Positions 1 through 64,000 of a stretch of 64,000 nucleotides of DNA are shown here, one piece after another. The stretch's first letter is position 1, and each line of letters begins with the position of its first letter. Both the position numbers and the translations under genes were made by a program. Source of the DNA: a virus; the IMG/VR virus record IMGVR_UViG_3300042154_002686, positions 1-64,000 of that record; one strand, given 5' to 3'. The notes beneath the pieces are model-generated. The model did no database searches. It was not told where the DNA came from and was given only the letters and a program-made list of their open reading frames with translations.

Positions 1-240
1 CCCCTTGGCCTTTCGTAGAAGTTCAGCAAACTCCCAAGCCCGAAGGTCTTGTCTTTCGTGGCGTTCATCAAGGTCGATGATAGTCAAATCAATGGCCTTG
101 GTCAGCCGCTCGACCTCGGCCTTGAGTTGTTCCTTCTGGGTATCAAGAATCATGTAGTCCTCGTAAGCCACAAGCATGCCTTTAACATCAGTCTTGGCAA
201 CACCGTCTCCAATTGGGCTATATCGTTGTACTTCGCTCAC
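1..240 (-). CDS. Hypothetical protein, 3' end outside window
   Basis: An open frame starts at a GTG (240) that overlaps the TGA of the upstream gene (GTGA overlap) and stays open to the window edge, giving 80 visible codons. The product is charged and helical, with a Lys/Glu-rich stretch around residues 38 to 60 that could form a coiled coil. No family is recognised. The tight stop/start overlap places it last in a minus-strand run of small accessory genes, with translational coupling likely. Confidence 0.6.
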   Translation of the reverse strand, partial: MSEVQRYSPIGDGVAKTDVKGMLVAYEDYMILDTQKEQLKAEVERLTKAIDLTIIDLDERHERQDLRAWEFAELLRKAKG

Positions 241-443
241 TGCTTGTATCCCTCGCACATTTCAGACAGGCGGAAGGAAGCCTCATGGCAAGCCATGCGA
301 GCCTCTTCGTCCTTGAATGTGGCATGCTTGTTAATCATAGAAAGGAAATTAATCACTTCAGCCTTTAACTTTTCATTCTTTTCCACCTGCTCAATAAGAA
401 GGCTTTCTTGAATGAAGGTAACTTCTAGTGGCTTTTCCCTCAC
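237..443 (-). CDS. Small hypothetical helical protein
   Basis: This encodes 68 residues from a GTG start that overlaps the upstream stop by four bases (GTGA). The protein is rich in Glu, Lys and Ala and is probably all-helical, with no signal peptide, membrane segment or known motif. It belongs to a chain of overlapping minus-strand genes (1 to 1.26 kb) that are almost certainly co-translated. Function unknown. Confidence 0.6.
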   Translation of the reverse strand: MREKPLEVTFIQESLLIEQVEKNEKLKAEVINFLSMINKHATFKDEEARMACHEASFRLSEMCEGYKQ

Positions 444-745
444 TTGCTGTTCCTCAAGTCTGAATCAAAACCACGGGCTTTAGACCAATTGGTAAGTTCT
501 TCCTTATAATTTTTTGCACAAGCAAATTTTGCCGTCTTTGCGGCAAGTTTATCTCCAGCAATGCGAAGTGCAACAAGTTCTTTTGTCAATTGGGCCACCT
601 GCTCTTGGTGATTGGACTTAACCACCGTAAGGTGGTCTTGGTACTCGTCAGCACGAAGCCAGTACCCATCAATTGCATTATCTGGAGCCTTTGTAATAAC
701 AAATTGTCCAGTAATGTTAAACTTTCTCGGAAGAGGATAGTCCAT
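440..745 (-). CDS. Hypothetical protein
   Basis: This encodes 101 residues starting MDYPLPRKF. The N-terminal half looks globular (hydrophobic and aromatic residues around FNITGQFVIT and GYWL). Residues 42 to 75 form a likely coiled coil rich in Gln, Leu, Lys and Ala. It overlaps the next gene by four bases. No family is recognised. Confidence 0.65.
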   Translation of the reverse strand: MDYPLPRKFNITGQFVITKAPDNAIDGYWLRADEYQDHLTVVKSNHQEQVAQLTKELVALRIAGDKLAAKTAKFACAKNYKEELTNWSKARGFDSDLRNSK

Positions 746-746
746 T

Positions 747-1037
747 TTACTTTTTCTTTTTCTTTGCAGTTAGTTCCATGTTTTCTTTATGGAGTTTTTC
801 GTTGTTATTAGACAACTCACGGCAAAGTTCTCCCAGACGAATAACTTCCTTATTAAGGAATTCAAGGTGCTGGGCACGATATCCGTATCCTCCATTCTTC
901 ATCATTTCAACAATTGTGGCTTCCTTGTCGGCAATCGTCTTTTCACGCTCTTCAAGGACTCCGCACAACTTTGCATAAGCAAGTTGCATGTCACTTTTAG
1001 ACGGTGAGTTAAAAAAGTCTGTAATTTGTTTAATCAT
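747..1037 (-). CDS. Coiled-coil protein
   Basis: This encodes 96 residues dominated by Glu, Lys and Leu, ending in five lysines. Residues 28 to 90 have heptad-like spacing of Leu and Ile and probably form an extended coiled coil. Its start overlaps the stop of the upstream gene (1034 to 1255). Function unknown; an oligomerisation or nucleic-acid-contact role is only a guess from the basic tail. Confidence 0.65.
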   Translation of the reverse strand: MIKQITDFFNSPSKSDMQLAYAKLCGVLEEREKTIADKEATIVEMMKNGGYGYRAQHLEFLNKEVIRLGELCRELSNNNEKLHKENMELTAKKKKK

Positions 1038-1255
1038 TTTTGTGGTTTTGGTTGGTGGTTGTTTTTAATCAGCCATTGCTCTCGGTCAAAAGAGTCATCG
1101 CATACATCCATCATAGCATAAAACTGCTTGGAGTCAAGCGAAACCGAATACTTTATTCCGTCCTTAGTCTGAGTCATTTGATAACTCTTTGACTGAAAGC
1201 AATACCCCCACTTGGGGGGCTTGTCTGATATTTTCTTAGCCGTGGCCTTAGCCAT
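1034..1255 (-). CDS. Small hypothetical protein
   Basis: This encodes 73 residues with a basic N-terminus (MAKATAKKISDKPPKWGYC) followed by a compact segment with an aromatic core. It shares one base with the histone-fold candidate upstream (its start and that gene's stop meet at 1255). No family is recognised. Confidence 0.6.
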   Translation of the reverse strand: MAKATAKKISDKPPKWGYCFQSKSYQMTQTKDGIKYSVSLDSKQFYAMMDVCDDSFDREQWLIKNNHQPKPQK

Positions 1256-1461
1256 TAAGCGTTGCCAAGGATATATCCAGCGACAGCGGCATCGAGCGTC
1301 TTCTTGCCACCGTTGTGTTCCTTACAGGCAAGGAGAACCTTGCTTTCGACATAGCGGTCTAACGCCATGGCAAAGTCTGCGGAGATACGCTTTCCGTGGC
1401 TCTTTGCGAACTTACGGATGGTGGAGGTCTTAACATATGTGGTTTTAGTGGATGAGGCCAT
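1255..1461 (-). CDS. Putative histone-fold DNA-binding protein
   Basis: This encodes 68 residues, the size of single-histone bacterial and archaeal proteins. The predicted layout is a short helix (about 12 to 21), a loop with GKRIS (23 to 27), a long central helix (about 28 to 48), a second loop with GGKKT (51 to 55), and a third helix (56 to 65). The spacing and the G-(K/R)-R-(I/V)-S and G-(R/K)-K-T loop signatures match those of histone-fold proteins, where they contact DNA. The role would be DNA binding or architecture. This is inferred by eye from pattern and length; no alignment was run. An unrelated three-helix protein is the alternative. Confidence 0.55.
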   Translation of the reverse strand: MASSTKTTYVKTSTIRKFAKSHGKRISADFAMALDRYVESKVLLACKEHNGGKKTLDAAVAGYILGNA

Positions 1462-1488
1462 TTGGTTTTGTTGGTTTGGGGTTAAAAA

Positions 1489-1755
1489 TTAGATATATCG
1501 GTCGGATTTCATAAATTCATCGACCCACGCATTGGCTTCTTGGCTTTCTTCCCAAGTGTATGTGGGGAGCATCAAGAACGAAGCGTACCACTTGTCAATA
1601 TCAACTTGACTTGGAGTTTGACGCTTTTGGTATCCGTCAATAATCTTGCTTCCTCGCAGAATTAGAGTTTGGATTTTGTGCCTCATGTGGAGGCACTTTT
1701 CTTCGAGTTTGGCGTTTTCAGCCTTTAGTGATTCAATTGTTTCTTGGTCGTTCAT
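1489..1755 (-). CDS. Hypothetical protein with N-terminal coiled coil
   Basis: This encodes 88 residues from the ATG at 1755. An in-frame start 51 bases further upstream exists but lies on the upstream promoter. TTGACA (1791 to 1796), a 17-bp spacer and ATTATG (1768 to 1773) put transcription start near 1761, so only the internal ATG fits. Residues 4 to 35 look coiled-coil (Glu, Lys, Leu). The C-terminal part is rich in Trp and Tyr. Function unknown. Confidence 0.65.
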   Translation of the reverse strand: MNDQETIESLKAENAKLEEKCLHMRHKIQTLILRGSKIIDGYQKRQTPSQVDIDKWYASFLMLPTYTWEESQEANAWVDEFMKSDRYI

Positions 1756-1767
1756 GGTGTAACGACA

Positions 1768-1796
1768 CATAATGCAAATTTTTGCAGTCTTGTCAA
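1768..1796 (-). promoter_or_regulatory. Sigma70-like promoter
   Basis: A consensus -35 TTGACA (1791 to 1796) is followed by a 17-bp spacer and -10 ATTATG (1768 to 1773). The predicted start is about 6 bases before the ATG at 1755. Confidence 0.6.
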
Positions 1797-1806
1797 GCGA
1801 AAACAA

Positions 1807-2151
1807 TCAGTCCCCGCAGTAGTCATCACGGGGGTCGTCGTAATCGTCATTCCTGTCCGAGATATCAACGCTCTCCATCTCCTTGTATACCAAGTCGGAT
1901 ATGGCATCCTCAAGACGCAGGTTGAGGGCAATGTCAGCCACCTCCTCTGTCGTGCCGTCTTCGTGGCACAGGGAGGCCGTAATGCTCCATCCCGTGGGTG
2001 TGGCGTAGTCGTGTCCAGAGTCAAAGCCCTTAGCCCCCCAGTATTCGTATGCCCCAATGCCGTCATTATCCAACTCGTATTCGACAGTAACGCCAATAGA
2101 GTAGAATTTTCCCTCGTATTCAAACGAGTCGATTTCAAAGTCGTGAGTCAT
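1807..2151 (-). CDS. Acidic hypothetical protein
   Basis: This encodes 114 residues, strongly acidic, with an Asp-rich C-terminus (from about residue 93: Asp, Asn, Tyr and Arg, ending CGD). The N-terminal 75 residues look like a small beta-rich domain (alternating hydrophobics around GKFYSIGVTVEYEL). It is preceded by its own predicted promoter (2172 to 2199) and a gene-free gap of about 160 bp. No family is recognised. Confidence 0.65.
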   Translation of the reverse strand: MTHDFEIDSFEYEGKFYSIGVTVEYELDNDGIGAYEYWGAKGFDSGHDYATPTGWSITASLCHEDGTTEEVADIALNLRLEDAISDLVYKEMESVDISDRNDDYDDPRDDYCGD

Positions 2152-2171
2152 GGTTTTGATTGATGAAAGCC

Positions 2172-2199
2172 AGTGTATGCTGTTTTTCTAAAAAAGCAA
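2172..2199 (-). promoter_or_regulatory. Promoter resembling right-arm promoters
   Basis: TTGCTT (2194 to 2199), a 16-bp spacer and TACACT (2172 to 2177) lie upstream of the 2151 start. The spacer contains TTTTAGAAAAACAG, almost identical to the promoter before the gene at 54718, which links left- and right-arm regulation. Confidence 0.5.
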
Positions 2200-2237
2200 G
2201 CACCAATCTTCACTTTCTCAAGGGGTTGCGAATTTGC

Positions 2238-2266
2238 TTGACACGAACAAGGAAGGTCTGTATAAT
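2238..2266 (+). promoter_or_regulatory. Perfect-consensus promoter facing rightwards, no plus gene downstream
   Basis: TTGACA (2238 to 2243), a 17-bp spacer and TATAAT (2261 to 2266) match both hexamers exactly. The next plus-strand gene is 5.5 kb away. A short hairpin (GCAC-TGCC-GTAA-GGCA-T-GTGC, about 2287 to 2307) lies just downstream. It may drive a small or antisense RNA against 2313 to 2924. Confidence 0.55.
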
Positions 2267-2312
2267 TGATTCTTAATCACTTTACAAGCACTGCCGTAAG
2301 GCATGTGCGACC

Positions 2313-2435
2313 TTATCTAAGCACATCATCATCAATATCATAATCCTCGTCAAACCAGTACTCTTGGCTATCTTCATCATAGTCATCTGAAGACGACCAC
2401 CCAGAATCATTGTCCTCTTCATCATCTGGGTCCAT
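2313..2435 (-). CDS. Very acidic 40-residue miniprotein
   Basis: ATG at 2435 overlaps the TAA of the upstream SWIM gene by one base (TAATG) and the frame ends at TAA 2313 to 2315. Of its 40 residues more than half are Asp or Glu, interspersed with Trp, Tyr and Ser. Such composition can mimic DNA surface charge, as in known phage DNA-mimic inhibitors, but nothing beyond composition supports that role. The stop/start overlap supports it being translated. Confidence 0.55.
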   Translation of the reverse strand: MDPDDEEDNDSGWSSSDDYDEDSQEYWFDEDYDIDDDVLR

Positions 2436-2701
2436 TATAGAGAGAGGTTATTGGCTTTCATAAATGCCTTACAGGCATTTATATGTTTACACTGATAAGG
2501 CTTCATCCATAAGAAATAGTCCTTCTGCCTGTACTCCCAGTCCTCACATGAGCACTCGTACCTGCCATCGTTCTCAAGCAGGTCTACAAGGTGAACTACA
2601 TCCTCACGGGACTCGCTCCACACAAGAAACCTGTGTGTGCAGTCATAAAACTCTACCTCAAGGCTCTTGTGTGACGATGATTGGGGCTTTCTTTCCAGCA
2701 T
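2435..2701 (-). CDS. SWIM-type zinc finger protein
   Basis: This encodes 88 residues. Residues 48 to 75 contain C50-x-C52, a spacer with several aromatics, then C71-x-H73, the CxCx(n)CxH signature of SWIM zinc fingers, which mediate DNA or protein binding. The N-terminal 47 residues form a small beta-rich segment. It overlaps the upstream gene by 44 bases and the downstream acidic miniprotein by one base, so the three genes are probably co-translated. The specific partner is unknown. Confidence 0.65.
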   Translation of the reverse strand: MLERKPQSSSHKSLEVEFYDCTHRFLVWSESREDVVHLVDLLENDGRYECSCEDWEYRQKDYFLWMKPYQCKHINACKAFMKANNLSL

Positions 2702-2924
2702 ATGCTATGCCTCGGACTGTATTGTATTCGTAGAATTCAAGGGCTTCATCATAGTCCATTCCGTCATTTTCTTGGAGAGACATGAGAATCTTAGATTCAG
2801 AGTAAACAATAAGTCCTTCACTTGAGAGGCCAATGATGGCCTCGTCAAAGGTTGATGCTGGTTCAAGTCTTAATGCCTTTGGGTCAGCGTTTTCAAGGAG
2901 TTCTTTAATTCTTTCTTTGCTCAT
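2658..2924 (-). CDS. Conserved phage hypothetical protein
   Basis: This encodes 88 residues with the pattern FDEAIIGL, then VYSESKIL, then GMDYDEALEFYEYN. That arrangement resembles a small acidic family often seen in phage genomes, with unknown role. It is the first gene of the overlapping set leading to the SWIM protein. Confidence 0.7.
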   Translation of the reverse strand: MSKERIKELLENADPKALRLEPASTFDEAIIGLSSEGLIVYSESKILMSLQENDGMDYDEALEFYEYNTVRGIAYAGKKAPIIVTQEP

Positions 2925-2930
2925 TATGGT

Positions 2931-3209
2931 TCAAATTTCAACTTTTCTGTAGCCTTCACGCCAGAGCGTCTTGGATATCAAATTAGATATACGCTCAATT
3001 CCTTCTTCGGTAATCTCTGGCTGTGCTTCGTGCAGTATTTCGTGAACAAGCGTGTCAATCATTTCGCTAGGTTCCTGGCGAGGGTCAATCTTGATACAGC
3101 CTTTATCCCAAGTTCCAAACGGAGTCTTAGATGTTCCGCACTTGCGGAGTTTCGGCCTCGATGACCCAAGTTTCGTATAAACGACCTTGGGCAGTTCGTC
3201 ATCCTTCAT
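2931..3209 (-). CDS. Putative HExxH metallopeptidase
   Basis: From the ATG at 3209 the product is 92 residues. HEILH lies at about residues 56 to 60, preceded by a hydrophobic DTLV and followed by a Glu-rich helix (TEEGIERIS) that could give the third zinc ligand. This is the gluzincin-type active-site arrangement seen in small SprT-like and ImmA-like phage proteins. In-frame starts at 3227 and 3248 exist but overlap the upstream gene more deeply; 3209 has an AAGAAG-like sequence ahead of it and only an 11-base overlap. Substrate unknown. Confidence 0.65.
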   Translation of the reverse strand: MKDDELPKVVYTKLGSSRPKLRKCGTSKTPFGTWDKGCIKIDPRQEPSEMIDTLVHEILHEAQPEITEEGIERISNLISKTLWREGYRKVEI

Positions 3210-3441
3210 CTTGGATAACTTCTTCATACGGAAGGTCTGGGTCAACATGCCAATAAGAAAGCATCTTGCATTTTAAACAAATGCTTGATGCCCTCCACAT
3301 TTTGCACACCGAGCCAGTATAAAGGTCTGTTCTTTTTGCTATGTTTACTGTCGCAAACGCCCAAGACTTATCCCCACAATACTCACACTCTGAATCTGGC
3401 TGAATATTCATAGTTATATTGTATTTGGGGAAGTCGCTCAC
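3199..3441 (-). CDS. Small zinc-ribbon protein
   Basis: This encodes 80 residues with CEYC near residue 19 and CLKC near residue 56, two CxxC knuckles consistent with one structural zinc. The spacing is that of zinc-ribbon or rubredoxin-like folds. It overlaps the upstream gene by four bases and the metallopeptidase downstream. Function unknown; a nucleic-acid or protein-binding adaptor is plausible. Confidence 0.65.
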   Translation of the reverse strand: MSDFPKYNITMNIQPDSECEYCGDKSWAFATVNIAKRTDLYTGSVCKMWRASSICLKCKMLSYWHVDPDLPYEEVIQDEG

Positions 3442-3824
3442 TGTCTGGCTGAATGTCTACTCGGCACATAATTAAGTGCCTTAAGGTGCTTATCTCTCAT
3501 AACCCTTGATGTTTCAGCGTCCTTTGCCAACGGCTTGACTATGGTCTTTCCAGCAATCGTGACCTTTAAATAGAAGATACCACGGGGGTCTGGCTTAATC
3601 ATATGATGGTTCTCCCTGTTGACGACAACATTTGGGTCGGTTGGAGTCGGGGCGATTTCAATACGCTTCCCATTTGCGTCAAACTCATACTCTGTACCTG
3701 CACGGAGGAGTTGCTGAAGACGCTCTGCGGTAAAGCCGAGGTAGTTGCCTCTGAACTTTTGTTCATCAGTAACTGGGCGTTCTTTGCCGCCAACGAATGG
3801 ATTTAATTGTTCTTGGTTATTCAT
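3438..3824 (-). CDS. Hypothetical protein
   Basis: This encodes 128 residues, soluble and basic towards the C-terminus (RDKHLKALNYVPSRHSARQ). The middle has a beta-rich stretch (GIFYLKVTIAGKTIVKPL). It overlaps the upstream gene by eight bases. No family is recognised. Confidence 0.65.
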   Translation of the reverse strand: MNNQEQLNPFVGGKERPVTDEQKFRGNYLGFTAERLQQLLRAGTEYEFDANGKRIEIAPTPTDPNVVVNRENHHMIKPDPRGIFYLKVTIAGKTIVKPLAKDAETSRVMRDKHLKALNYVPSRHSARQ

Positions 3825-4041
3825 TTGGATATTTTTGGGAAATTTTTTGTTTAAGTTCTTCGCAGTGCTTGAAGACTAACTCGTCACGGTCTGCAATCTG
3901 CTGTTCAAGGAATACAATTCTCTTGTAAAGCACATCAACAAGGTCTCTGTTTTCCAGTGCCATTTCGATGACTTCTGGTCTGCAAGCCAGCAATACTGCG
4001 GCGGCTTCAATTGAGCATGAGGTATTTTTGATTAACGACAT
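3817..4041 (-). CDS. Small hypothetical helical protein
   Basis: This encodes 74 residues. Two predicted helices, with hydrophobic residues in heptad-like spacing (VLYKRIVFLEQQIADRDELV), suggest a short coiled coil. It lies 22 bp after the ParB-like gene. Function unknown. Confidence 0.6.
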   Translation of the reverse strand: MSLIKNTSCSIEAAAVLLACRPEVIEMALENRDLVDVLYKRIVFLEQQIADRDELVFKHCEELKQKISQKYPNE

Positions 4042-4063
4042 TGTAAATGTTTTTTAAAAATTG

Positions 4064-4834
4064 TCAAGCCGATTCTTCATCAGACTTCTTTTTCTTCTTT
4101 TTCTTGGGCTTCTCAACGGTCTCAACAAGGCCAATCTCGTTTTTCTGCTGGGATTCCATTTCGGAAAACCACTTAAGCGAGTCCTCATTCTGCTTTTTGT
4201 TGTTTTCAATCACTTCCTTGCCGTCAACAAAATCCCAAAGAGTGGGGATGCGTGTTCTTCCAGACTCGGCAGGGAACCAAGCCTCAGAGTAAGCCCAGTT
4301 TTCAACATCCTTTGCCTCAAACATGTCCGACTTCATTAGAAGTTGGATTTCGTCAAATGTAGCACCAATGTCCGTTGCCAACTTATCCATTGGGATTTTA
4401 TGGGTTTCGACTAATTCACGGACATACTCGCTCATTCGGAACGCAAGGTGCGTACCCTTGGCTCGATTAATACGAACGGTAATAATCATGGCCTCAACAT
4501 CAGTAATGTCAAGGATGGCACAAGGAACCTTGCCGTGGTACTTTGAACGAAGGCTGGGGGAAAGGCGACTGAGCGTCCAGCGATGGAAGCCGTCAATGAT
4601 TACATTGTTCTTGTTTACAAGGATTGGCTGAATCCATCCAGTCAGAAGGATAGAACGCTCAATGAGGTTCATTTCTGCATTCATAACCCTGTTTGGGTTA
4701 TAGTGATTGGCTACGAGTTTGTCGCAGTCAATCCACTGGATATTCTCGACAGGCTCGAGTGTGCGTGGTGTGTTGGTCATAGAAGTTTTGTCCATTCCTT
4801 TTGGCTCTTGCGGTAAGGGAGAAGAAGTTTCCAT
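4064..4834 (-). CDS. ParB/Srx-domain protein, IbrB-like
   Basis: This encodes up to 256 residues. An N-terminal ParB-like domain is visible around residues 32 to 120, with the signature GWIQPILVNKNNVIIDGFHRW-like stretch (about 66 to 86) holding the conserved G-(F/H)-H-R. The C-terminus ends in a lysine run. In IbrA/IbrB-type pairs a ParB-like protein partners the PAPS-reductase-like protein encoded just upstream. The start at 4834 has a good AAGAGG ribosome site but overlaps the partner by 58 bases; an internal ATG at 4780 would give a four-base ATGA overlap. Exact activity unknown. Confidence 0.75.
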   Translation of the reverse strand: METSSPLPQEPKGMDKTSMTNTPRTLEPVENIQWIDCDKLVANHYNPNRVMNAEMNLIERSILLTGWIQPILVNKNNVIIDGFHRWTLSRLSPSLRSKYHGKVPCAILDITDVEAMIITVRINRAKGTHLAFRMSEYVRELVETHKIPMDKLATDIGATFDEIQLLMKSDMFEAKDVENWAYSEAWFPAESGRTRIPTLWDFVDGKEVIENNKKQNEDSLKWFSEMESQQKNEIGLVETVEKPKKKKKKKSDEESA

Positions 4835-5865
4835 ATCTGTCCTCTTACGAAATATTTAAGCACATAGTCAAACGGATAATTATTCATGTCCTTGTTTCTT
4901 TCAGACTCGCTCAATTTTCCAATCTGCGTGAGTCTATGGAGGGCCAAGTCTCTGGACTTGCCCTCTTCGTAGTGCTCCACGATGTACTTGTGTATGCCAG
5001 CCCAATCCTTGCCGTATTTGGCTTGAACGCCAGCATCATTGCGAGACTCGGAGTATCTGTCGTGCGTTGCTTGGTCTGGGAAAATCTTAAGCAGTTGGTC
5101 GTAGAACTGTGGGTCAATCTGACGAAGTTTCTTGAGGTGACGAATCTTCTCTGGATGAAGGAATGGAGATGTTCTCAAGTCCATCTTTGCATAGAGTTGC
5201 CAGTCGTAGACCTTGCTGTACGGAAGTTTGTTGTCGTAAAGATACTTTAGAACATCTCGCTCTTCCCAGTCGTACATGGGCTTGCAGAGCGTTGCACTTT
5301 TAACGCCATTTGATTTGTTGATGTAGTTTTCAACAAGTTTATTAACTGAACCACGCCAGCGGAAACGGGACTCTGAGGCACGGATGCCGTTCATCTGGGC
5401 TACCTTGCCCGTGAACCACTGGCACTGATAACGCTCAATCTCGTCCGCCCACCATTCAAGGTTCCAAATGTCCTGTGTTGGACGAATGGCATATTCTGGT
5501 ATTGGACGCATCGTCTCACGGTTCTTGAAGTCCCACTGGCGATATTCAATGGGTTTGTCAAAGACATAGCGGAGAGAGGGTTCTGGTATAAGAAGGTGAT
5601 GCATACGCACCCAAGGGAAAGACGCATAGTGGCGGACAAAATCCACCGTATTACCAAGAGTAAACTCGTCATGTCTGAATACACAATTAACGAAGTTAAG
5701 ACCTCGCTCTTGTGCAACTTCCCAAGCAAGATGAGCGAGAACCTGTGAGTCCTTTCCTCCAGAAAATAGAACAATCGGAGTATCGTGCGTATCATAGATG
5801 TGGTGTATCCTTTCCTTTGCGGCAGTAAGGACATTTATCCCCATTGGGGATTTATATCGACTCAT
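4777..5865 (-). CDS. PAPS-reductase-family protein, IbrA-like
   Basis: This encodes 362 residues. SGGKDS (residues 35 to 40) is the PP-loop of adenine-nucleotide alpha hydrolases, and the rest matches the layout of phosphoadenosine phosphosulfate reductase-like proteins with a long C-terminal extension, as in IbrA. Family members activate a substrate by adenylation or handle adenylated sulfur. With the ParB-like neighbour they recur as a pair in phages and mobile elements, where roles in gene activation or nucleic-acid sulfur modification are discussed. The target here is unknown. Confidence 0.8.
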   Translation of the reverse strand: MSRYKSPMGINVLTAAKERIHHIYDTHDTPIVLFSGGKDSQVLAHLAWEVAQERGLNFVNCVFRHDEFTLGNTVDFVRHYASFPWVRMHHLLIPEPSLRYVFDKPIEYRQWDFKNRETMRPIPEYAIRPTQDIWNLEWWADEIERYQCQWFTGKVAQMNGIRASESRFRWRGSVNKLVENYINKSNGVKSATLCKPMYDWEERDVLKYLYDNKLPYSKVYDWQLYAKMDLRTSPFLHPEKIRHLKKLRQIDPQFYDQLLKIFPDQATHDRYSESRNDAGVQAKYGKDWAGIHKYIVEHYEEGKSRDLALHRLTQIGKLSESERNKDMNNYPFDYVLKYFVRGQIWKLLLPYRKSQKEWTKLL

Positions 5866-6173
5866 TTAATTTGAGAGATTGCGACTATTAGTTTATTGGC
5901 AAGAGTCCTTAATGTGGAAACATTGTAATTGACATACTCATCGTCTAACTGAAATGACAGTTCGCCAGCAATGTTTTGTGCGGTCTGTACCTTGTCCTTA
6001 CGAGCCTTATGCCTGTCTACGATATCAACTGCTTGCTCGTATGCAATGGAAACAATTGGAGAGGGGTAATCTTTGCCTTCTTTTTCAAGTTTGCTAATTC
6101 TTGCCTTTGCTCTTGCAACTTGGTGTCTGAGCAGTGTTTCCCCTTCTGACTTTGGGGTATAGTTATGCGGCAT
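5862..6173 (-). CDS. Hypothetical helical protein
   Basis: This encodes 103 residues, basic and predominantly helical, with a KARISKLEKEGKDYPSP segment and a C-terminal amphipathic helix. It overlaps the PAPS-reductase-like gene start by four bases, so it is likely co-translated with the IbrA/IbrB-like pair. No family is recognised. Confidence 0.6.
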   Translation of the reverse strand: MPHNYTPKSEGETLLRHQVARAKARISKLEKEGKDYPSPIVSIAYEQAVDIVDRHKARKDKVQTAQNIAGELSFQLDDEYVNYNVSTLRTLANKLIVAISQIK

Positions 6174-6402
6174 CTTCGGTCTTGTTTAGAACTTCGTCTT
6201 GGAGAAAGCGGTCAATACGCTCTCCGATAGTTCTGACCTTTGGGTACTTCTTTCTGCACAGTTTTATAAAGGCATAGAATCTCTTTAACTCTTCTTCCTC
6301 TTGGAATACGATATTGTATGCAACAACAGGTTTACCAATCCACCCGTGCTCTCCGCCAGTGGCAAAAGCATCGTTGTTCATAGTTGTTTCTTGATTATCC
6401 AT
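6163..6402 (-). CDS. Hypothetical protein
   Basis: This encodes 79 residues. A globular middle (WIGKPVVAYNIVFQEEEEL) is followed by a basic helix (RKKYPKVRTIGERIDRFL). It overlaps both neighbours by about ten bases. Function unknown. An internal ATG eight codons in is an alternative start. Confidence 0.6.
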   Translation of the reverse strand: MDNQETTMNNDAFATGGEHGWIGKPVVAYNIVFQEEEELKRFYAFIKLCRKKYPKVRTIGERIDRFLQDEVLNKTEDAA

Positions 6403-6808
6403 ATTTTGATGTTTTTATTGGGTTTGGACCATTATCTGTCTCTCGAAGGAGAGGCAGGTCAAATTTGTTAGCATAATGCTGTATGTCGTATCTGCTGATG
6501 TTGCATCCAGCCAACGGAGCATACTTTAGCGAAACTTCCGTTGCTGTCAAGTCTAATTCAAGACCTTCGGAGTAAGCCTTGATAATCCACTCCTGTCTAT
6601 CAGAGTTGATAGAGAAGTCTCGCCCGTTTGGGTTCTTTAATCCACGGGAACGCATATAAGCACGAAGTGCCGCTTCGGTTATGTTATACTTGACTGCGGT
6701 GTAGACAAGGCTTGACCCTTTGTTGTCAACAAGATGCTGATAAGCATCCTTGACAAGTTGCCTTCTTTTTTCCAAACTAAACCGCTGTTTAGTTTTTGAC
6801 TTGAACAT
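6395..6808 (-). CDS. Putative helix-turn-helix DNA-binding protein
   Basis: This encodes 137 residues. The first 60 residues resemble a psq- or transposase-type helix-turn-helix: a basic helix (LEKRRQLVKDAYQHLV), then VYTAVKYNITEAALRAYMRSR with the turn at residues 45 to 48. A second HTH-like unit may follow (ATEVSLKYAPLAGCNISRYDI). It lacks transposase catalytic residues, so a small regulator is the better guess. Confidence 0.55.
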   Translation of the reverse strand: MFKSKTKQRFSLEKRRQLVKDAYQHLVDNKGSSLVYTAVKYNITEAALRAYMRSRGLKNPNGRDFSINSDRQEWIIKAYSEGLELDLTATEVSLKYAPLAGCNISRYDIQHYANKFDLPLLRETDNGPNPIKTSKYG

Positions 6809-6812
6809 CGTT

Positions 6813-7031
6813 TTACTTGAACCTGTCGTTCTTCAAGGCTTCAACCTTTTCTTCTGGAGTCATCTTGGCAAACTGTTGCCACATCTTTGTAAGTCTAATC
6901 GTGTAAAGCGTTGTTGAAAACACTTGATAAAGGGTGTAAGCCCCCATAAGGAAGCAAGCCAAAAACATGATTCCGCCACAGTAGATTAAAATCTTGGCTA
7001 CGAATGTAAAGACAAATGTCAGTTCTTCCAT
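6813..7031 (-). CDS. Small membrane protein
   Basis: This encodes 72 residues. Residues 5 to 40 are continuously hydrophobic and could form one long or two short transmembrane helices. The C-terminal half is charged and helical (KMTPEEKVEALKNDRFK), probably cytoplasmic. No family is recognised. Confidence 0.6.
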   Translation of the reverse strand: MEELTFVFTFVAKILIYCGGIMFLACFLMGAYTLYQVFSTTLYTIRLTKMWQQFAKMTPEEKVEALKNDRFK

Positions 7032-7032
7032 T

Positions 7033-7227
7033 TTAAGACTTTATCTGAGAGGCAAGGGTTTTGTTCTTCCTGTAAGCCTCCCAGCGTTTAAGAACAGCCG
7101 CACGGCAAACCGCTGAAGGTCTACGCTTGGAGTCGCCCCGTCCAGCCATTCCGCCAATGCGACCAAGTATCTTGGCGGCTTCACGGATTGCTTGCGACTT
7201 TTCTGTATCGTGCTGTTCTTTGTTCAT
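7033..7227 (-). CDS. Small basic hypothetical protein
   Basis: The start at 7227 gives 64 residues. An in-frame upstream start at 7293 would overlap the preceding gene and its sequence looks non-coding. The segment AKILGRIGGMAGRGDSK followed by RRPSAVCRAAVLKRWEAYR is basic and compact, resembling short conserved motifs of phage and plasmid proteins with unknown role. Nucleic-acid binding is possible from the charge alone. Confidence 0.6.
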   Translation of the reverse strand: MNKEQHDTEKSQAIREAAKILGRIGGMAGRGDSKRRPSAVCRAAVLKRWEAYRKNKTLASQIKS

Positions 7228-7289
7228 GTTATGCAAGTGTTTGGGTTTGTCAACCTTCACAACCAGTATGGTATGGTTGTATCTGGAAG

Positions 7290-7640
7290 TCAAGGAGAAT
7301 CTTCCACAATGTCCCCATTCTCATCGATTCGATAATACTTCTTTTTGCGATTTTTCTTACCAAAGCGAGCCTCCTCCTCTTCTTTGACAATTTTTTCTCC
7401 GTCTTTAATCCAACCGTTAATAATGTAAATGATAACAAAGATGGCACAGGCTGGCCCAAAGATTGGGCCTCCCGCCACCATTATGAGGGAAAGGGGAATG
7501 GCGTAAAGGCAGTAGAGAACCCAGCCAAAACTTTCTCCGTATCCCTTGGGAAGGTTTGACTCCTGTTCTTTAAGTTGAACGAGTGCGTCACGCTGACGGA
7601 GGTATTCTTCGATACGCTTTGCTTCTTCGGGGGTGTTCAT
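7290..7640 (-). CDS. Membrane protein
   Basis: The start at 7640 gives 116 residues. A charged N-terminal helix (about 1 to 35) is followed by two hydrophobic segments (WVLYCLYAIPLSLIMVAG and FGPACAIFVIIYIINGW) that probably span the membrane as a hairpin, then a basic tail. A sigma70-like promoter (7649 to 7677) predicts transcription start about two bases before this ATG, which rules out the upstream in-frame start at 7661. Function unknown. Confidence 0.65.
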   Translation of the reverse strand: MNTPEEAKRIEEYLRQRDALVQLKEQESNLPKGYGESFGWVLYCLYAIPLSLIMVAGGPIFGPACAIFVIIYIINGWIKDGEKIVKEEEEARFGKKNRKKKYYRIDENGDIVEDSP

Positions 7641-7648
7641 AGACCAGC

Positions 7649-7677
7649 ACCATAGTGGCAAGTGCTTGCGCTGTCAA
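7649..7677 (-). promoter_or_regulatory. Promoter giving a leaderless transcript
   Basis: TTGACA (7672 to 7677), a 17-bp spacer and TATGGT (7649 to 7654) place the start at about 7642. The ATG is at 7640, so the mRNA would have almost no leader. Confidence 0.65.
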
Positions 7678-7721
7678 GCACCTTTCTTCAGACCCAAGTT
7701 TGGGGTACTAAAAATATACGC

Positions 7722-7749
7722 TTGACAACCCAAGCGATTGACACATACC
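7722..7749 (+). promoter_or_regulatory. Promoter of the isolated plus-strand gene
   Basis: TTGACA (7722 to 7727), a 16-bp spacer and CATACC (7744 to 7749) put transcription start at or one base before the ATG at 7757. It is divergent from the 7649 to 7677 promoter. Confidence 0.5.
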
Positions 7750-7756
7750 CAATGGT

Positions 7757-8077
7757 ATGAGTAATAAAGAAGTCATTAGAAAGGCATTTGACCAAGTGTG
7801 CAACGCTATGGCCGAATTAGACCACGCAAAAGTGCAACTGGCTGACCTGCATTACAGAGCAGAGAAGGTTGAAGATACGGCCATGGTGCTCAATAAGGTG
7901 TCCGAGACGGCAGAGCCGTCAAGTGATAGCCATGAGTTCGTCTTTATACAGCACGAAAGAGCCAAGAATGACTTAAGGGAGGCTTTAGCATCCAATACCA
8001 AGGACTCAATAGCCCAAAGCCTTGGACAGGCTTATAACGCCACAAGCGATGCCTTTACTGTCATAAAGCAAATCTAA
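7757..8077 (+). CDS. Isolated helical hypothetical protein
   Basis: This encodes 106 residues and is the only clear plus-strand gene in the left 42 kb. It is rich in Ala, Glu, Asp and Gln, has no membrane segment, and is probably an all-helical bundle. It lies between the lysis cassette and the accessory block, with its own leaderless-type promoter and a hairpin right after its stop. Its isolation and orientation suggest it is regulated separately. Function unknown. Confidence 0.65.
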   Translation: MSNKEVIRKAFDQVCNAMAELDHAKVQLADLHYRAEKVEDTAMVLNKVSETAEPSSDSHEFVFIQHERAKNDLREALASNTKDSIAQSLGQAYNATSDAFTVIKQI

Positions 8078-8105
8078 AGAAAACCGCCTTGGAAGACCCA
8101 AGGCG
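8074..8105 (-). terminator. Rho-independent terminator after lysis genes
   Basis: A perfect stem CGCCTTGG/CCAAGGCG (8085 to 8092 with 8098 to 8105) is followed on the minus strand by GGTTTTCTTT. It ends leftward transcription from the lysis cassette and overlaps the stop of the plus-strand gene. Confidence 0.65.
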
Positions 8106-8167
8106 TAAAAGACCCACCACAGGTCTTATTGTCGATAATACACAAAACCAACAAACTTTGGGGGGTG

Positions 8168-8527
8168 TCAACTCTTCCGCCTCTTAACCTTAGTTGACTT
8201 AAGTTTATTTCTATTGTAAAGTCTGATACATGTGGCCGCAAACACTATGCTTCCAAAGGCAGACACCGATATTCCGACTAACTGAAAGTTGTTAATTATA
8301 CCTCTGACCGCCTCAACGCTGACCGTTTCCGTCTCTGTCTGAATTCCAGCATCCGTAACAATGGCAACCGCACTATTTACATCTCTAAGTGCGTTAAAAC
8401 CAGCAACAACATAAGAGGTAGCCATCACCCCCGCAAGCCCAAAAGCCAGCAGGAAAAGCGATTGGGTTGCGATTATTGTCTCACTTACGCTTCCGTTGCT
8501 TTCTGCTATTTTTGCTTTCTTTTTCAT
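8168..8527 (-). CDS. Two-helix membrane protein, possible antiholin or second holin
   Basis: This encodes 119 residues from the ATG at 8527 (a further start at 8545 overlaps the holin gene more). Two hydrophobic segments (about 22 to 42 and 83 to 104) flank a soluble loop of about 40 residues, and both ends are strongly basic. Its position directly after a LydA-like holin gene, which it overlaps, suggests a partner role in lysis timing. That role is inferred from context only. Confidence 0.55.
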   Translation of the reverse strand: MKKKAKIAESNGSVSETIIATQSLFLLAFGLAGVMATSYVVAGFNALRDVNSAVAIVTDAGIQTETETVSVEAVRGIINNFQLVGISVSAFGSIVFAATCIRLYNRNKLKSTKVKRRKS

Positions 8528-8846
8528 CGGTAAGTCCTTTGGCAAATCGTTTTCTGATGTTTTCCATTATCTCTGGTGCTCCAGCACCAGCGGTAGACAT
8601 TATAATTGACTTGTGAAGCCCACTAATGCTAGTTCCATATAATGCAAAGTACACAATTACTCCAACAATAGCACCCGCTATGACCTTTCTGAGATAGTAG
8701 ATAACGGGGTGACTTTCATCTGTAAGCAACATTCTGGCAAGCATGCCAGCACCACCCAACAAGGACACGACCCACCCGCCACGCTTGAACTCTTCAGCGG
8801 CAAGGGCAAAATCTGGGTCAGTCGGAGGTGGGGGGGGAGGTGTCAT
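8481..8846 (-). CDS. LydA-like phage holin
   Basis: This encodes 121 residues. A proline-rich start is followed by GGWVVSLLGGAGMLARMLL, then a hydrophobic helix (VIAGAIVGVIVYFAL) and a third segment rich in Ala, Gly and Ser (SIIMSTAGAGAPEIM). The layout matches the phage_holin_3_3 (LydA) family, which forms membrane holes that trigger lysis. The C-terminus is very basic. It overlaps both neighbours in the lysis cassette. Confidence 0.7.
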   Translation of the reverse strand: MTPPPPPPTDPDFALAAEEFKRGGWVVSLLGGAGMLARMLLTDESHPVIYYLRKVIAGAIVGVIVYFALYGTSISGLHKSIIMSTAGAGAPEIMENIRKRFAKGLTDEKESKNSRKQRKRK

Positions 8847-9666
8847 CTACACTTTTGGTGCAGTTGTCCACCTTGTTTCTCTTATTTGAAATAATAAATG
8901 AAATTATCCCAGATAAAACTATAATTCCAAGAGAGCCCCCAATTGCGTATTTAAACCAAGTCTCGTCAGCAATAAACGGAATCATTGCGGCTACAGTGCC
9001 AAAGCCAACAAGAACCATTCCAAGTTGCTTCAACTTACCAATCGGGGCAAAGATTGAAAGAAGGAGGCCAAGGGCAATAGCCGCACCGCCAGCCAGCAGT
9101 ATCCTTTCGTTATTATGATGCAATCGCTCTTGCTCCATCTCCTGCTTTCTAGCAATACGCTCCTGCTCAAGTTCCTGTTTTCTGGACTTTATCTCTAATT
9201 CCTTTTCCGCAATCTTAGACTCATACTCAGCCTGTTTCTTGGCCTTTTCTTGCTCGTATTTCGAGTTGGCTTCATTGATGGCCTTTCGTAAGGCTTCTGA
9301 GGTCGCAACCTCTTTGATGTAGTTTTCCTGTGAGTATTCGGATGCCCGTTTCTTAGCATAAGCAAAGTCCTCGGGGGAGGGTTGGCCGACCATAGCCTTG
9401 GCAACTCCAAGTTCACCCTTTATGACAGTCTTCTCGTTGCTGTCTGGGAGGCTCTCAGCCGTCTCACTTGCCACCCCCACAGCCGCCGCCACCCTGCTAA
9501 TACGCTTGTCCGTAAGGTGGTCTAACTTGTTCTCAGCACCAGACAACTCTTGGTTTGTTGCTGGCTGTGGAAGGGGGACTGCCGTGCTCGTCTTACAGCC
9601 AACAACGGCTGAAAGGGAAAAAAGCATGCAAGAAACTAAAAATGCAAGCCTTGTCTCAACGCACAT
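8818..9666 (-). CDS. Putative u-spanin-like lipoprotein with extra membrane segments
   Basis: This encodes 282 residues. The N-terminus is a lipoprotein signal (hydrophobic stretch ending LSAVVGC, Cys24). Residues about 125 to 195 form a long Glu/Lys/Gln coiled coil, followed by three hydrophobic segments (about 197 to 218, 224 to 243, 252 to 272). A lipidated N-terminus tethered by coiled coil to a C-terminal membrane anchor is the architecture of single-molecule spanins, which join the inner and outer membranes during lysis. Three segments instead of one is unusual. Confidence 0.6.
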   Translation of the reverse strand: MCVETRLAFLVSCMLFSLSAVVGCKTSTAVPLPQPATNQELSGAENKLDHLTDKRISRVAAAVGVASETAESLPDSNEKTVIKGELGVAKAMVGQPSPEDFAYAKKRASEYSQENYIKEVATSEALRKAINEANSKYEQEKAKKQAEYESKIAEKELEIKSRKQELEQERIARKQEMEQERLHHNNERILLAGGAAIALGLLLSIFAPIGKLKQLGMVLVGFGTVAAMIPFIADETWFKYAIGGSLGIIVLSGIISFIISNKRNKVDNCTKSVDDTSPPTSD

Positions 9667-9670
9667 AAGA

Positions 9671-9910
9671 TTAAGACTGGCTAACAGGGGCTGGAGGAGT
9701 CCAGTTAAGGCCGAGTCTTGAAATTTCAGCCATAAGTTCCGCTTGCGTAGCCTTTGTGATTAGCGTCAACTTTGAGGACGCACTTCCACCATGAGTGAAT
9801 TCCCTCAAGACGAAGACTTTCTTGCTTTCTGGCTCATAGAGGGCATTCCATCCCTTTGGGATGGAAAACTTGGGAAGAGTTTCGCTGGCAGGGAGGGGTG
9901 TATCGCTCAT
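9671..9910 (-). CDS. Small hypothetical protein after the tail fibre
   Basis: This encodes 79 residues. A Pro/Ser-rich start leads into a compact domain (FSIPKGWNALYEPESKKVFVL) and a C-terminal amphipathic helix. It lies between the last fibre gene and the lysis genes, so it may be a fibre chaperone or virion component. No family is recognised. Confidence 0.55.
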   Translation of the reverse strand: MSDTPLPASETLPKFSIPKGWNALYEPESKKVFVLREFTHGGSASSKLTLITKATQAELMAEISRLGLNWTPPAPVSQS

Positions 9911-9962
9911 AAATTAAGGTCTATATTCATTGAAATTTGTCAATTTAAAAGAATCGAAGGTT

Positions 9963-12900
9963 TTAGATTTGGTAGTAGCCTTGATTTCCATCGTACACGA
10001 TAGAATAGTAGATTGTCTGCTGTCCAGCCGAATCCCAATAAGAGCCACCGTAAATCACATCTCCAGCGTTTGCACTAGTGTTGCTACCAGTTGCCCATGT
10101 TCCACCACTTCCATCTGCGAATGTAGTCCCATATTCTGTGTAGTATGCAAATGAACCACTTGTAAGTATGTTGTTAAAATTATCATAAGCCTCCCAATTT
10201 AAGAATGTCTGAGAGGAGATAGCATAATCTATCACCCATCCATTTGGATACCAGCAACCATTGCTATTTGGATAATCACTTGTTATTGTACCTCCATTGC
10301 CGTCAGCAGTCACCACTTGGTGCACGAAGTAACCAATCCACATTGTTCCCACAAAGTCAGCGGCTTCAGATTGAACGCATCCAGAAGAATACACGAAGCC
10401 AGAAGGTGCGTGAGCCAAGTCTCCGTGTAATACCCATTCGTTTGTCCCGATTTTAACAAGAGTCGCAACTCCACCGTATCCGCTTATGCTACGCATTGAG
10501 TCTCTTGAGATTATGGTACATCCAGACTCGATGAACATCACAAGTGATGGCCCGCCTTGCACAAACTTTATCTCTGTTCCGTTTTCCACATTATAAGTAT
10601 TGTCTGAATACAGCAGAACTTGCGTATATGAAGAGGCGTATAAACGAACAAATGTATTCCATCCAATATTTTGGGTTACAGGGTAAGACTCATTTGCTAC
10701 TGAAACAATTGCGGGAACGGTGGCACTTCTTACAAATGATGTGGTTGCAACGGTGCTGTTGTTTGTCTTAATTGCCGCAGTGTTTGATGAAATCAAACCA
10801 TTTACAGTCAATGAATATGTAGAAGAAAAAGAAGTCGAAGAAACTCCAATCCCGACTTTTCCCTCGTTGTCAATTACGAATGCATTTGCGTCTGGAAGGG
10901 AGTCCTCTACAACCAGAGAGTGTGCGTTCAACTGTGTTGAACGATTTGTAACACGAAGGGCTGTTGTTGTTGCCGTTTCTAATGTTTGAATTGATTGAGG
11001 CTGGGTAAATACATTTCCGTTCTGAAGAGAGGCAAGAACCTTCCAAGCACCAGTTCCATCACGAAAGTTAAGATTAGCACCACCCGTAGTAATCCACATG
11101 TCTCCAGCGATTGTTGAAGATGTGTTCGTTCCACCGACTCCAACATTAAGCCCAGACGCTCCTCCAACAGAAGTAAAATTAACTTTCCCAGAAAAGGTAG
11201 CACCAGACAGTTCAGCAAGTCCAAGGCTTGCCGCAGACTTGTTTTTCCAAAGGTTTGTGGACTGCTCATAAGACACAAGGTCTTTATTCAACTTCCCATT
11301 AATTGCTACATCGTGAAGTTCGTTTAACTCAAATCCGTTGGATACATTTACTTCAATTTTCCCGTTATTATTGTTTGCTCTCGTAACAACCCCAACATAA
11401 ACTAAATGGTTTGGTGCAGATGGCTTGACATTGGTAATGCCGCCAGCAACGGTTGGCGAAAGATACAGTTGGTCTCCGTCATTAAACAAACCAGTATCCA
11501 CATCTAGAACCTCTCCAATGATGACCACAACACCAGTTCCGTTTACTGAAATATCCGACTCGGTGATGCCAAATGTTCTATATGAGGTAGATTCTGCGTT
11601 TGCTTGTGCAAGTGCAATTGTTGCATTGTTTCCATTTGCCCCATCGACATAAACAACAGAACGCTTTGGTATTAATGCGGCTGTTGAGTTCCTTACGGTT
11701 TTTGTTACCTTCTGGGTGGAAGGGCTTGTGGTGGATGACGCAACAGCGTTGTCAACATAAGCAGTGGTGGCTATCGTAGTTGAGTTGTCTGCTGGGGAAG
11801 GAGTCGGGGCTGTCGGTACTCCGCTAAGGGCTGGCGATGCAAGCGTTGCATACGGAGCAAGTGCCGAAGATGTGATGTACCCCTGCGATGTGACCCAAGA
11901 CTGCGTTGCGTACCCAGAAAGGTCTGGGAGACTTGTCCATGCAAGCATGTAGTTATCATCGCTTAGTTTGGTAAGAACTTGCCCCGTGAGTCCTCCGTCT
12001 GGCACAGTTCCCCATCCGTTGATTGTCACATACCCTTGGCTACCAACCCAAGACTCGGTCGCATATCCAGTAAGGTCTGTTTCTGGAACAACGCTCCAAT
12101 TTCCGTCCATTCGTCCGTATAGCAAGCCGTCTTGAGGGGCATCCGCAAGACCGCCTCCACTTCCATCTGGAAACTGAATTGGGCTATATGTAGCGTTATC
12201 AATTAAGTCATTTATTATTCTTATTTCGCCTTGGTAAAGGGTTTGCTTTATGAGTCCAGAAGTCAACTCAACCTCAAGCGTGGCCGTTACGCTTGTCGCA
12301 CCATTAAGAAGGTCTTCAATTTCAAGGGTATTCATGTTTACCAAGCCAGTCATTGTGCTAAAGCCAGTGAAGCCAATCGCACTTACTAAAAGCGACTCAT
12401 ATGAGCCATTGACTCTTGAAATATCCCAAGAAAGGTTTTCATTTTTTACCACTGAATACCGTGTAGAGGTAAGCGTTGCCGAAGAAGATATGCCACAGGC
12501 TATCAGTGCGTCCAACAATTCAGACGCTGACGCATCCCACTTTATTGCGGCTGTTGTCTTAGTTCCGTTTGAAATCGTAAAACTTCCATACTTTAATTCA
12601 TCGCTTATTTTTATTCTGAATATAGATGTTGTTATTTCAGAGATTGAAATGGTTGGCGTTGCGGCATGGGTGAATGTGCTAGAGTATGCAACTGGTGTTG
12701 TTTTTAACTTTACATTTTGAACCTCGTTGAGCAATGCTGTTCCTGTCGTTATTCTGGTTACAGTTGCATTTGAGTTCGGGTAAAGGCCAGTCGTATTAAT
12801 TACGCAGTCAGACTTTGCACCAACCGTATTAAATACGACCCTGTATGTGGTTGAGTTTACGAAGTAAACGATAACACCACCATCAGCAATAACTGATGGA

Positions 12901-13217
12901 AGTGAGTTTATTAAAAGATTTACTGACTGAATTGACGAAGGTATTGGTATCTGAACAATGTCAGATTCGTACTGAAATGTAAAACTTCCACTTGTTGGAA
13001 ATCTGTCTATTCTGCCAATTGCAAACTTTATACTTGAGTTTGATTGGAATGGTATCTCGACCGCCTCTCCACCGCTGGAATCAACAATGTGTATGTCTAC
13101 ATAAACATCATCACCCTGTGTGAGCACCATCTGCGGTGCTTGTGTGAATGTGTTAAAACCGCTAAAAACGGTGTTGTTTCGTGGATTAATCCACAGCGAT
13201 AAGTTGCTTGTGCTCAT
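9963..13217 (-). CDS. Tail fibre protein
   Basis: This encodes 1084 residues rich in Ser, Thr, Asn and Gly. Residues 1 to about 340 form a beta-rich domain that is paralogous to the start of the next fibre gene (shared ILWVN/LWINP start, TSGSFTFQYE-like stretch, NTLEIEDLL and LYQGEIRIINDLID). The middle has SYATQSWVTSQGYIT-like repeats typical of phage fibres. The C-terminus carries short ADGxGG-type motifs. It is the likely receptor-binding fibre attached to the tail tip. Confidence 0.75.
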   Translation of the reverse strand: MSTSNLSLWINPRNNTVFSGFNTFTQAPQMVLTQGDDVYVDIHIVDSSGGEAVEIPFQSNSSIKFAIGRIDRFPTSGSFTFQYESDIVQIPIPSSIQSVNLLINSLPSVIADGGVIVYFVNSTTYRVVFNTVGAKSDCVINTTGLYPNSNATVTRITTGTALLNEVQNVKLKTTPVAYSSTFTHAATPTISISEITTSIFRIKISDELKYGSFTISNGTKTTAAIKWDASASELLDALIACGISSSATLTSTRYSVVKNENLSWDISRVNGSYESLLVSAIGFTGFSTMTGLVNMNTLEIEDLLNGATSVTATLEVELTSGLIKQTLYQGEIRIINDLIDNATYSPIQFPDGSGGGLADAPQDGLLYGRMDGNWSVVPETDLTGYATESWVGSQGYVTINGWGTVPDGGLTGQVLTKLSDDNYMLAWTSLPDLSGYATQSWVTSQGYITSSALAPYATLASPALSGVPTAPTPSPADNSTTIATTAYVDNAVASSTTSPSTQKVTKTVRNSTAALIPKRSVVYVDGANGNNATIALAQANAESTSYRTFGITESDISVNGTGVVVIIGEVLDVDTGLFNDGDQLYLSPTVAGGITNVKPSAPNHLVYVGVVTRANNNNGKIEVNVSNGFELNELHDVAINGKLNKDLVSYEQSTNLWKNKSAASLGLAELSGATFSGKVNFTSVGGASGLNVGVGGTNTSSTIAGDMWITTGGANLNFRDGTGAWKVLASLQNGNVFTQPQSIQTLETATTTALRVTNRSTQLNAHSLVVEDSLPDANAFVIDNEGKVGIGVSSTSFSSTYSLTVNGLISSNTAAIKTNNSTVATTSFVRSATVPAIVSVANESYPVTQNIGWNTFVRLYASSYTQVLLYSDNTYNVENGTEIKFVQGGPSLVMFIESGCTIISRDSMRSISGYGGVATLVKIGTNEWVLHGDLAHAPSGFVYSSGCVQSEAADFVGTMWIGYFVHQVVTADGNGGTITSDYPNSNGCWYPNGWVIDYAISSQTFLNWEAYDNFNNILTSGSFAYYTEYGTTFADGSGGTWATGSNTSANAGDVIYGGSYWDSAGQQTIYYSIVYDGNQGYYQI

Positions 13218-13218
13218 A

Positions 13219-15216
13219 TTAAACTACTTGTTGTGCTGGGATTCGGAATTTGGGACCACCTTCGCCAAATTGTATTAAAATCCATTGAGTAAATATGTAG
13301 TTTGGATTGGGTTGTGGACCGTAGTCCTCAAGGATTACCGCATCAGCAAGAAGGAACTCATTTCCAGTCTGCGGATTTGTGAACTTTAATGTAGAAATCT
13401 CTTCTGCTGATATCTTTCTTGTCGCAACAATATCTCTGCAATTAATCAATCCTTGACCAAATAAATCTTGAGCAGACACTACCTGTAATGTTCCAAAGAC
13501 ATTAAGCATCGCATCTGGGTAGTTGTTTCCACCAATTTGTCCACCAACCTGTATTTCTGTCTTTGCGACAAGGTCTCCAGCCTCGACAGACGAAGAAACA
13601 TTCAGCGTATTTGTTGTTATGTTTCCGAATGAAACAAGACCATCTACGGCAATGTTTGTAAAGGCATTGTGCGTATGGTTAATTGGGGAATAAAGATTAA
13701 CTGCATCCGCTGAGTTTAACTTTAATGAAAGAAGTTGTGGAAGTCCAACTATAGACTGAAAGTCGTGCGTATGGGATATGTTTGATTTTCCGTCAAGAGA
13801 ATTCTGGAGTAACGCTATGTCAGATATGTTGTGAGAGTGAAGTATCCCAGAATAGTTTGAAAGGTTTGCGGCAAGTTGAGATATGGACACAACTGGATTT
13901 GTGCCACTTAGAGTCACATTTGCGTTTATTGATTCAAGTTGTGAAGTCGTAAGAGACTGAACCTCTATATTGGATATTCTTCCTTCAAGTTGAATGTCTT
14001 TTGACTGAAGTGACGCTATGGAAGAGTCATCAATAGCACCGATATTTGTTCTTGCTTGAAGTTTCTCGACTGGAGTAAGCGACTGACTTGTGTCATATCT
14101 AACTACAGAGTCCGCTGGGATGAAGTTTCCGTACTGGTTTAAGGAGTAAGAATCAGTATCTATTAAGTCATTTAATATGGTACAATCTCCTTGATAAAGG
14201 GTTTTGTGTGTCCCGTTAGACTCAAGTTCAATCTCAATGGTAGCGGAGGCGGATGGCTGTCCAGAAAGCAACTCCTCAACCTGCATGGTATTCATGTTTA
14301 AAATGCCATACTTTGAATTATATGATATTATTGAATCACTATTTGCACTGAAATTATTGACGGTGTAGTTGTAAGTAGAAACATCCCAAGAATAGTCAGA
14401 ATTCTTGGACACAGTCCAAGAAGTAGAAAATTGAGCATTTAATGCTGTTTGGAAGTCTGCCGATGATGCCTCAACCGAAATTGGAGATGTTGTATATGGA
14501 GTTGACCCCACATTAAAGGAAACGACAAAAGAACCACCCTTGGGTCTTGTGTTTAATTCAACTCTCCATATTTTAGTGTCTCCATCAAATGACGCATCTC
14601 TTATTTGGGAATAAAAAGCCTCGCATGGGTCTTGTGGCTCAAACGAAACAATGTTAGCCACTGGTGCTTGTTTTGCGTGTATCTGTATAGTTTGATTAAC
14701 CGTAGCAGAACCAGCCGTTATTACGCTTATGGCAACGGATGATGTTGGGTACAGGGTGTTCCTGCTTACAACAATCGGGAAAGGGACAACACACTTGACA
14801 TTCCATGTAATTCTGTATATCGTGCTGTTCTTTATGACGACTACGCCACCCAAGGTTGCTATTGAAGGAAGTGCGTTAAGTGCAACTTGCACTTGGGAAG
14901 CGGTTGCGTTGTACGGCAGTATGCCAGTTGTCTCGGTGTTGTAAGATAACTCAAAGTCGCCAGAGGTTGGAGCAGTATCAATCTTGCCAATTGCAAGGGT
15001 CATCCCACCTGCCGCTGGCATCTGATACTCCATAATCTGGTCGTCACTTTCTTGCTTTAACACATGAACTTCTACCCCCACAACATCCCCCTGCTTAAGG
15101 TTTAAACTTGCACTGGAGGAAACTGCATTAAAAGACGACATTAGTCTATTTAGTGTGGTGTTTACCCAAAGTACAATATTGGGCACTTTTGACTGTGTTG
15201 GAGAGCCGCTTGGCAT
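13219..15216 (-). CDS. Tail fibre or baseplate protein, paralogue of the 1084-residue fibre
   Basis: This encodes 665 residues. The N-terminal 350 residues align by eye with the neighbouring fibre (for example NTMQVEELLSG against NTLEIEDLLNG, and LYQGDCTILNDLID against LYQGEIRIINDLID). The C-terminal part has coiled-coil and beta-repeat character with His-containing SHTHDF and NHTHNAF motifs, which in phage fibres bind metal in trimeric shafts. Duplication gave two proteins sharing an attachment domain but with different distal parts. Confidence 0.7.
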   Translation of the reverse strand: MPSGSPTQSKVPNIVLWVNTTLNRLMSSFNAVSSSASLNLKQGDVVGVEVHVLKQESDDQIMEYQMPAAGGMTLAIGKIDTAPTSGDFELSYNTETTGILPYNATASQVQVALNALPSIATLGGVVVIKNSTIYRITWNVKCVVPFPIVVSRNTLYPTSSVAISVITAGSATVNQTIQIHAKQAPVANIVSFEPQDPCEAFYSQIRDASFDGDTKIWRVELNTRPKGGSFVVSFNVGSTPYTTSPISVEASSADFQTALNAQFSTSWTVSKNSDYSWDVSTYNYTVNNFSANSDSIISYNSKYGILNMNTMQVEELLSGQPSASATIEIELESNGTHKTLYQGDCTILNDLIDTDSYSLNQYGNFIPADSVVRYDTSQSLTPVEKLQARTNIGAIDDSSIASLQSKDIQLEGRISNIEVQSLTTSQLESINANVTLSGTNPVVSISQLAANLSNYSGILHSHNISDIALLQNSLDGKSNISHTHDFQSIVGLPQLLSLKLNSADAVNLYSPINHTHNAFTNIAVDGLVSFGNITTNTLNVSSSVEAGDLVAKTEIQVGGQIGGNNYPDAMLNVFGTLQVVSAQDLFGQGLINCRDIVATRKISAEEISTLKFTNPQTGNEFLLADAVILEDYGPQPNPNYIFTQWILIQFGEGGPKFRIPAQQVV

Positions 15217-15251
15217 TTAATTATTGGGTTGTGTCAACAAAAGTTAAAATT

Positions 15252-16751
15252 TTAAGAAATAGACCATCCAACTATACCGACAGAACTTTCCCCACCGCTT
15301 ATCTGCAAATAAGGACGCATTTCAATAGATGTATCTGGGTAGTCATCATCTACCACCCTTATGTACTCGGATGGACATGGGTTGAAAATATCGTCTGACA
15401 CGCAGTCTGGGTCATAGTCTGGATTTTCAACCATCTTATATTGCTTTGATTTAAATCTGTCAGTAAAGTCTGCACTTGCTGTTCTTGTTAGTTCGTTGTA
15501 TTCGTATGTTTGTTGGAAGTAAGAATAAACAGGGTCGGCACACTCAATTATTGGCTGTCCCGACTGAGTGTATCCAGAAACCCAGCAAATAGTTTTTGAC
15601 ACTAGAAAATAAAATGTTATTTTAATAGAGTCAACACATATATTTTTTGGTCTTACATAAATCTCCAATTTTGTGTCGGAATACGCATACTCTTGTCCAT
15701 TCACTGGGTTTACAGAAAGTCGGGCTCCATAATTATAAACCCATATTGGTGTAATTTCAGAAACTGACCTTGGTCCCGAGTACCCAGTAAGAAGATAAAT
15801 AGGGTTTGCAACCACAAGATTTCTTGAGTATTCTGGCATTATTAATTCAAAGTTCTCGCTTGACTCGTTTGGGTAATATTCTAATGAAACCCCATTTTTT
15901 AACTTTGAAAAAGACACTGAGTCCAACTCATAAGAAAAACGATTTGACCAATATGGTATAGTTCTTTTTGGCGTAAAGAACCTTGTTTCCCTTTTATCGG
16001 TAACATAGTCACCCCAGAACTTATCTCTTATTTCGCTTTGGTGCTTTGCATGGTCAAACCATTCAAAAACTTGATACTTTGCACCGTCTGGGCCAACATA
16101 CTTATATTCTCCCATCTCATATATGTCGTGGTACGGATGGGCCTCCATGACTGAGTTAGCCAGTTGCTGTTCTGGCCTTCTGTCAAGATTTGAAGGGAAT
16201 TGAAGTATTTGGTTGTTTGCTCTTTGGTTGAAAAACCTGTCATTGTTTATAGTTGACTCTTCAAAGTTACCATCTTGGTCGGGAAGGTAAATTGGCATGC
16301 CATAGAACTCTATTCCTTCCATGAAGTTTACATATGGATGAACCTCGGTAAATGACATGGCTCCAAACTTCTTTCTATAAAAGAATGGCGTAACTGGCTC
16401 CTTCCCGTCCTCATAGTTGAGCATCCATGTCCTTATTCCATCCAAGTCCACCTCATCAGTGGGGGGCAAACTGCCCCCCCTGTATCGCCTTGTGGCTACA
16501 TATTGGACTCTATTGTAATTAACAACGGAGCCAATTTTGTACTGCATTCCAGCCTTCCAGTCGTAAACTATATCTTCTAAATAATCCCAAGTATCGTCAT
16601 TGTCTGGAGGTTTTATACTGCCAACATAATCCTCGTTTGCTTGGAAGACCCGCTCAATGCCGTCAGAGGACTTATAAGCAACCTTGCTATTAATGGTATA
16701 CCTTCCAGCCTTTGCGTCCTTCTCAGACCAGTCTGGGTAGTTGTATTGCAT
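15252..16751 (-). CDS. Tail structural protein with carbohydrate-binding-like repeats
   Basis: This encodes 499 residues. Two N-terminal units (about 7 to 60 and 62 to 110) fit the W/Y-x(n)-Y-x-x-G-x-x-V-x-(Y/F)-(N/K) pattern of small chitin or cellulose-binding-like modules (ChtBD3/CBM5-12), common in tail-tip proteins. The rest is aromatic-rich and unassigned. Its place just before the two fibre genes suggests a tail-tip or baseplate role. Confidence 0.6.
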   Translation of the reverse strand: MQYNYPDWSEKDAKAGRYTINSKVAYKSSDGIERVFQANEDYVGSIKPPDNDDTWDYLEDIVYDWKAGMQYKIGSVVNYNRVQYVATRRYRGGSLPPTDEVDLDGIRTWMLNYEDGKEPVTPFFYRKKFGAMSFTEVHPYVNFMEGIEFYGMPIYLPDQDGNFEESTINNDRFFNQRANNQILQFPSNLDRRPEQQLANSVMEAHPYHDIYEMGEYKYVGPDGAKYQVFEWFDHAKHQSEIRDKFWGDYVTDKRETRFFTPKRTIPYWSNRFSYELDSVSFSKLKNGVSLEYYPNESSENFELIMPEYSRNLVVANPIYLLTGYSGPRSVSEITPIWVYNYGARLSVNPVNGQEYAYSDTKLEIYVRPKNICVDSIKITFYFLVSKTICWVSGYTQSGQPIIECADPVYSYFQQTYEYNELTRTASADFTDRFKSKQYKMVENPDYDPDCVSDDIFNPCPSEYIRVVDDDYPDTSIEMRPYLQISGGESSVGIVGWSIS

Positions 16752-16756
16752 CTATG

Positions 16757-17374
16757 TTAGTTACTCCAAGACCAACTGTAAACATCAGTACCAACCTTCA
16801 TCCTGTTGACGACAAGATTAACATCGGACAATTGAGTAACTTGTGCCCTTCTTTGACCTTCATTGTCCTTTATTAATGCGATTACAGCAAGAGGGTAAAA
16901 ACTGGTGTCGCTTGTGTCGTTTGTTTGAAGTTCGGTTCTATATTCAATTTCAGACTCATTTGGAAACACCTTGCCAGATTGATAGGTAACCTTAATTCCA
17001 ACATATCCGAGGTCTGCTGTTATTGCAACCCGAGGCGGTCTTCCCTCTCCGAGTGTTTGGTCTAAAAACTTGCTTTCAAGTTTTGGTATTGTTCTATTAA
17101 CCATACCAACTGAAACATTAGCAAAAACAGTACCGTTATCCTCGTAAACAGTAACAACAAAAAATCTTAATTTTCTTCCAAGGGCAGGACGCTGTAAGCC
17201 AATAGTCCACCCCCTGTTGGTGTTGTGTATTTCGTATCCAACGCCACGCCTTGGAGTGCCAGCCTCTATGGCACGAAGTATCTTTTCAAGATACCCTGCG
17301 TTAAAGTTTTGGTCTGGTTTATAATCTGGGGTCTGACTGCTTGAGACAAACCCTCCCGAGTCTCCGATTGGCAT
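16757..17374 (-). CDS. Tail-tip structural protein
   Basis: This encodes 205 residues, beta-rich, with no signal or membrane segment. It lies five bases after the next gene in a compact tail operon (17.4 to 15.2 kb). No domain is recognised; the structural role is inferred only from position. Confidence 0.55.
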   Translation of the reverse strand: MPIGDSGGFVSSSQTPDYKPDQNFNAGYLEKILRAIEAGTPRRGVGYEIHNTNRGWTIGLQRPALGRKLRFFVVTVYEDNGTVFANVSVGMVNRTIPKLESKFLDQTLGEGRPPRVAITADLGYVGIKVTYQSGKVFPNESEIEYRTELQTNDTSDTSFYPLAVIALIKDNEGQRRAQVTQLSDVNLVVNRMKVGTDVYSWSWSN

Positions 17375-17376
17375 TT

Positions 17377-18192
17377 TTAGTTGCTTTCTTTATACATGTA
17401 CTTGTTGTGGGGCTTTCCAAGGACAGAAAGTGTGAATTCCATTTCAACCTTGAAAATCTTTGCATATTCAGTGACATTGCAAGAAACAAGCAACCAAGAA
17501 AGGTTATATTTAGCCACATTTAACACTGCCGCCCACTTAGGGCAATATGGGGGTACTTTGAACTGCGTACCAAGTCCGCTATACTGATATCTCAAAAACT
17601 TATCTGCGTTGTTTGTGTAAAAATTAACCGAGCAACTTCCTGCTGGTGCAACAAACTGTTCAACCGCAGGAACCTCTGGATGATTTGGTCCAAAACTCAC
17701 AAAATAACCCTGCTCATCTAATCTAATCTTCATTCTGTCCCCTGCGGCTTGACCAACCCACCTGTCAAACTCTGGGTGGAATCTGACGCTCTGCTCTCCA
17801 ACGCTTCCGCTAAGATTCCATTCTGGGTCAGTCATGCTTTGGCCGTTATCTATGCCGACATATTTAGCGGTGGTAGTGGCTATCCCGTTCTTCCCAAACA
17901 CAGTAGAAACATCCCAACACCAAAGATTTGGGTTGTTTGGGTGCTGGTCCTGTCTTGCTACAGGGGGCGTTCTAGCCTTCATGTCATTTGAGTGTCTCCA
18001 CTTAAAAACGCCCACGCCTTCGATAAGGTTTCTTCCGTTGTTAGAATAAGAATAATCTGGTTGTTCAATTAGACCAAACCTTTCCGCATCTTGAAAGCCG
18101 TAAGTTATTGGATTGTTATAAATGCCATTGCTTATTGTATCCTTTAAGGTTTCTGGCGGGGTCTGTCTGTTTGATGGTTGTGGTGTTGGCAT
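17377..18192 (-). CDS. Minor tail protein
   Basis: This encodes 271 residues from the ATG at 18192, six bases after the tape-measure stop. A longer frame from 18249 would overlap the tape measure and is unlikely. The product is aromatic-rich and beta-like. Genes directly after a tape measure usually encode distal tail or tail-tip proteins, so that is the inference. Confidence 0.6.
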   Translation of the reverse strand: MPTPQPSNRQTPPETLKDTISNGIYNNPITYGFQDAERFGLIEQPDYSYSNNGRNLIEGVGVFKWRHSNDMKARTPPVARQDQHPNNPNLWCWDVSTVFGKNGIATTTAKYVGIDNGQSMTDPEWNLSGSVGEQSVRFHPEFDRWVGQAAGDRMKIRLDEQGYFVSFGPNHPEVPAVEQFVAPAGSCSVNFYTNNADKFLRYQYSGLGTQFKVPPYCPKWAAVLNVAKYNLSWLLVSCNVTEYAKIFKVEMEFTLSVLGKPHNKYMYKESN

Positions 18193-18197
18193 GTTAT

Positions 18198-20456
18198 TTA
18201 TTGTATAGATTTTCCGACAAGTTTTGTCCCATCGCTTCCCATTCCCCAACCTTGAGAGCCCTTCATGTATTGAGGAACAACATCGAACGAGCCAGTACCC
18301 TTGACTTCTTCGTATATCTTCTTGAGATAGTCACGGCTTTCCTTGGCGACCTCAAGGGGGTTGTTTACCATGGCGATACCGCCACCCATGCCCTTCTTGG
18401 CGGCATCGGATGAGACATAGTTAAATTGCATAGCCATGAGGCTATCCATTTCCTTGGCTGACTCGAACATCAAGTCTTGGATGGAGTTCTTGAGGGCAAT
18501 GGCCGCAGGGCCAGTGCCACCCAAGTATTCCTTTTCACGCATTGGGTCTTTTGCAAGGTCTGCGAGTTTCGCCTGTTCTCTCTTGAGTTTATCAACAGAG
18601 TTTCTGAATACGACATTCTGCTGGTCAATCGCACTGACACCACGCATCTTCATTCCGAACAGGTCTCTGCCCTGCTGGGATTCAATTGCCTTATTGGTTC
18701 TGTTGATTGCCGCAAGTCGCTCTTCGTTTGCACCCTGTTTAATGAGGTTGTCGAGTTCCCTCTTCTTTGCCTGTAAGTTTATTTCAGCATCCCTTTGTGC
18801 GTTTATGAGTGCAAGTTTCTTTTGTCTGCTTTCAGCATCGCCCTTATCGATGAACTCCGCAAGGTCTTTCTGAGCATTTGTAAGTTCTTTTTCTGCAATC
18901 AAAACACCACTCTTCCATCTATCCCAAGCATCAATGCTTGCTGTAAATTCCCTTACGCCCTGTTCTCTTAACTTCTTTTGTTGTCCAAGGTCAATTTCTG
19001 TTTGTGCAAGAGTCTTTAAGGTTGGTTCTGGCTTCTTTTTGTCAGACTTTTCCTTAAACTTATTATCTTCAAAGACTGCGTCTGGATAGTATTCTTTTAT
19101 GTATAGCAATCTTTTCTTGTGTTCTTCGTCAATTCTCTGTATCTCTGCTTCCATGCTACGCTGTGTAGTCAAAGCCCTTTGCACTGCTTTGTCCGCTCTG
19201 AAAATGTCTCTTTCTTTGGCCCCCTCTGCTATCAATCTTTTCCTATTTTCAAATGCCTCTCCAACTTCTCTAGCGGCACTAGCCCTGTTTGCAATAATAT
19301 TGGCTTTTATCTTCTGGTCTTCAGCCTCATCATCATTAGCCGTATCTAGCCTGTTTTTCTTCCAGCCAGCATTTATTGCAACTTGCTTTCCGTTTTCATA
19401 CATGGTGTTAAGTCCACCACGAACCCCATCAGCCGCCTTAGCCATAGCCATGGCACTGTCAGCCATTGCCTTGTCTGTTTTTGTCTTGTATTCCTTGTCG
19501 GCATACGCTTCTTTCTCCTCAGTTTCTTTATCTAATGCCGCTTGGTCTCTTGTAAAGTCCTCAGAAGTGTAGCCACTTCCGGGGGTAATCGCTTTTACTG
19601 CGTTCTTTGCTGTGACTGCCATCCATGTTGCTGAATAACCGATTTGTCTAAACACTCTTTGTCCAATTGTTCCAATTCTTTCAAGAACAAAACCAAGTCC
19701 GTGAAACACGACAAGGACCGTTGAAACAATGAACTCAACAAGTCCAGCAAGAATACCCATGATGGGCGTTAATGCATTGCCAAGCGTCTTTAATCTTTCT
19801 CCAATTCTGTCCCAAGACTTGGATATGTTTTCGTTGTTCTTTGTGGCCTCATCATTGTATGCATGAGACTCATCTTTCATCTTTTGAATTTCTTCAGCAG
19901 ACTTCTTTACGATAACACTTACGGACTGCCATTCACCTTTGTATATGGCTTTTAAGGCAATATCTCTGTCTGTCTCGTTTGACATTGCTCTAATTGCATC
20001 AACGATTCTCCAGAATCCGTCTCCAGTTCTTGCAGATAAATCTATTAATTGACCTTGCTCTATCCCGAGTTTTTTCATCATCCATGTTGCTTCACCCCCA
20101 GGATTTATAACGCCTTCCAAGAAAGAATCTCTTAATGTATTAAGTGCAGAAGAGAGTCCGTTTATGCCAAGGCCGCTCTGAAGTGCAACATATCTCAACT
20201 CTCCAAGTTGAGCAATTGGAATGTTGAATTTTGTTGAAGTTGTTACGATTTCACGAGATTCCTTAATCAACTCTTGTGCCGACTTAACTACAGCATCAAT
20301 TCCCTTCTTTGCCAATGTGAAAAGGTTAAAGTTTTGAATAAATCCTTTCTTGAAATTATCAGTAACGGATTTAAATGCACCGCCAAGAGTTCCCAATGAT
20401 GTTGCCGCACCATTGTCTCTTAAACTCAGAAATCCCGTCCATCCTCCCCTTGCCAT
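18198..20456 (-). CDS. Tape measure protein
   Basis: This encodes 752 residues. The N-terminal 230 residues are helical with a phage tape-measure-like pattern (KFNIPIAQLGELRYVALQSG and FWRIVDAIRAMSN). A hydrophobic segment lies near 245 to 265 (LAGLVEFIVSTVLVVFHGL). The remainder is a very long Lys/Glu/Ala coiled coil. Tape measures set tail length; at about 0.15 nm per residue this would give a tail of roughly 110 nm. It follows a tail-assembly-type gene. Confidence 0.8.
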   Translation of the reverse strand: MARGGWTGFLSLRDNGAATSLGTLGGAFKSVTDNFKKGFIQNFNLFTLAKKGIDAVVKSAQELIKESREIVTTSTKFNIPIAQLGELRYVALQSGLGINGLSSALNTLRDSFLEGVINPGGEATWMMKKLGIEQGQLIDLSARTGDGFWRIVDAIRAMSNETDRDIALKAIYKGEWQSVSVIVKKSAEEIQKMKDESHAYNDEATKNNENISKSWDRIGERLKTLGNALTPIMGILAGLVEFIVSTVLVVFHGLGFVLERIGTIGQRVFRQIGYSATWMAVTAKNAVKAITPGSGYTSEDFTRDQAALDKETEEKEAYADKEYKTKTDKAMADSAMAMAKAADGVRGGLNTMYENGKQVAINAGWKKNRLDTANDDEAEDQKIKANIIANRASAAREVGEAFENRKRLIAEGAKERDIFRADKAVQRALTTQRSMEAEIQRIDEEHKKRLLYIKEYYPDAVFEDNKFKEKSDKKKPEPTLKTLAQTEIDLGQQKKLREQGVREFTASIDAWDRWKSGVLIAEKELTNAQKDLAEFIDKGDAESRQKKLALINAQRDAEINLQAKKRELDNLIKQGANEERLAAINRTNKAIESQQGRDLFGMKMRGVSAIDQQNVVFRNSVDKLKREQAKLADLAKDPMREKEYLGGTGPAAIALKNSIQDLMFESAKEMDSLMAMQFNYVSSDAAKKGMGGGIAMVNNPLEVAKESRDYLKKIYEEVKGTGSFDVVPQYMKGSQGWGMGSDGTKLVGKSIQ

Positions 20457-21073
20457 TATTTCATACCCCCCGATTCTCTTGCAATTCTTTCAATCTCTTC
20501 AATACGCTTCTTGTCTTCTTCCGTATTGTCCTCTTCCTCGGTTGTAATTATCTTAATGTCGGTTCCTTCTTGTGCGGAGTATGCAATTGAATACCATATT
20601 GCCCTGCAATATGGCATGTTCCATGCCTCCTCCTCTGAAAAGTTAAACTTTGTCATAAGGAGCACAACCAGTGAAAGGCTTGGGGGTATTCCCCCTCCAG
20701 TTGTTTTGCTTGTTTGGTTAATGTCACCGTCTTGCTTTACCCACACCTTGGGTATTGACATTGACTCTGACATATAAAGTTTAAATCCTTCAAATGCTTC
20801 CTGTAAAGCATCTATGCTTATATAAAGATAGTTAAACTTTATCTTTTCATAAAAAGATGGCTCATCAACTGCTTCCTGCCAAGTTTTTGTTGAACAGATT
20901 CTTATGGCACAAACTAAGTCATCCAAGTGTGGGGCTTGTGTTCCTCCTCCAAGAAGTGGTGACTTGATAGCCTCAAGCACAAGCATGTGGCGACAGCAAA
21001 ATGCGTCAAGCCACACACCTGCAACTCGGTGTTTCTTTGGGGTAAGAAACGCTGTTAAGTATCTATTGTCCAC
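20456..21073 (-). CDS. Putative tail assembly chaperone
   Basis: This encodes 205 residues. The C-terminal half (FNFSEEEAWNMPYCRAIWYS) resembles the region of tail-assembly-chaperone proteins that lie just upstream of tape measures. It overlaps the tape-measure start by one base. No slippery heptamer for a programmed frameshift was identified. Role inferred from position and that weak match. Confidence 0.5.
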   Translation of the reverse strand: MDNRYLTAFLTPKKHRVAGVWLDAFCCRHMLVLEAIKSPLLGGGTQAPHLDDLVCAIRICSTKTWQEAVDEPSFYEKIKFNYLYISIDALQEAFEGFKLYMSESMSIPKVWVKQDGDINQTSKTTGGGIPPSLSLVVLLMTKFNFSEEEAWNMPYCRAIWYSIAYSAQEGTDIKIITTEEEDNTEEDKKRIEEIERIARESGGMK

Positions 21074-21096
21074 GGCATTTTTTAGCCGTTATTCAA

Positions 21097-21531
21097 TTAA
21101 GAATTCGGGGCAATTGCCGCAATACCCTCGTATGCTGTGGCTTTTATGTCTAACTTAACAAAATCCTTTGAGCCAGCGGACATTGAAATGTCCGTGATGA
21201 CGGCCTTGTCTCCGTTGCAAACAAGAATGTCTCCAACCTTATTGGAGAAGTTTGGAGAAGTGCTACTGGGAGCCTTGATTCTTCCGCTAAGTGAAATGTC
21301 GGCACGGGCATCCGACATACGAACGCCAACAACAATTCCGTTTTGGTCAACAATTTCTTCAGTTGAGGCAAACTTAATACTTCTTGAGTAAGAATCAACA
21401 AGGATTCCTGTAACATTCAAGAGAGTGTCCTTTAAGTCTTCAATGCCATACTTGAGGATTGTTCCGTGCGTAACAACGCTCGGGTTAATCGCATCAATGC
21501 GTGGAGGGTTTGTTGTGAAATTGTCTGGCAT
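21097..21531 (-). CDS. Putative tail tube protein
   Basis: This encodes 144 residues, beta-rich with alternating hydrophobics (GILVDSYSRSIKFAS, ADISLSGRIKAP, AVITDISMSAG). The size and its location between the tail terminator and chaperone genes fit a small major tail protein. No specific family match was seen. Confidence 0.5.
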   Translation of the reverse strand: MPDNFTTNPPRIDAINPSVVTHGTILKYGIEDLKDTLLNVTGILVDSYSRSIKFASTEEIVDQNGIVVGVRMSDARADISLSGRIKAPSSTSPNFSNKVGDILVCNGDKAVITDISMSAGSKDFVKLDIKATAYEGIAAIAPNS

Positions 21532-21540
21532 GGTCGTCTA

Positions 21541-21663
21541 TTACTTCTTGAATGAATCAACGGCCTTGGTTACTGCGGCAACCTTGGACGAGTTGGCGTT
21601 CTTGATGCCAGCAACGAAGCCAGCAATACCTCCGACGATAAATGAAATAAGTGCGAGGACCAT
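21541..21663 (-). CDS. 40-residue membrane miniprotein
   Basis: ATG at 21663 and TAA at 21541 to 21543 frame 40 codons. Residues 1 to 20 form a Gly-rich hydrophobic helix (VLALISFIVGGIAGFVAGI), and the tail is Lys/Ala/Ser-rich and soluble. It sits alone between tail genes in an otherwise packed operon. A TTGACA lies 14 bases before its start, as before five other left-arm genes. Function unknown. Confidence 0.5.
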   Translation of the reverse strand: MVLALISFIVGGIAGFVAGIKNANSSKVAAVTKAVDSFKK

Positions 21664-21690
21664 ATGCGTTGGTTGGCTGTCAACTTTAAG

Positions 21691-22122
21691 TTAAGTGGTA
21701 AACGGGCTATAGTGACAGGTTACCCTGTATGATATAACCGTTCCCGTTTTTCTATCTGCTATCTCTTCTGATGTATCTCTGTATGCAGTTCCGTAAAGAT
21801 ACAAATACTCAATTGTAGACTTTGTTCTTGTAATCTTTTCATTCATTTTTCTCAAGCACTTGTCTACAATGTCTCTGTGCTGGTTTACATTCACCTCGTC
21901 AAGATTAGTTAATATAACCAAGTCCAAATCTACATCAAAGTTGACCATATTGTCTGGATGGTCTATTGCTAGTGCCACATTGTTGGCACTTAGTATAACG
22001 CAGGGAAGGATTCTCTCCTCATGTCTCGATGCCTCAAACAGGTTTACGGCAATCGGCCAGCCAGTAAACTCTTCTGCAAGTCTTGTCTTGAAGTTCCATT
22101 CTACCGCTCTTTTAACGCTCAT
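21691..22122 (-). CDS. Putative tail terminator protein
   Basis: This encodes 143 residues. Size, mixed alpha/beta character (NFDVDLDLVILTNLDEVN then a long helix) and position before the tail tube gene fit the lambda gpU-type tail terminator or completion proteins. The match is contextual; no motif proves it. Confidence 0.5.
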   Translation of the reverse strand: MSVKRAVEWNFKTRLAEEFTGWPIAVNLFEASRHEERILPCVILSANNVALAIDHPDNMVNFDVDLDLVILTNLDEVNVNQHRDIVDKCLRKMNEKITRTKSTIEYLYLYGTAYRDTSEEIADRKTGTVISYRVTCHYSPFTT

Positions 22123-22137
22123 ATCGTTGTAATTATG

Positions 22138-22968
22138 TCAATTTGGGGTATATCCAGTGTTTTTCATTGTCTGGTCCCAGAGCAAAGGAAACTCGGTGTC
22201 CAAAAATGCATACCTTAAATTAAGAGCCGCCTTTACTGCCTGTGAGTTCATGTGCCCACCAATGTTGGCATATTCGTTATAATATGTATATGTTATCTCG
22301 CCTTCATTTTCAGTAATATACGCTGTTCCGACTCCGCTGTTTTGCAACCAGATATCACTCCATATCTTAGCAGTTCCAGCCCTTGGCTTGTTTCCAAGTA
22401 TCTTTGCGGCCTTAAGCCAGCCACCAGCCATCAGTCCAACTCTTGAGAATATTGACTTATTCTTTTTTACTGTATTTATTGAATTCCACTTTCTAATATA
22501 GATTGGCTTCTTTCCTCTGCCTTTGCGTGATTTCCACTTGTAGAGCAATTCAAGGTCAGCAGTGTCAGCAACCTCGACTGGAGCAAGGCCGTCTGGTTGA
22601 ATATTGTGTGGCGACCCTCTGAATAAAGCCTCAAGCCTGACCCAGTCTTTTTGATTATATAATTGATTTATGTGCGGACTGAATCCCTTGAATTTATACG
22701 CATCAGCAGATGCGTAGTCCTTGTCGAATAGCCAGTTAGCCAGTGTTCTTGCTCTAATTGACTTAAATGCACTATTTACGGTTTTCGTTTGGTCTTTAAT
22801 TGCCTTGTCATACGAACTGGCCGCATTGGGATATGAAGCCCCAATAAGGTCATGGCACATGCTAACAGAGTGCTCCCTTAAGAAAATATGACCAAGTCTT
22901 CTAAACTCCCTTATGGTTTCAACAGGGACTGGGTAGAAAGCCTCTACTCTGACCGTTGATTGTGCCAT
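22138..22968 (-). CDS. Head-tail or minor tail protein
   Basis: This encodes 276 residues, basic and mixed in structure. Its position between a connector-type gene and the tail terminator is where HK97 gp10-like proteins often lie. It overlaps the upstream stop by one base. No domain was positively recognised. Confidence 0.5.
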   Translation of the reverse strand: MAQSTVRVEAFYPVPVETIREFRRLGHIFLREHSVSMCHDLIGASYPNAASSYDKAIKDQTKTVNSAFKSIRARTLANWLFDKDYASADAYKFKGFSPHINQLYNQKDWVRLEALFRGSPHNIQPDGLAPVEVADTADLELLYKWKSRKGRGKKPIYIRKWNSINTVKKNKSIFSRVGLMAGGWLKAAKILGNKPRAGTAKIWSDIWLQNSGVGTAYITENEGEITYTYYNEYANIGGHMNSQAVKAALNLRYAFLDTEFPLLWDQTMKNTGYTPN

Positions 22969-23288
22969 TACTGGTTAGAGGCGATGACATACACATCAAT
23001 CCAAGGGCTTGGAGGGCGTATGGTGGTCTGTTTGATTGTATACTTGGCTCCGTATATGGTCATAACCTCCCCGTTGACTGGAGGCGTTACAGCGTATGTA
23101 GAGCCAGCCACCGCCAGCAGTCTAACCCTGTATCCAGATGTGTAGACGAAACCGCCATCCTCAAGGTTCTGCTCAATGGGGTTTCTATCCACCAGTGCAA
23201 CTACATTTATGCCTCTGAATGTGATTGACCTTCCAAATTCACTTAAGAACTGGCTACCGTCTGCTGATATCTCATCCCATAAGGACAT
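22968..23288 (-). CDS. Putative head-tail attachment protein
   Basis: From the ATG at 23288 the product is 106 residues. An upstream GTG (23312) is in frame, but the intervening bases form a rho-independent terminator, so the internal ATG is preferred. The sequence (FRGINVVALVDRNPIEQN, then beta-rich) is the size and type of lambda gpFII-like attachment proteins. Inferred from position. Confidence 0.5.
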   Translation of the reverse strand: MSLWDEISADGSQFLSEFGRSITFRGINVVALVDRNPIEQNLEDGGFVYTSGYRVRLLAVAGSTYAVTPPVNGEVMTIYGAKYTIKQTTIRPPSPWIDVYVIASNQ

Positions 23289-23314
23289 AAAAAAGGGTGG
23301 CGTTTCCGCCACCC
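23286..23314 (-). terminator. Terminator upstream of tail operon
   Basis: Stem GGGTGGCG/CGCCACCC (23295 to 23302 with 23307 to 23314) is followed on the minus strand by TTTTTT and then directly ATG. It ends the surface-protein unit and may attenuate read-through into tail genes. Confidence 0.75.
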
Positions 23315-23337
23315 CTTGTTTAGTGTCTACCTGCTAA

Positions 23338-25341
23338 TTAGATGCTCCTGTTATACCAGACAACACCGCCCATACCATCGTGCTTTCCGTATATTTCCTT
23401 CGATTCCCATCTTCGGAGACTCGTAGTATCTGTTGTTCTTTCTCTGTACACGCTGAAGAATCCTCCTGCGTTGTTCGGGATTGGCTTACCGTCATACGAC
23501 CAATATGCAATGGTTCCAGACTTGAACGAAACCTTATTGGGAGGAGAAGAGTAACATGTGGAAGCATTATTGTCTTCATCGTCATCCTCTGGGCATGGGT
23601 CAGTTGCGTTTACCTTTGGCCCATTAGAAATCTTTCTGTTTTTCCATCTTTGTCCCGTGGTTATCCCCTTTGTCGTAGCGGCAGTCACGGAGGCTCCAAT
23701 TTTCCATCCTGCGGCAACGCCATCAAGAGGGATTTGAACATGTCTATATCCGCTTCCGTTAATGCCATTCCCGTCAGAAGATGTGCAAACTGAGCCAACA
23801 AATCTTCCTGCATTAGTCGTGCGGTATTCTCCCTTTGGGGGATTATTGCACTCAGTTTCTGGGAATTCTGGCTCTTCGTAGTTCGTGTCGCCAGACCTTG
23901 AGCCATCCCACTCAGACTCTTGACCCTCTGGGTCTTCTCCAGTTGAGCCAGAGTTTGTAGACTCTACTCTGATTGTAAATCCACCAGTTGAGTTAGCAGT
24001 CATAATCAGCAAGGCATCTTCGCTTCCTTCTAAATACTTAGAACCCATGAAATCTCCGTCTTGATACTTGAATTCAGTTCTTGGGGGAGTGAATGCAGTA
24101 CCGCAATATCCATCATGGATTTCGTCTTGAACGGTCACTGTAGCGGCATACATGTACTCCCCCCACTGTGGGTCTGTTCCAATTGTCATTTGGTCGTCCG
24201 TTTCTACCGTGTTAATGATTATTCCAGCCTTCGTGCAACCAGTTACTGGGTCAATATCTGGGTCTTCTGGTTCTGGGTTTTGGTCCTTTGCCTCTCTGTA
24301 AATGTCTCCTTGGAGGTCTGGTCCAGCAGTTTTGTACCAATATTGTTCATCCTCGTACACAACGGTTCCAAGTGGAAGATACTCATTTCTTGTTCTTTCC
24401 TCTTCCGAGCATTCACCGTCTGCAACTATTTCAACATATTCATCTCCAACCGTAACCTCCATGCTTGCTAAGTGACTTCCGTAGCCACTAAGAGCCTTCT
24501 TGATTGGACTCGTGGATACTTGACTATAAAAATAGCCATCTGGGTCGCAGTTTGTGTTGGGATTGAAAGGTCTGCTTGTATACCAGCCTTCACCGTCTGA
24601 AAGATATTCCGTTTCGCCCTTAACTAAAATAGAAACTCCTGCATTAACCCAAAGGGTGAATTCGGTTTGAGTTGGTGGATTAAACTGCGTACCGTCATAA
24701 GTCTTTCTGACAGTCTTAAGGCCAAGCGTAACAGTGTCTCCTTCAATTACAGTTGTAATTGGCTCTGGAGGCATGTCCTCGTACTCGTCCTTGTCGGGCC
24801 ACAGTTTTGTAATAACTGGAGTTTGGAACAATCCAGCACCATCGTGCTTGATGATGATTCTTTTGTTTGAAAAAGTTATGTCAGCCGCAACAGTGTTTAT
24901 CTGATTGTATTCCCATCCAATAAACTTTCTAACCTTATTGAATGAAGTGTCGTAAACTTCATACAACTTTTCTCCAATTACAAAATATCCAGTTTGAACA
25001 GTTTCAATTACTTTAAATGCTGACTCAACCGTAAACTGCGTTGCCTTTAGAACTTCTTCCTTGACGGTCGTTGGCGTTCCTGTTGCCCCAGCGATAGTTG
25101 GGGTTTGAACTGGCTGTGCGATTAATTGCTTTTCGACATTTTGGACAAGCGGCTGTTCGTTGTTACCAGCAAACTTTGTTGGGATTGGACGCTCAAAGTA
25201 GTACGCACGAAAGCCATCTTCAAGTGCTTTCTTGTAGTACTTTTCGGCAAGGGCTTTTTCATAAAAAGCCTTTGTCATATTAACAGTTTGTCCGCCTTCC
25301 GTGACGGTAATGATTACGATAGAATAGTCTGGATAAGGCAC
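23338..25341 (-). CDS. Large surface protein: small N-terminal domain plus repeat region
   Basis: From the GTG at 25341 (GAGGG seven bases ahead) the product is 667 residues; a TTG at 25359 is a longer option. Residues 1 to about 55 belong to a five-member domain family in this window (YSIVIITV, then a helix, then DGFRAYYFERPIPTK). The rest is beta-like, rich in Gly, Asp, Tyr and Thr, with DGxG motifs. Placement next to the capsid gene suggests a capsid decoration or head fibre. Confidence 0.6.
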   Translation of the reverse strand: MPYPDYSIVIITVTEGGQTVNMTKAFYEKALAEKYYKKALEDGFRAYYFERPIPTKFAGNNEQPLVQNVEKQLIAQPVQTPTIAGATGTPTTVKEEVLKATQFTVESAFKVIETVQTGYFVIGEKLYEVYDTSFNKVRKFIGWEYNQINTVAADITFSNKRIIIKHDGAGLFQTPVITKLWPDKDEYEDMPPEPITTVIEGDTVTLGLKTVRKTYDGTQFNPPTQTEFTLWVNAGVSILVKGETEYLSDGEGWYTSRPFNPNTNCDPDGYFYSQVSTSPIKKALSGYGSHLASMEVTVGDEYVEIVADGECSEEERTRNEYLPLGTVVYEDEQYWYKTAGPDLQGDIYREAKDQNPEPEDPDIDPVTGCTKAGIIINTVETDDQMTIGTDPQWGEYMYAATVTVQDEIHDGYCGTAFTPPRTEFKYQDGDFMGSKYLEGSEDALLIMTANSTGGFTIRVESTNSGSTGEDPEGQESEWDGSRSGDTNYEEPEFPETECNNPPKGEYRTTNAGRFVGSVCTSSDGNGINGSGYRHVQIPLDGVAAGWKIGASVTAATTKGITTGQRWKNRKISNGPKVNATDPCPEDDDEDNNASTCYSSPPNKVSFKSGTIAYWSYDGKPIPNNAGGFFSVYRERTTDTTSLRRWESKEIYGKHDGMGGVVWYNRSI

Positions 25342-25361
25342 ACTATGGCCCTCTGTCAACT

Positions 25362-25670
25362 TTATTCTAAATCCGCAATACCTTCAGAAACCCTTGAAGG
25401 CTTCTTTATGGCCTTAGCGGCCTTAACATCCTGCTCGTCAACCACGGGTGCATTACCGCCCCCTGTGGATTCTGTTAATTGCTTTCTTGACTCTTCAGAC
25501 CTGCAACGCTTGTCCGCCCGTGGCGACATAAACAGGTAAGCCTCAATCCCGTCCGCTCTGGCCTTAACAAATGCATCGATTCCCCTTTGTGCGTTTAACT
25601 TGTCGTAAACCGTTGAGGACGGAGTTCCGTCCTTTTTGATGGTGATTAAGATGGAAAATTTTCTCTTCAT
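25362..25670 (-). CDS. Small-domain protein of the decoration-like family
   Basis: This encodes 102 residues. Residues 3 to 55 match the shared domain (SILITIKKDG, helix AFVKARADGIEAYLFMSPRADK), followed by a soluble Ser/Glu/Lys tail. The promoter at 25677 to 25705 predicts transcription starting exactly at this ATG. Possibly a capsid decoration protein; this is inferred from neighbours. Confidence 0.6.
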   Translation of the reverse strand: MKRKFSILITIKKDGTPSSTVYDKLNAQRGIDAFVKARADGIEAYLFMSPRADKRCRSEESRKQLTESTGGGNAPVVDEQDVKAAKAIKKPSRVSEGIADLE

Positions 25671-25676
25671 ATGTTT

Positions 25677-25705
25677 TATGATGTGGGTGATTTTGTGTAT
25701 GTCAA
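25677..25705 (-). promoter_or_regulatory. Leaderless promoter
   Basis: TTGACA (25700 to 25705), a 17-bp spacer and ATCATA (25677 to 25682) give a predicted +1 at 25670, the A of the ATG. Confidence 0.65.
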
Positions 25706-25708
25706 GCG

Positions 25709-25915
25709 TTAAGTTGCTGGGTATGGCTGTGTACTATTCGTAGTGTGTTTTGTTGGATTTGGCTTTTCGTAAAGAAAAACACGCTTTCCAGCATTCAACC
25801 CAGACATGTATGCACGATTTGCTTCCAGAGTCGATTGGTAAATCTTAGTTTCAGCCGTAGTAACTCCATTTACTGTTGTCTCAACAATAACGATTGAATA
25901 AAAGGGATAAGCCAT
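25709..25915 (-). CDS. Stand-alone copy of the decoration-like domain
   Basis: This encodes 68 residues, consisting of little more than the shared domain: YSIVIVETTVNG, a helix (TLEANRAYMSGLNAG), KRVFLYEKPNPTK and a short Thr/Pro tail. It is the first gene after the capsid terminator. The free-standing form next to the capsid gene is the best hint that the domain binds capsid or another virion surface. Confidence 0.65.
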   Translation of the reverse strand: MAYPFYSIVIVETTVNGVTTAETKIYQSTLEANRAYMSGLNAGKRVFLYEKPNPTKHTTNSTQPYPAT

Positions 25916-25938
25916 TTAGCCTTGAAGATTGTCAACTA

Positions 25939-25965
25939 AAACAAAAAACCCCCATTTCTGGGGGT
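25939..25965 (-). terminator. Terminator after the major capsid gene
   Basis: ACCCCC/GGGGGT with a six-base loop is followed on the minus strand by TTTTTTGTTTT. It is a strong rho-independent terminator that isolates capsid expression. Confidence 0.85.
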
Positions 25966-25989
25966 CTTGTTTTGCTAATCTTCTTAAGA

Positions 25990-26925
25990 TTAAGAAGCGA
26001 TAATCTTGGCGAGCGTTCCGACAGAACCCTTCTGAACTCCGTACAGGATGCTCATTGAGAGTTTCTGCTTGCCCGAATCACCGTCATACCATTCACGGAC
26101 TTGGACGGTGAGGCCAGACTTTTCGTCTGTGGCCGAGGCGACATTGCCGTACCAGTTGGTGGGCAGAGCGGGCTGGCGAGTAGCGATGATGATGGACTCT
26201 GATGTGCAAGCGATGCCCTTCATGTTGGCAACAGCACCAGAGGGGAAGGCCGCATACTGATTGACTTCAAAGCCGTGGATGCGAGGCAGAAGATTTTCAG
26301 TAAGAGGAGCGTTAGTACCCGAAGCATACTGCTGTTGGATAGCAGGGTCAGTAGCCAGAGAGGAGTAGAGCGAAGGCTTGACGATAAGGATTCGTCCCTG
26401 TTGAGGAACATATCGGTTCGTGAAGGCTTCCGAGATGCGAGCAACGGCATCGGCATCGAATGCAAGAGCATCGCCATCGTAGACATAACCACGGTTACCA
26501 ACAGGACCAGCGGTCAGTTCTGGGTAGTTGGTTTCATTGACGAGGGCAAAGATATCGTCAAGGACGGCCTTGGAGACGGCCCAAGCGGCAGGACGGATGA
26601 AGGTTCTGCGGAGAACTTCATAACCACCGAGAGCGACTTCGCCATCAGAGAAGCCCATCACGAAACCCTTATGCTTGTTCAGCGTGATTTGGCGGGCTTC
26701 GGATGTAACATCGCTAACAGCATAGCCGTCAGCACCAATGTCGGTAATCGACTCCACACGGGAGGCGATACGGGTCGTGACGGTTTCGCCACGGGTAGCG
26801 ATTTCGCCACCAAAGTTCGTAGTGAACTTCGAGATTAAAGGGAATTCGGCAAGAAGCGTTGTAAGCGAGTCTTGGGCGATGAGATTGAGGTTAATACCCC
26901 CGATTGAGTTGTCTCCAAATGGCAT
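25990..26925 (-). CDS. Major capsid protein
   Basis: This encodes 311 residues. The start (LIAQDSLTTLLAEFPLISKFTTNFG, then EIATRGETVTTRI) and the overall layout match coat proteins of the HK97 fold, with a long spine-helix region, a P-domain-like stretch (GRILIVKPSLYSSLA) and a C-terminal beta segment (REWYDGDSGKQKLSMSILYGV). It has its own promoter and a strong terminator, as expected for the most abundant virion protein. It follows the protease and scaffold genes. Confidence 0.85.
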   Translation of the reverse strand: MPFGDNSIGGINLNLIAQDSLTTLLAEFPLISKFTTNFGGEIATRGETVTTRIASRVESITDIGADGYAVSDVTSEARQITLNKHKGFVMGFSDGEVALGGYEVLRRTFIRPAAWAVSKAVLDDIFALVNETNYPELTAGPVGNRGYVYDGDALAFDADAVARISEAFTNRYVPQQGRILIVKPSLYSSLATDPAIQQQYASGTNAPLTENLLPRIHGFEVNQYAAFPSGAVANMKGIACTSESIIIATRQPALPTNWYGNVASATDEKSGLTVQVREWYDGDSGKQKLSMSILYGVQKGSVGTLAKIIAS

Positions 26926-26938
26926 AATTTATTGTTAT

Positions 26939-26968
26939 ATATTAAGGTTCCTTTTTGGAGGCTGTCAA
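26939..26968 (-). promoter_or_regulatory. Promoter of the major capsid gene
   Basis: TTGACA (26963 to 26968), an 18-bp spacer and TAATAT (26939 to 26944) give a predicted leader of about seven bases before the ATG at 26925. Confidence 0.65.
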
Positions 26969-26974
26969 CCGTAT

Positions 26975-27002
26975 CAAACAAAAGAGCCCCTTTCGGGGCT
27001 CT
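26975..27002 (-). terminator. Bidirectional terminator before the capsid gene
   Basis: AGAGCCCC-TTTC-GGGGCTCT is followed by TTTTGTTTG on the minus strand and TGTTTTTGG on the plus strand. Confidence 0.8.
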
Positions 27003-27011
27003 GTTTTTGGC

Positions 27012-28028
27012 TTATTTACCGCCTTGGTTTTTTCTGCGTTCCTTAATCTGTCGCATAACCTCTGCCGCCCTGTCCTGTGTTTCCTTCTTCTTTCTGTCCG
27101 CTTCCTGTCTCTGTTGGGCGATTTCTCTATCAATTCTTTCGCCCTGTTGGCGTAACTTTTCCCGAGCGGACTCTAACTGTCTTTCTGCCGCATCCTCTTC
27201 CCTTTTGTTTCGCTTTGGAGCCTTTGGAGCCTTTTCTCTCTTTTCAACACGCTTCTTTGTACGCTGTGCGGTTGAGTCGTTTGTGCTTCTGCGAGCCTTG
27301 GGCGTAGCCTTCTTTGGAGTCGTCTTCTTCTTGGCAACAGGAGCCTTGCGTCTAGCCTTGGGCTTATTAGCCTTCTTTGCTCTCAACTTTGCGGCATTAT
27401 CTCTTGCCGTCTGTCTGGCCTTTTTAAGTTTCTTATTGGTAGCCGCAGTCTTCTTCTTGGATTCCGCTCTACGCTTTGCGTAAGCCGCTTGCTTCTTGCT
27501 GACTAAAGGCTTGCCTTGCAAGACCTTCTGCTTGTTGCGATTGGCAACCCGAGCACCTCTGGCAGTGCCATCCGAAGGGGTGTTGAAGGAAGCAGGAATG
27601 ACAACACGCTTGCCACCCTTACGAGCACCACCACTGGAGACTTCGTCATCATTGTATCTGCGAACCGTTCCTCCCTTAAGTTTTTGGCCTTCTTGGTAAG
27701 GACCATAGTCAGAAAACTGCTGAACCCCAGGTTTCATCGTGCCTCTGCGTGTTCCGAGAAGTTCGTCTCTATTGTCTTCAGTAACCTTTGTTCTGGTGAT
27801 TGAGCCGTCTTCGTTCTGAACGGCAATGATATCTCCGTTCTTAACATACTCTTCGGCTTCTCCGTATCCAATTTCGCCAGTTTCCTTACCTGCCGTGCCG
27901 AAGTTCGACTCACCAGTGTAAAGCATTCCAGCCTTGCCTTGGCGACGAAGTTCTGCGTTATACGCACGGGCTTTGCCCGCAGGGGTTAGCGAGCCGTCAG
28001 CCGCTTTATAGAATGTTCTTCCTGCCAT
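27012..28028 (-). CDS. Histone H1-like basic head-module protein
   Basis: This encodes 338 residues. Residues 1 to about 150 are mixed and globular. From about 150 to the end the protein is extremely rich in Lys, Arg, Ala and Pro (repeats such as KKKTAATNKKLKKAR and KKTTPKKATPKAR), like the tail of histone H1. It is encoded between scaffold and capsid. A DNA-condensing or injected virion protein is plausible; a cleaved internal protein processed by the S49 protease is another. It has its own promoter and terminator. Confidence 0.65.
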   Translation of the reverse strand: MAGRTFYKAADGSLTPAGKARAYNAELRRQGKAGMLYTGESNFGTAGKETGEIGYGEAEEYVKNGDIIAVQNEDGSITRTKVTEDNRDELLGTRRGTMKPGVQQFSDYGPYQEGQKLKGGTVRRYNDDEVSSGGARKGGKRVVIPASFNTPSDGTARGARVANRNKQKVLQGKPLVSKKQAAYAKRRAESKKKTAATNKKLKKARQTARDNAAKLRAKKANKPKARRKAPVAKKKTTPKKATPKARRSTNDSTAQRTKKRVEKREKAPKAPKRNKREEDAAERQLESAREKLRQQGERIDREIAQQRQEADRKKKETQDRAAEVMRQIKERRKNQGGK

Positions 28029-28039
28029 GTTTTTGTTGT

Positions 28040-28045
28040 ATTATA
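28040..28045 (-). promoter_or_regulatory. -10 element before the H1-like gene
   Basis: A perfect TATAAT lies 12 bases before the ATG at 28028, predicting a five-base leader. The -35 is weak (GCATAT at 17 bp). A TTGACA further upstream (28084 to 28089) could be a second promoter, and GCCATG-N6-CATGGC between them may be an operator. Confidence 0.45.
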
Positions 28046-28096
28046 GTTGGGTTGTGCCATGAATATGCATGGCTCATCCCGCTTGTCAAGCGGTAA

Positions 28097-29281
28097 TTAA
28101 GACCGCTTGGAACGGAGGACAGAAGAGGCGTGACGCTCGATGATTTGCTTGTTGTCGAGGTAGAACTTACGCTGTTCAACACCCTTGAGGGTTTCAAACT
28201 TCTTGTAAATGTCAGAGTCGGTTTCAGCGACAGGAGCCGTATCAACGGAGATTGCAACAGCCTCTGTCCCGTGGTTGGACACGATTTGAGCGGCCTTCTC
28301 TTCAACGGTCTTGGCAGACTTTTCGATGGTATTGACCTTGCTCATCAGCATTTCAAACTTTTCTTCAAGAGCCTTATACTTGGTGACCGCTTCTTCCTTG
28401 GCTCTGACCTCCATAGCCATGGTGGCTCTGGTGGAGTTGAGTTCTTCTTCGAGGGCGGCTGGCTTGGTGGCTGTCAAGGAAGCAAACTTTTTAGCAATCG
28501 CTTCAATCTTGGCATCAATGCTGTCGTCAACGACTTCAGCAACTGCGGCAGAAACTGACGCAGGAGTCTCGGCAGAGGCGACTGGTTCAACTTCTGCTTC
28601 CGAGGCTTGTGTTTCTGGGGTTGTTTCTTCGGCATTCTTTGGCTTTCCAAGTGGGTTTTCCTTGTGACGCTTTTGGTTGGGCTTGGCGAGGACGGTTTGG
28701 TTCTTGTTGATACCACCGAGGTCGTTGGCGGCATCTGGGCCGTCAACAGGCAACTTCTGCTCTGGAGGCATCTTCTTTGCCTTGGGCTCCTTTTCTTCGC
28801 CTTCATTCTCTTCTTCGTCTTCGTCATCGCAATCCTTCTTAGCCATCAACTTCTTTTCGTCCTTCATTTCTTCTTCGTCTTCCTTGAGATGCTCCTTCTT
28901 GTCCTTCTTGACCTGCTTCTTCTTCTTTTCTTCGTCATCTTCCATTTCTTCTTCCTGCTTCTTGATAGAGGCGGGTTCGGACTTTTCGTGCTTGGATTCG
29001 TCTTCGTCAACGCCTTCGGTCTTGGGGGCGAACATCTTGGAGTACTGGGCTTCCATGGCTTCAACCTTAGCACCAGTTGCCTTGTGGTAGTCCTTGATGT
29101 TGTTGTCCATCTCAAGAACCTTCTTCATGGCATCAGAGAGGCTCTCTTCCATCTTTCTCATACGCTCGGTATAAGTGTTGTTTTCTCCAGCAAATGTAGC
29201 GAACTTTTCGTCAAACGCCTTGGCTTGAGATTCCTGCGATTCGAGGAGTTGCTTGAGGAGATTATCAATGGATTTGCTCAT
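28097..29281 (-). CDS. Scaffolding protein
   Basis: This encodes 394 residues. Predicted coiled coils lie at about 1 to 85 and 255 to 340. Between them is an extremely charged, low-complexity region (Glu, Asp, Lys runs, about 95 to 190) and an Ala/Pro/Glu stretch. This architecture, together with its place between the S49 protease and capsid genes, is typical of head scaffolds. The C-terminus is basic, as in scaffolds that dock on coat protein. It has a separate promoter (29289 to 29317). Confidence 0.7.
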   Translation of the reverse strand: MSKSIDNLLKQLLESQESQAKAFDEKFATFAGENNTYTERMRKMEESLSDAMKKVLEMDNNIKDYHKATGAKVEAMEAQYSKMFAPKTEGVDEDESKHEKSEPASIKKQEEEMEDDEEKKKKQVKKDKKEHLKEDEEEMKDEKKLMAKKDCDDEDEEENEGEEKEPKAKKMPPEQKLPVDGPDAANDLGGINKNQTVLAKPNQKRHKENPLGKPKNAEETTPETQASEAEVEPVASAETPASVSAAVAEVVDDSIDAKIEAIAKKFASLTATKPAALEEELNSTRATMAMEVRAKEEAVTKYKALEEKFEMLMSKVNTIEKSAKTVEEKAAQIVSNHGTEAVAISVDTAPVAETDSDIYKKFETLKGVEQRKFYLDNKQIIERHASSVLRSKRS

Positions 29282-29288
29282 GTTTTAG

Positions 29289-29317
29289 TAGTGTGCTTAT
29301 TGTTGAGTTATTGTCAA
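29289..29317 (-). promoter_or_regulatory. Promoter of the scaffold gene
   Basis: TTGACA (29312 to 29317), a 17-bp spacer and ACACTA (29289 to 29294) place the start within a few bases of the ATG at 29281. Confidence 0.55.
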
Positions 29318-29343
29318 CCGAAAAGGGCTCGGTTGCGTATAAA

Positions 29344-30318
29344 TTAGAGGCCGTTTCTTGCCATCAATTTAGATGTGACTTGGGAGTGAGCCATGTTCCT
29401 GTTCGCCTTAATCATGTCCTTGGCTTGCTTCCACTCATCAACGAGGGAGGTAGCCATGCCAATCCGAACGGCTTCGTCCCCGTAGAACGACTGGCCTTGG
29501 AGGTTCTCTTCTTCCACGAAGGCACGAACTGACTTAACATCTCTGATAAAGCGTCTGTGCAGTTCAATCACCTCGTCTTGAAGACGCTGGAACTGGAGTG
29601 CGGTAAGGGGGAGGTGTTCAACGCCAGCGGCCTTGTAGTCGCCAGACTTAATGACAGTAATCTTAACCCCATCCTTCTCGTACTTATCGCTTAAATCCTT
29701 GAGGGTAAGGTAGATGCCAACGGCTCCAATGCTTGAGGAAGGGGTGACCATAAGGCGGTCGCACTGAGAAGCCAGCCAGTATGCGGCTGAACCGCAATCG
29801 CCCTCGCAATAAGCAGTCGTAGCCTTGGGATAGTTTCTAATCTTCTTGGCAATTTCTTCAAGGCCAGTTGTCGAGCCACCGCCAGAATCAAACTTAAATA
29901 CAACATCCTTCACATCTTCACGCTTTTCCCAAGCGTCAAGTGTGCAAGCAATGTCGCAAAGGTCGGTGCATCCAAGCATACGCTCAACCTTAGTCAAGCC
30001 CTTGCCGATTACGCCCTTCACATCAATGTATCCGATGTTATCATCAACCTTTGGCTCAAGGAGTTCTTGGAAGAAGTTCTCCAACTCTCCGCTTGAAGGG
30101 GAGTCATCGTCATCTCCCCAAGGAGAGCCAGCCCTTGACTTGCGACCACGCTTTTCGGTCTTATTGATATATTTGTCGGTCCATGCCGACATGTGGTAAG
30201 CAATATCTGGATTAGATAAGATTATATTTGCATTATCCAAGAAGGCTTGAGCCTTCAGTGGGTCGATGAGCATTGGTCGCCCAGCGGAGATTGCGTAACA
30301 TAAGTCGTTTCTAATCAT
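29344..30318 (-). CDS. S49-family head maturation protease (lambda gpC-like)
   Basis: From the ATG at 30318 (eight bases after the portal stop) the product is 324 residues. GYIDVKGVIG begins the ClpP/crotonase-like domain. The nucleophile is Ser177 in GSAAYWLAS and the general base is Lys229 in KSGDYKAAG, matching SppA and lambda gpC. The enzyme cleaves scaffold and other head proteins during prohead maturation. An Asp/Ser-rich linker lies near residues 60 to 80. Upstream in-frame sequence overlaps the portal and is not used. Confidence 0.85.
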   Translation of the reverse strand: MIRNDLCYAISAGRPMLIDPLKAQAFLDNANIILSNPDIAYHMSAWTDKYINKTEKRGRKSRAGSPWGDDDDSPSSGELENFFQELLEPKVDDNIGYIDVKGVIGKGLTKVERMLGCTDLCDIACTLDAWEKREDVKDVVFKFDSGGGSTTGLEEIAKKIRNYPKATTAYCEGDCGSAAYWLASQCDRLMVTPSSSIGAVGIYLTLKDLSDKYEKDGVKITVIKSGDYKAAGVEHLPLTALQFQRLQDEVIELHRRFIRDVKSVRAFVEEENLQGQSFYGDEAVRIGMATSLVDEWKQAKDMIKANRNMAHSQVTSKLMARNGL

Positions 30319-30325
30319 AAGTTTA

Positions 30326-32017
30326 TTATCCGTTGTAAGAATTGTCAATCGGCTTTGAGCGGCCTTGGTTCTGCTTCGGCAAAGCCTCAACAGGATTCTC
30401 ATTCCTTTCAATTGGAGAGACACCCTTTGAAACATCTGGGGGTGCTGTTTCTGGCTCAAGTTCGCCAACGGTATCCTTAATGTCCTCGTAAGCAAGACCC
30501 TCCTCAACAAGAGGATTTCTTGTGCTCTGTTCTGGGAGCGGATTGCCATCCTCGTCAACTTGAGGCTGGTTCTTGTTTCCGTTCATGCCCTCCATTCCTC
30601 CCTGCGGAGAGAATCTGAAGAGGTCATCACGATTGAGGCCAGTGTCCTTAGCCAACTTCTCAAGGAACAGGAAGTTCTTGGCTCTCTTACGCATGGTCTT
30701 TTCGTATTGATAACCTCTGGCCGCAAAGTCATCCTCAATGGTCGTTCTTCCCATTTCAAGGTCGGCTCGGTCAGAGACTGCGTCTCTTCCAGCATCAACA
30801 GTGACTGAGCGTGGGGTCATCCACTCAACCTTCCACCAGTTTCGGGCAGAGGGAAGGTCTCCACGGTTAATCTTAGTTCCGAGCCAATACTGGAAGTAAG
30901 GATTGAGGAACCGTTTGATAATTATATGCTGTCTATGCGTGAAATATCGTCCAGCCTTGGCAACGACAAGGCGGACAGATGCACCACCAGCCTTGGTTGG
31001 GTCAGCCAAGAACTCGAATGGTAGTGAGCCGAGGCATGAGTCTCTGCGAAGGTGCTCAATGAATCCAGTAAAGGCAGTCGTTGGGCGAGCAGATTGATGA
31101 GAGACAAGTTCCTCGTTTGGCTGAAGGACGGCAGTGACCCCACCAAGGATACGATTCATTTCAAGCGTATTAGTTGGCGTATTGCTCGTATTTGGAACTC
31201 CAAGACCAATGTCTCCATTGTCTGGACCAAGGTCGTTTGTCTTTAAAATACGGCTGATTCTGGCATTGTCCTTGGCGGCAACCTTCTCCATGGACAGCAG
31301 GTCCATTTCATCACGCAAATTGGTAATAGCATGCTGATGAGGGGGGTAGGCTCTTGAAGCAGATGCGTGTGTCGGATTGTAGACATGCATCATGGCGGAC
31401 GCTGGAACTGGGGTAAACTCCCCATTCGACTGCTTAACATAGTAAACAGTTGGAACGCCAAACTTATTATACTTAATTCCGTCATTTATAGACGGGTCAG
31501 AGACAAGGTTAAAAGGTGTCTCAACTCTATGAGTCTCAACGATTTGGAACTTTGGAATTCCGTTTCTTTTTGCTTTAATTAAGAAGATTTCACCATCTCT
31601 ATCAAGTGCTTCGCAGATGATATAGAGGGATTCGAGCATCGAAAACCTTCCCGTTACCTCTGGGCTGTCGCATTCTTGGTCCCATTCGGCCTCAACAAGC
31701 GATTGCCAATCGAAATCGCCACCGTTACATTGCATCATTATTCCATCTCCGATGGAATAAATTGCAGTATCCGAGATAATTTGACGGAATAAACCGTTAT
31801 TTTTCTCAAGCCAGCGGGAAAGGCGAACCATTTCCCTTCTAACTGAGTCGGTTAATTCTAATCTAAAATCGGTCGGTGCGGGAGCATCGACTCGAGTTCT
31901 ATGAACAGACTGACGGGCGGATTCCCACGCACCCATGTACGCCTTTGGGCGTAGAGCGTTTGAGATAGCCAGTCTGGCTCTGTCAAAGAAACTTATTGGT
32001 TTTGGTGTATTGCTCAT
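30326..32017 (-). CDS. Portal protein (lambda gpB family)
   Basis: This encodes 563 residues. RREMVRLSRWLEKNNGLFRQII, IYSIGDGI and the later DLEMGRTTIEDDFAARG stretch are characteristic of lambda-type portals. It forms the dodecameric DNA entry ring at one head vertex and docks terminase and gpW. The C-terminal 80 residues are Pro/Glu/Asn-rich and probably disordered. It overlaps the gpW-like gene by four bases. Confidence 0.9.
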   Translation of the reverse strand: MSNTPKPISFFDRARLAISNALRPKAYMGAWESARQSVHRTRVDAPAPTDFRLELTDSVRREMVRLSRWLEKNNGLFRQIISDTAIYSIGDGIMMQCNGGDFDWQSLVEAEWDQECDSPEVTGRFSMLESLYIICEALDRDGEIFLIKAKRNGIPKFQIVETHRVETPFNLVSDPSINDGIKYNKFGVPTVYYVKQSNGEFTPVPASAMMHVYNPTHASASRAYPPHQHAITNLRDEMDLLSMEKVAAKDNARISRILKTNDLGPDNGDIGLGVPNTSNTPTNTLEMNRILGGVTAVLQPNEELVSHQSARPTTAFTGFIEHLRRDSCLGSLPFEFLADPTKAGGASVRLVVAKAGRYFTHRQHIIIKRFLNPYFQYWLGTKINRGDLPSARNWWKVEWMTPRSVTVDAGRDAVSDRADLEMGRTTIEDDFAARGYQYEKTMRKRAKNFLFLEKLAKDTGLNRDDLFRFSPQGGMEGMNGNKNQPQVDEDGNPLPEQSTRNPLVEEGLAYEDIKDTVGELEPETAPPDVSKGVSPIERNENPVEALPKQNQGRSKPIDNSYNG

Positions 32018-32265
32018 CTATCGACTTGTCTGTTGTAATTGGTTCTGAGTCCTCGGACTCGTCCATCTAGACTTCTAAGGGCATATTTTGCCTCATTTAG
32101 CATGTCTTGTGGTGGCATTGCGAACTGCTTACTTGCATTGGTGACTCCGTCACCATAAGACATAATTGTCTTACCTTCAAGGATTAATGCAACAGCCTTA
32201 TCCCTCAATTGCTCGATTGTAGCACGGGGTAAACCGACAAAGATTCCGATTGCTGGTTGGGCCAT
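32014..32265 (-). CDS. gpW-like head-tail joining protein
   Basis: This encodes 83 residues. The pattern (LRDKAVALILEGKTIMSYGDGV, QFAMPPQDMLNEAKYAL, RSLDGR) fits the alpha/beta gpW fold. As in lambda it lies between terminase and portal. The protein joins the portal after packaging and helps tail attachment. Confidence 0.75.
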   Translation of the reverse strand: MAQPAIGIFVGLPRATIEQLRDKAVALILEGKTIMSYGDGVTNASKQFAMPPQDMLNEAKYALRSLDGRVRGLRTNYNRQVDR

Positions 32266-32292
32266 AATGTTTGCCCAATGTCAACAATAATC

Positions 32293-32457
32293 TTAGTTTT
32301 TGTCGCTTTTCTTCTTCAAGACCTCTCCGTAAACTTTTTCAAGTTTATTTCTAATTTCCTGTCTTTTCTTCTCGGAAACCTCAAACGGAGCGTTATTGGG
32401 GAGTCCGTCTACGGTGACTGACTTTTCCCTTTTTTGTGGCTTTTTGTTTTGACTCAT
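32293..32457 (-). CDS. 54-residue basic hypothetical protein
   Basis: ATG at 32457 and TAA at 32293 to 32295. The product is Lys-rich and helical at its C-terminus (EKKRQEIRNKLEKVYGEVLKK). A near-perfect promoter (32464 to 32491) predicts transcription starting on this ATG. No family is recognised; it may be a small head-packaging accessory. Confidence 0.6.
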   Translation of the reverse strand: MSQNKKPQKREKSVTVDGLPNNAPFEVSEKKRQEIRNKLEKVYGEVLKKKSDKN

Positions 32458-32463
32458 AATCGT

Positions 32464-32491
32464 ATTATACAGGTGGAAGTGGTTTTGTCAA
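32464..32491 (-). promoter_or_regulatory. Strong leaderless promoter inside the JAB-like gene end
   Basis: TTGACA (32486 to 32491), a 16-bp spacer and TATAAT (32464 to 32469) predict +1 at 32457, the first base of the small gene and upstream of gpW, portal and protease. Confidence 0.75.
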
Positions 32492-33376
32492 GGCTCTTTT
32501 GTCAAGAAGGTCTTCAAATCCTTTTCTTGGCGTAAATGTATAAGAAAGTCCCTTTTTCTGAGCCCAAGAAGATACAATTCTAAAATGCTCTATTGAGTGA
32601 GCCCGTCCGAAAGTGCCATTTCTAAACGACCCTCTTATCGCAGAGTATTTGTTCATAAGTTCTGATGATACTGCATGGAACTCGGTTTGCAGTTGCTTAA
32701 TCTCTTTTAATGAAATCTTAACACGCTTATCTCGCTTGAGCGTATAAGTACCCTCCCGTCCAGTTGCTGTTATCTCTTTTAAAGCCTCTCGTCTAAACGA
32801 AAGAATATCTCCTGCATACCGTTTGTTTTCCATCATTTGATATATGCTCAAGCCCCCACCAAGCCTTGTATATGGATTTGTCGGGTGATTATGCAGGAAT
32901 GTACCATTGGCTTCCATGCCCTCAACTGACCACGCTCCAACGGAATTTACAGTTCCAATGTTGTAGCCAATAAATCTATCATTCTTGTCAAATATAGCAC
33001 AGTATTCAACTTCTTTTGAGTGAAACTCTTCAAGCAATTTTTCACGATTCCACTTGCTTGACTTGTTGTGCAAGTCGCTTATCTTAAGTCCATCCTTTTC
33101 GTCTAAATAAGCCCTCACTGCCATTACCATTGCGAAATCCCATGTGTCTGCTTTGCCCTTCTTAAGCATCTCAGCAAGTTGCTCTGGGGTGTATGTTTTC
33201 TTTAAATGCTCAATTATGGCCTGTCTACGCTGTGCGTTTGAGAATAGACCGTTTCTATCGTAGCCATCAATGCTTTTCATTATGATAGACGCTTCCGATG
33301 CCAAACGCTGTAGTTGCAGTTCAGTTGGCTCAAGGACTCTTCGTCCGTTTTCTATCTTGTATGTTCTTCCGCCCAT
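32465..33376 (-). CDS. JAB/RadC-like putative metallopeptidase domain protein
   Basis: This encodes 303 residues. The centre (about 124 to 185) has a beta strand (EYCAIFDKNDRFIGYN), then EGMEANGTFLHNHPTNP with HNHP at 162 to 165, the metal-binding motif of JAB/MPN domains. The downstream S-x-x-D is altered (S177-I-Y-Q180), so zinc chemistry may be lost or changed. The N- and C-terminal parts are helical and unassigned. It lies in the packaging module between terminase and portal, where a structural or host-directed enzyme role is possible. Confidence 0.6.
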   Translation of the reverse strand: MGGRTYKIENGRRVLEPTELQLQRLASEASIIMKSIDGYDRNGLFSNAQRRQAIIEHLKKTYTPEQLAEMLKKGKADTWDFAMVMAVRAYLDEKDGLKISDLHNKSSKWNREKLLEEFHSKEVEYCAIFDKNDRFIGYNIGTVNSVGAWSVEGMEANGTFLHNHPTNPYTRLGGGLSIYQMMENKRYAGDILSFRREALKEITATGREGTYTLKRDKRVKISLKEIKQLQTEFHAVSSELMNKYSAIRGSFRNGTFGRAHSIEHFRIVSSWAQKKGLSYTFTPRKGFEDLLDKRALTKPLPPV

Positions 33377-33460
33377 TGTTTTTAAAAGTTAATAGATGCC
33401 GTTAAGACTTATGACCCACCGCTGGGTTTGAGCATTTCTGTTTCAAGAATCTTCGGCCAT

Positions 33461-33604
33461 CTAAAGTGAAATGATGGTTGGTGGATTTAATCGAGGATAA
33501 TACGGGGAATCATCAGAACAACCCACCAACATTTCTGCTGGGAAACCTCTTGTGCCGTTGCCGTACACAATCACCACCAAACCATCACATAACCAATGAT
33601 GCAC
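33461..33604 (-). CDS. Possible small protein after terminase
   Basis: An open frame ending at TAG 33461 to 33463 encodes up to 47 residues from a GTG at 33604, with GTG at 33574 or 33568 also possible. The C-terminal stretch (CSDDSPYYPRLNPPTIISL) is compositionally protein-like. It fills most of a 257-bp gap between terminase and the JAB-like gene. No ATG start is available except a late one, so confidence is modest. Confidence 0.35.
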   Translation of the reverse strand: MHHWLCDGLVVIVYGNGTRGFPAEMLVGCSDDSPYYPRLNPPTIISL

Positions 33605-33633
33605 CTTTCAAGTCCGAATGCAAGCGGAAACTT

Positions 33634-35511
33634 TTAGTTGCTGTCTGGGTTCATGGTCTCCTCGACCTTATCCTGCTTACCCTCCTCTGGAGGGGTAAGC
33701 GTTTCAGATTGTGTAGTGAGTTCCTTTGGTACGCTCAGAAGGCCGAACGCCGCCGCTGGGACAAGTTGCATGACCTCGCAGTCCCACAAGTGATTATGTC
33801 TGTTGCCAATACGCTTCCACTCTGGCTTTCCGCTAGAGTTCATCACACGGGCCTCAGACTCCATCTGCTCGATGTAATCCTGTCCGCAGTCTGACGGGCA
33901 GGTGTGACGGCCAGTCTTGCGTAGACGGCTAAGTTGGTCCTTGAGGGCCAAATTAGAGAAGTGGTGCACTCGCACAACCCCAGTTCCTGCATTGACAAGG
34001 CGAGCAGGTGCGTATGTCTTGTTAATGGTTCTCATCCCGCCAGCGGTCTGAACCTTCCACGGAAACTCGCCTCGCTGGTCACCACGAAGGGCGGTAAAAC
34101 CAAAGATGCCACAGTTTCTGATAACATCGTCAAATTGGTCACCACAGTCAACATAGACCAGAGCCTTGTGCACTCCATTTGCCTTTGCGTAATCATCCAC
34201 ATCATTCCAAGTAGACTGGAACTTCCAACGCTTCATTCGGCTAGTCCCACCCTCGGCCCAAGAACGGATTAAGCAGTAGAATCCAGTTCTTTGCACATCG
34301 ACAGTCATAAACCTTGTGGGAATCTGGTCTTTTATTTCCTTGTCAGTATTGACCTTCTTTGTGGCTGGGTTAATTAACGCCTCAAGTTCCCATTCGTCTC
34401 CCTGCTTGTAGTCTCCAATAGACTGGAGGGTGTCAAACGCATCTGGGGCATCTGACCAGAACTCCGCCAACTGCTTCTGCTTAAAAATACGCATTGGGCC
34501 CGAGTCGCCATTTAAATCTAAAATTAGTTTTGCACGAATGAAGGACTCAGCCGCACCACCCCATGAGCGAGCCGCAAGGCAATTCCATGTGTAGCCAGCA
34601 TTATACTCAGCCGCAGTTGGATTGGTCACCGCATAATACCCCTGCTGGTTCATCTCGTCTCGGTTAGCCCTGCTATCTCTGAATTGGTGCTTACACCCCG
34701 CACATTCGTAAGTGGTGTCGGTTCTGATTTTGTTAAAATCATACTCCCCCTCAAACACCATGGCATCCACGGGTAGGCGTATCTGCTCCCACTTCCACTC
34801 CTGCCCATGGTTGCATCGGGGGCACTTAAACGACCACACACGCTTATCGGTCGTATTCCAGACCTCCTCGGTCTCATCTCCTTGGTGGCCTCCCTGTGAC
34901 ATGAAAATACGCTTTCCAAGCCACCCGAATGAGGTAACACGGGCCGTACACTCGGCCAAGTGGCCTTTTGGGTAGAGCCAAGTCTCGTCAGCCACCAGCC
35001 ATCTTATGGAGCGTCTCTGGAGGTTCTTTTCATTGAACGCCCCCAGACACCAAAGCGTCATGTCGTTGGTCTGGACGGTATTGGATTTAGCCTTCTCCTC
35101 CCCCTTGTTTAACTTGCCCATGACCTGCGGGACATTCTCCCACAGCACCCGAAGACGGGTCTTCATCCAGTCAGCCGCATTTGCATCCGTATCGTTAAGA
35201 TAAAGTGTCGGGGCTGGCTGTCTGGCTAAAATATAGCAACTCAACATCTCAGCCGCAAGCGACTTGCCAGACTGAATCGGGGCAATAATCTGAGTTAGTC
35301 TTTTCTCTGGGTCGGCAAACGAACGGAGTGGCTCTGCGAGCCACGGAGTCTCCTTGACTCGAAAGCCAGCGGGCATCGGGGAGAACGGAATAGACCGAAT
35401 GTTGTTCTCAAGCCACGACACGATATCGCCACCCTCGTCTGGCTTGAACACCCGCCTCATGCGAGCCTCAAGCGAGTCGATAAGTTTAATCTTTGGCTCT
35501 GTGTCTATCAT
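33634..35511 (-). CDS. Terminase large subunit (GpA family)
   Basis: This encodes 625 residues. The Walker A-like APIQSGKS (about 77 to 84) and Walker B LVADETWLYP belong to the packaging ATPase. The C-terminal half carries the RNase H-like nuclease (for example VDVQRTGFYCLIRSWAEGG and VYVDCGDQFDDV with acidic residues). A Cys-rich insertion (CPRCNHG, CAGCKHQF) forms a zinc ribbon typical of GpA proteins. It drives genome packaging and cutting. Confidence 0.9.
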   Translation of the reverse strand: MIDTEPKIKLIDSLEARMRRVFKPDEGGDIVSWLENNIRSIPFSPMPAGFRVKETPWLAEPLRSFADPEKRLTQIIAPIQSGKSLAAEMLSCYILARQPAPTLYLNDTDANAADWMKTRLRVLWENVPQVMGKLNKGEEKAKSNTVQTNDMTLWCLGAFNEKNLQRRSIRWLVADETWLYPKGHLAECTARVTSFGWLGKRIFMSQGGHQGDETEEVWNTTDKRVWSFKCPRCNHGQEWKWEQIRLPVDAMVFEGEYDFNKIRTDTTYECAGCKHQFRDSRANRDEMNQQGYYAVTNPTAAEYNAGYTWNCLAARSWGGAAESFIRAKLILDLNGDSGPMRIFKQKQLAEFWSDAPDAFDTLQSIGDYKQGDEWELEALINPATKKVNTDKEIKDQIPTRFMTVDVQRTGFYCLIRSWAEGGTSRMKRWKFQSTWNDVDDYAKANGVHKALVYVDCGDQFDDVIRNCGIFGFTALRGDQRGEFPWKVQTAGGMRTINKTYAPARLVNAGTGVVRVHHFSNLALKDQLSRLRKTGRHTCPSDCGQDYIEQMESEARVMNSSGKPEWKRIGNRHNHLWDCEVMQLVPAAAFGLLSVPKELTTQSETLTPPEEGKQDKVEETMNPDSN

Positions 35512-35723
35512 AGAAAACGAATGGTCTCAACCGTCTCAATAAAACGCACCCCTTCATCAATCCCGTCAAGGATTACGAAAGATTTATATTCCTGCTCAAC
35601 CTTGGTTGTATCTTGCAAGAGCACAATGCGGTCTTTATCCACCCAAGTTTCAATTACCATATTCTCTGGTCTTCCAGAGTCCTCTTTGGGAAGGAACATA
35701 TTTAACTTTATAAAATTACTCAT
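35508..35723 (-). CDS. Small hypothetical protein between terminase subunits
   Basis: This encodes 71 residues from the ATG at 35723. The longer in-frame opening overlaps the small terminase gene and is a shadow. It is beta-rich and acidic (NMVIETWVDKDRIVLLQDT). It overlaps both neighbours by a few bases. No family is recognised. Confidence 0.6.
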   Translation of the reverse strand: MSNFIKLNMFLPKEDSGRPENMVIETWVDKDRIVLLQDTTKVEQEYKSFVILDGIDEGVRFIETVETIRFL

Positions 35724-36471
35724 TGGGCTCCTCCTTAATCTCGTCAAGATTCTCAACCACTTCCGCATCCCCATCGCCCAGTGCAACTGCCGCACTACGC
35801 TCCGACTCGGGTATCTCTGGCATCTCAACATCTGGCAATGGCTTAACCGCAATGTCGCTTAATTCAACCTTCGGATTGTACTCCGAAATCTTGCGGAACA
35901 CATCGTCTCGAAACTCTCTAAACGCCTTCAATGCCTTCGGGGGATTGTCGGGATTAGCCTGTGGTGCAACCGTCAGTTCGGCTCGCTCAATCAACGCCCG
36001 CAACTCGCCCAAAATCTTCCCAAACCGTTGCCCAGCCTCGTCAGCATCCACCAACCGCCCTTGCTCCTGCAACCGTATATGACGCTCCCTCTCCAGTCGG
36101 AGCAGGGTGGCTATCGCTCGGTCATAGTTTCCGTAAAGTTTACTTTGGCTCGGGTCACCACTTGCCACCGCTTGCTCAAAGGTGCTTCTCGTCATCTCAA
36201 CCAACGCCATCTGCTGGTTGATTCTCGTGTCCATCTCGCTGTCCCCTGTCGAGTTACTAACACTCGCAAGTATCTCGTCCAGTCGAGCCAAGTTCAACGG
36301 CTGAACGGGAACTGAAATGTGACCAGCAACCTCGTTGTCCGTCTTACGCTTCTCCCTCCATGCCTTAGCCGCTTCAACGCTATCAACTGGCATCCCTTGT
36401 TGAGCCAATTGCGTAACCCGAACCCGTGAAATTCCCAACTCCTTACCCAAATCTTCGTGAGTTAATGACAT
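35716..36471 (-). CDS. Terminase small subunit (Nu1-like)
   Basis: This encodes 251 residues. Residues 1 to 45 are a winged-helix start (EDLGKELGISRVRVTQLAQQGMP, then VEAAKAWRE) as in lambda Nu1, which recognises the packaging site. Helical oligomerisation segments follow, and the C-terminal 60 residues are acidic and probably contact the large subunit. Confidence 0.75.
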   Translation of the reverse strand: MSLTHEDLGKELGISRVRVTQLAQQGMPVDSVEAAKAWREKRKTDNEVAGHISVPVQPLNLARLDEILASVSNSTGDSEMDTRINQQMALVEMTRSTFEQAVASGDPSQSKLYGNYDRAIATLLRLERERHIRLQEQGRLVDADEAGQRFGKILGELRALIERAELTVAPQANPDNPPKALKAFREFRDDVFRKISEYNPKVELSDIAVKPLPDVEMPEIPESERSAAVALGDGDAEVVENLDEIKEEPNE

Positions 36472-36492
36472 AATGTTGCGTTATATGTGATT

Positions 36493-36786
36493 TTACCGCA
36501 GTATTACCGAGTTTTGGCTGAACGCCCCTTCTATTAACCCAGCGGGGGCGGGGGTGGAATAATAGATTCCTTTGACGGGGGGTGGGGTGGGTGGCATGGC
36601 ATTAATCCACACTGAGTATGATGTGTGAGGCACGGTGTTTGTGTAATGGAATTGGGCTTGTGGGCGTGTTGTGTGTTCGTCTGACACGATGATTGCATCT
36701 GCGTGTACAATGCCCCCTTGGGGCATTTGTGATGGCATTACGCCATCAATGACATGTATAGTGTCAATGTAAGTTACTGTGTGCAT
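36493..36786 (-). CDS. Hypothetical protein
   Basis: This encodes up to 97 residues from the ATG at 36786; a later ATG (36738) is also possible because a TTGACT-17-TACATA promoter-like element abuts the first ATG. The product has a Pro-rich C-terminal half (PPTPPPVKGIYYSTPAPAG) and a beta-like N-terminus. No family is recognised. Confidence 0.45.
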   Translation of the reverse strand: MHTVTYIDTIHVIDGVMPSQMPQGGIVHADAIIVSDEHTTRPQAQFHYTNTVPHTSYSVWINAMPPTPPPVKGIYYSTPAPAGLIEGAFSQNSVILR

Positions 36787-36841
36787 TATGTAATAGAATG
36801 TAATAGCAAAGTCAAGCGAGCAGAGGGGGGGGCGGGGGGGG

Positions 36842-37486
36842 TCACTTGCGAGGCCGACCACGGGGGCGGGGGGGGAGGGGGGGCTCTTCATCTGCCTCAT
36901 CATTTGTATCTCTGTTTGCGTTTACTTTCTTCCACGCTTTAGCATATGCTTTGCATGCCTCCTCTGACCTCATGTACTGTGATGGTGTGAGGTTAAACAG
37001 TTGCTGTATACGCTTGACCTTCTTGGACACGAACTGTCTACTACATCCCTTGATGCGTGATAGTTCTGTCTCTGTGGGTGGGTCGCCCATGCCAAATGCT
37101 ATGAGGATACAGCGGGCTTGGAATAGCACCTCTGGGGACTCGGATAACTGCATCGCCATAACGACCCTTCTGACGATGGTCTCCACATCGTCTTGGTCAA
37201 ACATGCGTTTCGGGGCGGGAGGGGGTTCGTCAAAAGCGTTGTCTTCCGTGAAGCCAAAAGCGGTGTGATTTGGCTGAACCTCAAAAATGTAGTTAGAATC
37301 CAGAGTGCCTTGGGGGTTCATCGGCTCTGGAAGGCCGATTTTTTGCTCTTTTGAGAGCGTATTGTACCACTTGCTGTAAACATCATCGCCATTTTCACCA
37401 CTTGAAGATTTTGCGTTTTGCGAAAAATCGTTTTCCGACATAGCATTGTCCTTCAAATGCTTGGGGTGAAATTGTCGTTGTTTCAT
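36842..37486 (-). CDS. HTH-containing putative regulator
   Basis: This encodes 214 residues from 37486; an internal ATG at 37441 has an AAGGA site seven bases ahead and is an equally good start. Residues about 155 to 190 (TETELSRIKGCSRQFVSKKVKRIQQLF) form a clear helix-turn-helix. The C-terminus is Pro/Arg-rich (RPRGRPRK, AT-hook-like). It is expressed from a promoter overlapping an inverted repeat, so autoregulation is possible. Confidence 0.6.
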   Translation of the reverse strand: MKQRQFHPKHLKDNAMSENDFSQNAKSSSGENGDDVYSKWYNTLSKEQKIGLPEPMNPQGTLDSNYIFEVQPNHTAFGFTEDNAFDEPPPAPKRMFDQDDVETIVRRVVMAMQLSESPEVLFQARCILIAFGMGDPPTETELSRIKGCSRQFVSKKVKRIQQLFNLTPSQYMRSEEACKAYAKAWKKVNANRDTNDEADEEPPLPPRPRGRPRK

Positions 37487-37496
37487 TTTTATGGGC

Positions 37497-37548
37497 TTGA
37501 CATGCTTGGTACGCAAGCATATATATAGATATATAATACGGAAGTCAA
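37497..37548. promoter_or_regulatory. Symmetric divergent promoter sharing one -10
   Basis: TATATA (37520 to 37525) is the -10 for both strands: plus -35 TTGACA at 37497 to 37502 and minus -35 TTGACT at 37543 to 37548, both with 17-bp spacers. The inverted repeat ATGCTTG-N5-CAAGCAT (37502 to 37520) overlaps it. The minus direction serves the HTH gene. Confidence 0.6.
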
Positions 37549-37556
37549 GCAAGAAT

Positions 37557-37580
37557 GAAGCCTTTCGGCTTCCTTTCTCT
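37557..37580 (+). terminator. Short terminator-like hairpin
   Basis: GAAGCC-TTTC-GGCTTC (37557 to 37572) followed by CTTTCTCTTT. On the plus strand it would end a transcript of about 40 to 50 bases from the promoter at 37497; on the minus strand it follows the primase-helicase gene. Confidence 0.45.
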
Positions 37581-37665
37581 TTGAGTTTCAAATCTTTGCA
37601 AATCTTTTGAAATATTATCAAAAGTTGTGTTCATTTCTGTTTGCTTGGTCTAGGATTGAAATGGA

Positions 37666-39696
37666 TTAGCGTCTATACTTCACCCCGACCCAGCATTGAG
37701 AGCGATTGTCCCATATGATGATGGGATTGGACGAGGACAGTCGGATAAGGTGAGCGACCACATCCACAGCCGTAGCCATACCAACCCTCATCCTCTCCAT
37801 CGTTAGAGCCACCAGAGGGCTCTGGATGGGGTCTGCGAGGTGTTGGGTGGGCTCTATGTCCACCATCTTGTTGAGGTCAGCCAAAGAGAAGTTAGCCATG
37901 GTGTTCTCGTCATTGAGTTCCCACAGGATACGACCCTCGGCATGTCTAAGATTGAGCATGACGGTGGACTTCCCGTCCTTGTCCTTAAGGCCAGCCCGCT
38001 TGCCACGCTTGGTCAGCACCAGTTCAAAGAATGGCTTCATCTTGTCGGTTCTCCGAAGCACGGCAACCTCTCGACTCCAGTTTACTAACTCAGAACTTCC
38101 CAGACCGCTGTATGCGAGGTCAGAGATGGAGGCCGCTGATGCGTCCTCCTTTGCTTTTGGTTTGCCAGTGTGGTGAAGCCAAATCCAGACGACCTTGGTT
38201 TCAAGGAGGACGGGCTGAATCCAGTTGCGGAGGAACTGAGACGCATACGCTTGGTTAGACACATCCCCACCTGCGAAGGAGAGGAGAGGGTCTGCGAAGA
38301 AGAAGTCTGCATTGTTATGGACGATGAGTTTGCGGGCTTGCTTCACAAACGCTTCCCCAACCTTGACGGACTCACGATAGAACTTTATATTTGAACGAAG
38401 TAGAGTCTTCTCTTCATCACTCAAGTCCATGGAGCCGACAATGCCCTTGAAGGCTTCGGCCAAGTCTCCCGTATCGTTCTCCGCTTGCATCACGATGCAC
38501 TTGAACGGACGGGTGACCTCAATGGAGAAGAAGGGACGACCGATTGCCAGCATGATTGCCATTTGCATCAAGAAGGACGACTTGCCGATACCCGACTGAC
38601 CGATGATGGACAGAGAGCCCCCTTGACATAGCCAACGGTTTCCCAATACGGTAGTGGGGTCGTTCTCCGTATTGTAGTTCTCCAAGTCATCTACGGTGAT
38701 TTCGTCTGGGACTTCACTGGACTCAAGATAAGAGACCCAGTTGTCCCAAGAGTCAGCCCCGACATTGAGAGCCACAATCCTCTGCTCCTTCTCGCCACGA
38801 TACACGCCACCGAGACGAGACCAGCGAGAGGGGTTCTTGGTCATCTCGTCTGGTTCGTAGTCGGAGAGGTAGTCGAACACCGCCTGTCTGCGGAGTCGCC
38901 ATTCATTTGAGTCCTTGGCATCGACACGCACCCAAGCATGCAGGGACTTGCCTCCCGAGTCGATGATTGCACCGATGGGGAGGTTGGACTGTTTGAAGAT
39001 TGCGAACTGCTCCTCCTTTGGGCGAGTGTCGAACTCGACAAGGACATAGCGATGGATTGAGACAGAGTCGTCTCGACCAGAGTAGTCACCCTCAAGGATT
39101 GGGTTGATGCGGATGTACGCACCTTGTGGCTTGTTCTTATAAAGTTCGTTGTCGGACGGAGACGAGCCGAAGTAACGGTCAAGCCACCATTGGACGGTTT
39201 GGAATGTTCCCTTGGAGGCGGGGAACCAGCGACCATCTTCATCCTGCCCTGCCTCGTTAGTAATGCAGACAATCTCCTCTGGCTTGAAGCAGTTGAGGAG
39301 CAGTTGCTCTGTCGTGAAGGACTCCGTCTCGGGGACATGACGAGCGTTAGCCAGATTGACCTTGAACTTGCCAGATTGAGTAACGGTCTGGCTCGGGAGC
39401 ATCCTGCGAGGCTCAAGGTTTGCATTGTCATCCAGCATCCAGCCACGGGGCTTGGAGTGGGGGGTGTTGTATGCGTCCTTAATCTTATGCTTCAACTCAC
39501 GGTCACTCCAAGGAGGGGTGCACTTGAGATTGTAAGCAGACATAAGAGCAGTCGTCTCAACCTCTGCCAGATTAAAGCCGTGTGCTAACGCAACGGCTAA
39601 AGCAAAGGTTTGAGAGTGACCGCCCGAACCAGCGATTGCTGGTGGCATGGCGGAAGCATATCGACTTGCCCGCTCATAAGGAGATAGTGGTGGCAT
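37666..39696 (-). CDS. Primase-helicase (RepA-type AAA ATPase)
   Basis: This encodes 676 residues. The N-terminus (about 1 to 90) resembles a primase C-terminal-like helical domain (HSQTFALAVALAHGF, then WSDRELKHKIKDAY). A primase-like middle (DSVSIHRYVLVEFDTRP, GGKSLHAWVRVDA) precedes a RecA-fold ATPase with Walker A GQSGIGKSS and Walker B FFFADPLLS, then IWLHHTGKPK. It probably unwinds and primes the phage replication fork. The promoter is at 39713 to 39741. Confidence 0.8.
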   Translation of the reverse strand: MPPLSPYERASRYASAMPPAIAGSGGHSQTFALAVALAHGFNLAEVETTALMSAYNLKCTPPWSDRELKHKIKDAYNTPHSKPRGWMLDDNANLEPRRMLPSQTVTQSGKFKVNLANARHVPETESFTTEQLLLNCFKPEEIVCITNEAGQDEDGRWFPASKGTFQTVQWWLDRYFGSSPSDNELYKNKPQGAYIRINPILEGDYSGRDDSVSIHRYVLVEFDTRPKEEQFAIFKQSNLPIGAIIDSGGKSLHAWVRVDAKDSNEWRLRRQAVFDYLSDYEPDEMTKNPSRWSRLGGVYRGEKEQRIVALNVGADSWDNWVSYLESSEVPDEITVDDLENYNTENDPTTVLGNRWLCQGGSLSIIGQSGIGKSSFLMQMAIMLAIGRPFFSIEVTRPFKCIVMQAENDTGDLAEAFKGIVGSMDLSDEEKTLLRSNIKFYRESVKVGEAFVKQARKLIVHNNADFFFADPLLSFAGGDVSNQAYASQFLRNWIQPVLLETKVVWIWLHHTGKPKAKEDASAASISDLAYSGLGSSELVNWSREVAVLRRTDKMKPFFELVLTKRGKRAGLKDKDGKSTVMLNLRHAEGRILWELNDENTMANFSLADLNKMVDIEPTQHLADPIQSPLVALTMERMRVGMATAVDVVAHLIRLSSSNPIIIWDNRSQCWVGVKYRR

Positions 39697-39712
39697 TTTT
39701 GTGGTGTCCGCA

Positions 39713-39741
39713 CATAATGCCCAACCACTTCCTTAAGTCAA
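39713..39741 (-). promoter_or_regulatory. Promoter of primase-helicase
   Basis: TTGACT (39736 to 39741), a 17-bp spacer and ATTATG (39713 to 39718) lie upstream of the ATG at 39696. Confidence 0.5.
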
Positions 39742-39752
39742 GACAGAAACAC

Positions 39753-40229
39753 TTACAGGAACAAGTCTCTGCTGTCTTCCTTCGCCTTAGCCTCACGCTG
39801 ACGCTTCATCTTGCAAGCGAATAGCGAAGAGTCAGAAACCGCATCATTAAACAGTTTCCGAGACCACCGCCAAGCAGACTTTGTAAACGCAGGGGGAAGG
39901 TTGTATCTCAGCCCCCAAAGACTAATGCTGTCAGACTTTTCTTTATAGAATAAGGCATCATCAATAGACTGCTTATCAACCCACTTGTAGACTCCGACCC
40001 AAACATTAACTTCATTCAGTTCAATGTTCTTAAATACAATAACGACCTTTACCGTGTCTTCGGTAAAGTCGGTTGTAATTCTGGCTTCATACATTTCGCC
40101 AGACTCTTCATCTTGACCTCTAAGAACCTTAAGTCCTTCTTCATCAAGGTGAAACAAATCCCAGCCATGCGGATTGCGTTCCTGTTCAACGGGGTCACGC
40201 TCAGAGTGATGTTCAAAAGGGTCGGTCAT
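39753..40229 (-). CDS. Hypothetical replication-module protein
   Basis: This encodes 158 residues from the ATG at 40229; the longer frame overlaps the SSB-like gene. The product is acidic at its N-terminus, with a beta-rich middle (DTVKVVIVFKNIELNEVNVWVGVY) and a Trp-rich helix (SAWRWSRKLFND). It overlaps the SSB-like gene by 17 bases, so a role in DNA metabolism is possible. No family is recognised. Confidence 0.6.
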   Translation of the reverse strand: MTDPFEHHSERDPVEQERNPHGWDLFHLDEEGLKVLRGQDEESGEMYEARITTDFTEDTVKVVIVFKNIELNEVNVWVGVYKWVDKQSIDDALFYKEKSDSISLWGLRYNLPPAFTKSAWRWSRKLFNDAVSDSSLFACKMKRQREAKAKEDSRDLFL

Positions 40230-40584
40230 CTTCAGACGACTCCTTTCTTGCTTGGAATGTCTTCTTTTGTGGATAAGAAGGAGAGCCGCCCTCTGCGTTC
40301 TTCTTGGCTTTCCATTCTTGGTAGTCGGCCTCCTTAATGGCTTCAGCGGTAATGCTGTCATCCGCACCATTGTAAACAAGTTGGTCTGGGGAAACCCAGA
40401 TTTTCTCGCCTGTTTCGTGCTCTCCGTTGTATTCAACGGTTATGGCCTTGATGCCAAACTTGGTTTGGATGCCAGCCTTGATGACCAGAACCGTCTTTCC
40501 CGTAAACTTACCGCTTTTAACGGTGCAGATGTTCGAGAAAGCGAGGTCGTGGAGGGACTCGTTTTCGTTTTCGTATTCGCTCAT
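40213..40584 (-). CDS. Putative single-stranded DNA-binding protein
   Basis: This encodes 123 residues. Residues 15 to 70 alternate hydrophobic and polar like an OB barrel (GKFTGKTVLVIKAGIQTKFG). The linker is Lys/Ser/Gln-rich and the protein ends EDDRPF, close to the acidic DDDIPF-type tail through which SSB proteins recruit partners. It is encoded upstream of primase-helicase. The call rests on the tail and context, not a full-domain match. Confidence 0.5.
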   Translation of the reverse strand: MSEYENENESLHDLAFSNICTVKSGKFTGKTVLVIKAGIQTKFGIKAITVEYNGEHETGEKIWVSPDQLVYNGADDSITAEAIKEADYQEWKAKKNAEGGSPSYPQKKTFQARKESSEDDRPF

Positions 40585-40604
40585 ATTATTGGTTGTGCAG
40601 GGTC

Positions 40605-40633
40605 ATGTATGCAGGTTTCCCCGCCCTTTGCAA
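40605..40633 (-). promoter_or_regulatory. TTGCAA-type promoter in the left arm
   Basis: TTGCAA (40628 to 40633), a 17-bp spacer and ATACAT (40605 to 40610). The spacer AAACCTGC and -10 closely resemble promoters at 62332 and 62690 in the right arm. Confidence 0.55.
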
Positions 40634-40654
40634 GAAGAAAGAAGCAATTGACAG

Positions 40655-42478
40655 TTATGACCCAATGTAGTACCCGCCATTGCCGTCAGCCACATAGAGT
40701 GTGACTATGGTCGTGCCAGTCGCATCGTCATAATATTCATTCATAACGATAACTCGGCCAGACTCGAAATATGTTTGGTTCAATACGCTGTCATAGACCC
40801 CGCAACTTCCGTCTGCGTATTCAACATACTCTTCGTCACCATGCCAATATAAGTTTCCGAGTTCTGAAATAAAAATCTGCATCTCTCTAAACCCACTGTT
40901 GCCTGTCGGCAGTCCACTTTCTGGACACGGCTCGCTATAACTCCAGTAGCACCCGTCATATGTCCAGCCAGTCTCTCCGCTGTGAAGCGTGGAGTCTTCG
41001 CAATCGCCACCGCAGTTTCCATTTCCCTCTGAATAGTATCCGCAACTTCCGTCATGGTAGTAATTATTGCACTCGTCATCGTATGCAAACTGTCCAGACG
41101 GGGGGCAACCGCCCCCAGTGTACTCCCCTTGATAGAATGAGCCAACTCCATCTGAGTAGTAGTTGTAATCGTTGCAGTTGCCGACTAACTGCCCAGATGA
41201 GTAATAATTGTTTCCGCTTTCAGAATAACTTCCGCAATTTCCGTCAGCGTAAACATTGTATGTGCTCTGTCCGACTATCCAACTGCCAGAGCATGGATTG
41301 CTTACATATATATCAGAACTGCTTGACTCATACGATGTTCCTGCTGAGTCACAGGCGGGTATTTCAACGGTGTAGTAACTTCCAGCACCGTCAGAGTAAT
41401 AGTTGTAGTTTTCGTTAGAACCGTATGATGTTCCTTCTGGGGTATAATTCCACTCAGACCATTCACCGAATGTTTCATTGGCAAACTTTTCTCTTGTTCT
41501 TGTTCGGCTAACAACTTCTGTCCATCCAAGATTTAACTTTGTCTCTTCGCCTTCGTATCCAATAAGTTTTGCAACTGGGTACACATACCCAATTCCGTCT
41601 GAATAGAAATTAAACATCTCGTCATCCGTAACAAATGTATCAACTGGAATATATTCTGTCCCTGTTGTCTCTTCTGTTGTTCCGCAGTTGCCGTCAGCAA
41701 CAACATTGAATGTTCTTGTTCCAATCTGATATTCTTGTCCAGAGATTGTCACCATGATTGGTGAACTGTTTGCTTGGTCTAGGATTGTTCCAGAAGGGTC
41801 GCAGGTTTCGTCTGGAACATGGTCTTCGTAGTATCCGCCCTCTCCGTCAGAGTAATAGTTGTAGTTGCCCTGTGAGCCGAGCAGTTCTCCCGATGGCACG
41901 AAGGTAAGAGCCGTGTTTGGCTGTGTAGTGCCACAGTCTCCATCAGCAACGATATTATATGTTGCGTTACCAACGATGTAGTAGACTCCGTTGATGTGGA
42001 TGCCGAAGTCTGCGTTGAGACCAGTTTGCAGTATTGTGCCAAGAAGCGGGCACGGACCAAACCCGATGTTCTGTACTGTCGTAAAGGTCATCCCCTTGCT
42101 TCCTCCGCTGGTCAAGCCAGTGCTTGAGATGGGGGGTGCGGGTGGTGGTAGTATAACATTGTCAGTCCACTGGGCTGGGTGAGAGGCTGGCGTGTAGCCA
42201 GCCGCACCGATGAAGTTGATGAGTTGATAGACTTTCCCTTGGAACCGAACCTTTGCTCCAGTTCCATATGTCGTTCCATTGTCGTATTCTGGGACGGCCT
42301 CACTGCCGTCTCTCAATGACCAACTCTTCCTTGCTGACGGATACAGGAAAGCCACCCCGTCTGTCACGATTGCCTTATAAGCATCTCTGGCTTCAGCCAT
42401 GGTAATGAACTGCTTTGCATAGCCACTCCCGTCCGCATTGACTACGATAATGAGAGTATGGTCTGGCCTGTAAGACAT
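40655..42478 (-). CDS. Repeat-rich surface protein with decoration-like N-domain
   Basis: This encodes 607 residues. Residues 1 to about 52 belong to the shared small-domain family (HTLIIVVNADG, helix, TDGVAFLYPSARKSW). Residues 62 to 107 resemble a CBM5/12-like carbohydrate-binding module. The rest holds about ten copies of a (Y/F)-N-x-x-x-D-G-x-x-G-x-(Y/T) repeat, such as YNYYSDGEGGYY and FNVVADGNCGTT, spaced 30 to 60 residues apart. It looks like an elongated virion-surface or adhesion protein, although it lies far from the capsid genes. Confidence 0.6.
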   Translation of the reverse strand: MSYRPDHTLIIVVNADGSGYAKQFITMAEARDAYKAIVTDGVAFLYPSARKSWSLRDGSEAVPEYDNGTTYGTGAKVRFQGKVYQLINFIGAAGYTPASHPAQWTDNVILPPPAPPISSTGLTSGGSKGMTFTTVQNIGFGPCPLLGTILQTGLNADFGIHINGVYYIVGNATYNIVADGDCGTTQPNTALTFVPSGELLGSQGNYNYYSDGEGGYYEDHVPDETCDPSGTILDQANSSPIMVTISGQEYQIGTRTFNVVADGNCGTTEETTGTEYIPVDTFVTDDEMFNFYSDGIGYVYPVAKLIGYEGEETKLNLGWTEVVSRTRTREKFANETFGEWSEWNYTPEGTSYGSNENYNYYSDGAGSYYTVEIPACDSAGTSYESSSSDIYVSNPCSGSWIVGQSTYNVYADGNCGSYSESGNNYYSSGQLVGNCNDYNYYSDGVGSFYQGEYTGGGCPPSGQFAYDDECNNYYHDGSCGYYSEGNGNCGGDCEDSTLHSGETGWTYDGCYWSYSEPCPESGLPTGNSGFREMQIFISELGNLYWHGDEEYVEYADGSCGVYDSVLNQTYFESGRVIVMNEYYDDATGTTIVTLYVADGNGGYYIGS

Positions 42479-42678
42479 TATAATGTGACTTCTACTGGTG
42501 ACGGATTGTCTACTGACGACTTTCTCTTGGTTGGAATAAAGTACATGTATGCGTCCTTGCCATCCGCAAGGGCTTGTCTGTATTCAAGGACACATTCCGT
42601 TGAGTCCTCAAACTGCTTCACCTTTATGGTGTCGTCAAGGTTTACTATAATTAAAGTAGAATACTTTTTGATGTACAT
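42478..42678 (-). CDS. Stand-alone copy of the decoration-like domain
   Basis: This encodes 66 residues from the ATG at 42678 (a GTG at 42699 lies within a hairpin). It matches the shared domain: YSTLIIVNLDD, helix ECVLEYRQALADG, KDAYMYFIPTKRK. Its stop overlaps the start of the 607-residue protein, as the small and large members are also neighbours at 25 kb. It is the first leftward gene at the divergence point. Confidence 0.6.
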   Translation of the reverse strand: MYIKKYSTLIIVNLDDTIKVKQFEDSTECVLEYRQALADGKDAYMYFIPTKRKSSVDNPSPVEVTL

Positions 42679-42682
42679 GGAC

Positions 42683-42702
42683 AAGGTGGCTATCGCCACC
42701 TT
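42683..42702. promoter_or_regulatory. Perfect hairpin in the leader of the leftmost-reading operon
   Basis: AAGGTGGC-TATC-GCCACCTT lies just upstream of the ATG at 42678 in the divergent region. It lacks a strong U-tract, so a leader structure or weak terminator is equally possible. Confidence 0.4.
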
Positions 42703-42873
42703 TGTTGAGTGTCTACCGTCATTGTTTCTTTCTCAAACGCTTCCGTTCTTATGAAATAAGTAAAAATATTATTGATGTATTTGTTTTTAGAGTCTTCGGG
42801 TAGGTGCGAAGCACGGTCGATTTCGGAAAATAGTGCTCGCATCGGATACCCCCTGCCGTAGTGTCATGGAGCA

Positions 42874-43032
42874 ATGCGATACAACATCCGAAAGGGCGAA
42901 GGTTACATCCACTACATCATCGACACCCGCACCGACCGCAGGGTCAAGTTGGTCTATGGCTGGGAGATGGCTCTGAAGGTCTGCCGAGAATACAACCTCT
43001 TCTGGGCTGAGTTCAAGAAGACCAACTCGTAA
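42874..43032 (+). CDS. Array gene 1, hypothetical
   Basis: This encodes 52 residues, basic and aromatic (RYNIRKGEGYIHYIIDTRTDRRVKLVYGWEM-type start, then a helix). It is the first rightward gene after the divergence point, with -10 TAGTGT just before the ATG and a strong terminator after the stop. No family is recognised. Confidence 0.65.
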   Translation: MRYNIRKGEGYIHYIIDTRTDRRVKLVYGWEMALKVCREYNLFWAEFKKTNS

Positions 43033-43040
43033 GAACTAAC

Positions 43041-43066
43041 GAGCCCCCACGGGGGCTCTTTTTTTT
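43041..43066 (+). terminator. Terminator of array gene 1
   Basis: GAGCCCC-CACG-GGGGCTC with eight T residues. Confidence 0.9.
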
Positions 43067-43110
43067 GACCTGCGAGGTAGGCCGTTGAGGGCATCAAATT
43101 GATATTGCAC

Positions 43111-43170
43111 ATGACCCCTCTCGCCCTCACTCTCATCTTATCAGCAACCCGCCACCCCTCCCGCACATGA
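43111..43170 (+). CDS. Possible 19-codon leader peptide
   Basis: ATG at 43111 opens a short hydrophobic frame (MTPLALTLILSATRHPSRT) whose TGA (43168 to 43170) overlaps the next ATG (ATGA). It could be a coupled leader peptide, but the predicted -10 near 43136 would start transcription after this ATG. Low confidence. Confidence 0.2.
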   Translation: MTPLALTLILSATRHPSRT

Positions 43171-43301
43171 CCATCCTCGCCCTCGCCCTCGCCCTCGCTT
43201 ACGCCCTCGCCCTCGGCTGGCTTCTCCGTAAGATGAAGACCACCCCTGCCCTCCGCTCCGACCGCTCCGACCGAGTGACCATCTTCGGAGACAACCGCTA
43301 A
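43167..43301 (+). CDS. Array gene 2, small membrane protein
   Basis: This encodes 44 residues. Residues 3 to 20 are a Leu/Ala transmembrane helix (ILALALALAYALALGWLL), followed by a basic soluble tail. It starts a three-gene unit with no terminator until 43.8 kb; its leader is C/A-rich with no Shine-Dalgarno. Function unknown. Confidence 0.55.
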   Translation: MTILALALALAYALALGWLLRKMKTTPALRSDRSDRVTIFGDNR

Positions 43302-43335
43302 CCCCTCTCACCCACCCACCCACCCACCCACGCAC

Positions 43336-43530
43336 ATGACCCACGCCACCGCCACCGCCACCGTTAAGACCGACTGGGACTCCCTCCCCCTCGGTGAAGA
43401 CCTCTCCCACCTGTGCGGAGGTCGTAACAAGCACAAGACCGCCACCGAGGTGACCGACCTCGCCCCCTCGGGCGATGGCTGGAACATCCCCACCGCCTCG
43501 GCCATCCTCTCCGACCCCACCCTCGGCTAA
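43336..43530 (+). CDS. Array gene 3, hypothetical, paralogue of 47568
   Basis: This encodes 64 residues. It shares TDWD(S/N)LPLGE(D/N)LSHLCGGRNKH with the gene at 47568 to 47768, showing duplication inside the array. The Cys and His in this motif might bind metal, but only one Cys is present. It is preceded by a CCCA tandem repeat and follows gene 2 without a terminator. Confidence 0.65.
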   Translation: MTHATATATVKTDWDSLPLGEDLSHLCGGRNKHKTATEVTDLAPSGDGWNIPTASAILSDPTLG

Positions 43531-43573
43531 CCACCGAGGCAACCCCTCCAACCCCTCCAACCCTCCCACGCAC

Positions 43574-43792
43574 ATGACCACCGCCACCGCCCTCCCCGCC
43601 CTCCCGCCCGTCCTCCGCATCTCCCGCCCGACTCCTCTGACCACCGTCTGGTCTTATCTGGCCTCTGTCTCGGACGGAGACCGCATCGTCTTCCCCTGCG
43701 GTCTGCGGGTGACGGTCTCCGTCCGCAACCGCATGACCCTCGCCCTCATCATGGCGAAGCGAGGTCTCCGAGGCACGAAGCGAAACAGGTGA
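43574..43792 (+). CDS. Array gene 4, basic hypothetical protein
   Basis: This encodes 72 residues with a proline-rich start, a beta-like middle (DRIVFPCGLRVTVSV) and a strongly basic C-terminus (KRGLRGTKRNR). Its TGA lies inside the first of two palindromes (43789 to 43821). It ends the gene 2 to 4 unit. Confidence 0.6.
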   Translation: MTTATALPALPPVLRISRPTPLTTVWSYLASVSDGDRIVFPCGLRVTVSVRNRMTLALIMAKRGLRGTKRNR

Positions 43793-43821
43793 ACGCCTGT
43801 TCACGGTGAACGAAAGTTCAC
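43789..43821. repeat. Twin palindrome 1
   Basis: GTGAAC-GCCT-GTTCAC (43789 to 43804) and GTGAAC-GAAA-GTTCAC (43806 to 43821) lie 17 bp centre to centre, before a GGTAGG motif and in place of a U-tract terminator. Confidence 0.85.
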
Positions 43822-43904
43822 TCTGCGGTAGGTGCGGCGGTGCGTAAATTTCGCCACCGAATTGTATCGCACAATGCGACCACATCGCCATGTTCATAGA
43901 TGCC

Positions 43905-44045
43905 ATGAAGAAGCCCCCCCAGCCCAAGAAGCCCAAGACCGCCAAGACCACCAAGCCCCTCACGGGCAAGGAACTCGCCAAGGAGGTGAACAAGTATCAA
44001 GGACTCGCCCGAGTCTCTCGGATGCTCGGCAACCTCTGGTCGTAA
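43905..44045 (+). CDS. Array gene 5, Lys/Pro-rich protein
   Basis: This encodes 46 residues from the ATG at 43905; an in-frame ATG at 43890 overlaps the predicted -10. The N-terminus is a basic, Pro/Thr/Lys-rich linker (KKPPQPKKPKTAKTTKP), and the C-terminus is an amphipathic helix. Possibly nucleic-acid binding by charge. Function unknown. Confidence 0.6.
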   Translation: MKKPPQPKKPKTAKTTKPLTGKELAKEVNKYQGLARVSRMLGNLWS

Positions 44046-44052
44046 GAACTAC

Positions 44053-44078
44053 GGAGCCCCTGCGGGGGCTCCCTTTTT
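44053..44078 (+). terminator. Terminator of array gene 5
   Basis: GGAGCCCC-TGC-GGGGGCTCC followed by CTTTTT. Confidence 0.85.
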
Positions 44079-44178
44079 CGCAATGCGGTAGGTCGGTTAA
44101 TTGACCGAAATCAGTCGAATTATTTTCTGGTATCAGACCGTCAAATCGCTACATTCATCTTCGCACCCAATAAACGCC

Positions 44179-44415
44179 ATGTCTCATAAACTCAATGTCC
44201 TCACCCTCGCCCGCACGAACGCCCTCGCCCGCATCCGCAATGTTGGCGACAACATCGCTGATGCCAAGGAGAACCTTCGCCTCTCCGTCCTCAACCACGG
44301 AACTGGAAGCAAGGCGTGGAACTTCTGGAAGTCCGAACTCGCTCGCCATGACAGCGAGTGGACTGAAGTCTGCAACGAACTGCGGGAAATCGACTGGGAA
44401 CTCGGAAACAAGTAA
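44179..44415 (+). CDS. Array gene 6, helical hypothetical protein
   Basis: This encodes 78 residues from the ATG at 44179, all-helical by composition (Ala, Leu, Arg, Glu) with two Trp residues. The upstream in-frame extension lies on the class-I promoter box. The promoter is CTGGTA, 17 bp, TACATT. Function unknown. Confidence 0.7.
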   Translation: MSHKLNVLTLARTNALARIRNVGDNIADAKENLRLSVLNHGTGSKAWNFWKSELARHDSEWTEVCNELREIDWELGNK

Positions 44416-44423
44416 GACGAAAC

Positions 44424-44447
44424 GGGGAGCGAGTGCTCCCCTTTTTT
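44424..44447 (+). terminator. Terminator of array gene 6
   Basis: GGGGAGC-GAGT-GCTCCCC with TTTTTT. Confidence 0.85.
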
Positions 44448-44534
44448 GTGCCCCGAGGGTAGGCCGACCAGTGCGTAGATTTCGACAAAGATTTTGGTTT
44501 ACTCGGACGATGGTTCAACTACTGTGATGGTCTC

Positions 44535-44702
44535 ATGCAACCCGCTCCCCTGCCCGACCTCACTTACCTCTACATGCTCTCCGTTGAACTTGGAGACATT
44601 GCCCAATACTGCGACCGTGGTTCGCCCGAAGACCTCGCTTATCAGAAGGCGAAGCAAGACTACCTCGATGCGGTCTTCATGGGCGAAGACGAAGAGGGCT
44701 AA
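44535..44702 (+). CDS. Array gene 7, acidic hypothetical protein
   Basis: This encodes 55 residues. It is helical and acidic, ending GEDEEG, with a hydrophobic core (TYLYMLSVELGDIAQY). An out-of-frame ATG nine bases earlier overlaps the -10 (TACTGT). No family is recognised. Confidence 0.6.
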   Translation: MQPAPLPDLTYLYMLSVELGDIAQYCDRGSPEDLAYQKAKQDYLDAVFMGEDEEG

Positions 44703-44722
44703 AGCCCCCGCCCGAAAGGAGT

Positions 44723-44750
44723 GAGAGACCCCAAGCGGGTCTCTCTTTTT
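44723..44750 (+). terminator. Terminator of array gene 7
   Basis: GAGAGACCC/GGGTCTCTC stem with TTTTT. Confidence 0.8.
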
Positions 44751-44799
44751 CGCTCTGCGGATAGGCCGACCAATTGACCGAAATCAGTCGCACTTTGTT

Positions 44800-44828
44800 C
44801 TGGTATCCTGTCGGGTTTGTGCTACTGT
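44800..44828 (+). promoter_or_regulatory. Representative class-I array promoter
   Basis: CTGGTA (44800 to 44805), 17 bp, TACTGT (44823 to 44828), with the upstream box AATTGACCGAAATCAGTCG and a GGATAGG motif. It serves the gene at 44848. Confidence 0.65.
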
Positions 44829-44847
44829 GTCCTTGTTCCCAATACCC

Positions 44848-45048
44848 ATGATTACTAATGACCATACCGCCATCTGCTCCCGATACGCCCACCTCGGTGA
44901 CGCAGTCTGCTTTCGTCTCACCGCCATCGCCCGCACGATGCTCGTCATGCAGGGGCGACTTGCTCGCCTCGATAAGCGAGCGGGGGCTATGGCCGAACTT
45001 GCCCGATGCCGAGCCATGTGGTTCGAACTGACGGGGGAGAGGGTTTAA
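44848..45048 (+). CDS. Array gene 8, helical hypothetical protein
   Basis: This encodes 66 residues, Ala/Arg-rich and helical (HLGDAVCFRLTAIARTMLV, ARLDKRAGAMAELARCR). The in-frame GTG at 44827 overlaps the -10 and is not used. The leader of about 13 bases is C/A-rich without Shine-Dalgarno. Function unknown. Confidence 0.65.
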   Translation: MITNDHTAICSRYAHLGDAVCFRLTAIARTMLVMQGRLARLDKRAGAMAELARCRAMWFELTGERV

Positions 45049-45074
45049 GACTCTCGCCCAGTTAGAACAGAAAC

Positions 45075-45097
45075 GGAACCCATCGGGTTCCTTTTTT
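45075..45097 (+). terminator. Terminator of array gene 8
   Basis: GGAACCC-ATC-GGGTTCC with TTTTTT. Confidence 0.85.
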
Positions 45098-45173
45098 GTT
45101 CCCTGCGGGTAGGTCGCTACAACCGCCATTTTGCTCTCGACTTGGCCGATGCTTCTGCCACTCTGTTGGTCTT

Positions 45174-45359
45174 ATGACCTCCTCCTCCTCCCGCTCGCTG
45201 GCCCTCGCCCTCGCCTCGCACGAGGCCCACCTGCTCGACCTCGCCCTTCGCAGGGCCGAGTGCGTAGCCATGGGCCTCAATCCCGAGGACTATGTCCCCG
45301 CTGACCCCGTCTTTGACGAGGAGGACTATCGTCCCATCGTGCGGAAACGCTACGGGTGA
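45174..45359 (+). CDS. Array gene 9, hypothetical
   Basis: This encodes 61 residues: a Ser-rich start, an Ala/Leu helix (SLALALASHEAHLLDLALRRAE), then an acidic Pro-containing stretch and basic end (PIVRKRYG). Its upstream box (CAACCGCCATTTTG) is shared with the RNA module at 49.2 kb. The TGA lies inside twin palindrome 2. Confidence 0.6.
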   Translation: MTSSSSRSLALALASHEAHLLDLALRRAECVAMGLNPEDYVPADPVFDEEDYRPIVRKRYG

Positions 45360-45389
45360 ACGCCCGTTCACTGGTGAACATTTGTTCAC
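45356..45389. repeat. Twin palindrome 2
   Basis: GTGAAC-GCCC-GTTCAC (45356 to 45371) and GTGAAC-ATTT-GTTCAC (45374 to 45389), 18 bp centre to centre, with no U-tract terminator at this module end. Confidence 0.85.
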
Positions 45390-45473
45390 TTCGTGGGTAG
45401 GCTGGCTCCTGCGTAAAATTGGGCAACGATTTGTATCGACCCAAGCCAAGGAATGACCACATTCATCTGTGCC

Positions 45474-45671
45474 ATGAAGAACGCATCCCTCCTCCCCCGC
45501 AACGCTCACCTCGCCATCAAGGAAGCCATCCTCGATGCTAAGGAAGCAAGGAACGAACTCAACCGCCTCGGCTCCCGCTACCACGGAATGTCCGAGAAGG
45601 TCGAAGAGCCCATCAAGAGCCTCGAAACCCTCATCGCCCGCCTCGAAGCGGTTCTCCCCAAGGCCGAGTGA
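45474..45671 (+). CDS. Array gene 10, helical hypothetical protein
   Basis: This encodes 65 residues, nearly all helix (AIKEAILDAKEARNELNRL and VEEPIKSLETLIARLEAVL), likely a helical hairpin. The earlier in-frame ATG (45453) encodes MTTFICAM, but those bases are the conserved CACATTCATC promoter region, so the second ATG is chosen. Function unknown. Confidence 0.7.
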   Translation: MKNASLLPRNAHLAIKEAILDAKEARNELNRLGSRYHGMSEKVEEPIKSLETLIARLEAVLPKAE

Positions 45672-45691
45672 GGCCGAGGGTAAGAACCAGC

Positions 45692-45717
45692 GAGACCCCG
45701 AGTGGGGTCTCTTTTTT
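45692..45717 (+). terminator. Terminator of array gene 10
   Basis: GAGACCCC-GAGT-GGGGTCTC with TTTTTT. Confidence 0.9.
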
Positions 45718-45803
45718 GGTCTGCGGGTAGGTCAGTTTGTGCATAGATTTAGACAAATAATTTCATCGACTATGAGCATCGGATAGCCACATTCACCTCT
45801 GCC

Positions 45804-46079
45804 ATGACGCACTCCTCCTCCCCCGCCTCGCCCGTGTTCCTCGTCACCGTTCAGTCCGTAGAATACTACGGTGAACGCTACTACAAGTTCAAGGGCGGGT
45901 TCAATGTCCTCGTCTCCACGGACAAGGACGCTACGGCCTTCGGCCTCGTCCTCGAATACCTTGTGGCGAACAAACTCGCCTCGGGCTACTACCCGAAGCA
46001 TGCCGAGCGGTTCGAGACCGAGGCAGATGCCCTCGCCACCCTCGACCCCGAATGGGAGACGGTCAGAGTCCGCCTCTGA
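45804..46079 (+). CDS. Array gene 11, hypothetical
   Basis: This encodes 91 residues. A beta-rich core (VFLVTVQSVEYYGERYYKFKG, FNVLVSTDKD) is followed by two helices. The start MTHSSSPA matches array gene 16, suggesting shared module heads. It ends just before twin palindrome 3. No family is recognised. Confidence 0.7.
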   Translation: MTHSSSPASPVFLVTVQSVEYYGERYYKFKGGFNVLVSTDKDATAFGLVLEYLVANKLASGYYPKHAERFETEADALATLDPEWETVRVRL

Positions 46080-46089
46080 GCGGAACAGG

Positions 46090-46121
46090 TGAACGGGTGT
46101 TCAGTAATGAACACTTGTTCA
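46090..46121. repeat. Twin palindrome 3
   Basis: TGAAC-GGGT-GTTCA (46090 to 46103) and TGAAC-ACTT-GTTCA (46108 to 46121), 18 bp centre to centre. Confidence 0.8.
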
Positions 46122-46219
46122 CTTCGTGGGTAGGCCGACTGGTGCTTAGATTTCGCCACCGAATTATCTCGATTTTTTTAAAACGACCCCCATAGTAATG
46201 GATGCATCAAGCAACCCAC

Positions 46220-46363
46220 ATGAACGACCTCCATAACAAAATCACCAAACTCGAAAACCGCCTCGCCAAGCGATGCCACCTCATCGGCCCTCGCTTCCGT
46301 GCCGCCCTCGAAAAGCGTCTCGAAGCAATGTATCAGCAGTTCAACGCCCGCCTCGCCAAGTAA
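46220..46363 (+). CDS. Array gene 12, basic helical protein
   Basis: This encodes 47 residues, Arg/Lys/Leu-rich (KITKLENRLAKRCHL and ALEKRLEAMYQQFNARLAK), probably a two-helix hairpin. The promoter is TCGATT, 16 bp, CATAGT. The leader ends CAACCCACATG without a Shine-Dalgarno. Function unknown. Confidence 0.6.
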   Translation: MNDLHNKITKLENRLAKRCHLIGPRFRAALEKRLEAMYQQFNARLAK

Positions 46364-46379
46364 GGCGAAAGGACTAACC

Positions 46380-46400
46380 GCCCCCTCACGGGGGCTTTTT
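46380..46400 (+). terminator. Terminator of array gene 12
   Basis: GCCCCC-TCAC-GGGGGC with TTTTT. Confidence 0.85.
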
Positions 46401-46486
46401 GTTCTCTTCGAGGGTAGGCCGATTAATTGACCGTTCGCTCATTAAAAACGAGTTGCGTCAGCACCCCCACCGTTTACCTTCATCTC

Positions 46487-46768
46487 ATGGCAATCACGCC
46501 CCACGGAGGTAAAACGAGCGACTCCTCCCGCTCTCCCACGGAAGTCTACCAGATGCTCGTCAGCATCTCGCAAGCCATCCGAGACGGTCGGAACGGCCTC
46601 GACCCCTTCGGCCACAAGTTGGCCGACCTCATGTCCGACCTCTTGGACGAAGTCCGAGACGAGGTCGAAGCGGCACGGAAGGAGGAACTAATCCTCCGAG
46701 CCAAGCGAGCGGCTCAAAACCTCTCCGACGACCTTCGGGCTCACGCTGTCGAAGAACACAGAGAGTAA
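46487..46768 (+). CDS. Array gene 13, helical acidic protein
   Basis: This encodes 93 residues. After a short Gly/Ser-rich start, two long charged helices follow (EVYQMLVSISQAI, LMSDLLDEVRDEVEAARKEELILRAKRAAQNL). Upstream in-frame sequence lies on the promoter. A coiled-coil interaction module is likely; role unknown. Confidence 0.65.
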   Translation: MAITPHGGKTSDSSRSPTEVYQMLVSISQAIRDGRNGLDPFGHKLADLMSDLLDEVRDEVEAARKEELILRAKRAAQNLSDDLRAHAVEEHRE

Positions 46769-46775
46769 GAAGAAC

Positions 46776-46802
46776 GGAGACCCTTCGGGGTCTCCTTTTT
46801 TT
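46776..46802 (+). terminator. Terminator of array gene 13
   Basis: GGAGACCC-TTC-GGGGTCTCC with seven T residues. Confidence 0.9.
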
Positions 46803-46888
46803 ATTTCGTGGGTAGGCCGCCCCGTGCGTAGATTTCGACAAAGAATTTTGTTTACTTCGGTCACGAATTGACCACATTCATCTTTGCC

Positions 46889-47113
46889 ATGACGCACTCC
46901 CCCGCACTCGATGCCCTCCTCGAAACCAACCCCGCACTCTGGTTCGCTTACCAGAACCACGCCAACTACAAGGCCAAGGCCAAAGCCCACGAAGAAAAGA
47001 AGGAGTGGGCCAAGGCCACTTACTACCACGAACGCTCCATTAGCACTATCGGCTTCATCCACTCCATGGGCTACTCTGCCAAGAACATCGGCCAGCCCCG
47101 AGCAATCAAGTAA
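46889..47113 (+). CDS. Array gene 14, helical hypothetical protein
   Basis: This encodes 74 residues, rich in Ala, Lys, Glu and His (NYKAKAKAHEEKKEWAKATYYHERS). The preceding in-frame MTTFIFAM overlaps the conserved -10 region (CACATT), so translation is placed at the second ATG, about three bases from the predicted +1. Function unknown. Confidence 0.7.
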   Translation: MTHSPALDALLETNPALWFAYQNHANYKAKAKAHEEKKEWAKATYYHERSISTIGFIHSMGYSAKNIGQPRAIK

Positions 47114-47123
47114 GACGAGACGG

Positions 47124-47148
47124 GAGAGGCGAAAGCCTCTCTCTTTTT
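47124..47148 (+). terminator. Terminator of array gene 14
   Basis: GAGAGGC-GAAA-GCCTCTC followed by TCTTTTT. Confidence 0.85.
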
Positions 47149-47194
47149 GTCTGCGGGTAGGTCTGATACTGCATAAAATCAAGCAACGAATTTT

Positions 47195-47223
47195 CTGGTA
47201 TTCTACCGTGGATGCCGTAGTGT
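47195..47223 (+). promoter_or_regulatory. Representative class-II array promoter
   Basis: CTGGTA (47195 to 47200), 17 bp, TAGTGT (47218 to 47223), preceded by the box TGCATAAAATCAAGCAACGAATTT and GGGTAGG. Confidence 0.65.
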
Positions 47224-47242
47224 CATGGTCTCCCACCCAGCC

Positions 47243-47437
47243 ATGAACAAGACCAACCCAGAAGCCCGCCTCCGCCACATCGAAACCGTCCGTGCCCTGC
47301 GTCTCGCCCACGCCCGACACATGGCGAACTTCGACCGATACGCTCGCCTTGAAATGTTTGAGGCCGCACAGTATTGGCTCGGTCGGGCCAGCGAGGCCCA
47401 CAAGCAACTCCTCGACCTTGGAGAGATTGCCATCTAA
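47243..47437 (+). CDS. Array gene 15, helical hypothetical protein
   Basis: This encodes 64 residues, all-helical with many His, Arg and Ala (LRHIETVRALRLAHARHM, EAAQYWLGRASEAHKQLL). An in-frame ATG at 47225 abuts the -10 and precedes the predicted +1 (47230). Function unknown. Confidence 0.65.
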   Translation: MNKTNPEARLRHIETVRALRLAHARHMANFDRYARLEMFEAAQYWLGRASEAHKQLLDLGEIAI

Positions 47438-47455
47438 TCGATGGTCAGACCCAAC

Positions 47456-47480
47456 GAGAGCCTTCGGGCTCTCTTTTTTT
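47456..47480 (+). terminator. Terminator of array gene 15
   Basis: GAGAGCC-TTC-GGGCTCTC with seven T residues. Confidence 0.9.
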
Positions 47481-47567
47481 CTCTACGAGGGTAGGTCTGC
47501 TGGTGCGTAAATTTCGCCAGCGATTGTCGTTTACTTTTGGCACGGGATGACCACATTCATCTTTGCC

Positions 47568-47768
47568 ATGACGCACTCCTCCTCCCCCGCAACGACCGCC
47601 ACCAAGACCGACTGGGACAACCTCCCCCTCGGTGAAAACCTGTCCCACCTCTGCGGAGGTCGGAACAAGCACCCCCGCCTCGCCTCCGAGGTCGAGACCC
47701 AGACGAAGGACGACACGGTTCGCCCCTTCACTGCGAGCGAACTCCTCGGGGATGTTAGCATCGGCTAA
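47568..47768 (+). CDS. Array gene 16, paralogue of array gene 3
   Basis: This encodes 66 residues. The central TDWDNLPLGENLSHLCGGRNKH is shared with the gene at 43336, while the C-terminal halves have diverged. The start MTHSSSPAT matches array gene 11. The in-frame MTTFIFAM upstream lies on the promoter. Function unknown. Confidence 0.7.
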   Translation: MTHSSSPATTATKTDWDNLPLGENLSHLCGGRNKHPRLASEVETQTKDDTVRPFTASELLGDVSIG

Positions 47769-47790
47769 CCCCCGATGTTAGTTCTCAAAC

Positions 47791-47813
47791 AAGAGCCTTC
47801 GGGCTCTTTTTTT
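47791..47813 (+). terminator. Terminator of array gene 16
   Basis: AAGAGCC-TTC-GGGCTCTT with a T run. Confidence 0.85.
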
Positions 47814-47900
47814 GTCCCTGCGGATAGGTCTGTCTGTGGGTAAAATTCGACAAAGATTTTTGTTGTATCGGACGAGGAAAGCCCCCAGACTGTCGGAGTA

Positions 47901-48113
47901 ATGAAACTCCTCGCAACCGACATGACCCACAACGACATTCAAATTGCCAAGAACGCAACGATGGATGCCTTCGACACCCTCGAAGCCATCAAGTGCAAGT
48001 ATCCCGCCCTCGGGGAAGAGTGGGACAGCATCATCGCTGTCCAGCGTTTGCTGGTGAACCACACAATTGCTCTCTCCAATCTTGAAAACGCTCGAAACGG
48101 TTTGAAGCAGTAA
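47901..48113 (+). CDS. Array gene 17, helical hypothetical protein
   Basis: This encodes 70 residues, helical with mixed charge (QIAKNATMDAFDTLEAIK, VNHTIALSNLENARNGL). The predicted +1 lies about four bases before the ATG (GGAGTAATG), so the mRNA is nearly leaderless. An ATG seven codons later is an alternative start. Function unknown. Confidence 0.65.
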   Translation: MKLLATDMTHNDIQIAKNATMDAFDTLEAIKCKYPALGEEWDSIIAVQRLLVNHTIALSNLENARNGLKQ

Positions 48114-48122
48114 GAACAAGCG

Positions 48123-48147
48123 AGCCCCAAGTGGGGCTCTCTTTTTG
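48123..48147 (+). terminator. Terminator of array gene 17
   Basis: GAGCCCC-AAGT-GGGGCTC followed by TCTTTTT. Confidence 0.85.
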
Positions 48148-48245
48148 TCTGCGAGGGTAGGTCCGAGACTGCGTAAAAATCGCCAGCGATTGTTATCGAT
48201 TTTTTTGAAAAACAGTCCATGGTTGTAGTCGCACCAACGCAACCC

Positions 48246-48455
48246 ATGATTAATCCCAATGCCGAGTTACTCCTCCACCTGTTCGCCAGCCAGAGCCTTC
48301 CCCTGCTCCAATGGACTGCTCGCAAGCGACAGAACTCCCTCTACATGCTGACCGTAAGGCAGGACATTACGGTAGACCAGCATATGAACTACATGGACAA
48401 TCTTGACGAAGTTGTAGCCTTCGTTCACGAATACGACCCGCCCTCGGTCAAGTGA
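48246..48455 (+). CDS. Array gene 18, hypothetical
   Basis: This encodes 69 residues from the ATG at 48246; the earlier ATG (48219) overlaps the -10 (CATGGT). It is mixed alpha/beta (NAELLLHLFASQSLPLLQW, SLYMLTVRQDITV, ending in an acidic helix). No family is recognised. Confidence 0.6.
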   Translation: MINPNAELLLHLFASQSLPLLQWTARKRQNSLYMLTVRQDITVDQHMNYMDNLDEVVAFVHEYDPPSVK

Positions 48456-48470
48456 GGGAAAGGTCTAATC

Positions 48471-48495
48471 GCCCCCTCACGGGGGCTTTTTATTT
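48471..48495 (+). terminator. Terminator of array gene 18
   Basis: GCCCCC-TCAC-GGGGGC followed by TTTTTATTT. Confidence 0.85.
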
Positions 48496-48597
48496 AGACC
48501 CCGAGGTAGGTCTGGCAATTGACCGAACGCTCATAAAATGGTGCTCGCTTTTTATGCGTTGGTGGTTCACAGTGTTGGAGTAATCAATAACCCTCCC

Positions 48598-48735
48598 ATG
48601 CATAACATCATCTCGTTCACCTCCGAAGAGTCCCTCGCCAAGTTCCTCTCGAACTTTGACATTACCACGAACCGCTTCACGGTCGAACAGACCTCGAAGA
48701 ACGGTTTCCTCCTCACCTTCTACCCGAGCATCTAA
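48598..48735 (+). CDS. Array gene 19, small hypothetical protein
   Basis: This encodes 45 residues: a helix with Ser/Glu/Leu (TSEESLAKFLSNF), then a beta hairpin-like end (NRFTVEQTSKNGFLLTFYP). The in-frame extension from 48538 lies on the class-I box. No family is recognised. Confidence 0.55.
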   Translation: MHNIISFTSEESLAKFLSNFDITTNRFTVEQTSKNGFLLTFYPSI

Positions 48736-48748
48736 CCCACCCGAAAGG

Positions 48749-48780
48749 GCTCACCTCTACGGGGGTGGGCTCTTTTATTT
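48749..48780 (+). terminator. Terminator of array gene 19, GCTCACC type
   Basis: GCTCACC pairs with GGTGGGC (one U-G wobble), then TCTTTTATTT. The same type recurs at 52859 and 53554. Confidence 0.7.
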
Positions 48781-48827
48781 TCTACGAGGGTAGGTGCGGA
48801 GGTGCGTGAAATTCGGCACACTTTTTT

Positions 48828-48856
48828 CTGGTATTTCGAGGTCTGTGTGCTACTGT
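48828..48856 (+). promoter_or_regulatory. Promoter of array gene 20
   Basis: CTGGTA (48828 to 48833), 17 bp, TACTGT (48851 to 48856). The predicted leader is about 47 bases, CAC/CCA-rich. Confidence 0.6.
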
Positions 48857-48909
48857 GATGTCGCACTCAGCAACACCCACCCACACCCCCACCCACCACC
48901 ACCACCACC

Positions 48910-49161
48910 ATGTTCGTCTACACCGAAGAATACGCCCGCCAGCAGTCCGAAGCCCGCTCCGAGGCCATCCGTGCCCGTGCGGAATACGAGAAGACCGTCA
49001 CCCGCCAGAACGCCATGGCCGAGGCGTGGGATGCGGTCGAGAAGGCCGAGGACGACTGCCGCAAGGCCAAGGGCACGGTCGCCCGCAAGGAGGCCAAGAA
49101 GGCTCTGGCTTACGCTGACTGGGTCTGGAAGACCATGAACGACCCCAAGTTCAAGGTGTAA
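48910..49161 (+). CDS. Array gene 20, helical Ala/Glu/Lys-rich protein
   Basis: This encodes 83 residues, almost entirely charged helix (YARQQSEARSEAIRARAEYEK, AEKAEDDCRKAKGTVARKE). It is likely a long coiled coil. An overlapping frame from 48855 reads through the CAC-rich leader and is rejected. Function unknown. Confidence 0.7.
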   Translation: MFVYTEEYARQQSEARSEAIRARAEYEKTVTRQNAMAEAWDAVEKAEDDCRKAKGTVARKEAKKALAYADWVWKTMNDPKFKV

Positions 49162-49170
49162 TCCCAAACG

Positions 49171-49191
49171 AGCCCCTCACGGGGCTTTTTT
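49171..49191 (+). terminator. Terminator of array gene 20
   Basis: AGCCCC-TCAC-GGGGCT with T5. Confidence 0.85.
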
Positions 49192-49254
49192 GTGCCCTCT
49201 GCGGGTAGGTCTGGCGAGCCGCCATTTTGTTGTTGCTTTGCGGGCTGGTTGTGT

Positions 49255-49400
49255 CACTCTCTTCTTATCGCTCCTGCGATATCAGTCTAATCGGTCTTCC
49301 CAGCAGTTAGTAGCCACTAACTCTAAGGCGGACACTGCTGGGATACGCCTCCCGATAGACTAACATAAGACCACCCCTTCGGGGGTGGCAGTTTGTTTTT
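49255..49400 (+). ncRNA. Structured non-coding RNA module with possible pseudoknot
   Basis: This module has GGGTAGG, a -10 CACTCT (49255 to 49260) and a terminator but no ORF; the RNA would run from about 49267 to 49400. Stems seen: 5' hairpin ATCGC/GCGAT (49267 to 49280); outer stem AGTCTA-A-TCGG with CCGATAGACT (49284 to 49294 with 49352 to 49361); perfect CCCAGCAG/CTGCTGGG (49299 to 49306 with 49335 to 49342); inner hairpin TTAGT-AGCC-ACTAA (49307 to 49320). AGGCG (49326 to 49330), in the loop of the 8-bp stem, can pair with CGCCT (49346 to 49350) outside it, an H-type pseudoknot. The end is a UUCG-capped terminator. Function unknown; a small regulatory or decoy RNA is possible. Confidence 0.75.
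49371..49400 (+). terminator. Terminator of the ncRNA module
   Basis: CCACCCC-TTCG-GGGGTGG with a cUUCGg tetraloop, then CAGTTTGTTTTT. Confidence 0.85.
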
Positions 49401-49407
49401 GTGACTA

Positions 49408-49439
49408 GTGAACATTTGTTCACCATGAACATTTGTTCA
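49408..49439. repeat. Twin palindrome 4
   Basis: GTGAAC-ATTT-GTTCAC (49408 to 49423) and TGAAC-ATTT-GTTCA (49426 to 49439), 17 bp centre to centre, after the ncRNA terminator and before GGGTAGG. Confidence 0.85.
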
Positions 49440-49520
49440 CCCTGCGGGTAGGCAACTTATACGACCGAACGCTCATAAGATAAAACTCGCACAAGCCCCC
49501 CGCCATGCTACTCTGATGAC

Positions 49521-49769
49521 ATGGAAATTACTCCACGCCAGCAGGGGCACGAAGCCGCCCGCTTTAACGAAGAAAACGAGCCGTATTTCGGCCCGCAGGA
49601 TGACGGGTGCTACGGCACTGTCCCGACCGACCGCCCTGCCCGCCGCCCAAGGGTGGCAAAGCGGCCCCAGACCTTCGTGGAGGACACCACGCACCCGAGG
49701 GGCACGAAGGCGTGGTATCTCCTCAATAAGGGCTGGCATGCCGCCCAGCACCGCCCATACTGGGACTAA
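49521..49769 (+). CDS. Array gene 22, hypothetical
   Basis: This encodes 82 residues, polar, Pro/Arg/Trp-containing and low in hydrophobics (NEENEPYFGPQDDGCYG, RPARRPRVAKRP), so it may be partly disordered. The ATG lies about six bases after the -10. Function unknown. Confidence 0.65.
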   Translation: MEITPRQQGHEAARFNEENEPYFGPQDDGCYGTVPTDRPARRPRVAKRPQTFVEDTTHPRGTKAWYLLNKGWHAAQHRPYWD

Positions 49770-49785
49770 GGGCGAAAGCCCTCCC

Positions 49786-49811
49786 GAGCCCCAAGGGGGG
49801 CTCTTTTTTTT
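49786..49811 (+). terminator. Terminator of array gene 22
   Basis: GAGCCCC-AAG-GGGGGCTC with eight T residues. Confidence 0.9.
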
Positions 49812-49897
49812 ACTACGAGGGTAGGTCGCACGAAGGGTCGAAAAAGAAAATTATGGTGTTGCATGAACCGATTTTTTAACCACATTCATAGTCGATT

Positions 49898-50092
49898 ATG
49901 AAACTCGTATTCCTCATTCAGCAACCGACCGAAGAAGGCGAACCCCTCTTCTGGTCTAACCTCGATGGCTGGGTCTCCAAGGACTGTGCCGACCGCTTCT
50001 CTGGCGAAGAGCAGTTGACCACCCCCTTGCCCGCTGGTGGCATCTGGGACTATACCACGGTCTGGTCTACTATCGACTTCCCCCAGTCGTAA
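49898..50092 (+). CDS. Array gene 23, hypothetical
   Basis: This encodes 64 residues, beta-like with many aromatics (KLVFLIQQP, PLFWSNLDGWVSKDCADRF, IWDYTTVWSTIDF). The predicted start of transcription lies within a few bases of the ATG (CACATTCATAGTCGATTATG). No family is recognised. Confidence 0.65.
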   Translation: MKLVFLIQQPTEEGEPLFWSNLDGWVSKDCADRFSGEEQLTTPLPAGGIWDYTTVWSTIDFPQS

Positions 50093-50099
50093 TCAGTCG

Positions 50100-50125
50100 G
50101 AAGCCCCTTCGGGGGCTTCTTTTTT
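50100..50125 (+). terminator. Terminator of array gene 23
   Basis: GAAGCCCC-TTC-GGGGGCTTC with T6. Confidence 0.9.
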
Positions 50126-50216
50126 GTCTACGAGGGTAGGTCTCTGATTGCGTAAATTTTGGCACAGAATGTTCTCGATTTTTGCCAAAGACCTGCGAGT
50201 ATGTATGCCTTCACCC

Positions 50217-50513
50217 ATGAGCAACCCAACCAAATACCCGAAGTTCCGACTCCTCCTCTCCAACTCCGACCTGTCCCCTCGGGCGGTCGCCCGCAAGGTC
50301 TGTGACCAGATGGCGAACCGCCTCGCTGGGGTCGGACTGGACGACCTGCCCGACACGGCTGGTCTCTGCAACGAGGTGGACGAGATGGAAAGCACCGTTG
50401 CCAACTGGGGCACGGAACGCAACCCCTCGGACGAGCAAATCAAAGCCCTCTACGATTGGGCGAAGGAGGCGGTCACGAACCTCCTCTATGAGGAAGGCTT
50501 CGAAGTGGAGTAA
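50217..50513 (+). CDS. Array gene 24, helical hypothetical protein
   Basis: This encodes 98 residues. A basic start (TKYPKFRLLLSNSDLSPRAVARKVCDQMANRL) leads to acidic helices (LCNEVDEMESTVANW, EQIKALYDWAKEAVTNLLYEEGF). In-frame sequence upstream of 50217 covers the promoter. Function unknown. Confidence 0.7.
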   Translation: MSNPTKYPKFRLLLSNSDLSPRAVARKVCDQMANRLAGVGLDDLPDTAGLCNEVDEMESTVANWGTERNPSDEQIKALYDWAKEAVTNLLYEEGFEVE

Positions 50514-50522
50514 CCCCAAACC

Positions 50523-50543
50523 AGCCCCTTCGGGGGCTTTTTT
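50523..50543 (+). terminator. Terminator of array gene 24
   Basis: AGCCCC-TTC-GGGGGCT with T5. Confidence 0.85.
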
Positions 50544-50594
50544 GTGCCCATCGAGGGTAGGTCGGACACTGCGTAAAAATCGGCAAAGATTTTT

Positions 50595-50623
50595 CTGGTT
50601 TTGGGGCAAAAGTGTGTTAGTGT
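50595..50623 (+). promoter_or_regulatory. Leaderless array promoter
   Basis: CTGGTT (50595 to 50600), 17 bp, TAGTGT (50618 to 50623); +1 is predicted at 50630 and the ATG is at 50632. Confidence 0.65.
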
Positions 50624-50631
50624 GTTGGAGT

Positions 50632-50805
50632 ATGAAATACATCATCCTCAAGAACAGCAAAGAGTCGGCCCACTTCAACACGCTCGCCCCGTGGGCCGTC
50701 TACGACAACGACAACGGCCAGTTGGTCGCCAAGTTCACGACCCTCGCCAAGGCCAAGGCCATGGTGAACCAGTGGGCCGTCTACCTCGGGGGCGTGATTG
50801 GCTAA
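50632..50805 (+). CDS. Array gene 25, small hypothetical protein
   Basis: This encodes 57 residues: a beta start (KYIILKNSKESAHFN), WAVYDNDNGQLVAKFTT, then an Ala/Lys helix and a hydrophobic end (WAVYLGGVIG). The layout suggests a small alpha/beta domain. The mRNA is predicted to be leaderless. Function unknown. Confidence 0.7.
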   Translation: MKYIILKNSKESAHFNTLAPWAVYDNDNGQLVAKFTTLAKAKAMVNQWAVYLGGVIG

Positions 50806-50824
50806 CCGCCAGTCAGTCCTTCTC

Positions 50825-50848
50825 AAAGACCCTCACGGGTCTTTTTTT
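50825..50848 (+). terminator. Terminator of array gene 25
   Basis: AAAGACCC-TCAC-GGGTCTTT with a T run. Confidence 0.85.
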
Positions 50849-50930
50849 GTCACCACGGGGATAGGTCCGACGGTGCGTAAAATTGGGCAACGATTTTTCT
50901 GGTTTCTGGGACAAGGTGTGTTAGTGTCAT

Positions 50931-50946
50931 GGAGTCGAAAGACACC
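50931..50946 (+). promoter_or_regulatory. Leader hairpin GGAGTCGAAAGACACC, copy 1
   Basis: GUC-GAAA-GAC forms a GNRA-capped hairpin at or near the predicted 5' end. Further copies are at 52252, 52634, 54300 and 57181. Confidence 0.6.
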
Positions 50947-50968
50947 CAACCCAAACACCCACACACAC

Positions 50969-51202
50969 ATGACCACGCAATCGTTCAACCACATGGAAGT
51001 CTTCACCTGTCGCATGGCTCTCCGCCTCGCCTCCGAGAGCAAGGGCAAGATGCACCTCACGAACCCCGTGCTGGTTCGCAGGACTGCCACCCGCCTCCTC
51101 ACGGCCATCGGGGTGCAGGGCATCACGAACCGCACCCGCTGGGAGACCCTGCACCAGACCTTCGAGGCGACCTTCGGGGTTCAGATTGACGAGCAGAAGT
51201 AA
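50969..51202 (+). CDS. Array gene 26, member of a three-gene paralogous family
   Basis: This encodes 77 residues. The pattern MEVFTCRMALRLAS, TNPVLVRRTATRLLTAIG, RWETLHQTFEATFG aligns with the genes at 52282 and 54338, which also share its leader hairpin. It is helical and basic. Gene and regulatory sequence appear to have duplicated together. Function unknown. Confidence 0.7.
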   Translation: MTTQSFNHMEVFTCRMALRLASESKGKMHLTNPVLVRRTATRLLTAIGVQGITNRTRWETLHQTFEATFGVQIDEQK

Positions 51203-51210
51203 GAAGAACG

Positions 51211-51236
51211 GAGCCCCTGCGGGGGCTCTTTTTTTT
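51211..51236 (+). terminator. Terminator of array gene 26
   Basis: GAGCCCC-TGC-GGGGGCTC with eight T residues. Confidence 0.9.
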
Positions 51237-51324
51237 GACCCACGGGTTAGGTCAGTTAATTGACCGAACCGCCATAAAAATAGACCTCGACAAACGGCAT
51301 GGATTGCCCCATCTTGTTTGAACG

Positions 51325-51522
51325 ATGAACACGCAATACATCAGCAACTACGACCTCTACCTCATGGCCTTCAATGCGGAGCAGGAGGCGAAGCAGGAAC
51401 TCGAAAATGCGGAATACGCCTTGAGGGTCTACACCGAGAAGGTTCGCCTCGCCAAGCAGGAGGTCAATGAGGCTCGGGCTGAACGATGGAAGGCGGAAGC
51501 GAGGTTCGTTGCCCACGGATAA
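51325..51522 (+). CDS. Array gene 27, coiled-coil protein
   Basis: This encodes 65 residues, mostly one charged helix (NAEQEAKQELENAEYALRVY, TEKVRLAKQEVNEARAERW) with heptad-like spacing. Function unknown. It is transcribed from a class-I box unit and ended by its own terminator. Confidence 0.7.
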   Translation: MNTQYISNYDLYLMAFNAEQEAKQELENAEYALRVYTEKVRLAKQEVNEARAERWKAEARFVAHG

Positions 51523-51538
51523 GTGGGTAACCACCAAC

Positions 51539-51563
51539 GAGAGCCTTCGGGCTCTCTTTTTTT
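51539..51563 (+). terminator. Terminator of array gene 27
   Basis: GAGAGCC-TTC-GGGCTCTC with a T run. Confidence 0.9.
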
Positions 51564-51649
51564 GCCCACGGGGGTAGGACTCTCAATTGACCGAACGCTC
51601 GTAAAATAGACCTTGTATTTCGGTCGAACCATGGTAGAGTGATTGAGTA

Positions 51650-51859
51650 ATGAATACCACCGACCTCCAGACCATGAACAAGAAGGAACTCGAAACCCTC
51701 ATCGGAACGCTCACCACGCTCCAGCAAGCCCTCGTCTACCAAGGCGAGAAGTGGACGGCAGTCCACTATACCAAACTCATCATTGCCGAGCAACTCGGAT
51801 GGGTCAAGGTCGATGCCAAGAACATCGATGGCTGGAAGACGAGCGAGTGGTTCAAGTGA
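51650..51859 (+). CDS. Array gene 28, helical hypothetical protein
   Basis: This encodes 69 residues: KKELETLIGTLTTLQQALVYQG and a Trp-rich second half (GEKWTAVHYTKLIIAEQLGWV, then DGWKTSEWFK). -10 TAGAGT lies just before the ATG. No family is recognised. Confidence 0.7.
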   Translation: MNTTDLQTMNKKELETLIGTLTTLQQALVYQGEKWTAVHYTKLIIAEQLGWVKVDAKNIDGWKTSEWFK

Positions 51860-51891
51860 GCCACGAAAGCCACGGTCTCGTAATACGGAAC

Positions 51892-51916
51892 GCCCCCCGA
51901 TGGGGGCTTTCTTTTT
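51892..51916 (+). terminator. Terminator of array gene 28
   Basis: GCCCCC-CGAT-GGGGGC followed by TTTCTTTTT. Confidence 0.8.
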
Positions 51917-52001
51917 GTCTACGAGGGTAGGCATGTTAATTGACCGAACTTTCATAAAGAATGTTATTGAAAATTTTAAAAATTGGTCTACATTAGCGTC
52001 T

Positions 52002-52136
52002 ATGAAATCCAAGCCCTCCCTCATTCAGATTATGGCTTCCGTCCGCAAGGTCGGGGGTCGCCCTTCGGTCGCCCTCGCCTCTAAAAAGTCGAAGGCTCGC
52101 AATGACCGAACCTCTTGGAAGCGAGACCAAGAGTAA
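52002..52136 (+). CDS. Array gene 29, basic paralogue of 61394
   Basis: This encodes 44 residues, very basic. IMASVRKVGGRPSVALASKKSK is shared in pattern with IMTSVRKVGGRASSVFIGKKAK of the gene at 61394. The two copies lie 9.4 kb apart with different promoters. Nucleic-acid or ribosome binding is plausible from charge only. Confidence 0.65.
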   Translation: MKSKPSLIQIMASVRKVGGRPSVALASKKSKARNDRTSWKRDQE

Positions 52137-52144
52137 TCCCAATC

Positions 52145-52168
52145 GGGAGGCTACGGCCTCCCTTTTTT
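52145..52168 (+). terminator. Terminator of array gene 29
   Basis: GGGAGGC-TAC-GGCCTCCC with T6. Confidence 0.9.
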
Positions 52169-52251
52169 GTGCCCCGTGGGGGTAGGCCGTTGGGTGCGTA
52201 AAAATCGGCAGTCTTTTTTCTGGTATTTGGTCGGGGATGTGGTAGTGTCAT

Positions 52252-52267
52252 GGAGTCGAAAGACACC
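52252..52267 (+). promoter_or_regulatory. Leader hairpin, copy 2
   Basis: GGAGTCGAAAGACACC directly after -10 TAGTGT; GUC-GAAA-GAC hairpin near the predicted +1. Confidence 0.6.
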
Positions 52268-52281
52268 AAACACCAAAACAT

Positions 52282-52515
52282 ATGCACCCCGCCCCCCAAG
52301 ACTGCAACCCGCCCGAACTGTTCCTCTACTCCGCCACTCGGACTTACCTCCGCTTGGAAGCGAATACGGACGGTCGAATGAAGATGAGCAAAGCGGCTCG
52401 TCCGAACGCCCTGCTCCTGCTCGAAGTTCACGCTGGCGTGAAACTCGGGAAGCGAGTCAGCCCGAAGGAACTCTACGAAAAGTTCAACGAAGCCTTCGGC
52501 AAATACCTTCCGTAA
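52282..52515 (+). CDS. Array gene 30, member of a three-gene paralogous family
   Basis: This encodes 77 residues. PELFLYSATRTYLRLEAN, ARPNALLLLEVHAG and SPKELYEKFNEAFG align loosely with genes at 50969 and 54338. It shares their leader hairpin. Basic and helical; function unknown. Confidence 0.65.
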   Translation: MHPAPQDCNPPELFLYSATRTYLRLEANTDGRMKMSKAARPNALLLLEVHAGVKLGKRVSPKELYEKFNEAFGKYLP

Positions 52516-52529
52516 GGAAGGGGCGAAGG

Positions 52530-52554
52530 GAGACCCCACGGGGTCTCTTTTTTT
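52530..52554 (+). terminator. Terminator of array gene 30
   Basis: GAGACCCC/GGGTCTC stem with seven T residues. Confidence 0.85.
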
Positions 52555-52633
52555 GCCCACGGGTAGGCATGTTATATGACCGAACGCTCGTAAAGATTTT
52601 TCTGGTATTCTGGGAGAACTGTGGTAGTGTAGT

Positions 52634-52649
52634 GGAGTCGAAAGACACC
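52634..52649 (+). promoter_or_regulatory. Leader hairpin, copy 3
   Basis: After -10 TAGTGT (52625 to 52630) the predicted +1 is 52637, so the RNA would begin with GUC-GAAA-GAC. Confidence 0.65.
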
Positions 52650-52665
52650 AAACCCAAAAAAACAA

Positions 52666-52848
52666 ATGAGCCCGTCCACCCAAGCAATCGTCAATCAGTT
52701 CAACGCCCTTGCGGAAAAGCACCCCGAAGAGGCAAGAATGGTTCGCTTCCGCAACCACCTCCTTGCCCCCCGAATGGATGCCTCCGATGGGGTCATCAAA
52801 GGCTTCTGGCTGATGATGGTCACCGAACTCCGACAGGCGGTCAAGTAA
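52666..52848 (+). CDS. Array gene 31, hypothetical
   Basis: This encodes 60 residues, helical with a hydrophobic C-terminal helix (GVIKGFWLMMVTELRQAV). It shares the GTCGAAAGAC leader but is not clearly related to the three-gene family. Function unknown. Confidence 0.65.
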   Translation: MSPSTQAIVNQFNALAEKHPEEARMVRFRNHLLAPRMDASDGVIKGFWLMMVTELRQAVK

Positions 52849-52858
52849 ACCAGACAGG

Positions 52859-52890
52859 GCTCACCTCTACGGGGGTGGGCTCTTTTATTT
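52859..52890 (+). terminator. Terminator of array gene 31, GCTCACC type
   Basis: GCTCACC/GGTGGGC, then TCTTTTATTT; nearly identical to the one at 48749. Confidence 0.7.
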
Positions 52891-52961
52891 GATGCGGGGG
52901 TAGGTATGTGAAGGGCTCAAATAGTGCTTTACTTTGGACGAAGAACTGTCATCTTACTTCT

Positions 52962-53252
52962 ATGGCAACCACCACTACCCCCATCTGGGACAAACTCATC
53001 GCAACTGCGGATTACAAGCGAGTCCGTGAAAAGACCCACGGCCTCGTCCATGAGGTCTTTATGACCGCCCACGGTTGGGCTGAAGCCCGTGGTGCTACTC
53101 ATACCCTTTACTGTGGCGAGGGCAACGGTCGGGGCATCCGACCCGCCAAACTTGGCAAAACCTTCATGTGGGTCGGGGTGGACGAGACCCCCACGGTGGA
53201 CGGCACGGACTCCCGCATCGTTTGGGAGAAGTGGGATATCAAGCACCTCTAA
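52962..53252 (+). CDS. Array gene 32, hypothetical
   Basis: This encodes 96 residues from the ATG at 52962. WDKLIATADYKRVREKTHGLVHEVF, GATHTLYCGEGNGRGIRP and a beta end (TFMWVGVDETPTVDG) suggest an alpha/beta domain. There is no hairpin terminator before the following motif, which is exceptional here. No family is recognised. Confidence 0.65.
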   Translation: MATTTTPIWDKLIATADYKRVREKTHGLVHEVFMTAHGWAEARGATHTLYCGEGNGRGIRPAKLGKTFMWVGVDETPTVDGTDSRIVWEKWDIKHL

Positions 53253-53345
53253 CGAGGGCTTGCCCCACGGGTAGGTCTGTGGGTGGCTAAAATTAGACAA
53301 AGAATTTTCTTGTAAAAACCCCAAAACTACCCATGATGATAGTCG

Positions 53346-53543
53346 ATGATTACAAAACGCATCACGATTAAAAACCGAGCCACCACGGCTTTCAAGGCCA
53401 ACGGCATTATGGACAATCTCTTCGACACCCTTACGGGTATTGAGGGGATGACTAATAAGGAGAGGGCTGACCTGCTTCGGCAGGTCGCCACCCTTGCCGA
53501 AAATTGGGCGAACGAGGTCGAAGAGATGCCCGAAGACAAGTAA
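53346..53543 (+). CDS. Array gene 33, hypothetical
   Basis: This encodes 65 residues: a basic beta-like start (MITKRITIKNRATTAFKA) then acidic helices (DNLFDTLTGIEGM, ERADLLRQVATLAENWANEVEEM). Function unknown. Confidence 0.65.
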   Translation: MITKRITIKNRATTAFKANGIMDNLFDTLTGIEGMTNKERADLLRQVATLAENWANEVEEMPEDK

Positions 53544-53553
53544 ACCGCAAGGG

Positions 53554-53585
53554 CTCACAGGGAAACCTGTGGGCTCTTTTATTTA
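53554..53585 (+). terminator. Terminator of array gene 33
   Basis: GCTCACAGG-GAAA-CCTGTGGGC followed by TCTTTTATTT. Confidence 0.85.
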
Positions 53586-53668
53586 GTGCAGGGGTAGGTT
53601 TCCTTGTGGGTAAATTTCGGCACAGATTGTTATTGTGTTTTGGGAGAAATGCCTCATTGTTGTCCTTG

Positions 53669-53944
53669 ATGAATAACTACTACCACCTCCGCAACCTGTC
53701 GGTCGTCTACCACAACCAGATGCTCGTCCCTCGCACGAACGCCAAGACCGAGGCTACTCGCCTCGCCCTCCTGTCGGCCATCGATGAGGAAATGAACGCT
53801 CTCTTCGACAACCAGACGACCCCCAACATGCAGACCAAGGCCGCAGTCATCCGTGCCTCCACCAAGGTTAAGGTTGCCACCCGCCACTTCTTCGAAGCGA
53901 AGGATGCGGACGACACCCACGAACCGACCTTCAAAGTCATCTAA
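53669..53944 (+). CDS. Array gene 34, helical hypothetical protein
   Basis: This encodes 91 residues, helical (NAKTEATRLALLSAIDEEMNAL, TKAAVIRASTKVKVATRHFFEA). The longer in-frame opening starts inside the previous gene and is rejected. No family is recognised. Confidence 0.7.
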   Translation: MNNYYHLRNLSVVYHNQMLVPRTNAKTEATRLALLSAIDEEMNALFDNQTTPNMQTKAAVIRASTKVKVATRHFFEAKDADDTHEPTFKVI

Positions 53945-53949
53945 TCAGA

Positions 53950-53983
53950 AAGGGGTGTCCAGAAATGGGCATCCCTTCTTTGT
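53950..53983 (+). terminator. Terminator of array gene 34
   Basis: AAGGGGTGTCC/GGGCATCCCTT imperfect stem, then CTTTGT. Confidence 0.6.
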
Positions 53984-54034
53984 GCCCTGCGGGGGTAGGT
54001 CTCTCAATTGACCGAAAATAGTCGATTAATTTTC

Positions 54035-54062
54035 TTGTAAATTGAGCCATGCCATGCACAAT
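54035..54062 (+). promoter_or_regulatory. Leaderless promoter with CACAAT -10
   Basis: TTGTAA (54035 to 54040), 16 bp, CACAAT (54057 to 54062); +1 at about 54069, ATG at 54072. The string GCACAATGACTCTCGTATG recurs at 61378. Confidence 0.65.
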
Positions 54063-54071
54063 GACTCTCGT

Positions 54072-54212
54072 ATGATTACTAAAAGCATTGTCGAAACATT
54101 CACCGAAGTCCTCGCCATGACGATGGGCTTTGCGGCTCTCGCCCTCCTCTGCGTGGACGCAACCCAAGAATACCAGAGGCGTAAGCGGTTGAAGGGACGC
54201 AAGGGGCTTTAA
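54072..54212 (+). CDS. Array gene 35, small membrane protein
   Basis: This encodes 46 residues. Residues 13 to 28 are hydrophobic (VLAMTMGFAALALLCV), followed by a basic tail (QRRKRLKGRKGL). A single-pass membrane peptide with a cytoplasmic positive end is likely. The stop lies inside a GGGCTT/AAGCCC hairpin that may serve as terminator. Confidence 0.6.
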   Translation: MITKSIVETFTEVLAMTMGFAALALLCVDATQEYQRRKRLKGRKGL

Positions 54213-54299
54213 GCCCTTTGACCCCGAGGGTAGGCCCGTTGGTGCGTAAAATTAGACAAAGATTTTGCTGGTATTTGCCAGAGATTAGTGTAGAGTAGT

Positions 54300-54315
54300 G
54301 GAGTCGAAAGACACC
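54300..54315 (+). promoter_or_regulatory. Leader hairpin, copy 4
   Basis: GGAGTCGAAAGACACC follows CTGGTA-17-TAGAGT; hairpin GUC-GAAA-GAC. Confidence 0.6.
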
Positions 54316-54337
54316 AAACACCAACCCACCCAAACAC

Positions 54338-54592
54338 ATGAGCATCATCCAGATTGACGGCTTCGAGCAACTCCAAATCTTCGCCTGTTCCCAAGCATTG
54401 GACATGGCGAGCAAGCACAAGTTGTTCGTCACCCGCCCCGAAAACATCCGTGGCACAGCCCTCCATTGGCTTGCCAAGTGTGGCAACCCCCAGAAGCCCC
54501 GTGCTTCTTGGAAGACCCTCGCCAAGGAGTTTGAGTTTACCTTCGGGGAACTCATCCAGATGAAGAAGGAACGCAAGGAAGCGACCGAGTAA
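54338..54592 (+). CDS. Array gene 36, member of a three-gene paralogous family
   Basis: This encodes 84 residues. LQIFACSQALDMASKHK, ENIRGTALHWLAKCG and SWKTLAKEFEFTFG align with the gene at 50969 (identical order and spacing), and both share the leader hairpin. Charged C-terminus. Function unknown. Confidence 0.7.
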   Translation: MSIIQIDGFEQLQIFACSQALDMASKHKLFVTRPENIRGTALHWLAKCGNPQKPRASWKTLAKEFEFTFGELIQMKKERKEATE

Positions 54593-54598
54593 TCGGTC

Positions 54599-54631
54599 AG
54601 CCCTCCACCCGAAAGGGTGTGGGGCTTTTTT
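54599..54631 (+). terminator. Terminator of array gene 36
   Basis: CACCC-GAAA-GGGTG core with longer imperfect stem and T5. Confidence 0.75.
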
Positions 54632-54717
54632 GTGCCCCGAGGGTAGGCAGGTTATGATGCCAATCATTCATAAAATGTTCTTGTATTTTTAGAAAAACAG
54701 TCTACTATGTATGGACG

Positions 54718-54963
54718 ATGAACCCAAACACTACTAATCACGAAGACCTCGAACTCCTCCGCTCGGCTATCCTCCACCAAGCCGACAATTGGGCATGGGC
54801 TACCCGCCAATACAATGCGGTCAAGGCTGGCAAGGCGGGGCATGGCGGTGGCTATCCTCTGGAAGATTGGGAACGCACCCTCCGAGCCGCAGAGGTCGGC
54901 CTTGCCGAGGCTGTTGACGCATACGCCAAGGCTTTCAACAAATACGAAGGCCGAGCGGTCTAA
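54718..54963 (+). CDS. Array gene 37, helical hypothetical protein
   Basis: This encodes 81 residues with Trp and Ala (ILHQADNWAWATRQYNAVK), a Gly-rich loop (AGHGGGYP) and a second helix (AAEVGLAEAVDAYAKAF). Its promoter spacer (TTTTAGAAAAACAG) matches the left-arm promoter at 2172. Function unknown. Confidence 0.7.
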   Translation: MNPNTTNHEDLELLRSAILHQADNWAWATRQYNAVKAGKAGHGGGYPLEDWERTLRAAEVGLAEAVDAYAKAFNKYEGRAV

Positions 54964-54974
54964 ATCTGGTAATC

Positions 54975-55007
54975 GCCTCCACCCTGTCGGGTGGGGGCTT
55001 TTGCTTG
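54975..55007 (+). terminator. Terminator of array gene 37
   Basis: GCCTCCACCC-TGTC-GGGTGGGGGC with TTTT. Confidence 0.8.
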
Positions 55008-55063
55008 CTACGGGGGTAGGCTTCTTAATTGACCGAACGCTCCATTAAATAATTCATTTTGGT

Positions 55064-55092
55064 CTGGTATTCTGACCAGAATAGTCTACTGT
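55064..55092 (+). promoter_or_regulatory. Promoter of array genes 38 and 39
   Basis: CTGGTA (55064 to 55069), 17 bp, TACTGT (55087 to 55092), downstream of a class-I box. Confidence 0.65.
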
Positions 55093-55111
55093 GTTGGTCT
55101 TCCCACCGCCC

Positions 55112-55489
55112 ATGAATAACATCCTCAACGCCCTCGCCGCCCTCGCCCAAGCCCGCACCGTCATCCGCACGGCATACGAGCCCAAGGCTATCCACTTCGC
55201 CCATGAGGAGTCCTGCCTCCGCAATGTGGTCAAGGCTCACGAAAGCCACATCTCCGCCTGTGCCAAGGCCAAGGCTGATGCTGGCTACGAGGTCGGCAAG
55301 TCCAGCAAATACACCGTCAAGCGTAAGGGTGAGGCTTACGAGAAAGCCATGGCTGACCTTGATGACGCTCGGGGGGCTTTCTTCAAGTTCAAGCAGGATG
55401 AGGCGTTTGCCCTTCATTGGCTCGCCCCCAAGCCCGCCCTCTCTGGCGACAGCACCCGCAACCCCGCTTGGTATTGGGCGGGTCGCTGA
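55112..55489 (+). CDS. Array gene 38, helical hypothetical protein
   Basis: This encodes 125 residues. It is Ala/Lys-rich and helical (NALAALAQARTVIRTAYEP, KAHESHISACAKAKADAGYEVG, EKAMADLDDARGAFFKFK). The upstream in-frame ATG at 55091 overlaps the -10. The C-terminus is a Trp/Pro-containing tail. Function unknown. Confidence 0.7.
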   Translation: MNNILNALAALAQARTVIRTAYEPKAIHFAHEESCLRNVVKAHESHISACAKAKADAGYEVGKSSKYTVKRKGEAYEKAMADLDDARGAFFKFKQDEAFALHWLAPKPALSGDSTRNPAWYWAGR

Positions 55490-55513
55490 TGCGACCCCTC
55501 AACCCTTACCTCT

Positions 55514-55624
55514 ATGACCATCGACAACGCTGAAATTGAGTTCCTGTTGAGCCTTGTGGCTCTCATGGCAAAGGGCTTCCTCGCCCTGCTCGTCTTCATT
55601 TTCATCATCCTTATGCGGAAGTAA
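55514..55624 (+). CDS. Array gene 39, 36-residue membrane peptide
   Basis: ATG at 55514, TAA at 55622 to 55624. Residues 8 to 33 are almost wholly hydrophobic (EFLLSLVALMAKGF then LALLVFIFIILM) and end with Arg-Lys. It is 24 bases after gene 38 with no terminator between, so co-transcribed. It might be a small holin-like or regulatory membrane peptide; not established. Confidence 0.55.
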   Translation: MTIDNAEIEFLLSLVALMAKGFLALLVFIFIILMRK

Positions 55625-55638
55625 TAACACCGCTTAAA

Positions 55639-55658
55639 GTCTCTAACCAAACAGAGAC
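55639..55658 (+). terminator. Hairpin after genes 38 and 39
   Basis: GTCTCT-N8-AGAGAC without a U-tract; a weak terminator at best. Confidence 0.35.
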
Positions 55659-55749
55659 AATGCACGGTAGGCTTGTTAATTGACCGAAGATAGTCGTAAG
55701 TATGTATCGAATTTTGGAAAAAACCTGTCAGTCTGTATGTCCTTCACCC

Positions 55750-55974
55750 ATGAACAACCAAATCAAAGAGTTCCGAACATTCAAGGTCACCAACATCCGC
55801 TGGGACGGAGACGGAGACGACACCAGCCACCTGCCGACCGCCAAAATCGTCAAGGTCGGTTCTAATGCCGAAATCACGATGGACGAGATTGAGGAGTTCG
55901 TTTGCAACATGCTGTCGAACGAAGAGGGTTGGCTTGTGACCAGTTTCCAGATTGAGGAGCGTTTCCAGAAGTAA
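55750..55974 (+). CDS. Array gene 40, acidic hypothetical protein
   Basis: This encodes 74 residues. A basic start (KEFRTFKVTNIRW) is followed by DGDGDD and an acidic helix (ITMDEIEEFVCNMLSNEEGW). In-frame residues upstream lie on the promoter. No family is recognised. Confidence 0.7.
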   Translation: MNNQIKEFRTFKVTNIRWDGDGDDTSHLPTAKIVKVGSNAEITMDEIEEFVCNMLSNEEGWLVTSFQIEERFQK

Positions 55975-55982
55975 TGACAAAC

Positions 55983-56009
55983 GCCCCCTTCGGGGGGCTT
56001 CTTTGTTTA
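55983..56009 (+). terminator. Terminator of array gene 40
   Basis: GCCCCC-TTC-GGGGGGC followed by TTCTTTGTTT. Confidence 0.8.
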
Positions 56010-56100
56010 GAACGGGGGTAGGTATTGAAGACTACCAAATTAAGAAAATAGTAATCGACTTTTTAAAATAACATGTCACTCTGTATGCCTTCCCACTAAT

Positions 56101-56379
56101 ATGTTCCCACGCAATACTGACCCCACCCGTTCCGACCTCATCGACTTCATTCAGACCATTCCATGCCTCGCAGGTGAGGAGGGTCTAAACGACAGTATTG
56201 AGTTCGCTATCCATGCCTTCGCCACGGAAAACTACAACGGACAGTTCTCCAACCTGTATGCCGTCATCTGTGCCTCCCCTGTCCGTTCCTTCGACACCAT
56301 CGACAGGGACTGGCTGGAAGCGAACGACCATACGGCTTGCTACATCTACGATAGCATCAATTCCGAGTTCGCTTGTTAG
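56101..56379 (+). CDS. Array gene 41, acidic hypothetical protein
   Basis: This encodes 92 residues. It is acidic and mixed alpha/beta (RSDLIDFIQTIPCLAGEEGL, EFAIHAFATENYNGQFS, ACYIYDSINSEFAC), with four Cys but no metal-site spacing. Function unknown. Confidence 0.65.
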   Translation: MFPRNTDPTRSDLIDFIQTIPCLAGEEGLNDSIEFAIHAFATENYNGQFSNLYAVICASPVRSFDTIDRDWLEANDHTACYIYDSINSEFAC

Positions 56380-56390
56380 TCCACGCTGGG

Positions 56391-56412
56391 GGGATGCTTA
56401 ACGCATCCCTTT
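56391..56412 (+). terminator. Terminator of array gene 41
   Basis: GGGATGC-TTAAC-GCATCCC with a short TTT. Confidence 0.6.
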
Positions 56413-56496
56413 GGTGCGGGGGTAGGCTCGGTAATTGACCGAACTTTCATAAAGATTTTGCTCGGCAAGCGACCATCTTTCTGCATGATACTAAAC

Positions 56497-57027
56497 ATGG
56501 AAATCACTCCAATGGGGTTCACCTCCGACAGCGTCTCCCCCGCTGTCCTCACCGCCAACGCCACCGCCTTCGTGGAGGCTTGCAAGTCCCGCAAGGGTCA
56601 GTTCATCAAGTTGGACTACAAGTCCAACCCCGCCCCCAAGTCGGAGTTCAAGGGCACGACCCTCGAAAAGGTGACCGCTGGCATCTTCCGCACGGGGGTG
56701 GACTTCTCCAACCTCACCGCTGTTAAGGAGGCGATTGAGAATAAGGAGCGTGGCGAGGTTCAGTCCCTCCCCAAGGGTCAGACTTGGGCGGTGTTCCCCT
56801 TCGTCATCAAGACGGACAAGGGCGGGGAGTTGCTCCGCATCACGGTTGCCAAGGGTCAGTATCCCTCGGTGGTCTACAAGGTCGATGGGGTCGAAGTCTC
56901 GAAGGAAAACTTTGAGTCTTACCTGCCCAAGTCCAAGCAGTCCGACCCGAACCGTGAACCCCTGCTGGTCTTTACCATCAAGTCCGAAAACCTTATCAGC
57001 GTGGCGGGCACGGAACTCACCGAATAA
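56497..57027 (+). CDS. Array gene 42, hypothetical
   Basis: This encodes 176 residues, one of the longest in the array. It is soluble and beta-rich (KGQFIKLDYKSNPAP, GGELLRITVAKGQYPSVVYKVDGVEV) with Lys and Ser throughout. No catalytic motif is visible. The start at 56497 is chosen because upstream in-frame codons cover the promoter. Function unknown. Confidence 0.7.
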   Translation: MEITPMGFTSDSVSPAVLTANATAFVEACKSRKGQFIKLDYKSNPAPKSEFKGTTLEKVTAGIFRTGVDFSNLTAVKEAIENKERGEVQSLPKGQTWAVFPFVIKTDKGGELLRITVAKGQYPSVVYKVDGVEVSKENFESYLPKSKQSDPNREPLLVFTIKSENLISVAGTELTE

Positions 57028-57038
57028 GGGGTGAGGCA

Positions 57039-57066
57039 GGGGGGAGGTGGGACTCCCCCCTGTTAG
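57039..57066 (+). terminator. GC-rich hairpin after array gene 42
   Basis: GGGGGGAG-GTGGGA-CTCCCCCC with weak T content downstream. Confidence 0.55.
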
Positions 57067-57180
57067 TGCCTCCCAAAACCCAAGACCCCCCACGGGGTCA
57101 AAGGGCGGGGTAGGTTCTGTATGAGATGGAAATAAATGAAAATTGTGTTGAACTGTGAACCCCAATCTGCATTATCAGTT

Positions 57181-57195
57181 GAGTCGAAAGACACC
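57181..57195 (+). promoter_or_regulatory. Leader hairpin, copy 5
   Basis: GAGTCGAAAGACACC; hairpin GUC-GAAA-GAC in the leader of array gene 43. Confidence 0.6.
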
Positions 57196-57218
57196 AACAA
57201 ACCAAAAAACACCAAAAC

Positions 57219-57380
57219 ATGACCGACCCCCACGACTACGAATACGACTACGAAAGCGATGACGACCGCATGGACAGGGAGGATGCCCAATCCGAAGCCG
57301 AAGGCTCGGGCTACTACCGAGATATGCCCGTCCGCAACGAGGATGGCGAAATCATCGACTCCTCTGGCTGGGGAGTGTAA
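57219..57380 (+). CDS. Array gene 43, very acidic small protein
   Basis: This encodes 53 residues rich in Asp, Glu and Tyr (HDYEYDYESDDDRMDREDAQ). Like the 40-residue protein at 2313, its charge could mimic nucleic acid, but only composition suggests that. It carries the GTCGAAAGAC leader hairpin and its own terminator. Confidence 0.6.
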   Translation: MTDPHDYEYDYESDDDRMDREDAQSEAEGSGYYRDMPVRNEDGEIIDSSGWGV

Positions 57381-57387
57381 AGTAATC

Positions 57388-57417
57388 GCCTCACCCGAAA
57401 GGGTGGGGCTTCTTTGT
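57388..57417 (+). terminator. Terminator of array gene 43
   Basis: GCCTCACCC-GAAA-GGGTGGGGC then TTCTTTGT. Confidence 0.75.
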
Positions 57418-57465
57418 GTCCAATGGGGGTAGGTATGTAATGCCGTCAAACAATCATAAATAGTT

Positions 57466-57494
57466 CTTGTATTTTGAGGCATCTGTGCTATTGT
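57466..57494 (+). promoter_or_regulatory. Promoter of array gene 44
   Basis: CTTGTA (57466 to 57471), 17 bp, TATTGT (57489 to 57494). Confidence 0.65.
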
Positions 57495-57527
57495 TACAGT
57501 CCATCACCAACCCAACAAAACACCAAA

Positions 57528-57773
57528 ATGAGCAATATGTCTTACTGTCGGTTCAGCAACACGGCCTCGGATATGCAGGACTGCGTGGACGAGTGGAACG
57601 AAGGAGTGTCGAGCAAGGATGAAGCCATCGCCCGCAAGGAGATGGTCGAACTTGCCGAGCGTATCCTTGAACTCTATCAGCAGGATAGAGGCATGGTCAA
57701 CAACCTCGAACTCAATGCCGAAGGCAGGGAGATGGAGGGCGATGACGAGGACGAGACCGAGGAGGAGGGTTAA
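57528..57773 (+). CDS. Array gene 44, MSYCRF-type conserved phage protein
   Basis: This encodes 81 residues. The start MSYCRFSNTASDMQDCVDEW resembles a small conserved phage family with MSYCRF and a later D-C pair, then a helix (DEAIARKEMVELAERILELYQQ) and an acidic tail (DDEDETEEEG). Function unknown. The promoter is CTTGTA, 17 bp, TATTGT. Confidence 0.75.
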   Translation: MSNMSYCRFSNTASDMQDCVDEWNEGVSSKDEAIARKEMVELAERILELYQQDRGMVNNLELNAEGREMEGDDEDETEEEG

Positions 57774-57784
57774 GCCCTCCTTTC

Positions 57785-57812
57785 CAAGACAGCCCACGGG
57801 CTGTTCCTTGGC
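57785..57812 (+). terminator. Hairpin after array gene 44
   Basis: CCAAG and CAGCC-CACG-GGCTG with CTTGG; no U-tract. Confidence 0.45.
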
Positions 57813-57904
57813 GGGGGGTAGGCTTCTTAATTGACCGAACTTTCGTAAAGATTTGGGTTGTAGATGACCTCAATCCATGCATTATTGTAAGTCTAATCCC
57901 TCCC

Positions 57905-58738
57905 ATGACCACCACCACCGCCCCCAAGTCCACGGTTGCCGATGTTATCGCTGACCGCTTCATCAAGTCCCTCGAAAACGGAGTCGCCCCTTGGCAAAAG
58001 CCGTGGGCGAGCGTCCGCCCCCAGAACGGTGTCAGCCGTAAGCCTTACAAGGGCGTAAACGCCTTCATGCTGGCCTTCTTCGGGGGTGATGACTACTTCC
58101 TCACTTACAAGCAAGCCAAAGCCCTTGGCGGGCAGGTGGAAGAGGGTGCAAAGGGTATCCCCGTGACCTTCTGGAAGCGTATGGAGAAGAAGGACAAAAG
58201 CGGGGACTATCTGGTTTGCCGATACTACACGGTTTTCCCCGTGTCCAAGTGCGGACTCCCCGACTTCAAACGGGCGAACAAGGTCATTACCTTCTCCCCC
58301 GTAGAACTTGCCGAGGTCGTTCTTGCGAAGAACACGACCCCCGTCAGCCACGGCGGAGCCTCGGCTTACTACACGCCCTCCAAGCATGCAATCCAGATGC
58401 CCAATAAGGAGTCCTTCAAGTCGGTTGCTAACTATTACGCAACCCTCTTCCATGAGATTGGGCACTCCCTCGGGGAGCACTCCTCGGACTCCTTCGGGGG
58501 TGAGGTCTACGCAAAGGAGGAACTTGTGGCCGAACTTTTCGCCTCGATTGCCCTCCAACATTGCGGACTCCTCGAAAGCGTAAACTTCGACAATTCGACC
58601 GCTTACCTCGGGTCTTGGCTGAAAGCCCTTAATGATGATAAGACTCTCATCCAGAAAGCCAGCACGGAAGCCTTCAAGCGGTGGGAGAAACTGATGGGCA
58701 AGGTCGAAGAGGAGGTCGAGGAGGAGGTCGAGGCATAA
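57905..58738 (+). CDS. ArdC-like antirestriction protein
   Basis: This encodes 277 residues. Residues 8 to about 130 match the ArdC N-terminal ssDNA-binding domain (IADRFIKSLENGVAPWQKPW, SRKPYKGVNAF). A zincin domain follows with HEIGH at 183 to 187 and a downstream Glu in KEELVAELFAS. ArdC proteins protect incoming DNA from restriction. The C-terminus has three EEVE-type repeats. It is much larger than other array genes but uses the same module layout, so it was probably recruited into the array. Confidence 0.85.
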   Translation: MTTTTAPKSTVADVIADRFIKSLENGVAPWQKPWASVRPQNGVSRKPYKGVNAFMLAFFGGDDYFLTYKQAKALGGQVEEGAKGIPVTFWKRMEKKDKSGDYLVCRYYTVFPVSKCGLPDFKRANKVITFSPVELAEVVLAKNTTPVSHGGASAYYTPSKHAIQMPNKESFKSVANYYATLFHEIGHSLGEHSSDSFGGEVYAKEELVAELFASIALQHCGLLESVNFDNSTAYLGSWLKALNDDKTLIQKASTEAFKRWEKLMGKVEEEVEEEVEA

Positions 58739-58746
58739 GACCTCGG

Positions 58747-58777
58747 GGGTGGGGGCTGTTAGCCCTCACCCTTTTTT
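58747..58777 (+). terminator. Terminator of the ArdC-like gene
   Basis: GGGTGGGGGCT-GTT-AGCCCTCACCC with T6. Confidence 0.85.
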
Positions 58778-58892
58778 GTGTCCTCCCAAAAGGGCAAGGC
58801 ACGGAGTAGGTTCCTTAATTGACCGAACAATCGTATGGGGGGTCAAAGATTGTTCTCGCCTTTTGGGTGAAAGTGGTCATGCTGTATGTCCG

Positions 58893-59183
58893 ATGAATAA
58901 CACCACACCCACACACACGCTCCGCTTCACCTCTAACATGGTCTTCTGCAAGACCGAGTTTATGGCATCAGAGGAGTCCGTCACCCACGCCCTTAACATC
59001 CTGCAAGGCGAGCCAGACCTTGAACTCATGGTCGAGGTCAAGGAGACCCCCATGTCCGCAGGTCAAGAGTTCCCTTGCCTCTATCGGGTCAGCCCCACCA
59101 AGCCCGACCCCGAAGGGGATGCCTTTTGGTTTCTGACCGCAACCCTCTCAAACGGGCAGGAAGTTTATCTCCTGCAACGGTAA
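58893..59183 (+). CDS. Array gene 46, hypothetical
   Basis: This encodes 96 residues. A beta-rich start (TLRFTSNMVFCKTEFMA), acidic middle (LQGEPDLELMVEVKET) and beta end (FWFLTATLSNGQEVYLL) suggest a small globular domain. The longer frame starting at 58749 is read-through of the terminator region and is rejected. Confidence 0.7.
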   Translation: MNNTTPTHTLRFTSNMVFCKTEFMASEESVTHALNILQGEPDLELMVEVKETPMSAGQEFPCLYRVSPTKPDPEGDAFWFLTATLSNGQEVYLLQR

Positions 59184-59190
59184 AATAAAC

Positions 59191-59218
59191 TTGCAATCCA
59201 TCCAACTCTAATCATACT
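59191..59218 (+). promoter_or_regulatory. Leaderless TTGCAA-type promoter
   Basis: TTGCAA (59191 to 59196), 16 bp, CATACT (59213 to 59218); +1 at 59225, the ATG itself. Confidence 0.7.
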
Positions 59219-59224
59219 CTCCTT

Positions 59225-59431
59225 ATGAATAACCTCAATACCTGTTCGTGCGGTAGCGGCAAGCCTTCCTTCTGGATTAATGACGGGCACGGCATCCCGC
59301 TGTGCAAGGTCTGCCCGACCTGCAAGGCGACCAAGTTGAAGGGGTATCGGTCGGACATTATGACGGCTTACTCGGCAGACGAGCCGATTGACGGGGACGG
59401 CTTTGCCGACTACGGAAACGAGGGCTGGTAG
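59225..59431 (+). CDS. Array gene 47, zinc-ribbon protein
   Basis: This encodes 68 residues. CSCGSG near residue 7 and CKVCPTCK near residue 28 give CxC and CxxCxxC clusters consistent with a zinc ribbon. The C-terminal half is acidic. The TAG stop lies within a GGGCT/AGCCC terminator stem. Function unknown; nucleic-acid or protein binding is plausible. Confidence 0.7.
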   Translation: MNNLNTCSCGSGKPSFWINDGHGIPLCKVCPTCKATKLKGYRSDIMTAYSADEPIDGDGFADYGNEGW

Positions 59432-59467
59432 CCCTTCTTTTTGGGAGCCCCGAGGGGGGCTCTCTTT
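59422..59467 (+). terminator. Tandem terminators of array gene 47
   Basis: GGGCT-GGT-AGCCC with TTCTTTTT (59422 to 59442) overlaps the stop codon; GAGCCCC-GAG-GGGGGCTC (59445 onward) follows. Confidence 0.75.
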
Positions 59468-59558
59468 GCGGGGGTAGGCTCTTAATGACGGCAATTTGTC
59501 GTAAATGAGACTTGTAAATGACCCCGACCTGTGCATCATGTATTGTCTATCACCTCCC

Positions 59559-59771
59559 ATGAAAGACCCAAAAATCCACGCCATCGTCTCCGACCTCTAC
59601 TACCTCTGGCTCGACCAGATTGATGTTCGGAATACCTCCAAGTATGGAACTGCCAAATACGCCAAGGCGGAAGCCAAGGCTGACGAGTATGAGAACAAGG
59701 CTTCCATGATGGTCTTTGGAGACCACCTCCATACCATGACCGAGTGCTTCTACGGCAGGGAGGAAGAATAA
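59559..59771 (+). CDS. Array gene 48, helical hypothetical protein
   Basis: This encodes 70 residues: YYLWLDQIDVRNTSKYGTAK, an Ala/Lys/Glu helix (KYAKAEAKADEYENKASMMV) and an acidic end. The in-frame ATG at 59505 lies on the -35. Function unknown. Confidence 0.65.
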   Translation: MKDPKIHAIVSDLYYLWLDQIDVRNTSKYGTAKYAKAEAKADEYENKASMMVFGDHLHTMTECFYGREEE

Positions 59772-59784
59772 TCCAAAATAACAC

Positions 59785-59812
59785 TTGCAATTTATCCAAA
59801 CCCATACATACT
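59785..59812 (+). promoter_or_regulatory. Leaderless TTGCAA-type promoter
   Basis: TTGCAA (59785 to 59790), 16 bp, CATACT (59807 to 59812); +1 at 59819, ATG at 59820. Confidence 0.7.
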
Positions 59813-59819
59813 ACTAAAC

Positions 59820-60179
59820 ATGATGAAAATCAAAGAAACCCCCACCCACTTCTCCGAAACCACCGTTAAGGACGGCAAGGTTTATTTTGACGGCCATGTT
59901 GCCGTCCTGTTTTCCGTTGGCTTTGGTGCTGGCTGGTCTACTTGGAACAGGGATGTGGACTGCCTGTTTACCCCCGCTATTGTCGAGCAGGTCATGCAGG
60001 GCGAAGTCACGCAGGAGTTTGCCAAGTCGTGCTACTCCGATGCCCCTTACTTCTATGCTGGGGGCAATGACGGCCTGTCCATCGCATGGGTCAAGGTCGG
60101 GACGAAGTTCCGCATCACGGAATACGATGGTGCGGAGGGTATCGAGACTCTCGACCAGACCGATTGGAAGACGGCTTGA
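59820..60179 (+). CDS. Array gene 49, conserved phage protein
   Basis: This encodes 119 residues. VAVLFSVGFGAGWSTWNRDVDCLFTP followed by IVEQVMQGEVTQEFAKSC resembles a recurrent small phage protein of unknown role. It is soluble with an aromatic Gly-rich core. Transcription is predicted to begin one base before its ATG. Confidence 0.7.
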   Translation: MMKIKETPTHFSETTVKDGKVYFDGHVAVLFSVGFGAGWSTWNRDVDCLFTPAIVEQVMQGEVTQEFAKSCYSDAPYFYAGGNDGLSIAWVKVGTKFRITEYDGAEGIETLDQTDWKTA

Positions 60180-60190
60180 TAGTCGTGCCA

Positions 60191-60214
60191 GAGTCCAGCC
60201 TTACGGCTGGGCTC
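60191..60214 (+). terminator. Hairpin after array gene 49
   Basis: GAGTCCAGCC-TTAC-GGCTGGGCTC, no U-tract. Confidence 0.45.
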
Positions 60215-60254
60215 CATGCCGTGGGGGTAGGTTTCTTGCGGGCATAAAATAGTT

Positions 60255-60283
60255 CTTGTATTTTGAGCCATTCCATGCACAAT
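60255..60283 (+). promoter_or_regulatory. Promoter of array genes 50 to 52
   Basis: CTTGTA (60255 to 60260), 17 bp, CACAAT (60278 to 60283). Confidence 0.65.
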
Positions 60284-60304
60284 GTCTTTCTCATCACCCA
60301 ACAC

Positions 60305-60625
60305 ATGAACAACAACACCACCCCCCTGTCCGCTTTCTTGGCGGAACACACCACCCACCTCCCCTCGGAAGTCCTTGTCCTCTGGATGGACAACCTTAAC
60401 GAGACCGTCCCGACCCGCAAGTTGCTCGACCAAGCGGAAGACGCTTACATTGGCGAGTTCCGAGACTTCACCCGCCTTGCCGAGCATCTGGTAGACGAGT
60501 CGGGCATGCTCTCTAACATCCCCTCCGAAATCGCCAACTATTTCGATTATGAGAAGTATGGCAACGACCTCCGACTTGGCGGGGATGTCTGGGAGTCGGA
60601 TGGGCACTTCTTCCGCAACATCTAA
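60305..60625 (+). CDS. Array gene 50, acidic hypothetical protein
   Basis: This encodes 106 residues, acidic and helical (LSAFLAEHTTHLPSEVLVLWM, LAEHLVDESGMLSNIPSEIANYF). The pattern of short acidic helices resembles ArdA-type domains in composition, but no defining motif was seen, so no function is assigned. It begins a three-gene unit. Confidence 0.65.
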   Translation: MNNNTTPLSAFLAEHTTHLPSEVLVLWMDNLNETVPTRKLLDQAEDAYIGEFRDFTRLAEHLVDESGMLSNIPSEIANYFDYEKYGNDLRLGGDVWESDGHFFRNI

Positions 60626-60638
60626 TCCAACACCAACC

Positions 60639-60806
60639 ATGAAAAAACCCAAAATCAAAAACACCGTGGACACGGAACAAGTCCTCGCTTGGCTCGGGGA
60701 CGACGACACCCTTGAACAGGCTATCGAAATCATTGCCGACATTGCAAACGGGGACTACAAGCCCAACTTGCTCCGACAGGAAATCACCGATTATAACCAA
60801 GAATAA
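60639..60806 (+). CDS. Array gene 51, small hypothetical protein
   Basis: This encodes 55 residues: a Lys-rich start (KKPKIKNTVDTEQVLAWLGDD) and acidic helix (TLEQAIEIIADIANGDY). It lies 13 bases after gene 50 and its stop overlaps the start of gene 52. Function unknown. Confidence 0.6.
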   Translation: MKKPKIKNTVDTEQVLAWLGDDDTLEQAIEIIADIANGDYKPNLLRQEITDYNQE

Positions 60807-61060
60807 TGGAAACTATGAACGACATTGAAAAGCAAATTGTGGCATTAAACTCTGATTATCTCACCTGCCCCGAGACCCTGCCTCGGGCGTGGTCGGAGAT
60901 GACTCCGAGCGAGCAAGCCATGACCATCTGGTTCGTTAAGGGGCGTTCCTTCTTCTATGTGGATAAGATTGCCCGCCATGTGGTCGCCTGTGCCATCGAG
61001 AAGAACGGTGGGACGATTACCGAAGAAGAGGCGACTCGGCTCTGGGGGCTGTTTCACTGA
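60806..61060 (+). CDS. Array gene 52, hypothetical
   Basis: This encodes 84 residues. Starts METMNDIEKQIVALN (an ATG three codons in is also possible), then ETLPRAWSEMTPSEQAMTIWFVKG and an acidic C-terminal helix. One-base overlap (TAATG) with gene 51 indicates translational coupling. Confidence 0.65.
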   Translation: METMNDIEKQIVALNSDYLTCPETLPRAWSEMTPSEQAMTIWFVKGRSFFYVDKIARHVVACAIEKNGGTITEEEATRLWGLFH

Positions 61061-61144
61061 CACCCCTCATTTTTCCGACCCCCCGTCAACGGGGGCAAGG
61101 CGGGGTAGGCTTCTAATTGAGCGAAACATTTCATTAGATTTTTC

Positions 61145-61172
61145 TTGAACTTTGGTTCAAACTATGAATAAT
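61145..61172 (+). promoter_or_regulatory. Leaderless promoter
   Basis: TTGAAC (61145 to 61150), 16 bp, AATAAT (61167 to 61172); +1 at 61179, ATG at 61180. Confidence 0.7.
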
Positions 61173-61179
61173 GATTTGA

Positions 61180-61353
61180 ATGAACCACCCCATCCGATAT
61201 AACATCAATGACTACATCTACGCAGAAGCGGAAGTTATCCGTGCCCACCGCTACGGAAACCTTGCCGAGCAAATCAAGGCAACGGAACACAAGCAGAAAG
61301 TCCTCAAAGCCATGGAAGAACAGCGAAAGGAAGACGAAGAAAACCGAAAATAA
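61180..61353 (+). CDS. Array gene 53, helical hypothetical protein
   Basis: This encodes 57 residues: IRYNINDYIYAEAEVIRAH then a charged helix (EQIKATEHKQKVLKAMEEQRKEDEENRK). Two upstream ATGs (61164, 61171) hit stops quickly, and the predicted +1 at 61179 supports this start. Function unknown. Confidence 0.65.
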   Translation: MNHPIRYNINDYIYAEAEVIRAHRYGNLAEQIKATEHKQKVLKAMEEQRKEDEENRK

Positions 61354-61356
61354 ATC

Positions 61357-61384
61357 TCGACAAAAGAGAAAAACCATGCACAAT
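61357..61384 (+). promoter_or_regulatory. Leaderless promoter
   Basis: TCGACA (61357 to 61362), 16 bp, CACAAT (61379 to 61384); +1 about 61391, ATG 61394. Confidence 0.65.
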
Positions 61385-61393
61385 GACTCTCGT

Positions 61394-61534
61394 ATGAAAA
61401 CCAAATCCATCAAGTTCATCGACATTATGACCAGCGTCCGCAAGGTCGGGGGTCGGGCTTCCTCTGTCTTCATCGGCAAGAAAGCCAAGGTTCGTGCCAA
61501 CCGCCACGCTTGGAAGAAGGAGGAACTCGTCTAA
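61394..61534 (+). CDS. Array gene 54, basic paralogue of 52002
   Basis: This encodes 46 residues. IMTSVRKVGGRASSVFIGKKAKVRANRHAW-type sequence parallels array gene 29 along its whole length. It overlaps the next gene (TAATG). Strongly basic; nucleic-acid binding is possible. Confidence 0.65.
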   Translation: MKTKSIKFIDIMTSVRKVGGRASSVFIGKKAKVRANRHAWKKEELV

Positions 61535-61788
61535 TGCGAACCAACTCAAAAGTCACGAAGGAGGAACTCCGCATGGCCTCCGAGGAGACTCGCTACATCC
61601 TCAAAAAGCCTCCGCTTGAATACGCCAACACCGATGCTGGGTTTGGTGCGGCTACGAGGGACTTTGAATTCCTCATGGACTACGCCCTTGGGACTGACGA
61701 GGGAGAGGTCATCAACAACGCCTTGGATTGGAAACGCTGGGAACTCCAAGCGTATTACAAGAAACTCCACGGATGGGACATTGTTTAA
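61534..61788 (+). CDS. Array gene 55, hypothetical
   Basis: This encodes 84 residues, mixed charge and helical (KEELRMASEETRYILKKPP, DFEFLMDYALGTDEGEVINN, WKRWELQAYYKKLHGW). It is coupled to genes 54 and 56 by very short spacing. Function unknown. Confidence 0.65.
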   Translation: MRTNSKVTKEELRMASEETRYILKKPPLEYANTDAGFGAATRDFEFLMDYALGTDEGEVINNALDWKRWELQAYYKKLHGWDIV

Positions 61789-61790
61789 TT

Positions 61791-61985
61791 ATGAGCAATC
61801 AGACATTCCGAGTTAAGAACATCGAGACGGGAGAAATCCATGTCTGGGATGCCAAGCGGGTTCTTGCGGAAATCAACCGAGACCGCTATGACGAGTGGAT
61901 GAACTATGACGAGGATGACGACATTCGTGGGGCTTGGAACATCTGGGTCGAGGATGGAGAACCTTGGCGGATGTTGGACGAGTAA
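61791..61985 (+). CDS. Array gene 56, acidic hypothetical protein
   Basis: This encodes 64 residues: a beta-like start (QTFRVKNIETGEIHVWDAK) and an acidic Trp-rich end (DEWMNYDEDDDIRGAWNIWVEDGEPW). It is two bases after gene 55. Function unknown. Confidence 0.65.
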   Translation: MSNQTFRVKNIETGEIHVWDAKRVLAEINRDRYDEWMNYDEDDDIRGAWNIWVEDGEPWRMLDE

Positions 61986-61991
61986 GTAGTC

Positions 61992-62016
61992 GAGCCCCTT
62001 CGGGGGCTCTTCTTTT
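61992..62016 (+). terminator. Terminator of genes 53 to 56
   Basis: GAGCCCC-TTC-GGGGGCTC followed by TTCTTTT. Confidence 0.85.
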
Positions 62017-62102
62017 GTCTTGCCGTGGTAGGCTTTTAATGACGGCAGATTGTCGTAAAATTGTGTTGTATTAACGCCAGAAGTGTGAACAATGTCTCTC
62101 GT

Positions 62103-62324
62103 ATGAACAACCTCATCCATCCCTCCCTCCGTTCCCTTCACGCCCTCCGAGATGTTGAAGGGGATGCCATTGACCCTCACTTCTCTTGGAGTCCCTGCGA
62201 GTGCTGTGGAGACCGCCTTGGCGGTAATCGCTACGACTGTGAAGCCCTTGCCGTTGAGAACGGGGTTCTGGTTCAACTCGACAACTGCTCGGCTTGCCCC
62301 GACTGCATTGTGAAGTTTCAGTAA
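62103..62324 (+). CDS. Array gene 57, small zinc-binding-like protein
   Basis: This encodes 73 residues. SWSPCECCGDRLGG with a later CSACPDC gives two Cys clusters (CxCC and CxxCxxC) fitting a zinc-binding fold, and resembles a small family recurrent in phages. -10 AACAAT lies close to the ATG. Function unknown. Confidence 0.7.
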   Translation: MNNLIHPSLRSLHALRDVEGDAIDPHFSWSPCECCGDRLGGNRYDCEALAVENGVLVQLDNCSACPDCIVKFQ

Positions 62325-62331
62325 AATAAAC

Positions 62332-62359
62332 TTGCATTAATAAAAAAACCTGCCATACT
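62332..62359 (+). promoter_or_regulatory. TTGCA-type promoter
   Basis: TTGCAT (62332 to 62337), 16 bp, CATACT (62354 to 62359), starting seven bases after the preceding stop codon. Confidence 0.65.
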
Positions 62360-62380
62360 GCATCTCACATCACCAATACT

Positions 62381-62686
62381 ATGAACCTCGGCATCGAATA
62401 CAAAATCAAATACTTCACCAACTACGAAACAAAGGAGGAGAAGGAGATTGTTATCACCATGGACAAGGTAGACAACCTCTACATTGGCAAGGGCAATTCC
62501 TGCCGTTGCGGATGCGGGGGCGACTATTTTGAAATTGATGAAAACGAGCGAGCCATCGAGAAATCCCTGCGACAAATGTCCAGCGGTGAATACGAGGTTC
62601 GCTCCATTGAGGACTACATCTTCGAAATCACCACCAGCGTAAATGGTGACTACGAGCGTGTGAAAACGCTCTACCTCAAAAAATAA
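62381..62686 (+). CDS. Array gene 58, hypothetical with Cys cluster
   Basis: This encodes 101 residues. Residues 38 to 50 contain NSCRCGCGGDYF (CxCxC). Flanking sequence is beta-rich and acidic (EKEIVITMDKVDNLYIG, YEVRSIEDYIFEITTSV). A single metal site is possible. Function unknown. Confidence 0.65.
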   Translation: MNLGIEYKIKYFTNYETKEEKEIVITMDKVDNLYIGKGNSCRCGCGGDYFEIDENERAIEKSLRQMSSGEYEVRSIEDYIFEITTSVNGDYERVKTLYLKK

Positions 62687-62689
62687 ACC

Positions 62690-62717
62690 TTGCAAAAACA
62701 GAAAAACCTGTTATCTT
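62690..62717 (+). promoter_or_regulatory. Leaderless TTGCAA-type promoter
   Basis: TTGCAA (62690 to 62695), 16 bp, TATCTT (62712 to 62717); +1 about 62724, ATG 62726. Confidence 0.65.
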
Positions 62718-62725
62718 GTATCTCT

Positions 62726-63022
62726 ATGAATAACCCCGAACAGTTCCAGAAAGTTAAGAATGAAGTCACGGACGAAATCGTAAAGCGATACGGACACCCT
62801 GTGTCCTTTTGGGAGAAGTTCCAAATCAAGAACATTGTCGGCAAGGTCATGGCGGAGGCGGACAAGAATGGGGAGGCTTGCCTCATCTACCAAGCCGTAG
62901 CAGAAATGGCGGAAAAGATGCACGAAGAATGCGTGGTGGAGTTTGAAGACGAATTGGAGTGCAAGCAGAGGTCTGGCCGTGTTCTTGGCATTTGTTGCCA
63001 TGCGAACGCACTTTGTGGCTAA
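62726..63022 (+). CDS. Array gene 59, helical hypothetical protein
   Basis: This encodes 98 residues, helical and acidic (FQKVKNEVTDEIVKRYG, AVAEMAEKMHEECVVEFEDE), with a Cys-rich end (GICCHANALCG). In-frame sequence before 62726 is the promoter. Function unknown. Confidence 0.65.
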   Translation: MNNPEQFQKVKNEVTDEIVKRYGHPVSFWEKFQIKNIVGKVMAEADKNGEACLIYQAVAEMAEKMHEECVVEFEDELECKQRSGRVLGICCHANALCG

Positions 63023-63040
63023 CCGTAGCACCCTGTTAAA

Positions 63041-63062
63041 ACACCCCTCTGGGGGTGTGTTT
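63041..63062 (+). terminator. Terminator of array gene 59
   Basis: ACACCCC-TCTG-GGGGTGT followed by GTTTAG. Confidence 0.7.
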
Positions 63063-63146
63063 AGCACGGGGGTAGGCTTTTAATTGCACGAAGATTGTCG
63101 TAAAATGTTGTTGCCTTTGACCCCAAAGTGTGAATGATGTATGTCT

Positions 63147-63473
63147 ATGACCACCCATACTACTCCTCGATACTACCTCACCCCCTGCATCGGCTCGACC
63201 GAGCAAAAGAGTGACGGCATCCGCTACATCATGGCAGAGCCGTCTTACATCCGCTCGCTTGTGCGTGAAGCAGTTAAGAGTGGCAATACCGACACCTTCT
63301 CCGAAGAGGTTATCATCCACTCGAAGGATGGCGGTGACAACTCCCCGCAGGACTCCGAAGTCTATGTTGCCCGATTTGACACCCATGCTTCTTGGGGTCT
63401 CCGTCTTGACATTGACATTGACGAGTCTTCTACGCAGACCCTCTGGCTCGAATTCGTTCGAGACGCTAACTAA
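63147..63473 (+). CDS. Array gene 60, hypothetical
   Basis: This encodes 108 residues from 63147 (an ATG two codons earlier is in frame). It is beta-rich (PRYYLTPCIG, VYVARFDTHASWGLRLDIDIDES, TLWLEFVRDAN) with acidic loops. Function unknown. Confidence 0.65.
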   Translation: MTTHTTPRYYLTPCIGSTEQKSDGIRYIMAEPSYIRSLVREAVKSGNTDTFSEEVIIHSKDGGDNSPQDSEVYVARFDTHASWGLRLDIDIDESSTQTLWLEFVRDAN

Positions 63474-63475
63474 TC

Positions 63476-63649
63476 ATGGAAGACCAAGATAAGCACCGCA
63501 TGGCAGAGGTTCGAGACCTTGTGCTTTATGTTATCCGAGCAAAGGACAAGTTGGATGGGCAGGGTGAACCTGCCCGTTCCGAGAACCTTGCCAGAATTCG
63601 AGAAGCCCAGATGCGACTTGAAGTCATAAAGGCAGAGATGGGGTTATGA
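63476..63649 (+). CDS. Array gene 61, last array gene, helical
   Basis: This encodes 57 residues, helical and charged (EDQDKHRMAEVRDLVLYVIR, ENLARIREAQMRLEVIKAEM). It is two bases after gene 60, so co-transcribed. It ends the plus-strand array, facing the minus-strand gene at 63698. Function unknown. Confidence 0.6.
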   Translation: MEDQDKHRMAEVRDLVLYVIRAKDKLDGQGEPARSENLARIREAQMRLEVIKAEMGL

Positions 63650-63697
63650 CCCCATTTTTGCCACCCCCCCTCACAGGCAAACAACTGGGGTAGGCTT

Positions 63698-63898
63698 TTA
63701 AATAGTTCGGAAGAAGGGGGGCATGCTTTGTAGAAAGAACTTTGCCGCTTCAACCATGTCCTCGTCTGTCCACTTCTTTTCGAGTTCAGCCACCCCAGAC
63801 TCTTTCAAAAGGTTTCTATATTTCTCGCAAGCCATCTTGTGACTGTCGGTTCCGACCGATGAGACCAGTTCAACTGACAGGAGTCTGTATTTATCCAT
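63698..63898 (-). CDS. Hypothetical protein convergent with the array
   Basis: This encodes 66 residues, helical and charged (MACEKYRNLLKESGVAELEKKW, DEDMVEAAKFFLQSMPPFF). Its stop lies at the last GGGTAGG copy, where it seems to have replaced the rest of a module. A consensus promoter (63905 to 63933) precedes it. No family is recognised. Confidence 0.6.
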   Translation of the reverse strand: MDKYRLLSVELVSSVGTDSHKMACEKYRNLLKESGVAELEKKWTDEDMVEAAKFFLQSMPPFFRTI

Positions 63899-63904
63899 GA
63901 CGAT

Positions 63905-63933
63905 TAGTATGTATTAAGTTGGGGCATTGTCAA
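63905..63933 (-). promoter_or_regulatory. Leaderless-type promoter
   Basis: TTGACA (63928 to 63933), 17 bp, ATACTA (63905 to 63910); +1 at 63898, the ATG. Confidence 0.65.
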
Positions 63934-63956
63934 TACGCAATTAGATAAATTTAGAT

Positions 63957-63984
63957 TTGACTTTGGCTGTAAATATGTTATCAT
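63957..63984 (+). promoter_or_regulatory. Promoter for a gene leaving the window
   Basis: TTGACT (63957 to 63962), 16 bp, TATCAT (63979 to 63984), with ATG at 63991 starting a frame cut by the window end. Confidence 0.55.
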
Positions 63985-64000
63985 GTATGGATGCTACTAC

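Follow-up and report, generated by a model that had tools for sequence, protein, structure and literature searches.

Bacterial histones have been recognised only recently, and phage histones form so far a single predicted category, which carries an extra tetramerization domain. A histone signature described as universal has two parts (PMC13260811): the RT pair, in which an arginine of loop L1 is placed in the minor groove and held by a threonine of loop L2, and the R–D clamp. In HBb (Bd0055) from Bdellovibrio bacteriovorus (PDB entries 8FVX, 8CMP, 9EZZ and 9F0E), the residues in contact with DNA include T8, S9, K10, K12, K16, N22, S24, K52 and T53, with N22 making the strongest contact (PMC11317129). 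Two face-to-face histones also enter the comparison, HLp from Leptospira perolatii (9QT0) and HTkC from Thermococcus kodakarensis (9F2C); the tetramer residues of HLp are R49, N53 and R55, and its clamp is R55–D62 (PMC12701072). The α3 histones were defined by an α3 truncated to 3–4 residues and a shortened α2, bacterial dimer histones were assigned to carriers that include Planctomycetota and Chlamydiota, and the 'phage histones' (A0A2E7QIQ9) were described with a C-terminal α-helical tetramerization domain and no RxTxxxD motif (Schwab et al., 2024; PMC11390915).

The locus analysed here lies in a 64,000-nucleotide stretch of viral DNA (the window), which belongs to a virus record of 80,561 bases, and encodes a protein of 68 residues, P0001. 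The family to which P0001 belongs is most plausibly a subfamily of stand-alone single histones from tailed phages.

The gene and its predicted fold

The open reading frame of P0001 (Table 1) starts with an ATG at 1461, ends with a TAA at 1257–1255 and is translated as MASSTKTTYVKTSTIRKFAKSHGKRISADFAMALDRYVESKVLLACKEHNGGKKTLDAAVAGYILGNA. The product has a pI of 9.87 (~9.9), with 12 K+R against 5 D+E. The initial annotation had placed a candidate phage histone-fold protein at exactly this position, and the gene is now assigned to the minus strand. Compared with the two closest relatives, on contigs L001 and L002, dN/dS is 0.055 and 0.049, respectively, and 29 of the 38 nucleotide differences from L001 fall at third codon positions. 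P0001 is under strong purifying selection (dN/dS of about 0.05) and is a genuine gene, beyond chance. The adjoining 73-residue gene is conserved solely in L001 and L002 and is regarded as a neighbour only.

Table 1. Coordinates of the histone-fold gene, its structural elements and the adjoining gene in the window.
Feature	Position	Strand	Evidence
Phage histone-fold gene, 68 aa	1255..1461	-	Translation, relatives, dN/dS, AlphaFold2 model
Helix α1, residues 12–21 (TSTIRKFAKS), basic: K/R at 16, 17 and 20	1399..1428	-	DSSP on AlphaFold2 model, conservation
Loop L1, residues 22–27 (HGKRIS), R25 invariant in 39/39	1381..1398	-	Model, conservation
Helix α2, residues 28–47; L34, D35 and R36 strongly conserved	1321..1380	-	Model, conservation
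Loop L2, residues 48–57 (EHNGGKKTLD), family signature	1291..1320	-	Model, conservation
Helix α3, residues 58–65, two turns, then no C-terminal domain	1267..1290	-	Model
Adjoining 73-aa gene, ATG sharing one base with the histone stop (TAATG)	1034..1255	-	

No Shine–Dalgarno motif was found 5′ of the P0001 gene. In many related phages a leader, GTTCTTTC(A/T)CATCC(C)GCAT, is conserved immediately 5′ of the histone ATG without a Shine–Dalgarno motif; sites just upstream of the gene were located at L027 4998, L032 4992, L033 2015, L039 4989 and elsewhere, and CCACGCATATG was found at other genes of some contigs.

Searches of Pfam, PHROGs and NCBIfam with the single P0001 sequence gave no histone match and recognised nothing, phmmer against the PDB returned a chance match only, and a PF00808 search of the virus's own genome returned nothing. 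A Pfam histone match was absent even for the other family members. A family profile was built from an alignment (A3) of 39 relatives and compared with 177,635 PDB sequences using hmmsearch. The best match was HTkC (9f2c, E = 2.4e-4), followed by HBb (8fvx and 8cmp, E = 0.027 and 0.029) and HLp (9qt0, E = 0.042); the fifth match had an E-value of 0.76, and none other fell below 0.7. All three histones were aligned to the profile in one register and over nearly the full length, from α1 to L2. A control profile of 23 reversed relatives retrieved no histone from the PDB. The register was reproduced by hhalign between the family and the HTkC, HBb and HLp segments (probability 85–93%), an agreement that is partly circular because the segments were taken from the same profile search. 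TAL effectors, which had low whole-sequence E-values with a 13-member profile, were rejected as repeat artefacts; the matching stretches were of 14–15 residues with E > 100 each and disappeared with the 39-member profile.

The structure was predicted by AlphaFold2 with the 39-row alignment (mean pLDDT 90.7) and shows the α1-L1-α2-L2-α3 arrangement of the histone fold with a long central helix, in line with the helix layout proposed initially. Foldseek against the PDB placed HLp first (target-normalised TM 0.81, r.m.s.d. 1.8 Å, probability 0.98), followed by HBb chains (r.m.s.d. 1.6–2.1 Å); seven of the top eight matches are prokaryotic histones and one is a human histone dimer. Both models gave the same answer. 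The Foldseek E-values are weak (0.5 or higher), as expected at 68 residues, and are not decisive on their own; the case therefore rests on the agreement of sequence profile and structure. Prokaryotic histones are the only credible PDB relatives reached by the 39-member profile, and the predicted helix–loop–helix–loop–helix fold matches bacterial histone crystal structures, so that the proposed histone fold is supported from both sides. In the model, the fold of P0001 appears nearest to that of bacterial and archaeal histones with short helices (HBb, HLp and HTkC).

A non-histone basic protein of three helices, similar to histones by convergence, would fit the missing Pfam histone match, the Foldseek E-values above 0.1 and the absence of the R–D clamp described below. 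However, searches of the PDB by profile and by fold reach the same few prokaryotic histones, which the reversed control does not, and the L1 and L2 signatures stand at corresponding positions. Convergence is considered very improbable.

Conserved residues and DNA-contact positions

R25, H49, N50 and T55 are invariant in the 39 sequences. Near-invariant positions are K53 and D35 (38/39 each), D57, K24 and L34 (37/39 each) and K54 (36/39), and every member is basic, with pI values of 9.6–11.0 (39/39). The GKRIS and GGKKT loops that had drawn attention to the gene are both present, at residues 23–27 and 51–55. R25 is aligned with the arginine of the HTkC 'RVS' motif and with N22 of HBb, K54–T55 with K52–T53 of HBb, and S13, R16 and K20 with S9, K12 and K16 of HBb. 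The DNA-binding signature of histones, an RT pair together with a basic KT motif in L2, is thus found in the family, R25 and T55 occurring in 39/39 members. Conservation is among the highest at the residues for DNA contact, which fits direct DNA binding.

The R–D clamp (the arginine of an RKT motif and an aspartate seven residues further on) is absent in all 39 members: the first position is K53 in 38 and an arginine in one, and the second is valine, leucine or isoleucine in 39/39. Judged from conservation, the invariant H49–N50 and the near-invariant D57 of the same loop are candidates for its replacement. The position of the HBb dimer-core residue L38 is usually a lysine in the family (K41 in P0001). 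Just 12–21 residues follow K53 in every member.

Distribution, genomic context and possible role

Relatives of P0001 were found by tblastn in at least 45 other IMG/VR contigs (three scans), with identities from 91% down to about 42%, and each record that was searched by profile had exactly one copy. When sorted by which neighbouring genes they have in common, the 46 viral loci fall into nine groups (28, 7, 3, 2 and 2 loci and four singletons), an upper bound on the number of lineages because the loci are short fragments. No relative came from a tblastn search against 50,697 phage records. Among genome contigs, a first scan gave none and a second gave one further relative, on a metagenome-assembled genome (MAG) contig of Candidatus Aquidulcis; the same locus (L049, 5001–5186) was the sole relative in a pattern scan of 84,980 bacterial and archaeal species genomes. 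This contig is 32 kb long, with 10 kb that hold a phage-type methyltransferase and few informative genes, and is possibly a prophage or a mis-binned phage. Two UniProt entries from uncultured Caudovirales phages, A0A6J5MS37 and A0A6J5QYV5 (91 and 64 residues), belong to the same family (62–65% identity, r.m.s.d. 0.7–1.1 Å). They were deposited without a function, so sequences of the family are already public, though unannotated. No account of such a single-domain phage histone family was found in a literature search of incomplete coverage.

The window virus encodes a gpA-type terminase (Pfam, E = 5.6e-30), a λ-type portal protein (E = 7.4e-33) and a capsid protein with Verrucomicrobia phage P8625 as its nearest isolate (27% identity), and is therefore a tailed phage. 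Terminase-like genes were detected with two models in 13 other viral contigs at E ≤ 0.001, three of these matches falling under the Pfam cut-off. The family is thus carried by tailed dsDNA phages, a setting that it shares with the Schwab et al. (2024) phage histones.

In about 20 related loci, genes for an exonuclease VIII-like protein, endonuclease VII, an O-like initiator and a DnaC-like loader lie on the same strand, approximately 2–4.5 kb downstream of the histone gene. The window's own genome carries an exonuclease (DUF3799) and RecT at 75.8–77.5 kb, again on the same strand; a direct join of the two contig ends does not connect their reading frames, so circular adjacency of these genes to the histone gene is unproved. 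This neighbourhood is a mere hint because the loci are 5–11 kb fragments, many of them related. The proximity, where sampled, to early replication and recombination genes leads us to favour, with moderate confidence, a role in organising phage DNA during these processes over one in packing the virion.

A histone-fold protein packaged in the capsid to condense virion DNA, comparable to the histones of giant viruses, would agree with the small size and basic nature of P0001. Basic proteins may serve in the head of this virus, since the gene of a K/R/A-rich protein (27012–28028, minus strand; 338 residues, pI 10.6; K 14.8%, R 11.8%, A 12.7%) has a scaffold-like gene on one side and that of the capsid protein on the other. 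The histone gene, in contrast, is separated from the head genes by about 25 kb and lies among small non-structural genes, in about 20 relatives is upstream of genes for replication and recombination, and occurs once per record; a main function in the virion is distinctly unlikely. The K/R/A-rich protein had been named H1-like in the initial annotation, and the phage had been credited with two chromatin-like components. A Pfam search gave no family for it at E ≤ 0.1, linker-histone or Hc1 models included, and a linker-histone identity found no support other than composition. Its relatives are limited to L050 and L051 (63% identity), the latter being the same contig as L001, which carries the histone too. 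With neither a Pfam match nor a location away from the head genes, two chromatin-like components are not established and are still a suggestion.

P0001 could instead be a histone-fold regulator or host-takeover factor that pairs with or displaces a host histone or another host nucleoid protein, or affects transcription, and does not organise phage DNA. Small early phage proteins often have the host as their target, and Verrucomicrobia, the hosts of the nearest isolate by capsid, are grouped with Planctomycetota and Chlamydiota. Some prokaryotic histone-fold proteins may do other than organise genomes (Schwab et al., 2024; PMC11390915). Against this stands the conservation of the DNA-contact residues, and nothing points to a histone in the host. 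We regard a regulatory or takeover function as rather unlikely.

The reading that we prefer, and hold to be reasonably likely, is that P0001 is a minimal stand-alone tailed-phage histone, a putative DNA-bending handshake homodimer with a role in replication or recombination. P0001 probably forms a homodimer with nonspecific DNA-binding and DNA-bending activity. It would pair through α2 into the handshake homodimer, and the DNA backbone would be gripped by the basic faces of α1 and by the L1/L2 loop pair, in which K24, K53 and K54 flank R25 and T55. This grip would be at the minor groove and without sequence specificity, and the DNA would be bent as by HBb. P0001 would be made during infection, alongside the nearby replication and recombination genes, and would help to organise phage DNA in these processes rather than act mainly as a virion packing protein. 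More tentatively, the family may represent widespread, unnamed minimal phage histones, clampless and single-domain, which use an L2 lock of their own (HNGGKKTLD) and organise phage DNA during replication.

If this more tentative reading holds, some tailed phages would assemble chromatin of their own inside bacteria. Of the dozens of uncultured bacterial viruses with this gene, some may use a self-encoded minimal histone to organise DNA. For a phage, a shorter lineage with a single domain would demonstrate that the bare histone fold is enough. It would also serve as a very small model of how histones hold on to DNA when the R–D clamp is missing, and would bear on whether histones were transferred between domains of life by viruses.

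Other features were recorded in the window. At 4064–5865 (minus strand), a PAPS-reductase-family protein (E = 2.5e-11) adjoins a protein that matches ParB-N weakly (E = 4e-5, slightly under the Pfam cut-off); the pair is 96/93% identical in L001 and is also present in L002 and L024. An ArdC-type anti-restriction protein with a zincin domain is encoded at 57905–58738 (plus strand; Pfam, E = 2.6e-26 and 4.8e-28). An intergenic cassette recurs across 43000–56500 in at least 15 dispersed copies, approximately 300–1300 bases apart; each consists of a G+C-rich hairpin with a T run, then GGGTAGG(T/C), then TGCGTAAA..TTCG or TTAATTGACCGAACGCTCATAAA. They look like repeated terminator-plus-promoter modules among small genes.

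Comparison with described histones

Like P0001, HBb is a single short basic histone fold. The two proteins share a similar length, a shortened α2, the KT motif of L2 and a basic α1, and superpose at 1.6–2.1 Å with approximately 28% identity. HBb has an R51–D58 clamp and a one-turn α3 (PMC11317129), whereas P0001 has K53, no aspartate at +7, a two-turn α3 and the conserved HNGGKKTLD loop; HBb is, moreover, cellular and not viral. Compared with the definition of α3 histones, the α2 of the model (20 residues) is short and the α3 (eight residues) is longer than defined; this α3 and the missing clamp also set the family apart from both HBb and HLp. HLp is the best structural match and HTkC the best profile match. 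R55 and D62 of HLp have no counterpart in P0001 (K53 and V60), and the remaining tetramer residues cannot be safely equated from sequence.

The phage histones of Schwab et al. (2024), compared by description only, have in common with the P0001 family an origin in tailed-phage metagenomes, the missing RxTxxxD motif, and conserved lysines and an arginine. They carry a tetramerization domain, for which the family has no room after K53, and a C-terminal domain of this kind is lacking in 39/39 members. With neither the R–D clamp nor a C-terminal helix, the family therefore does not have the published 'phage histone' architecture.
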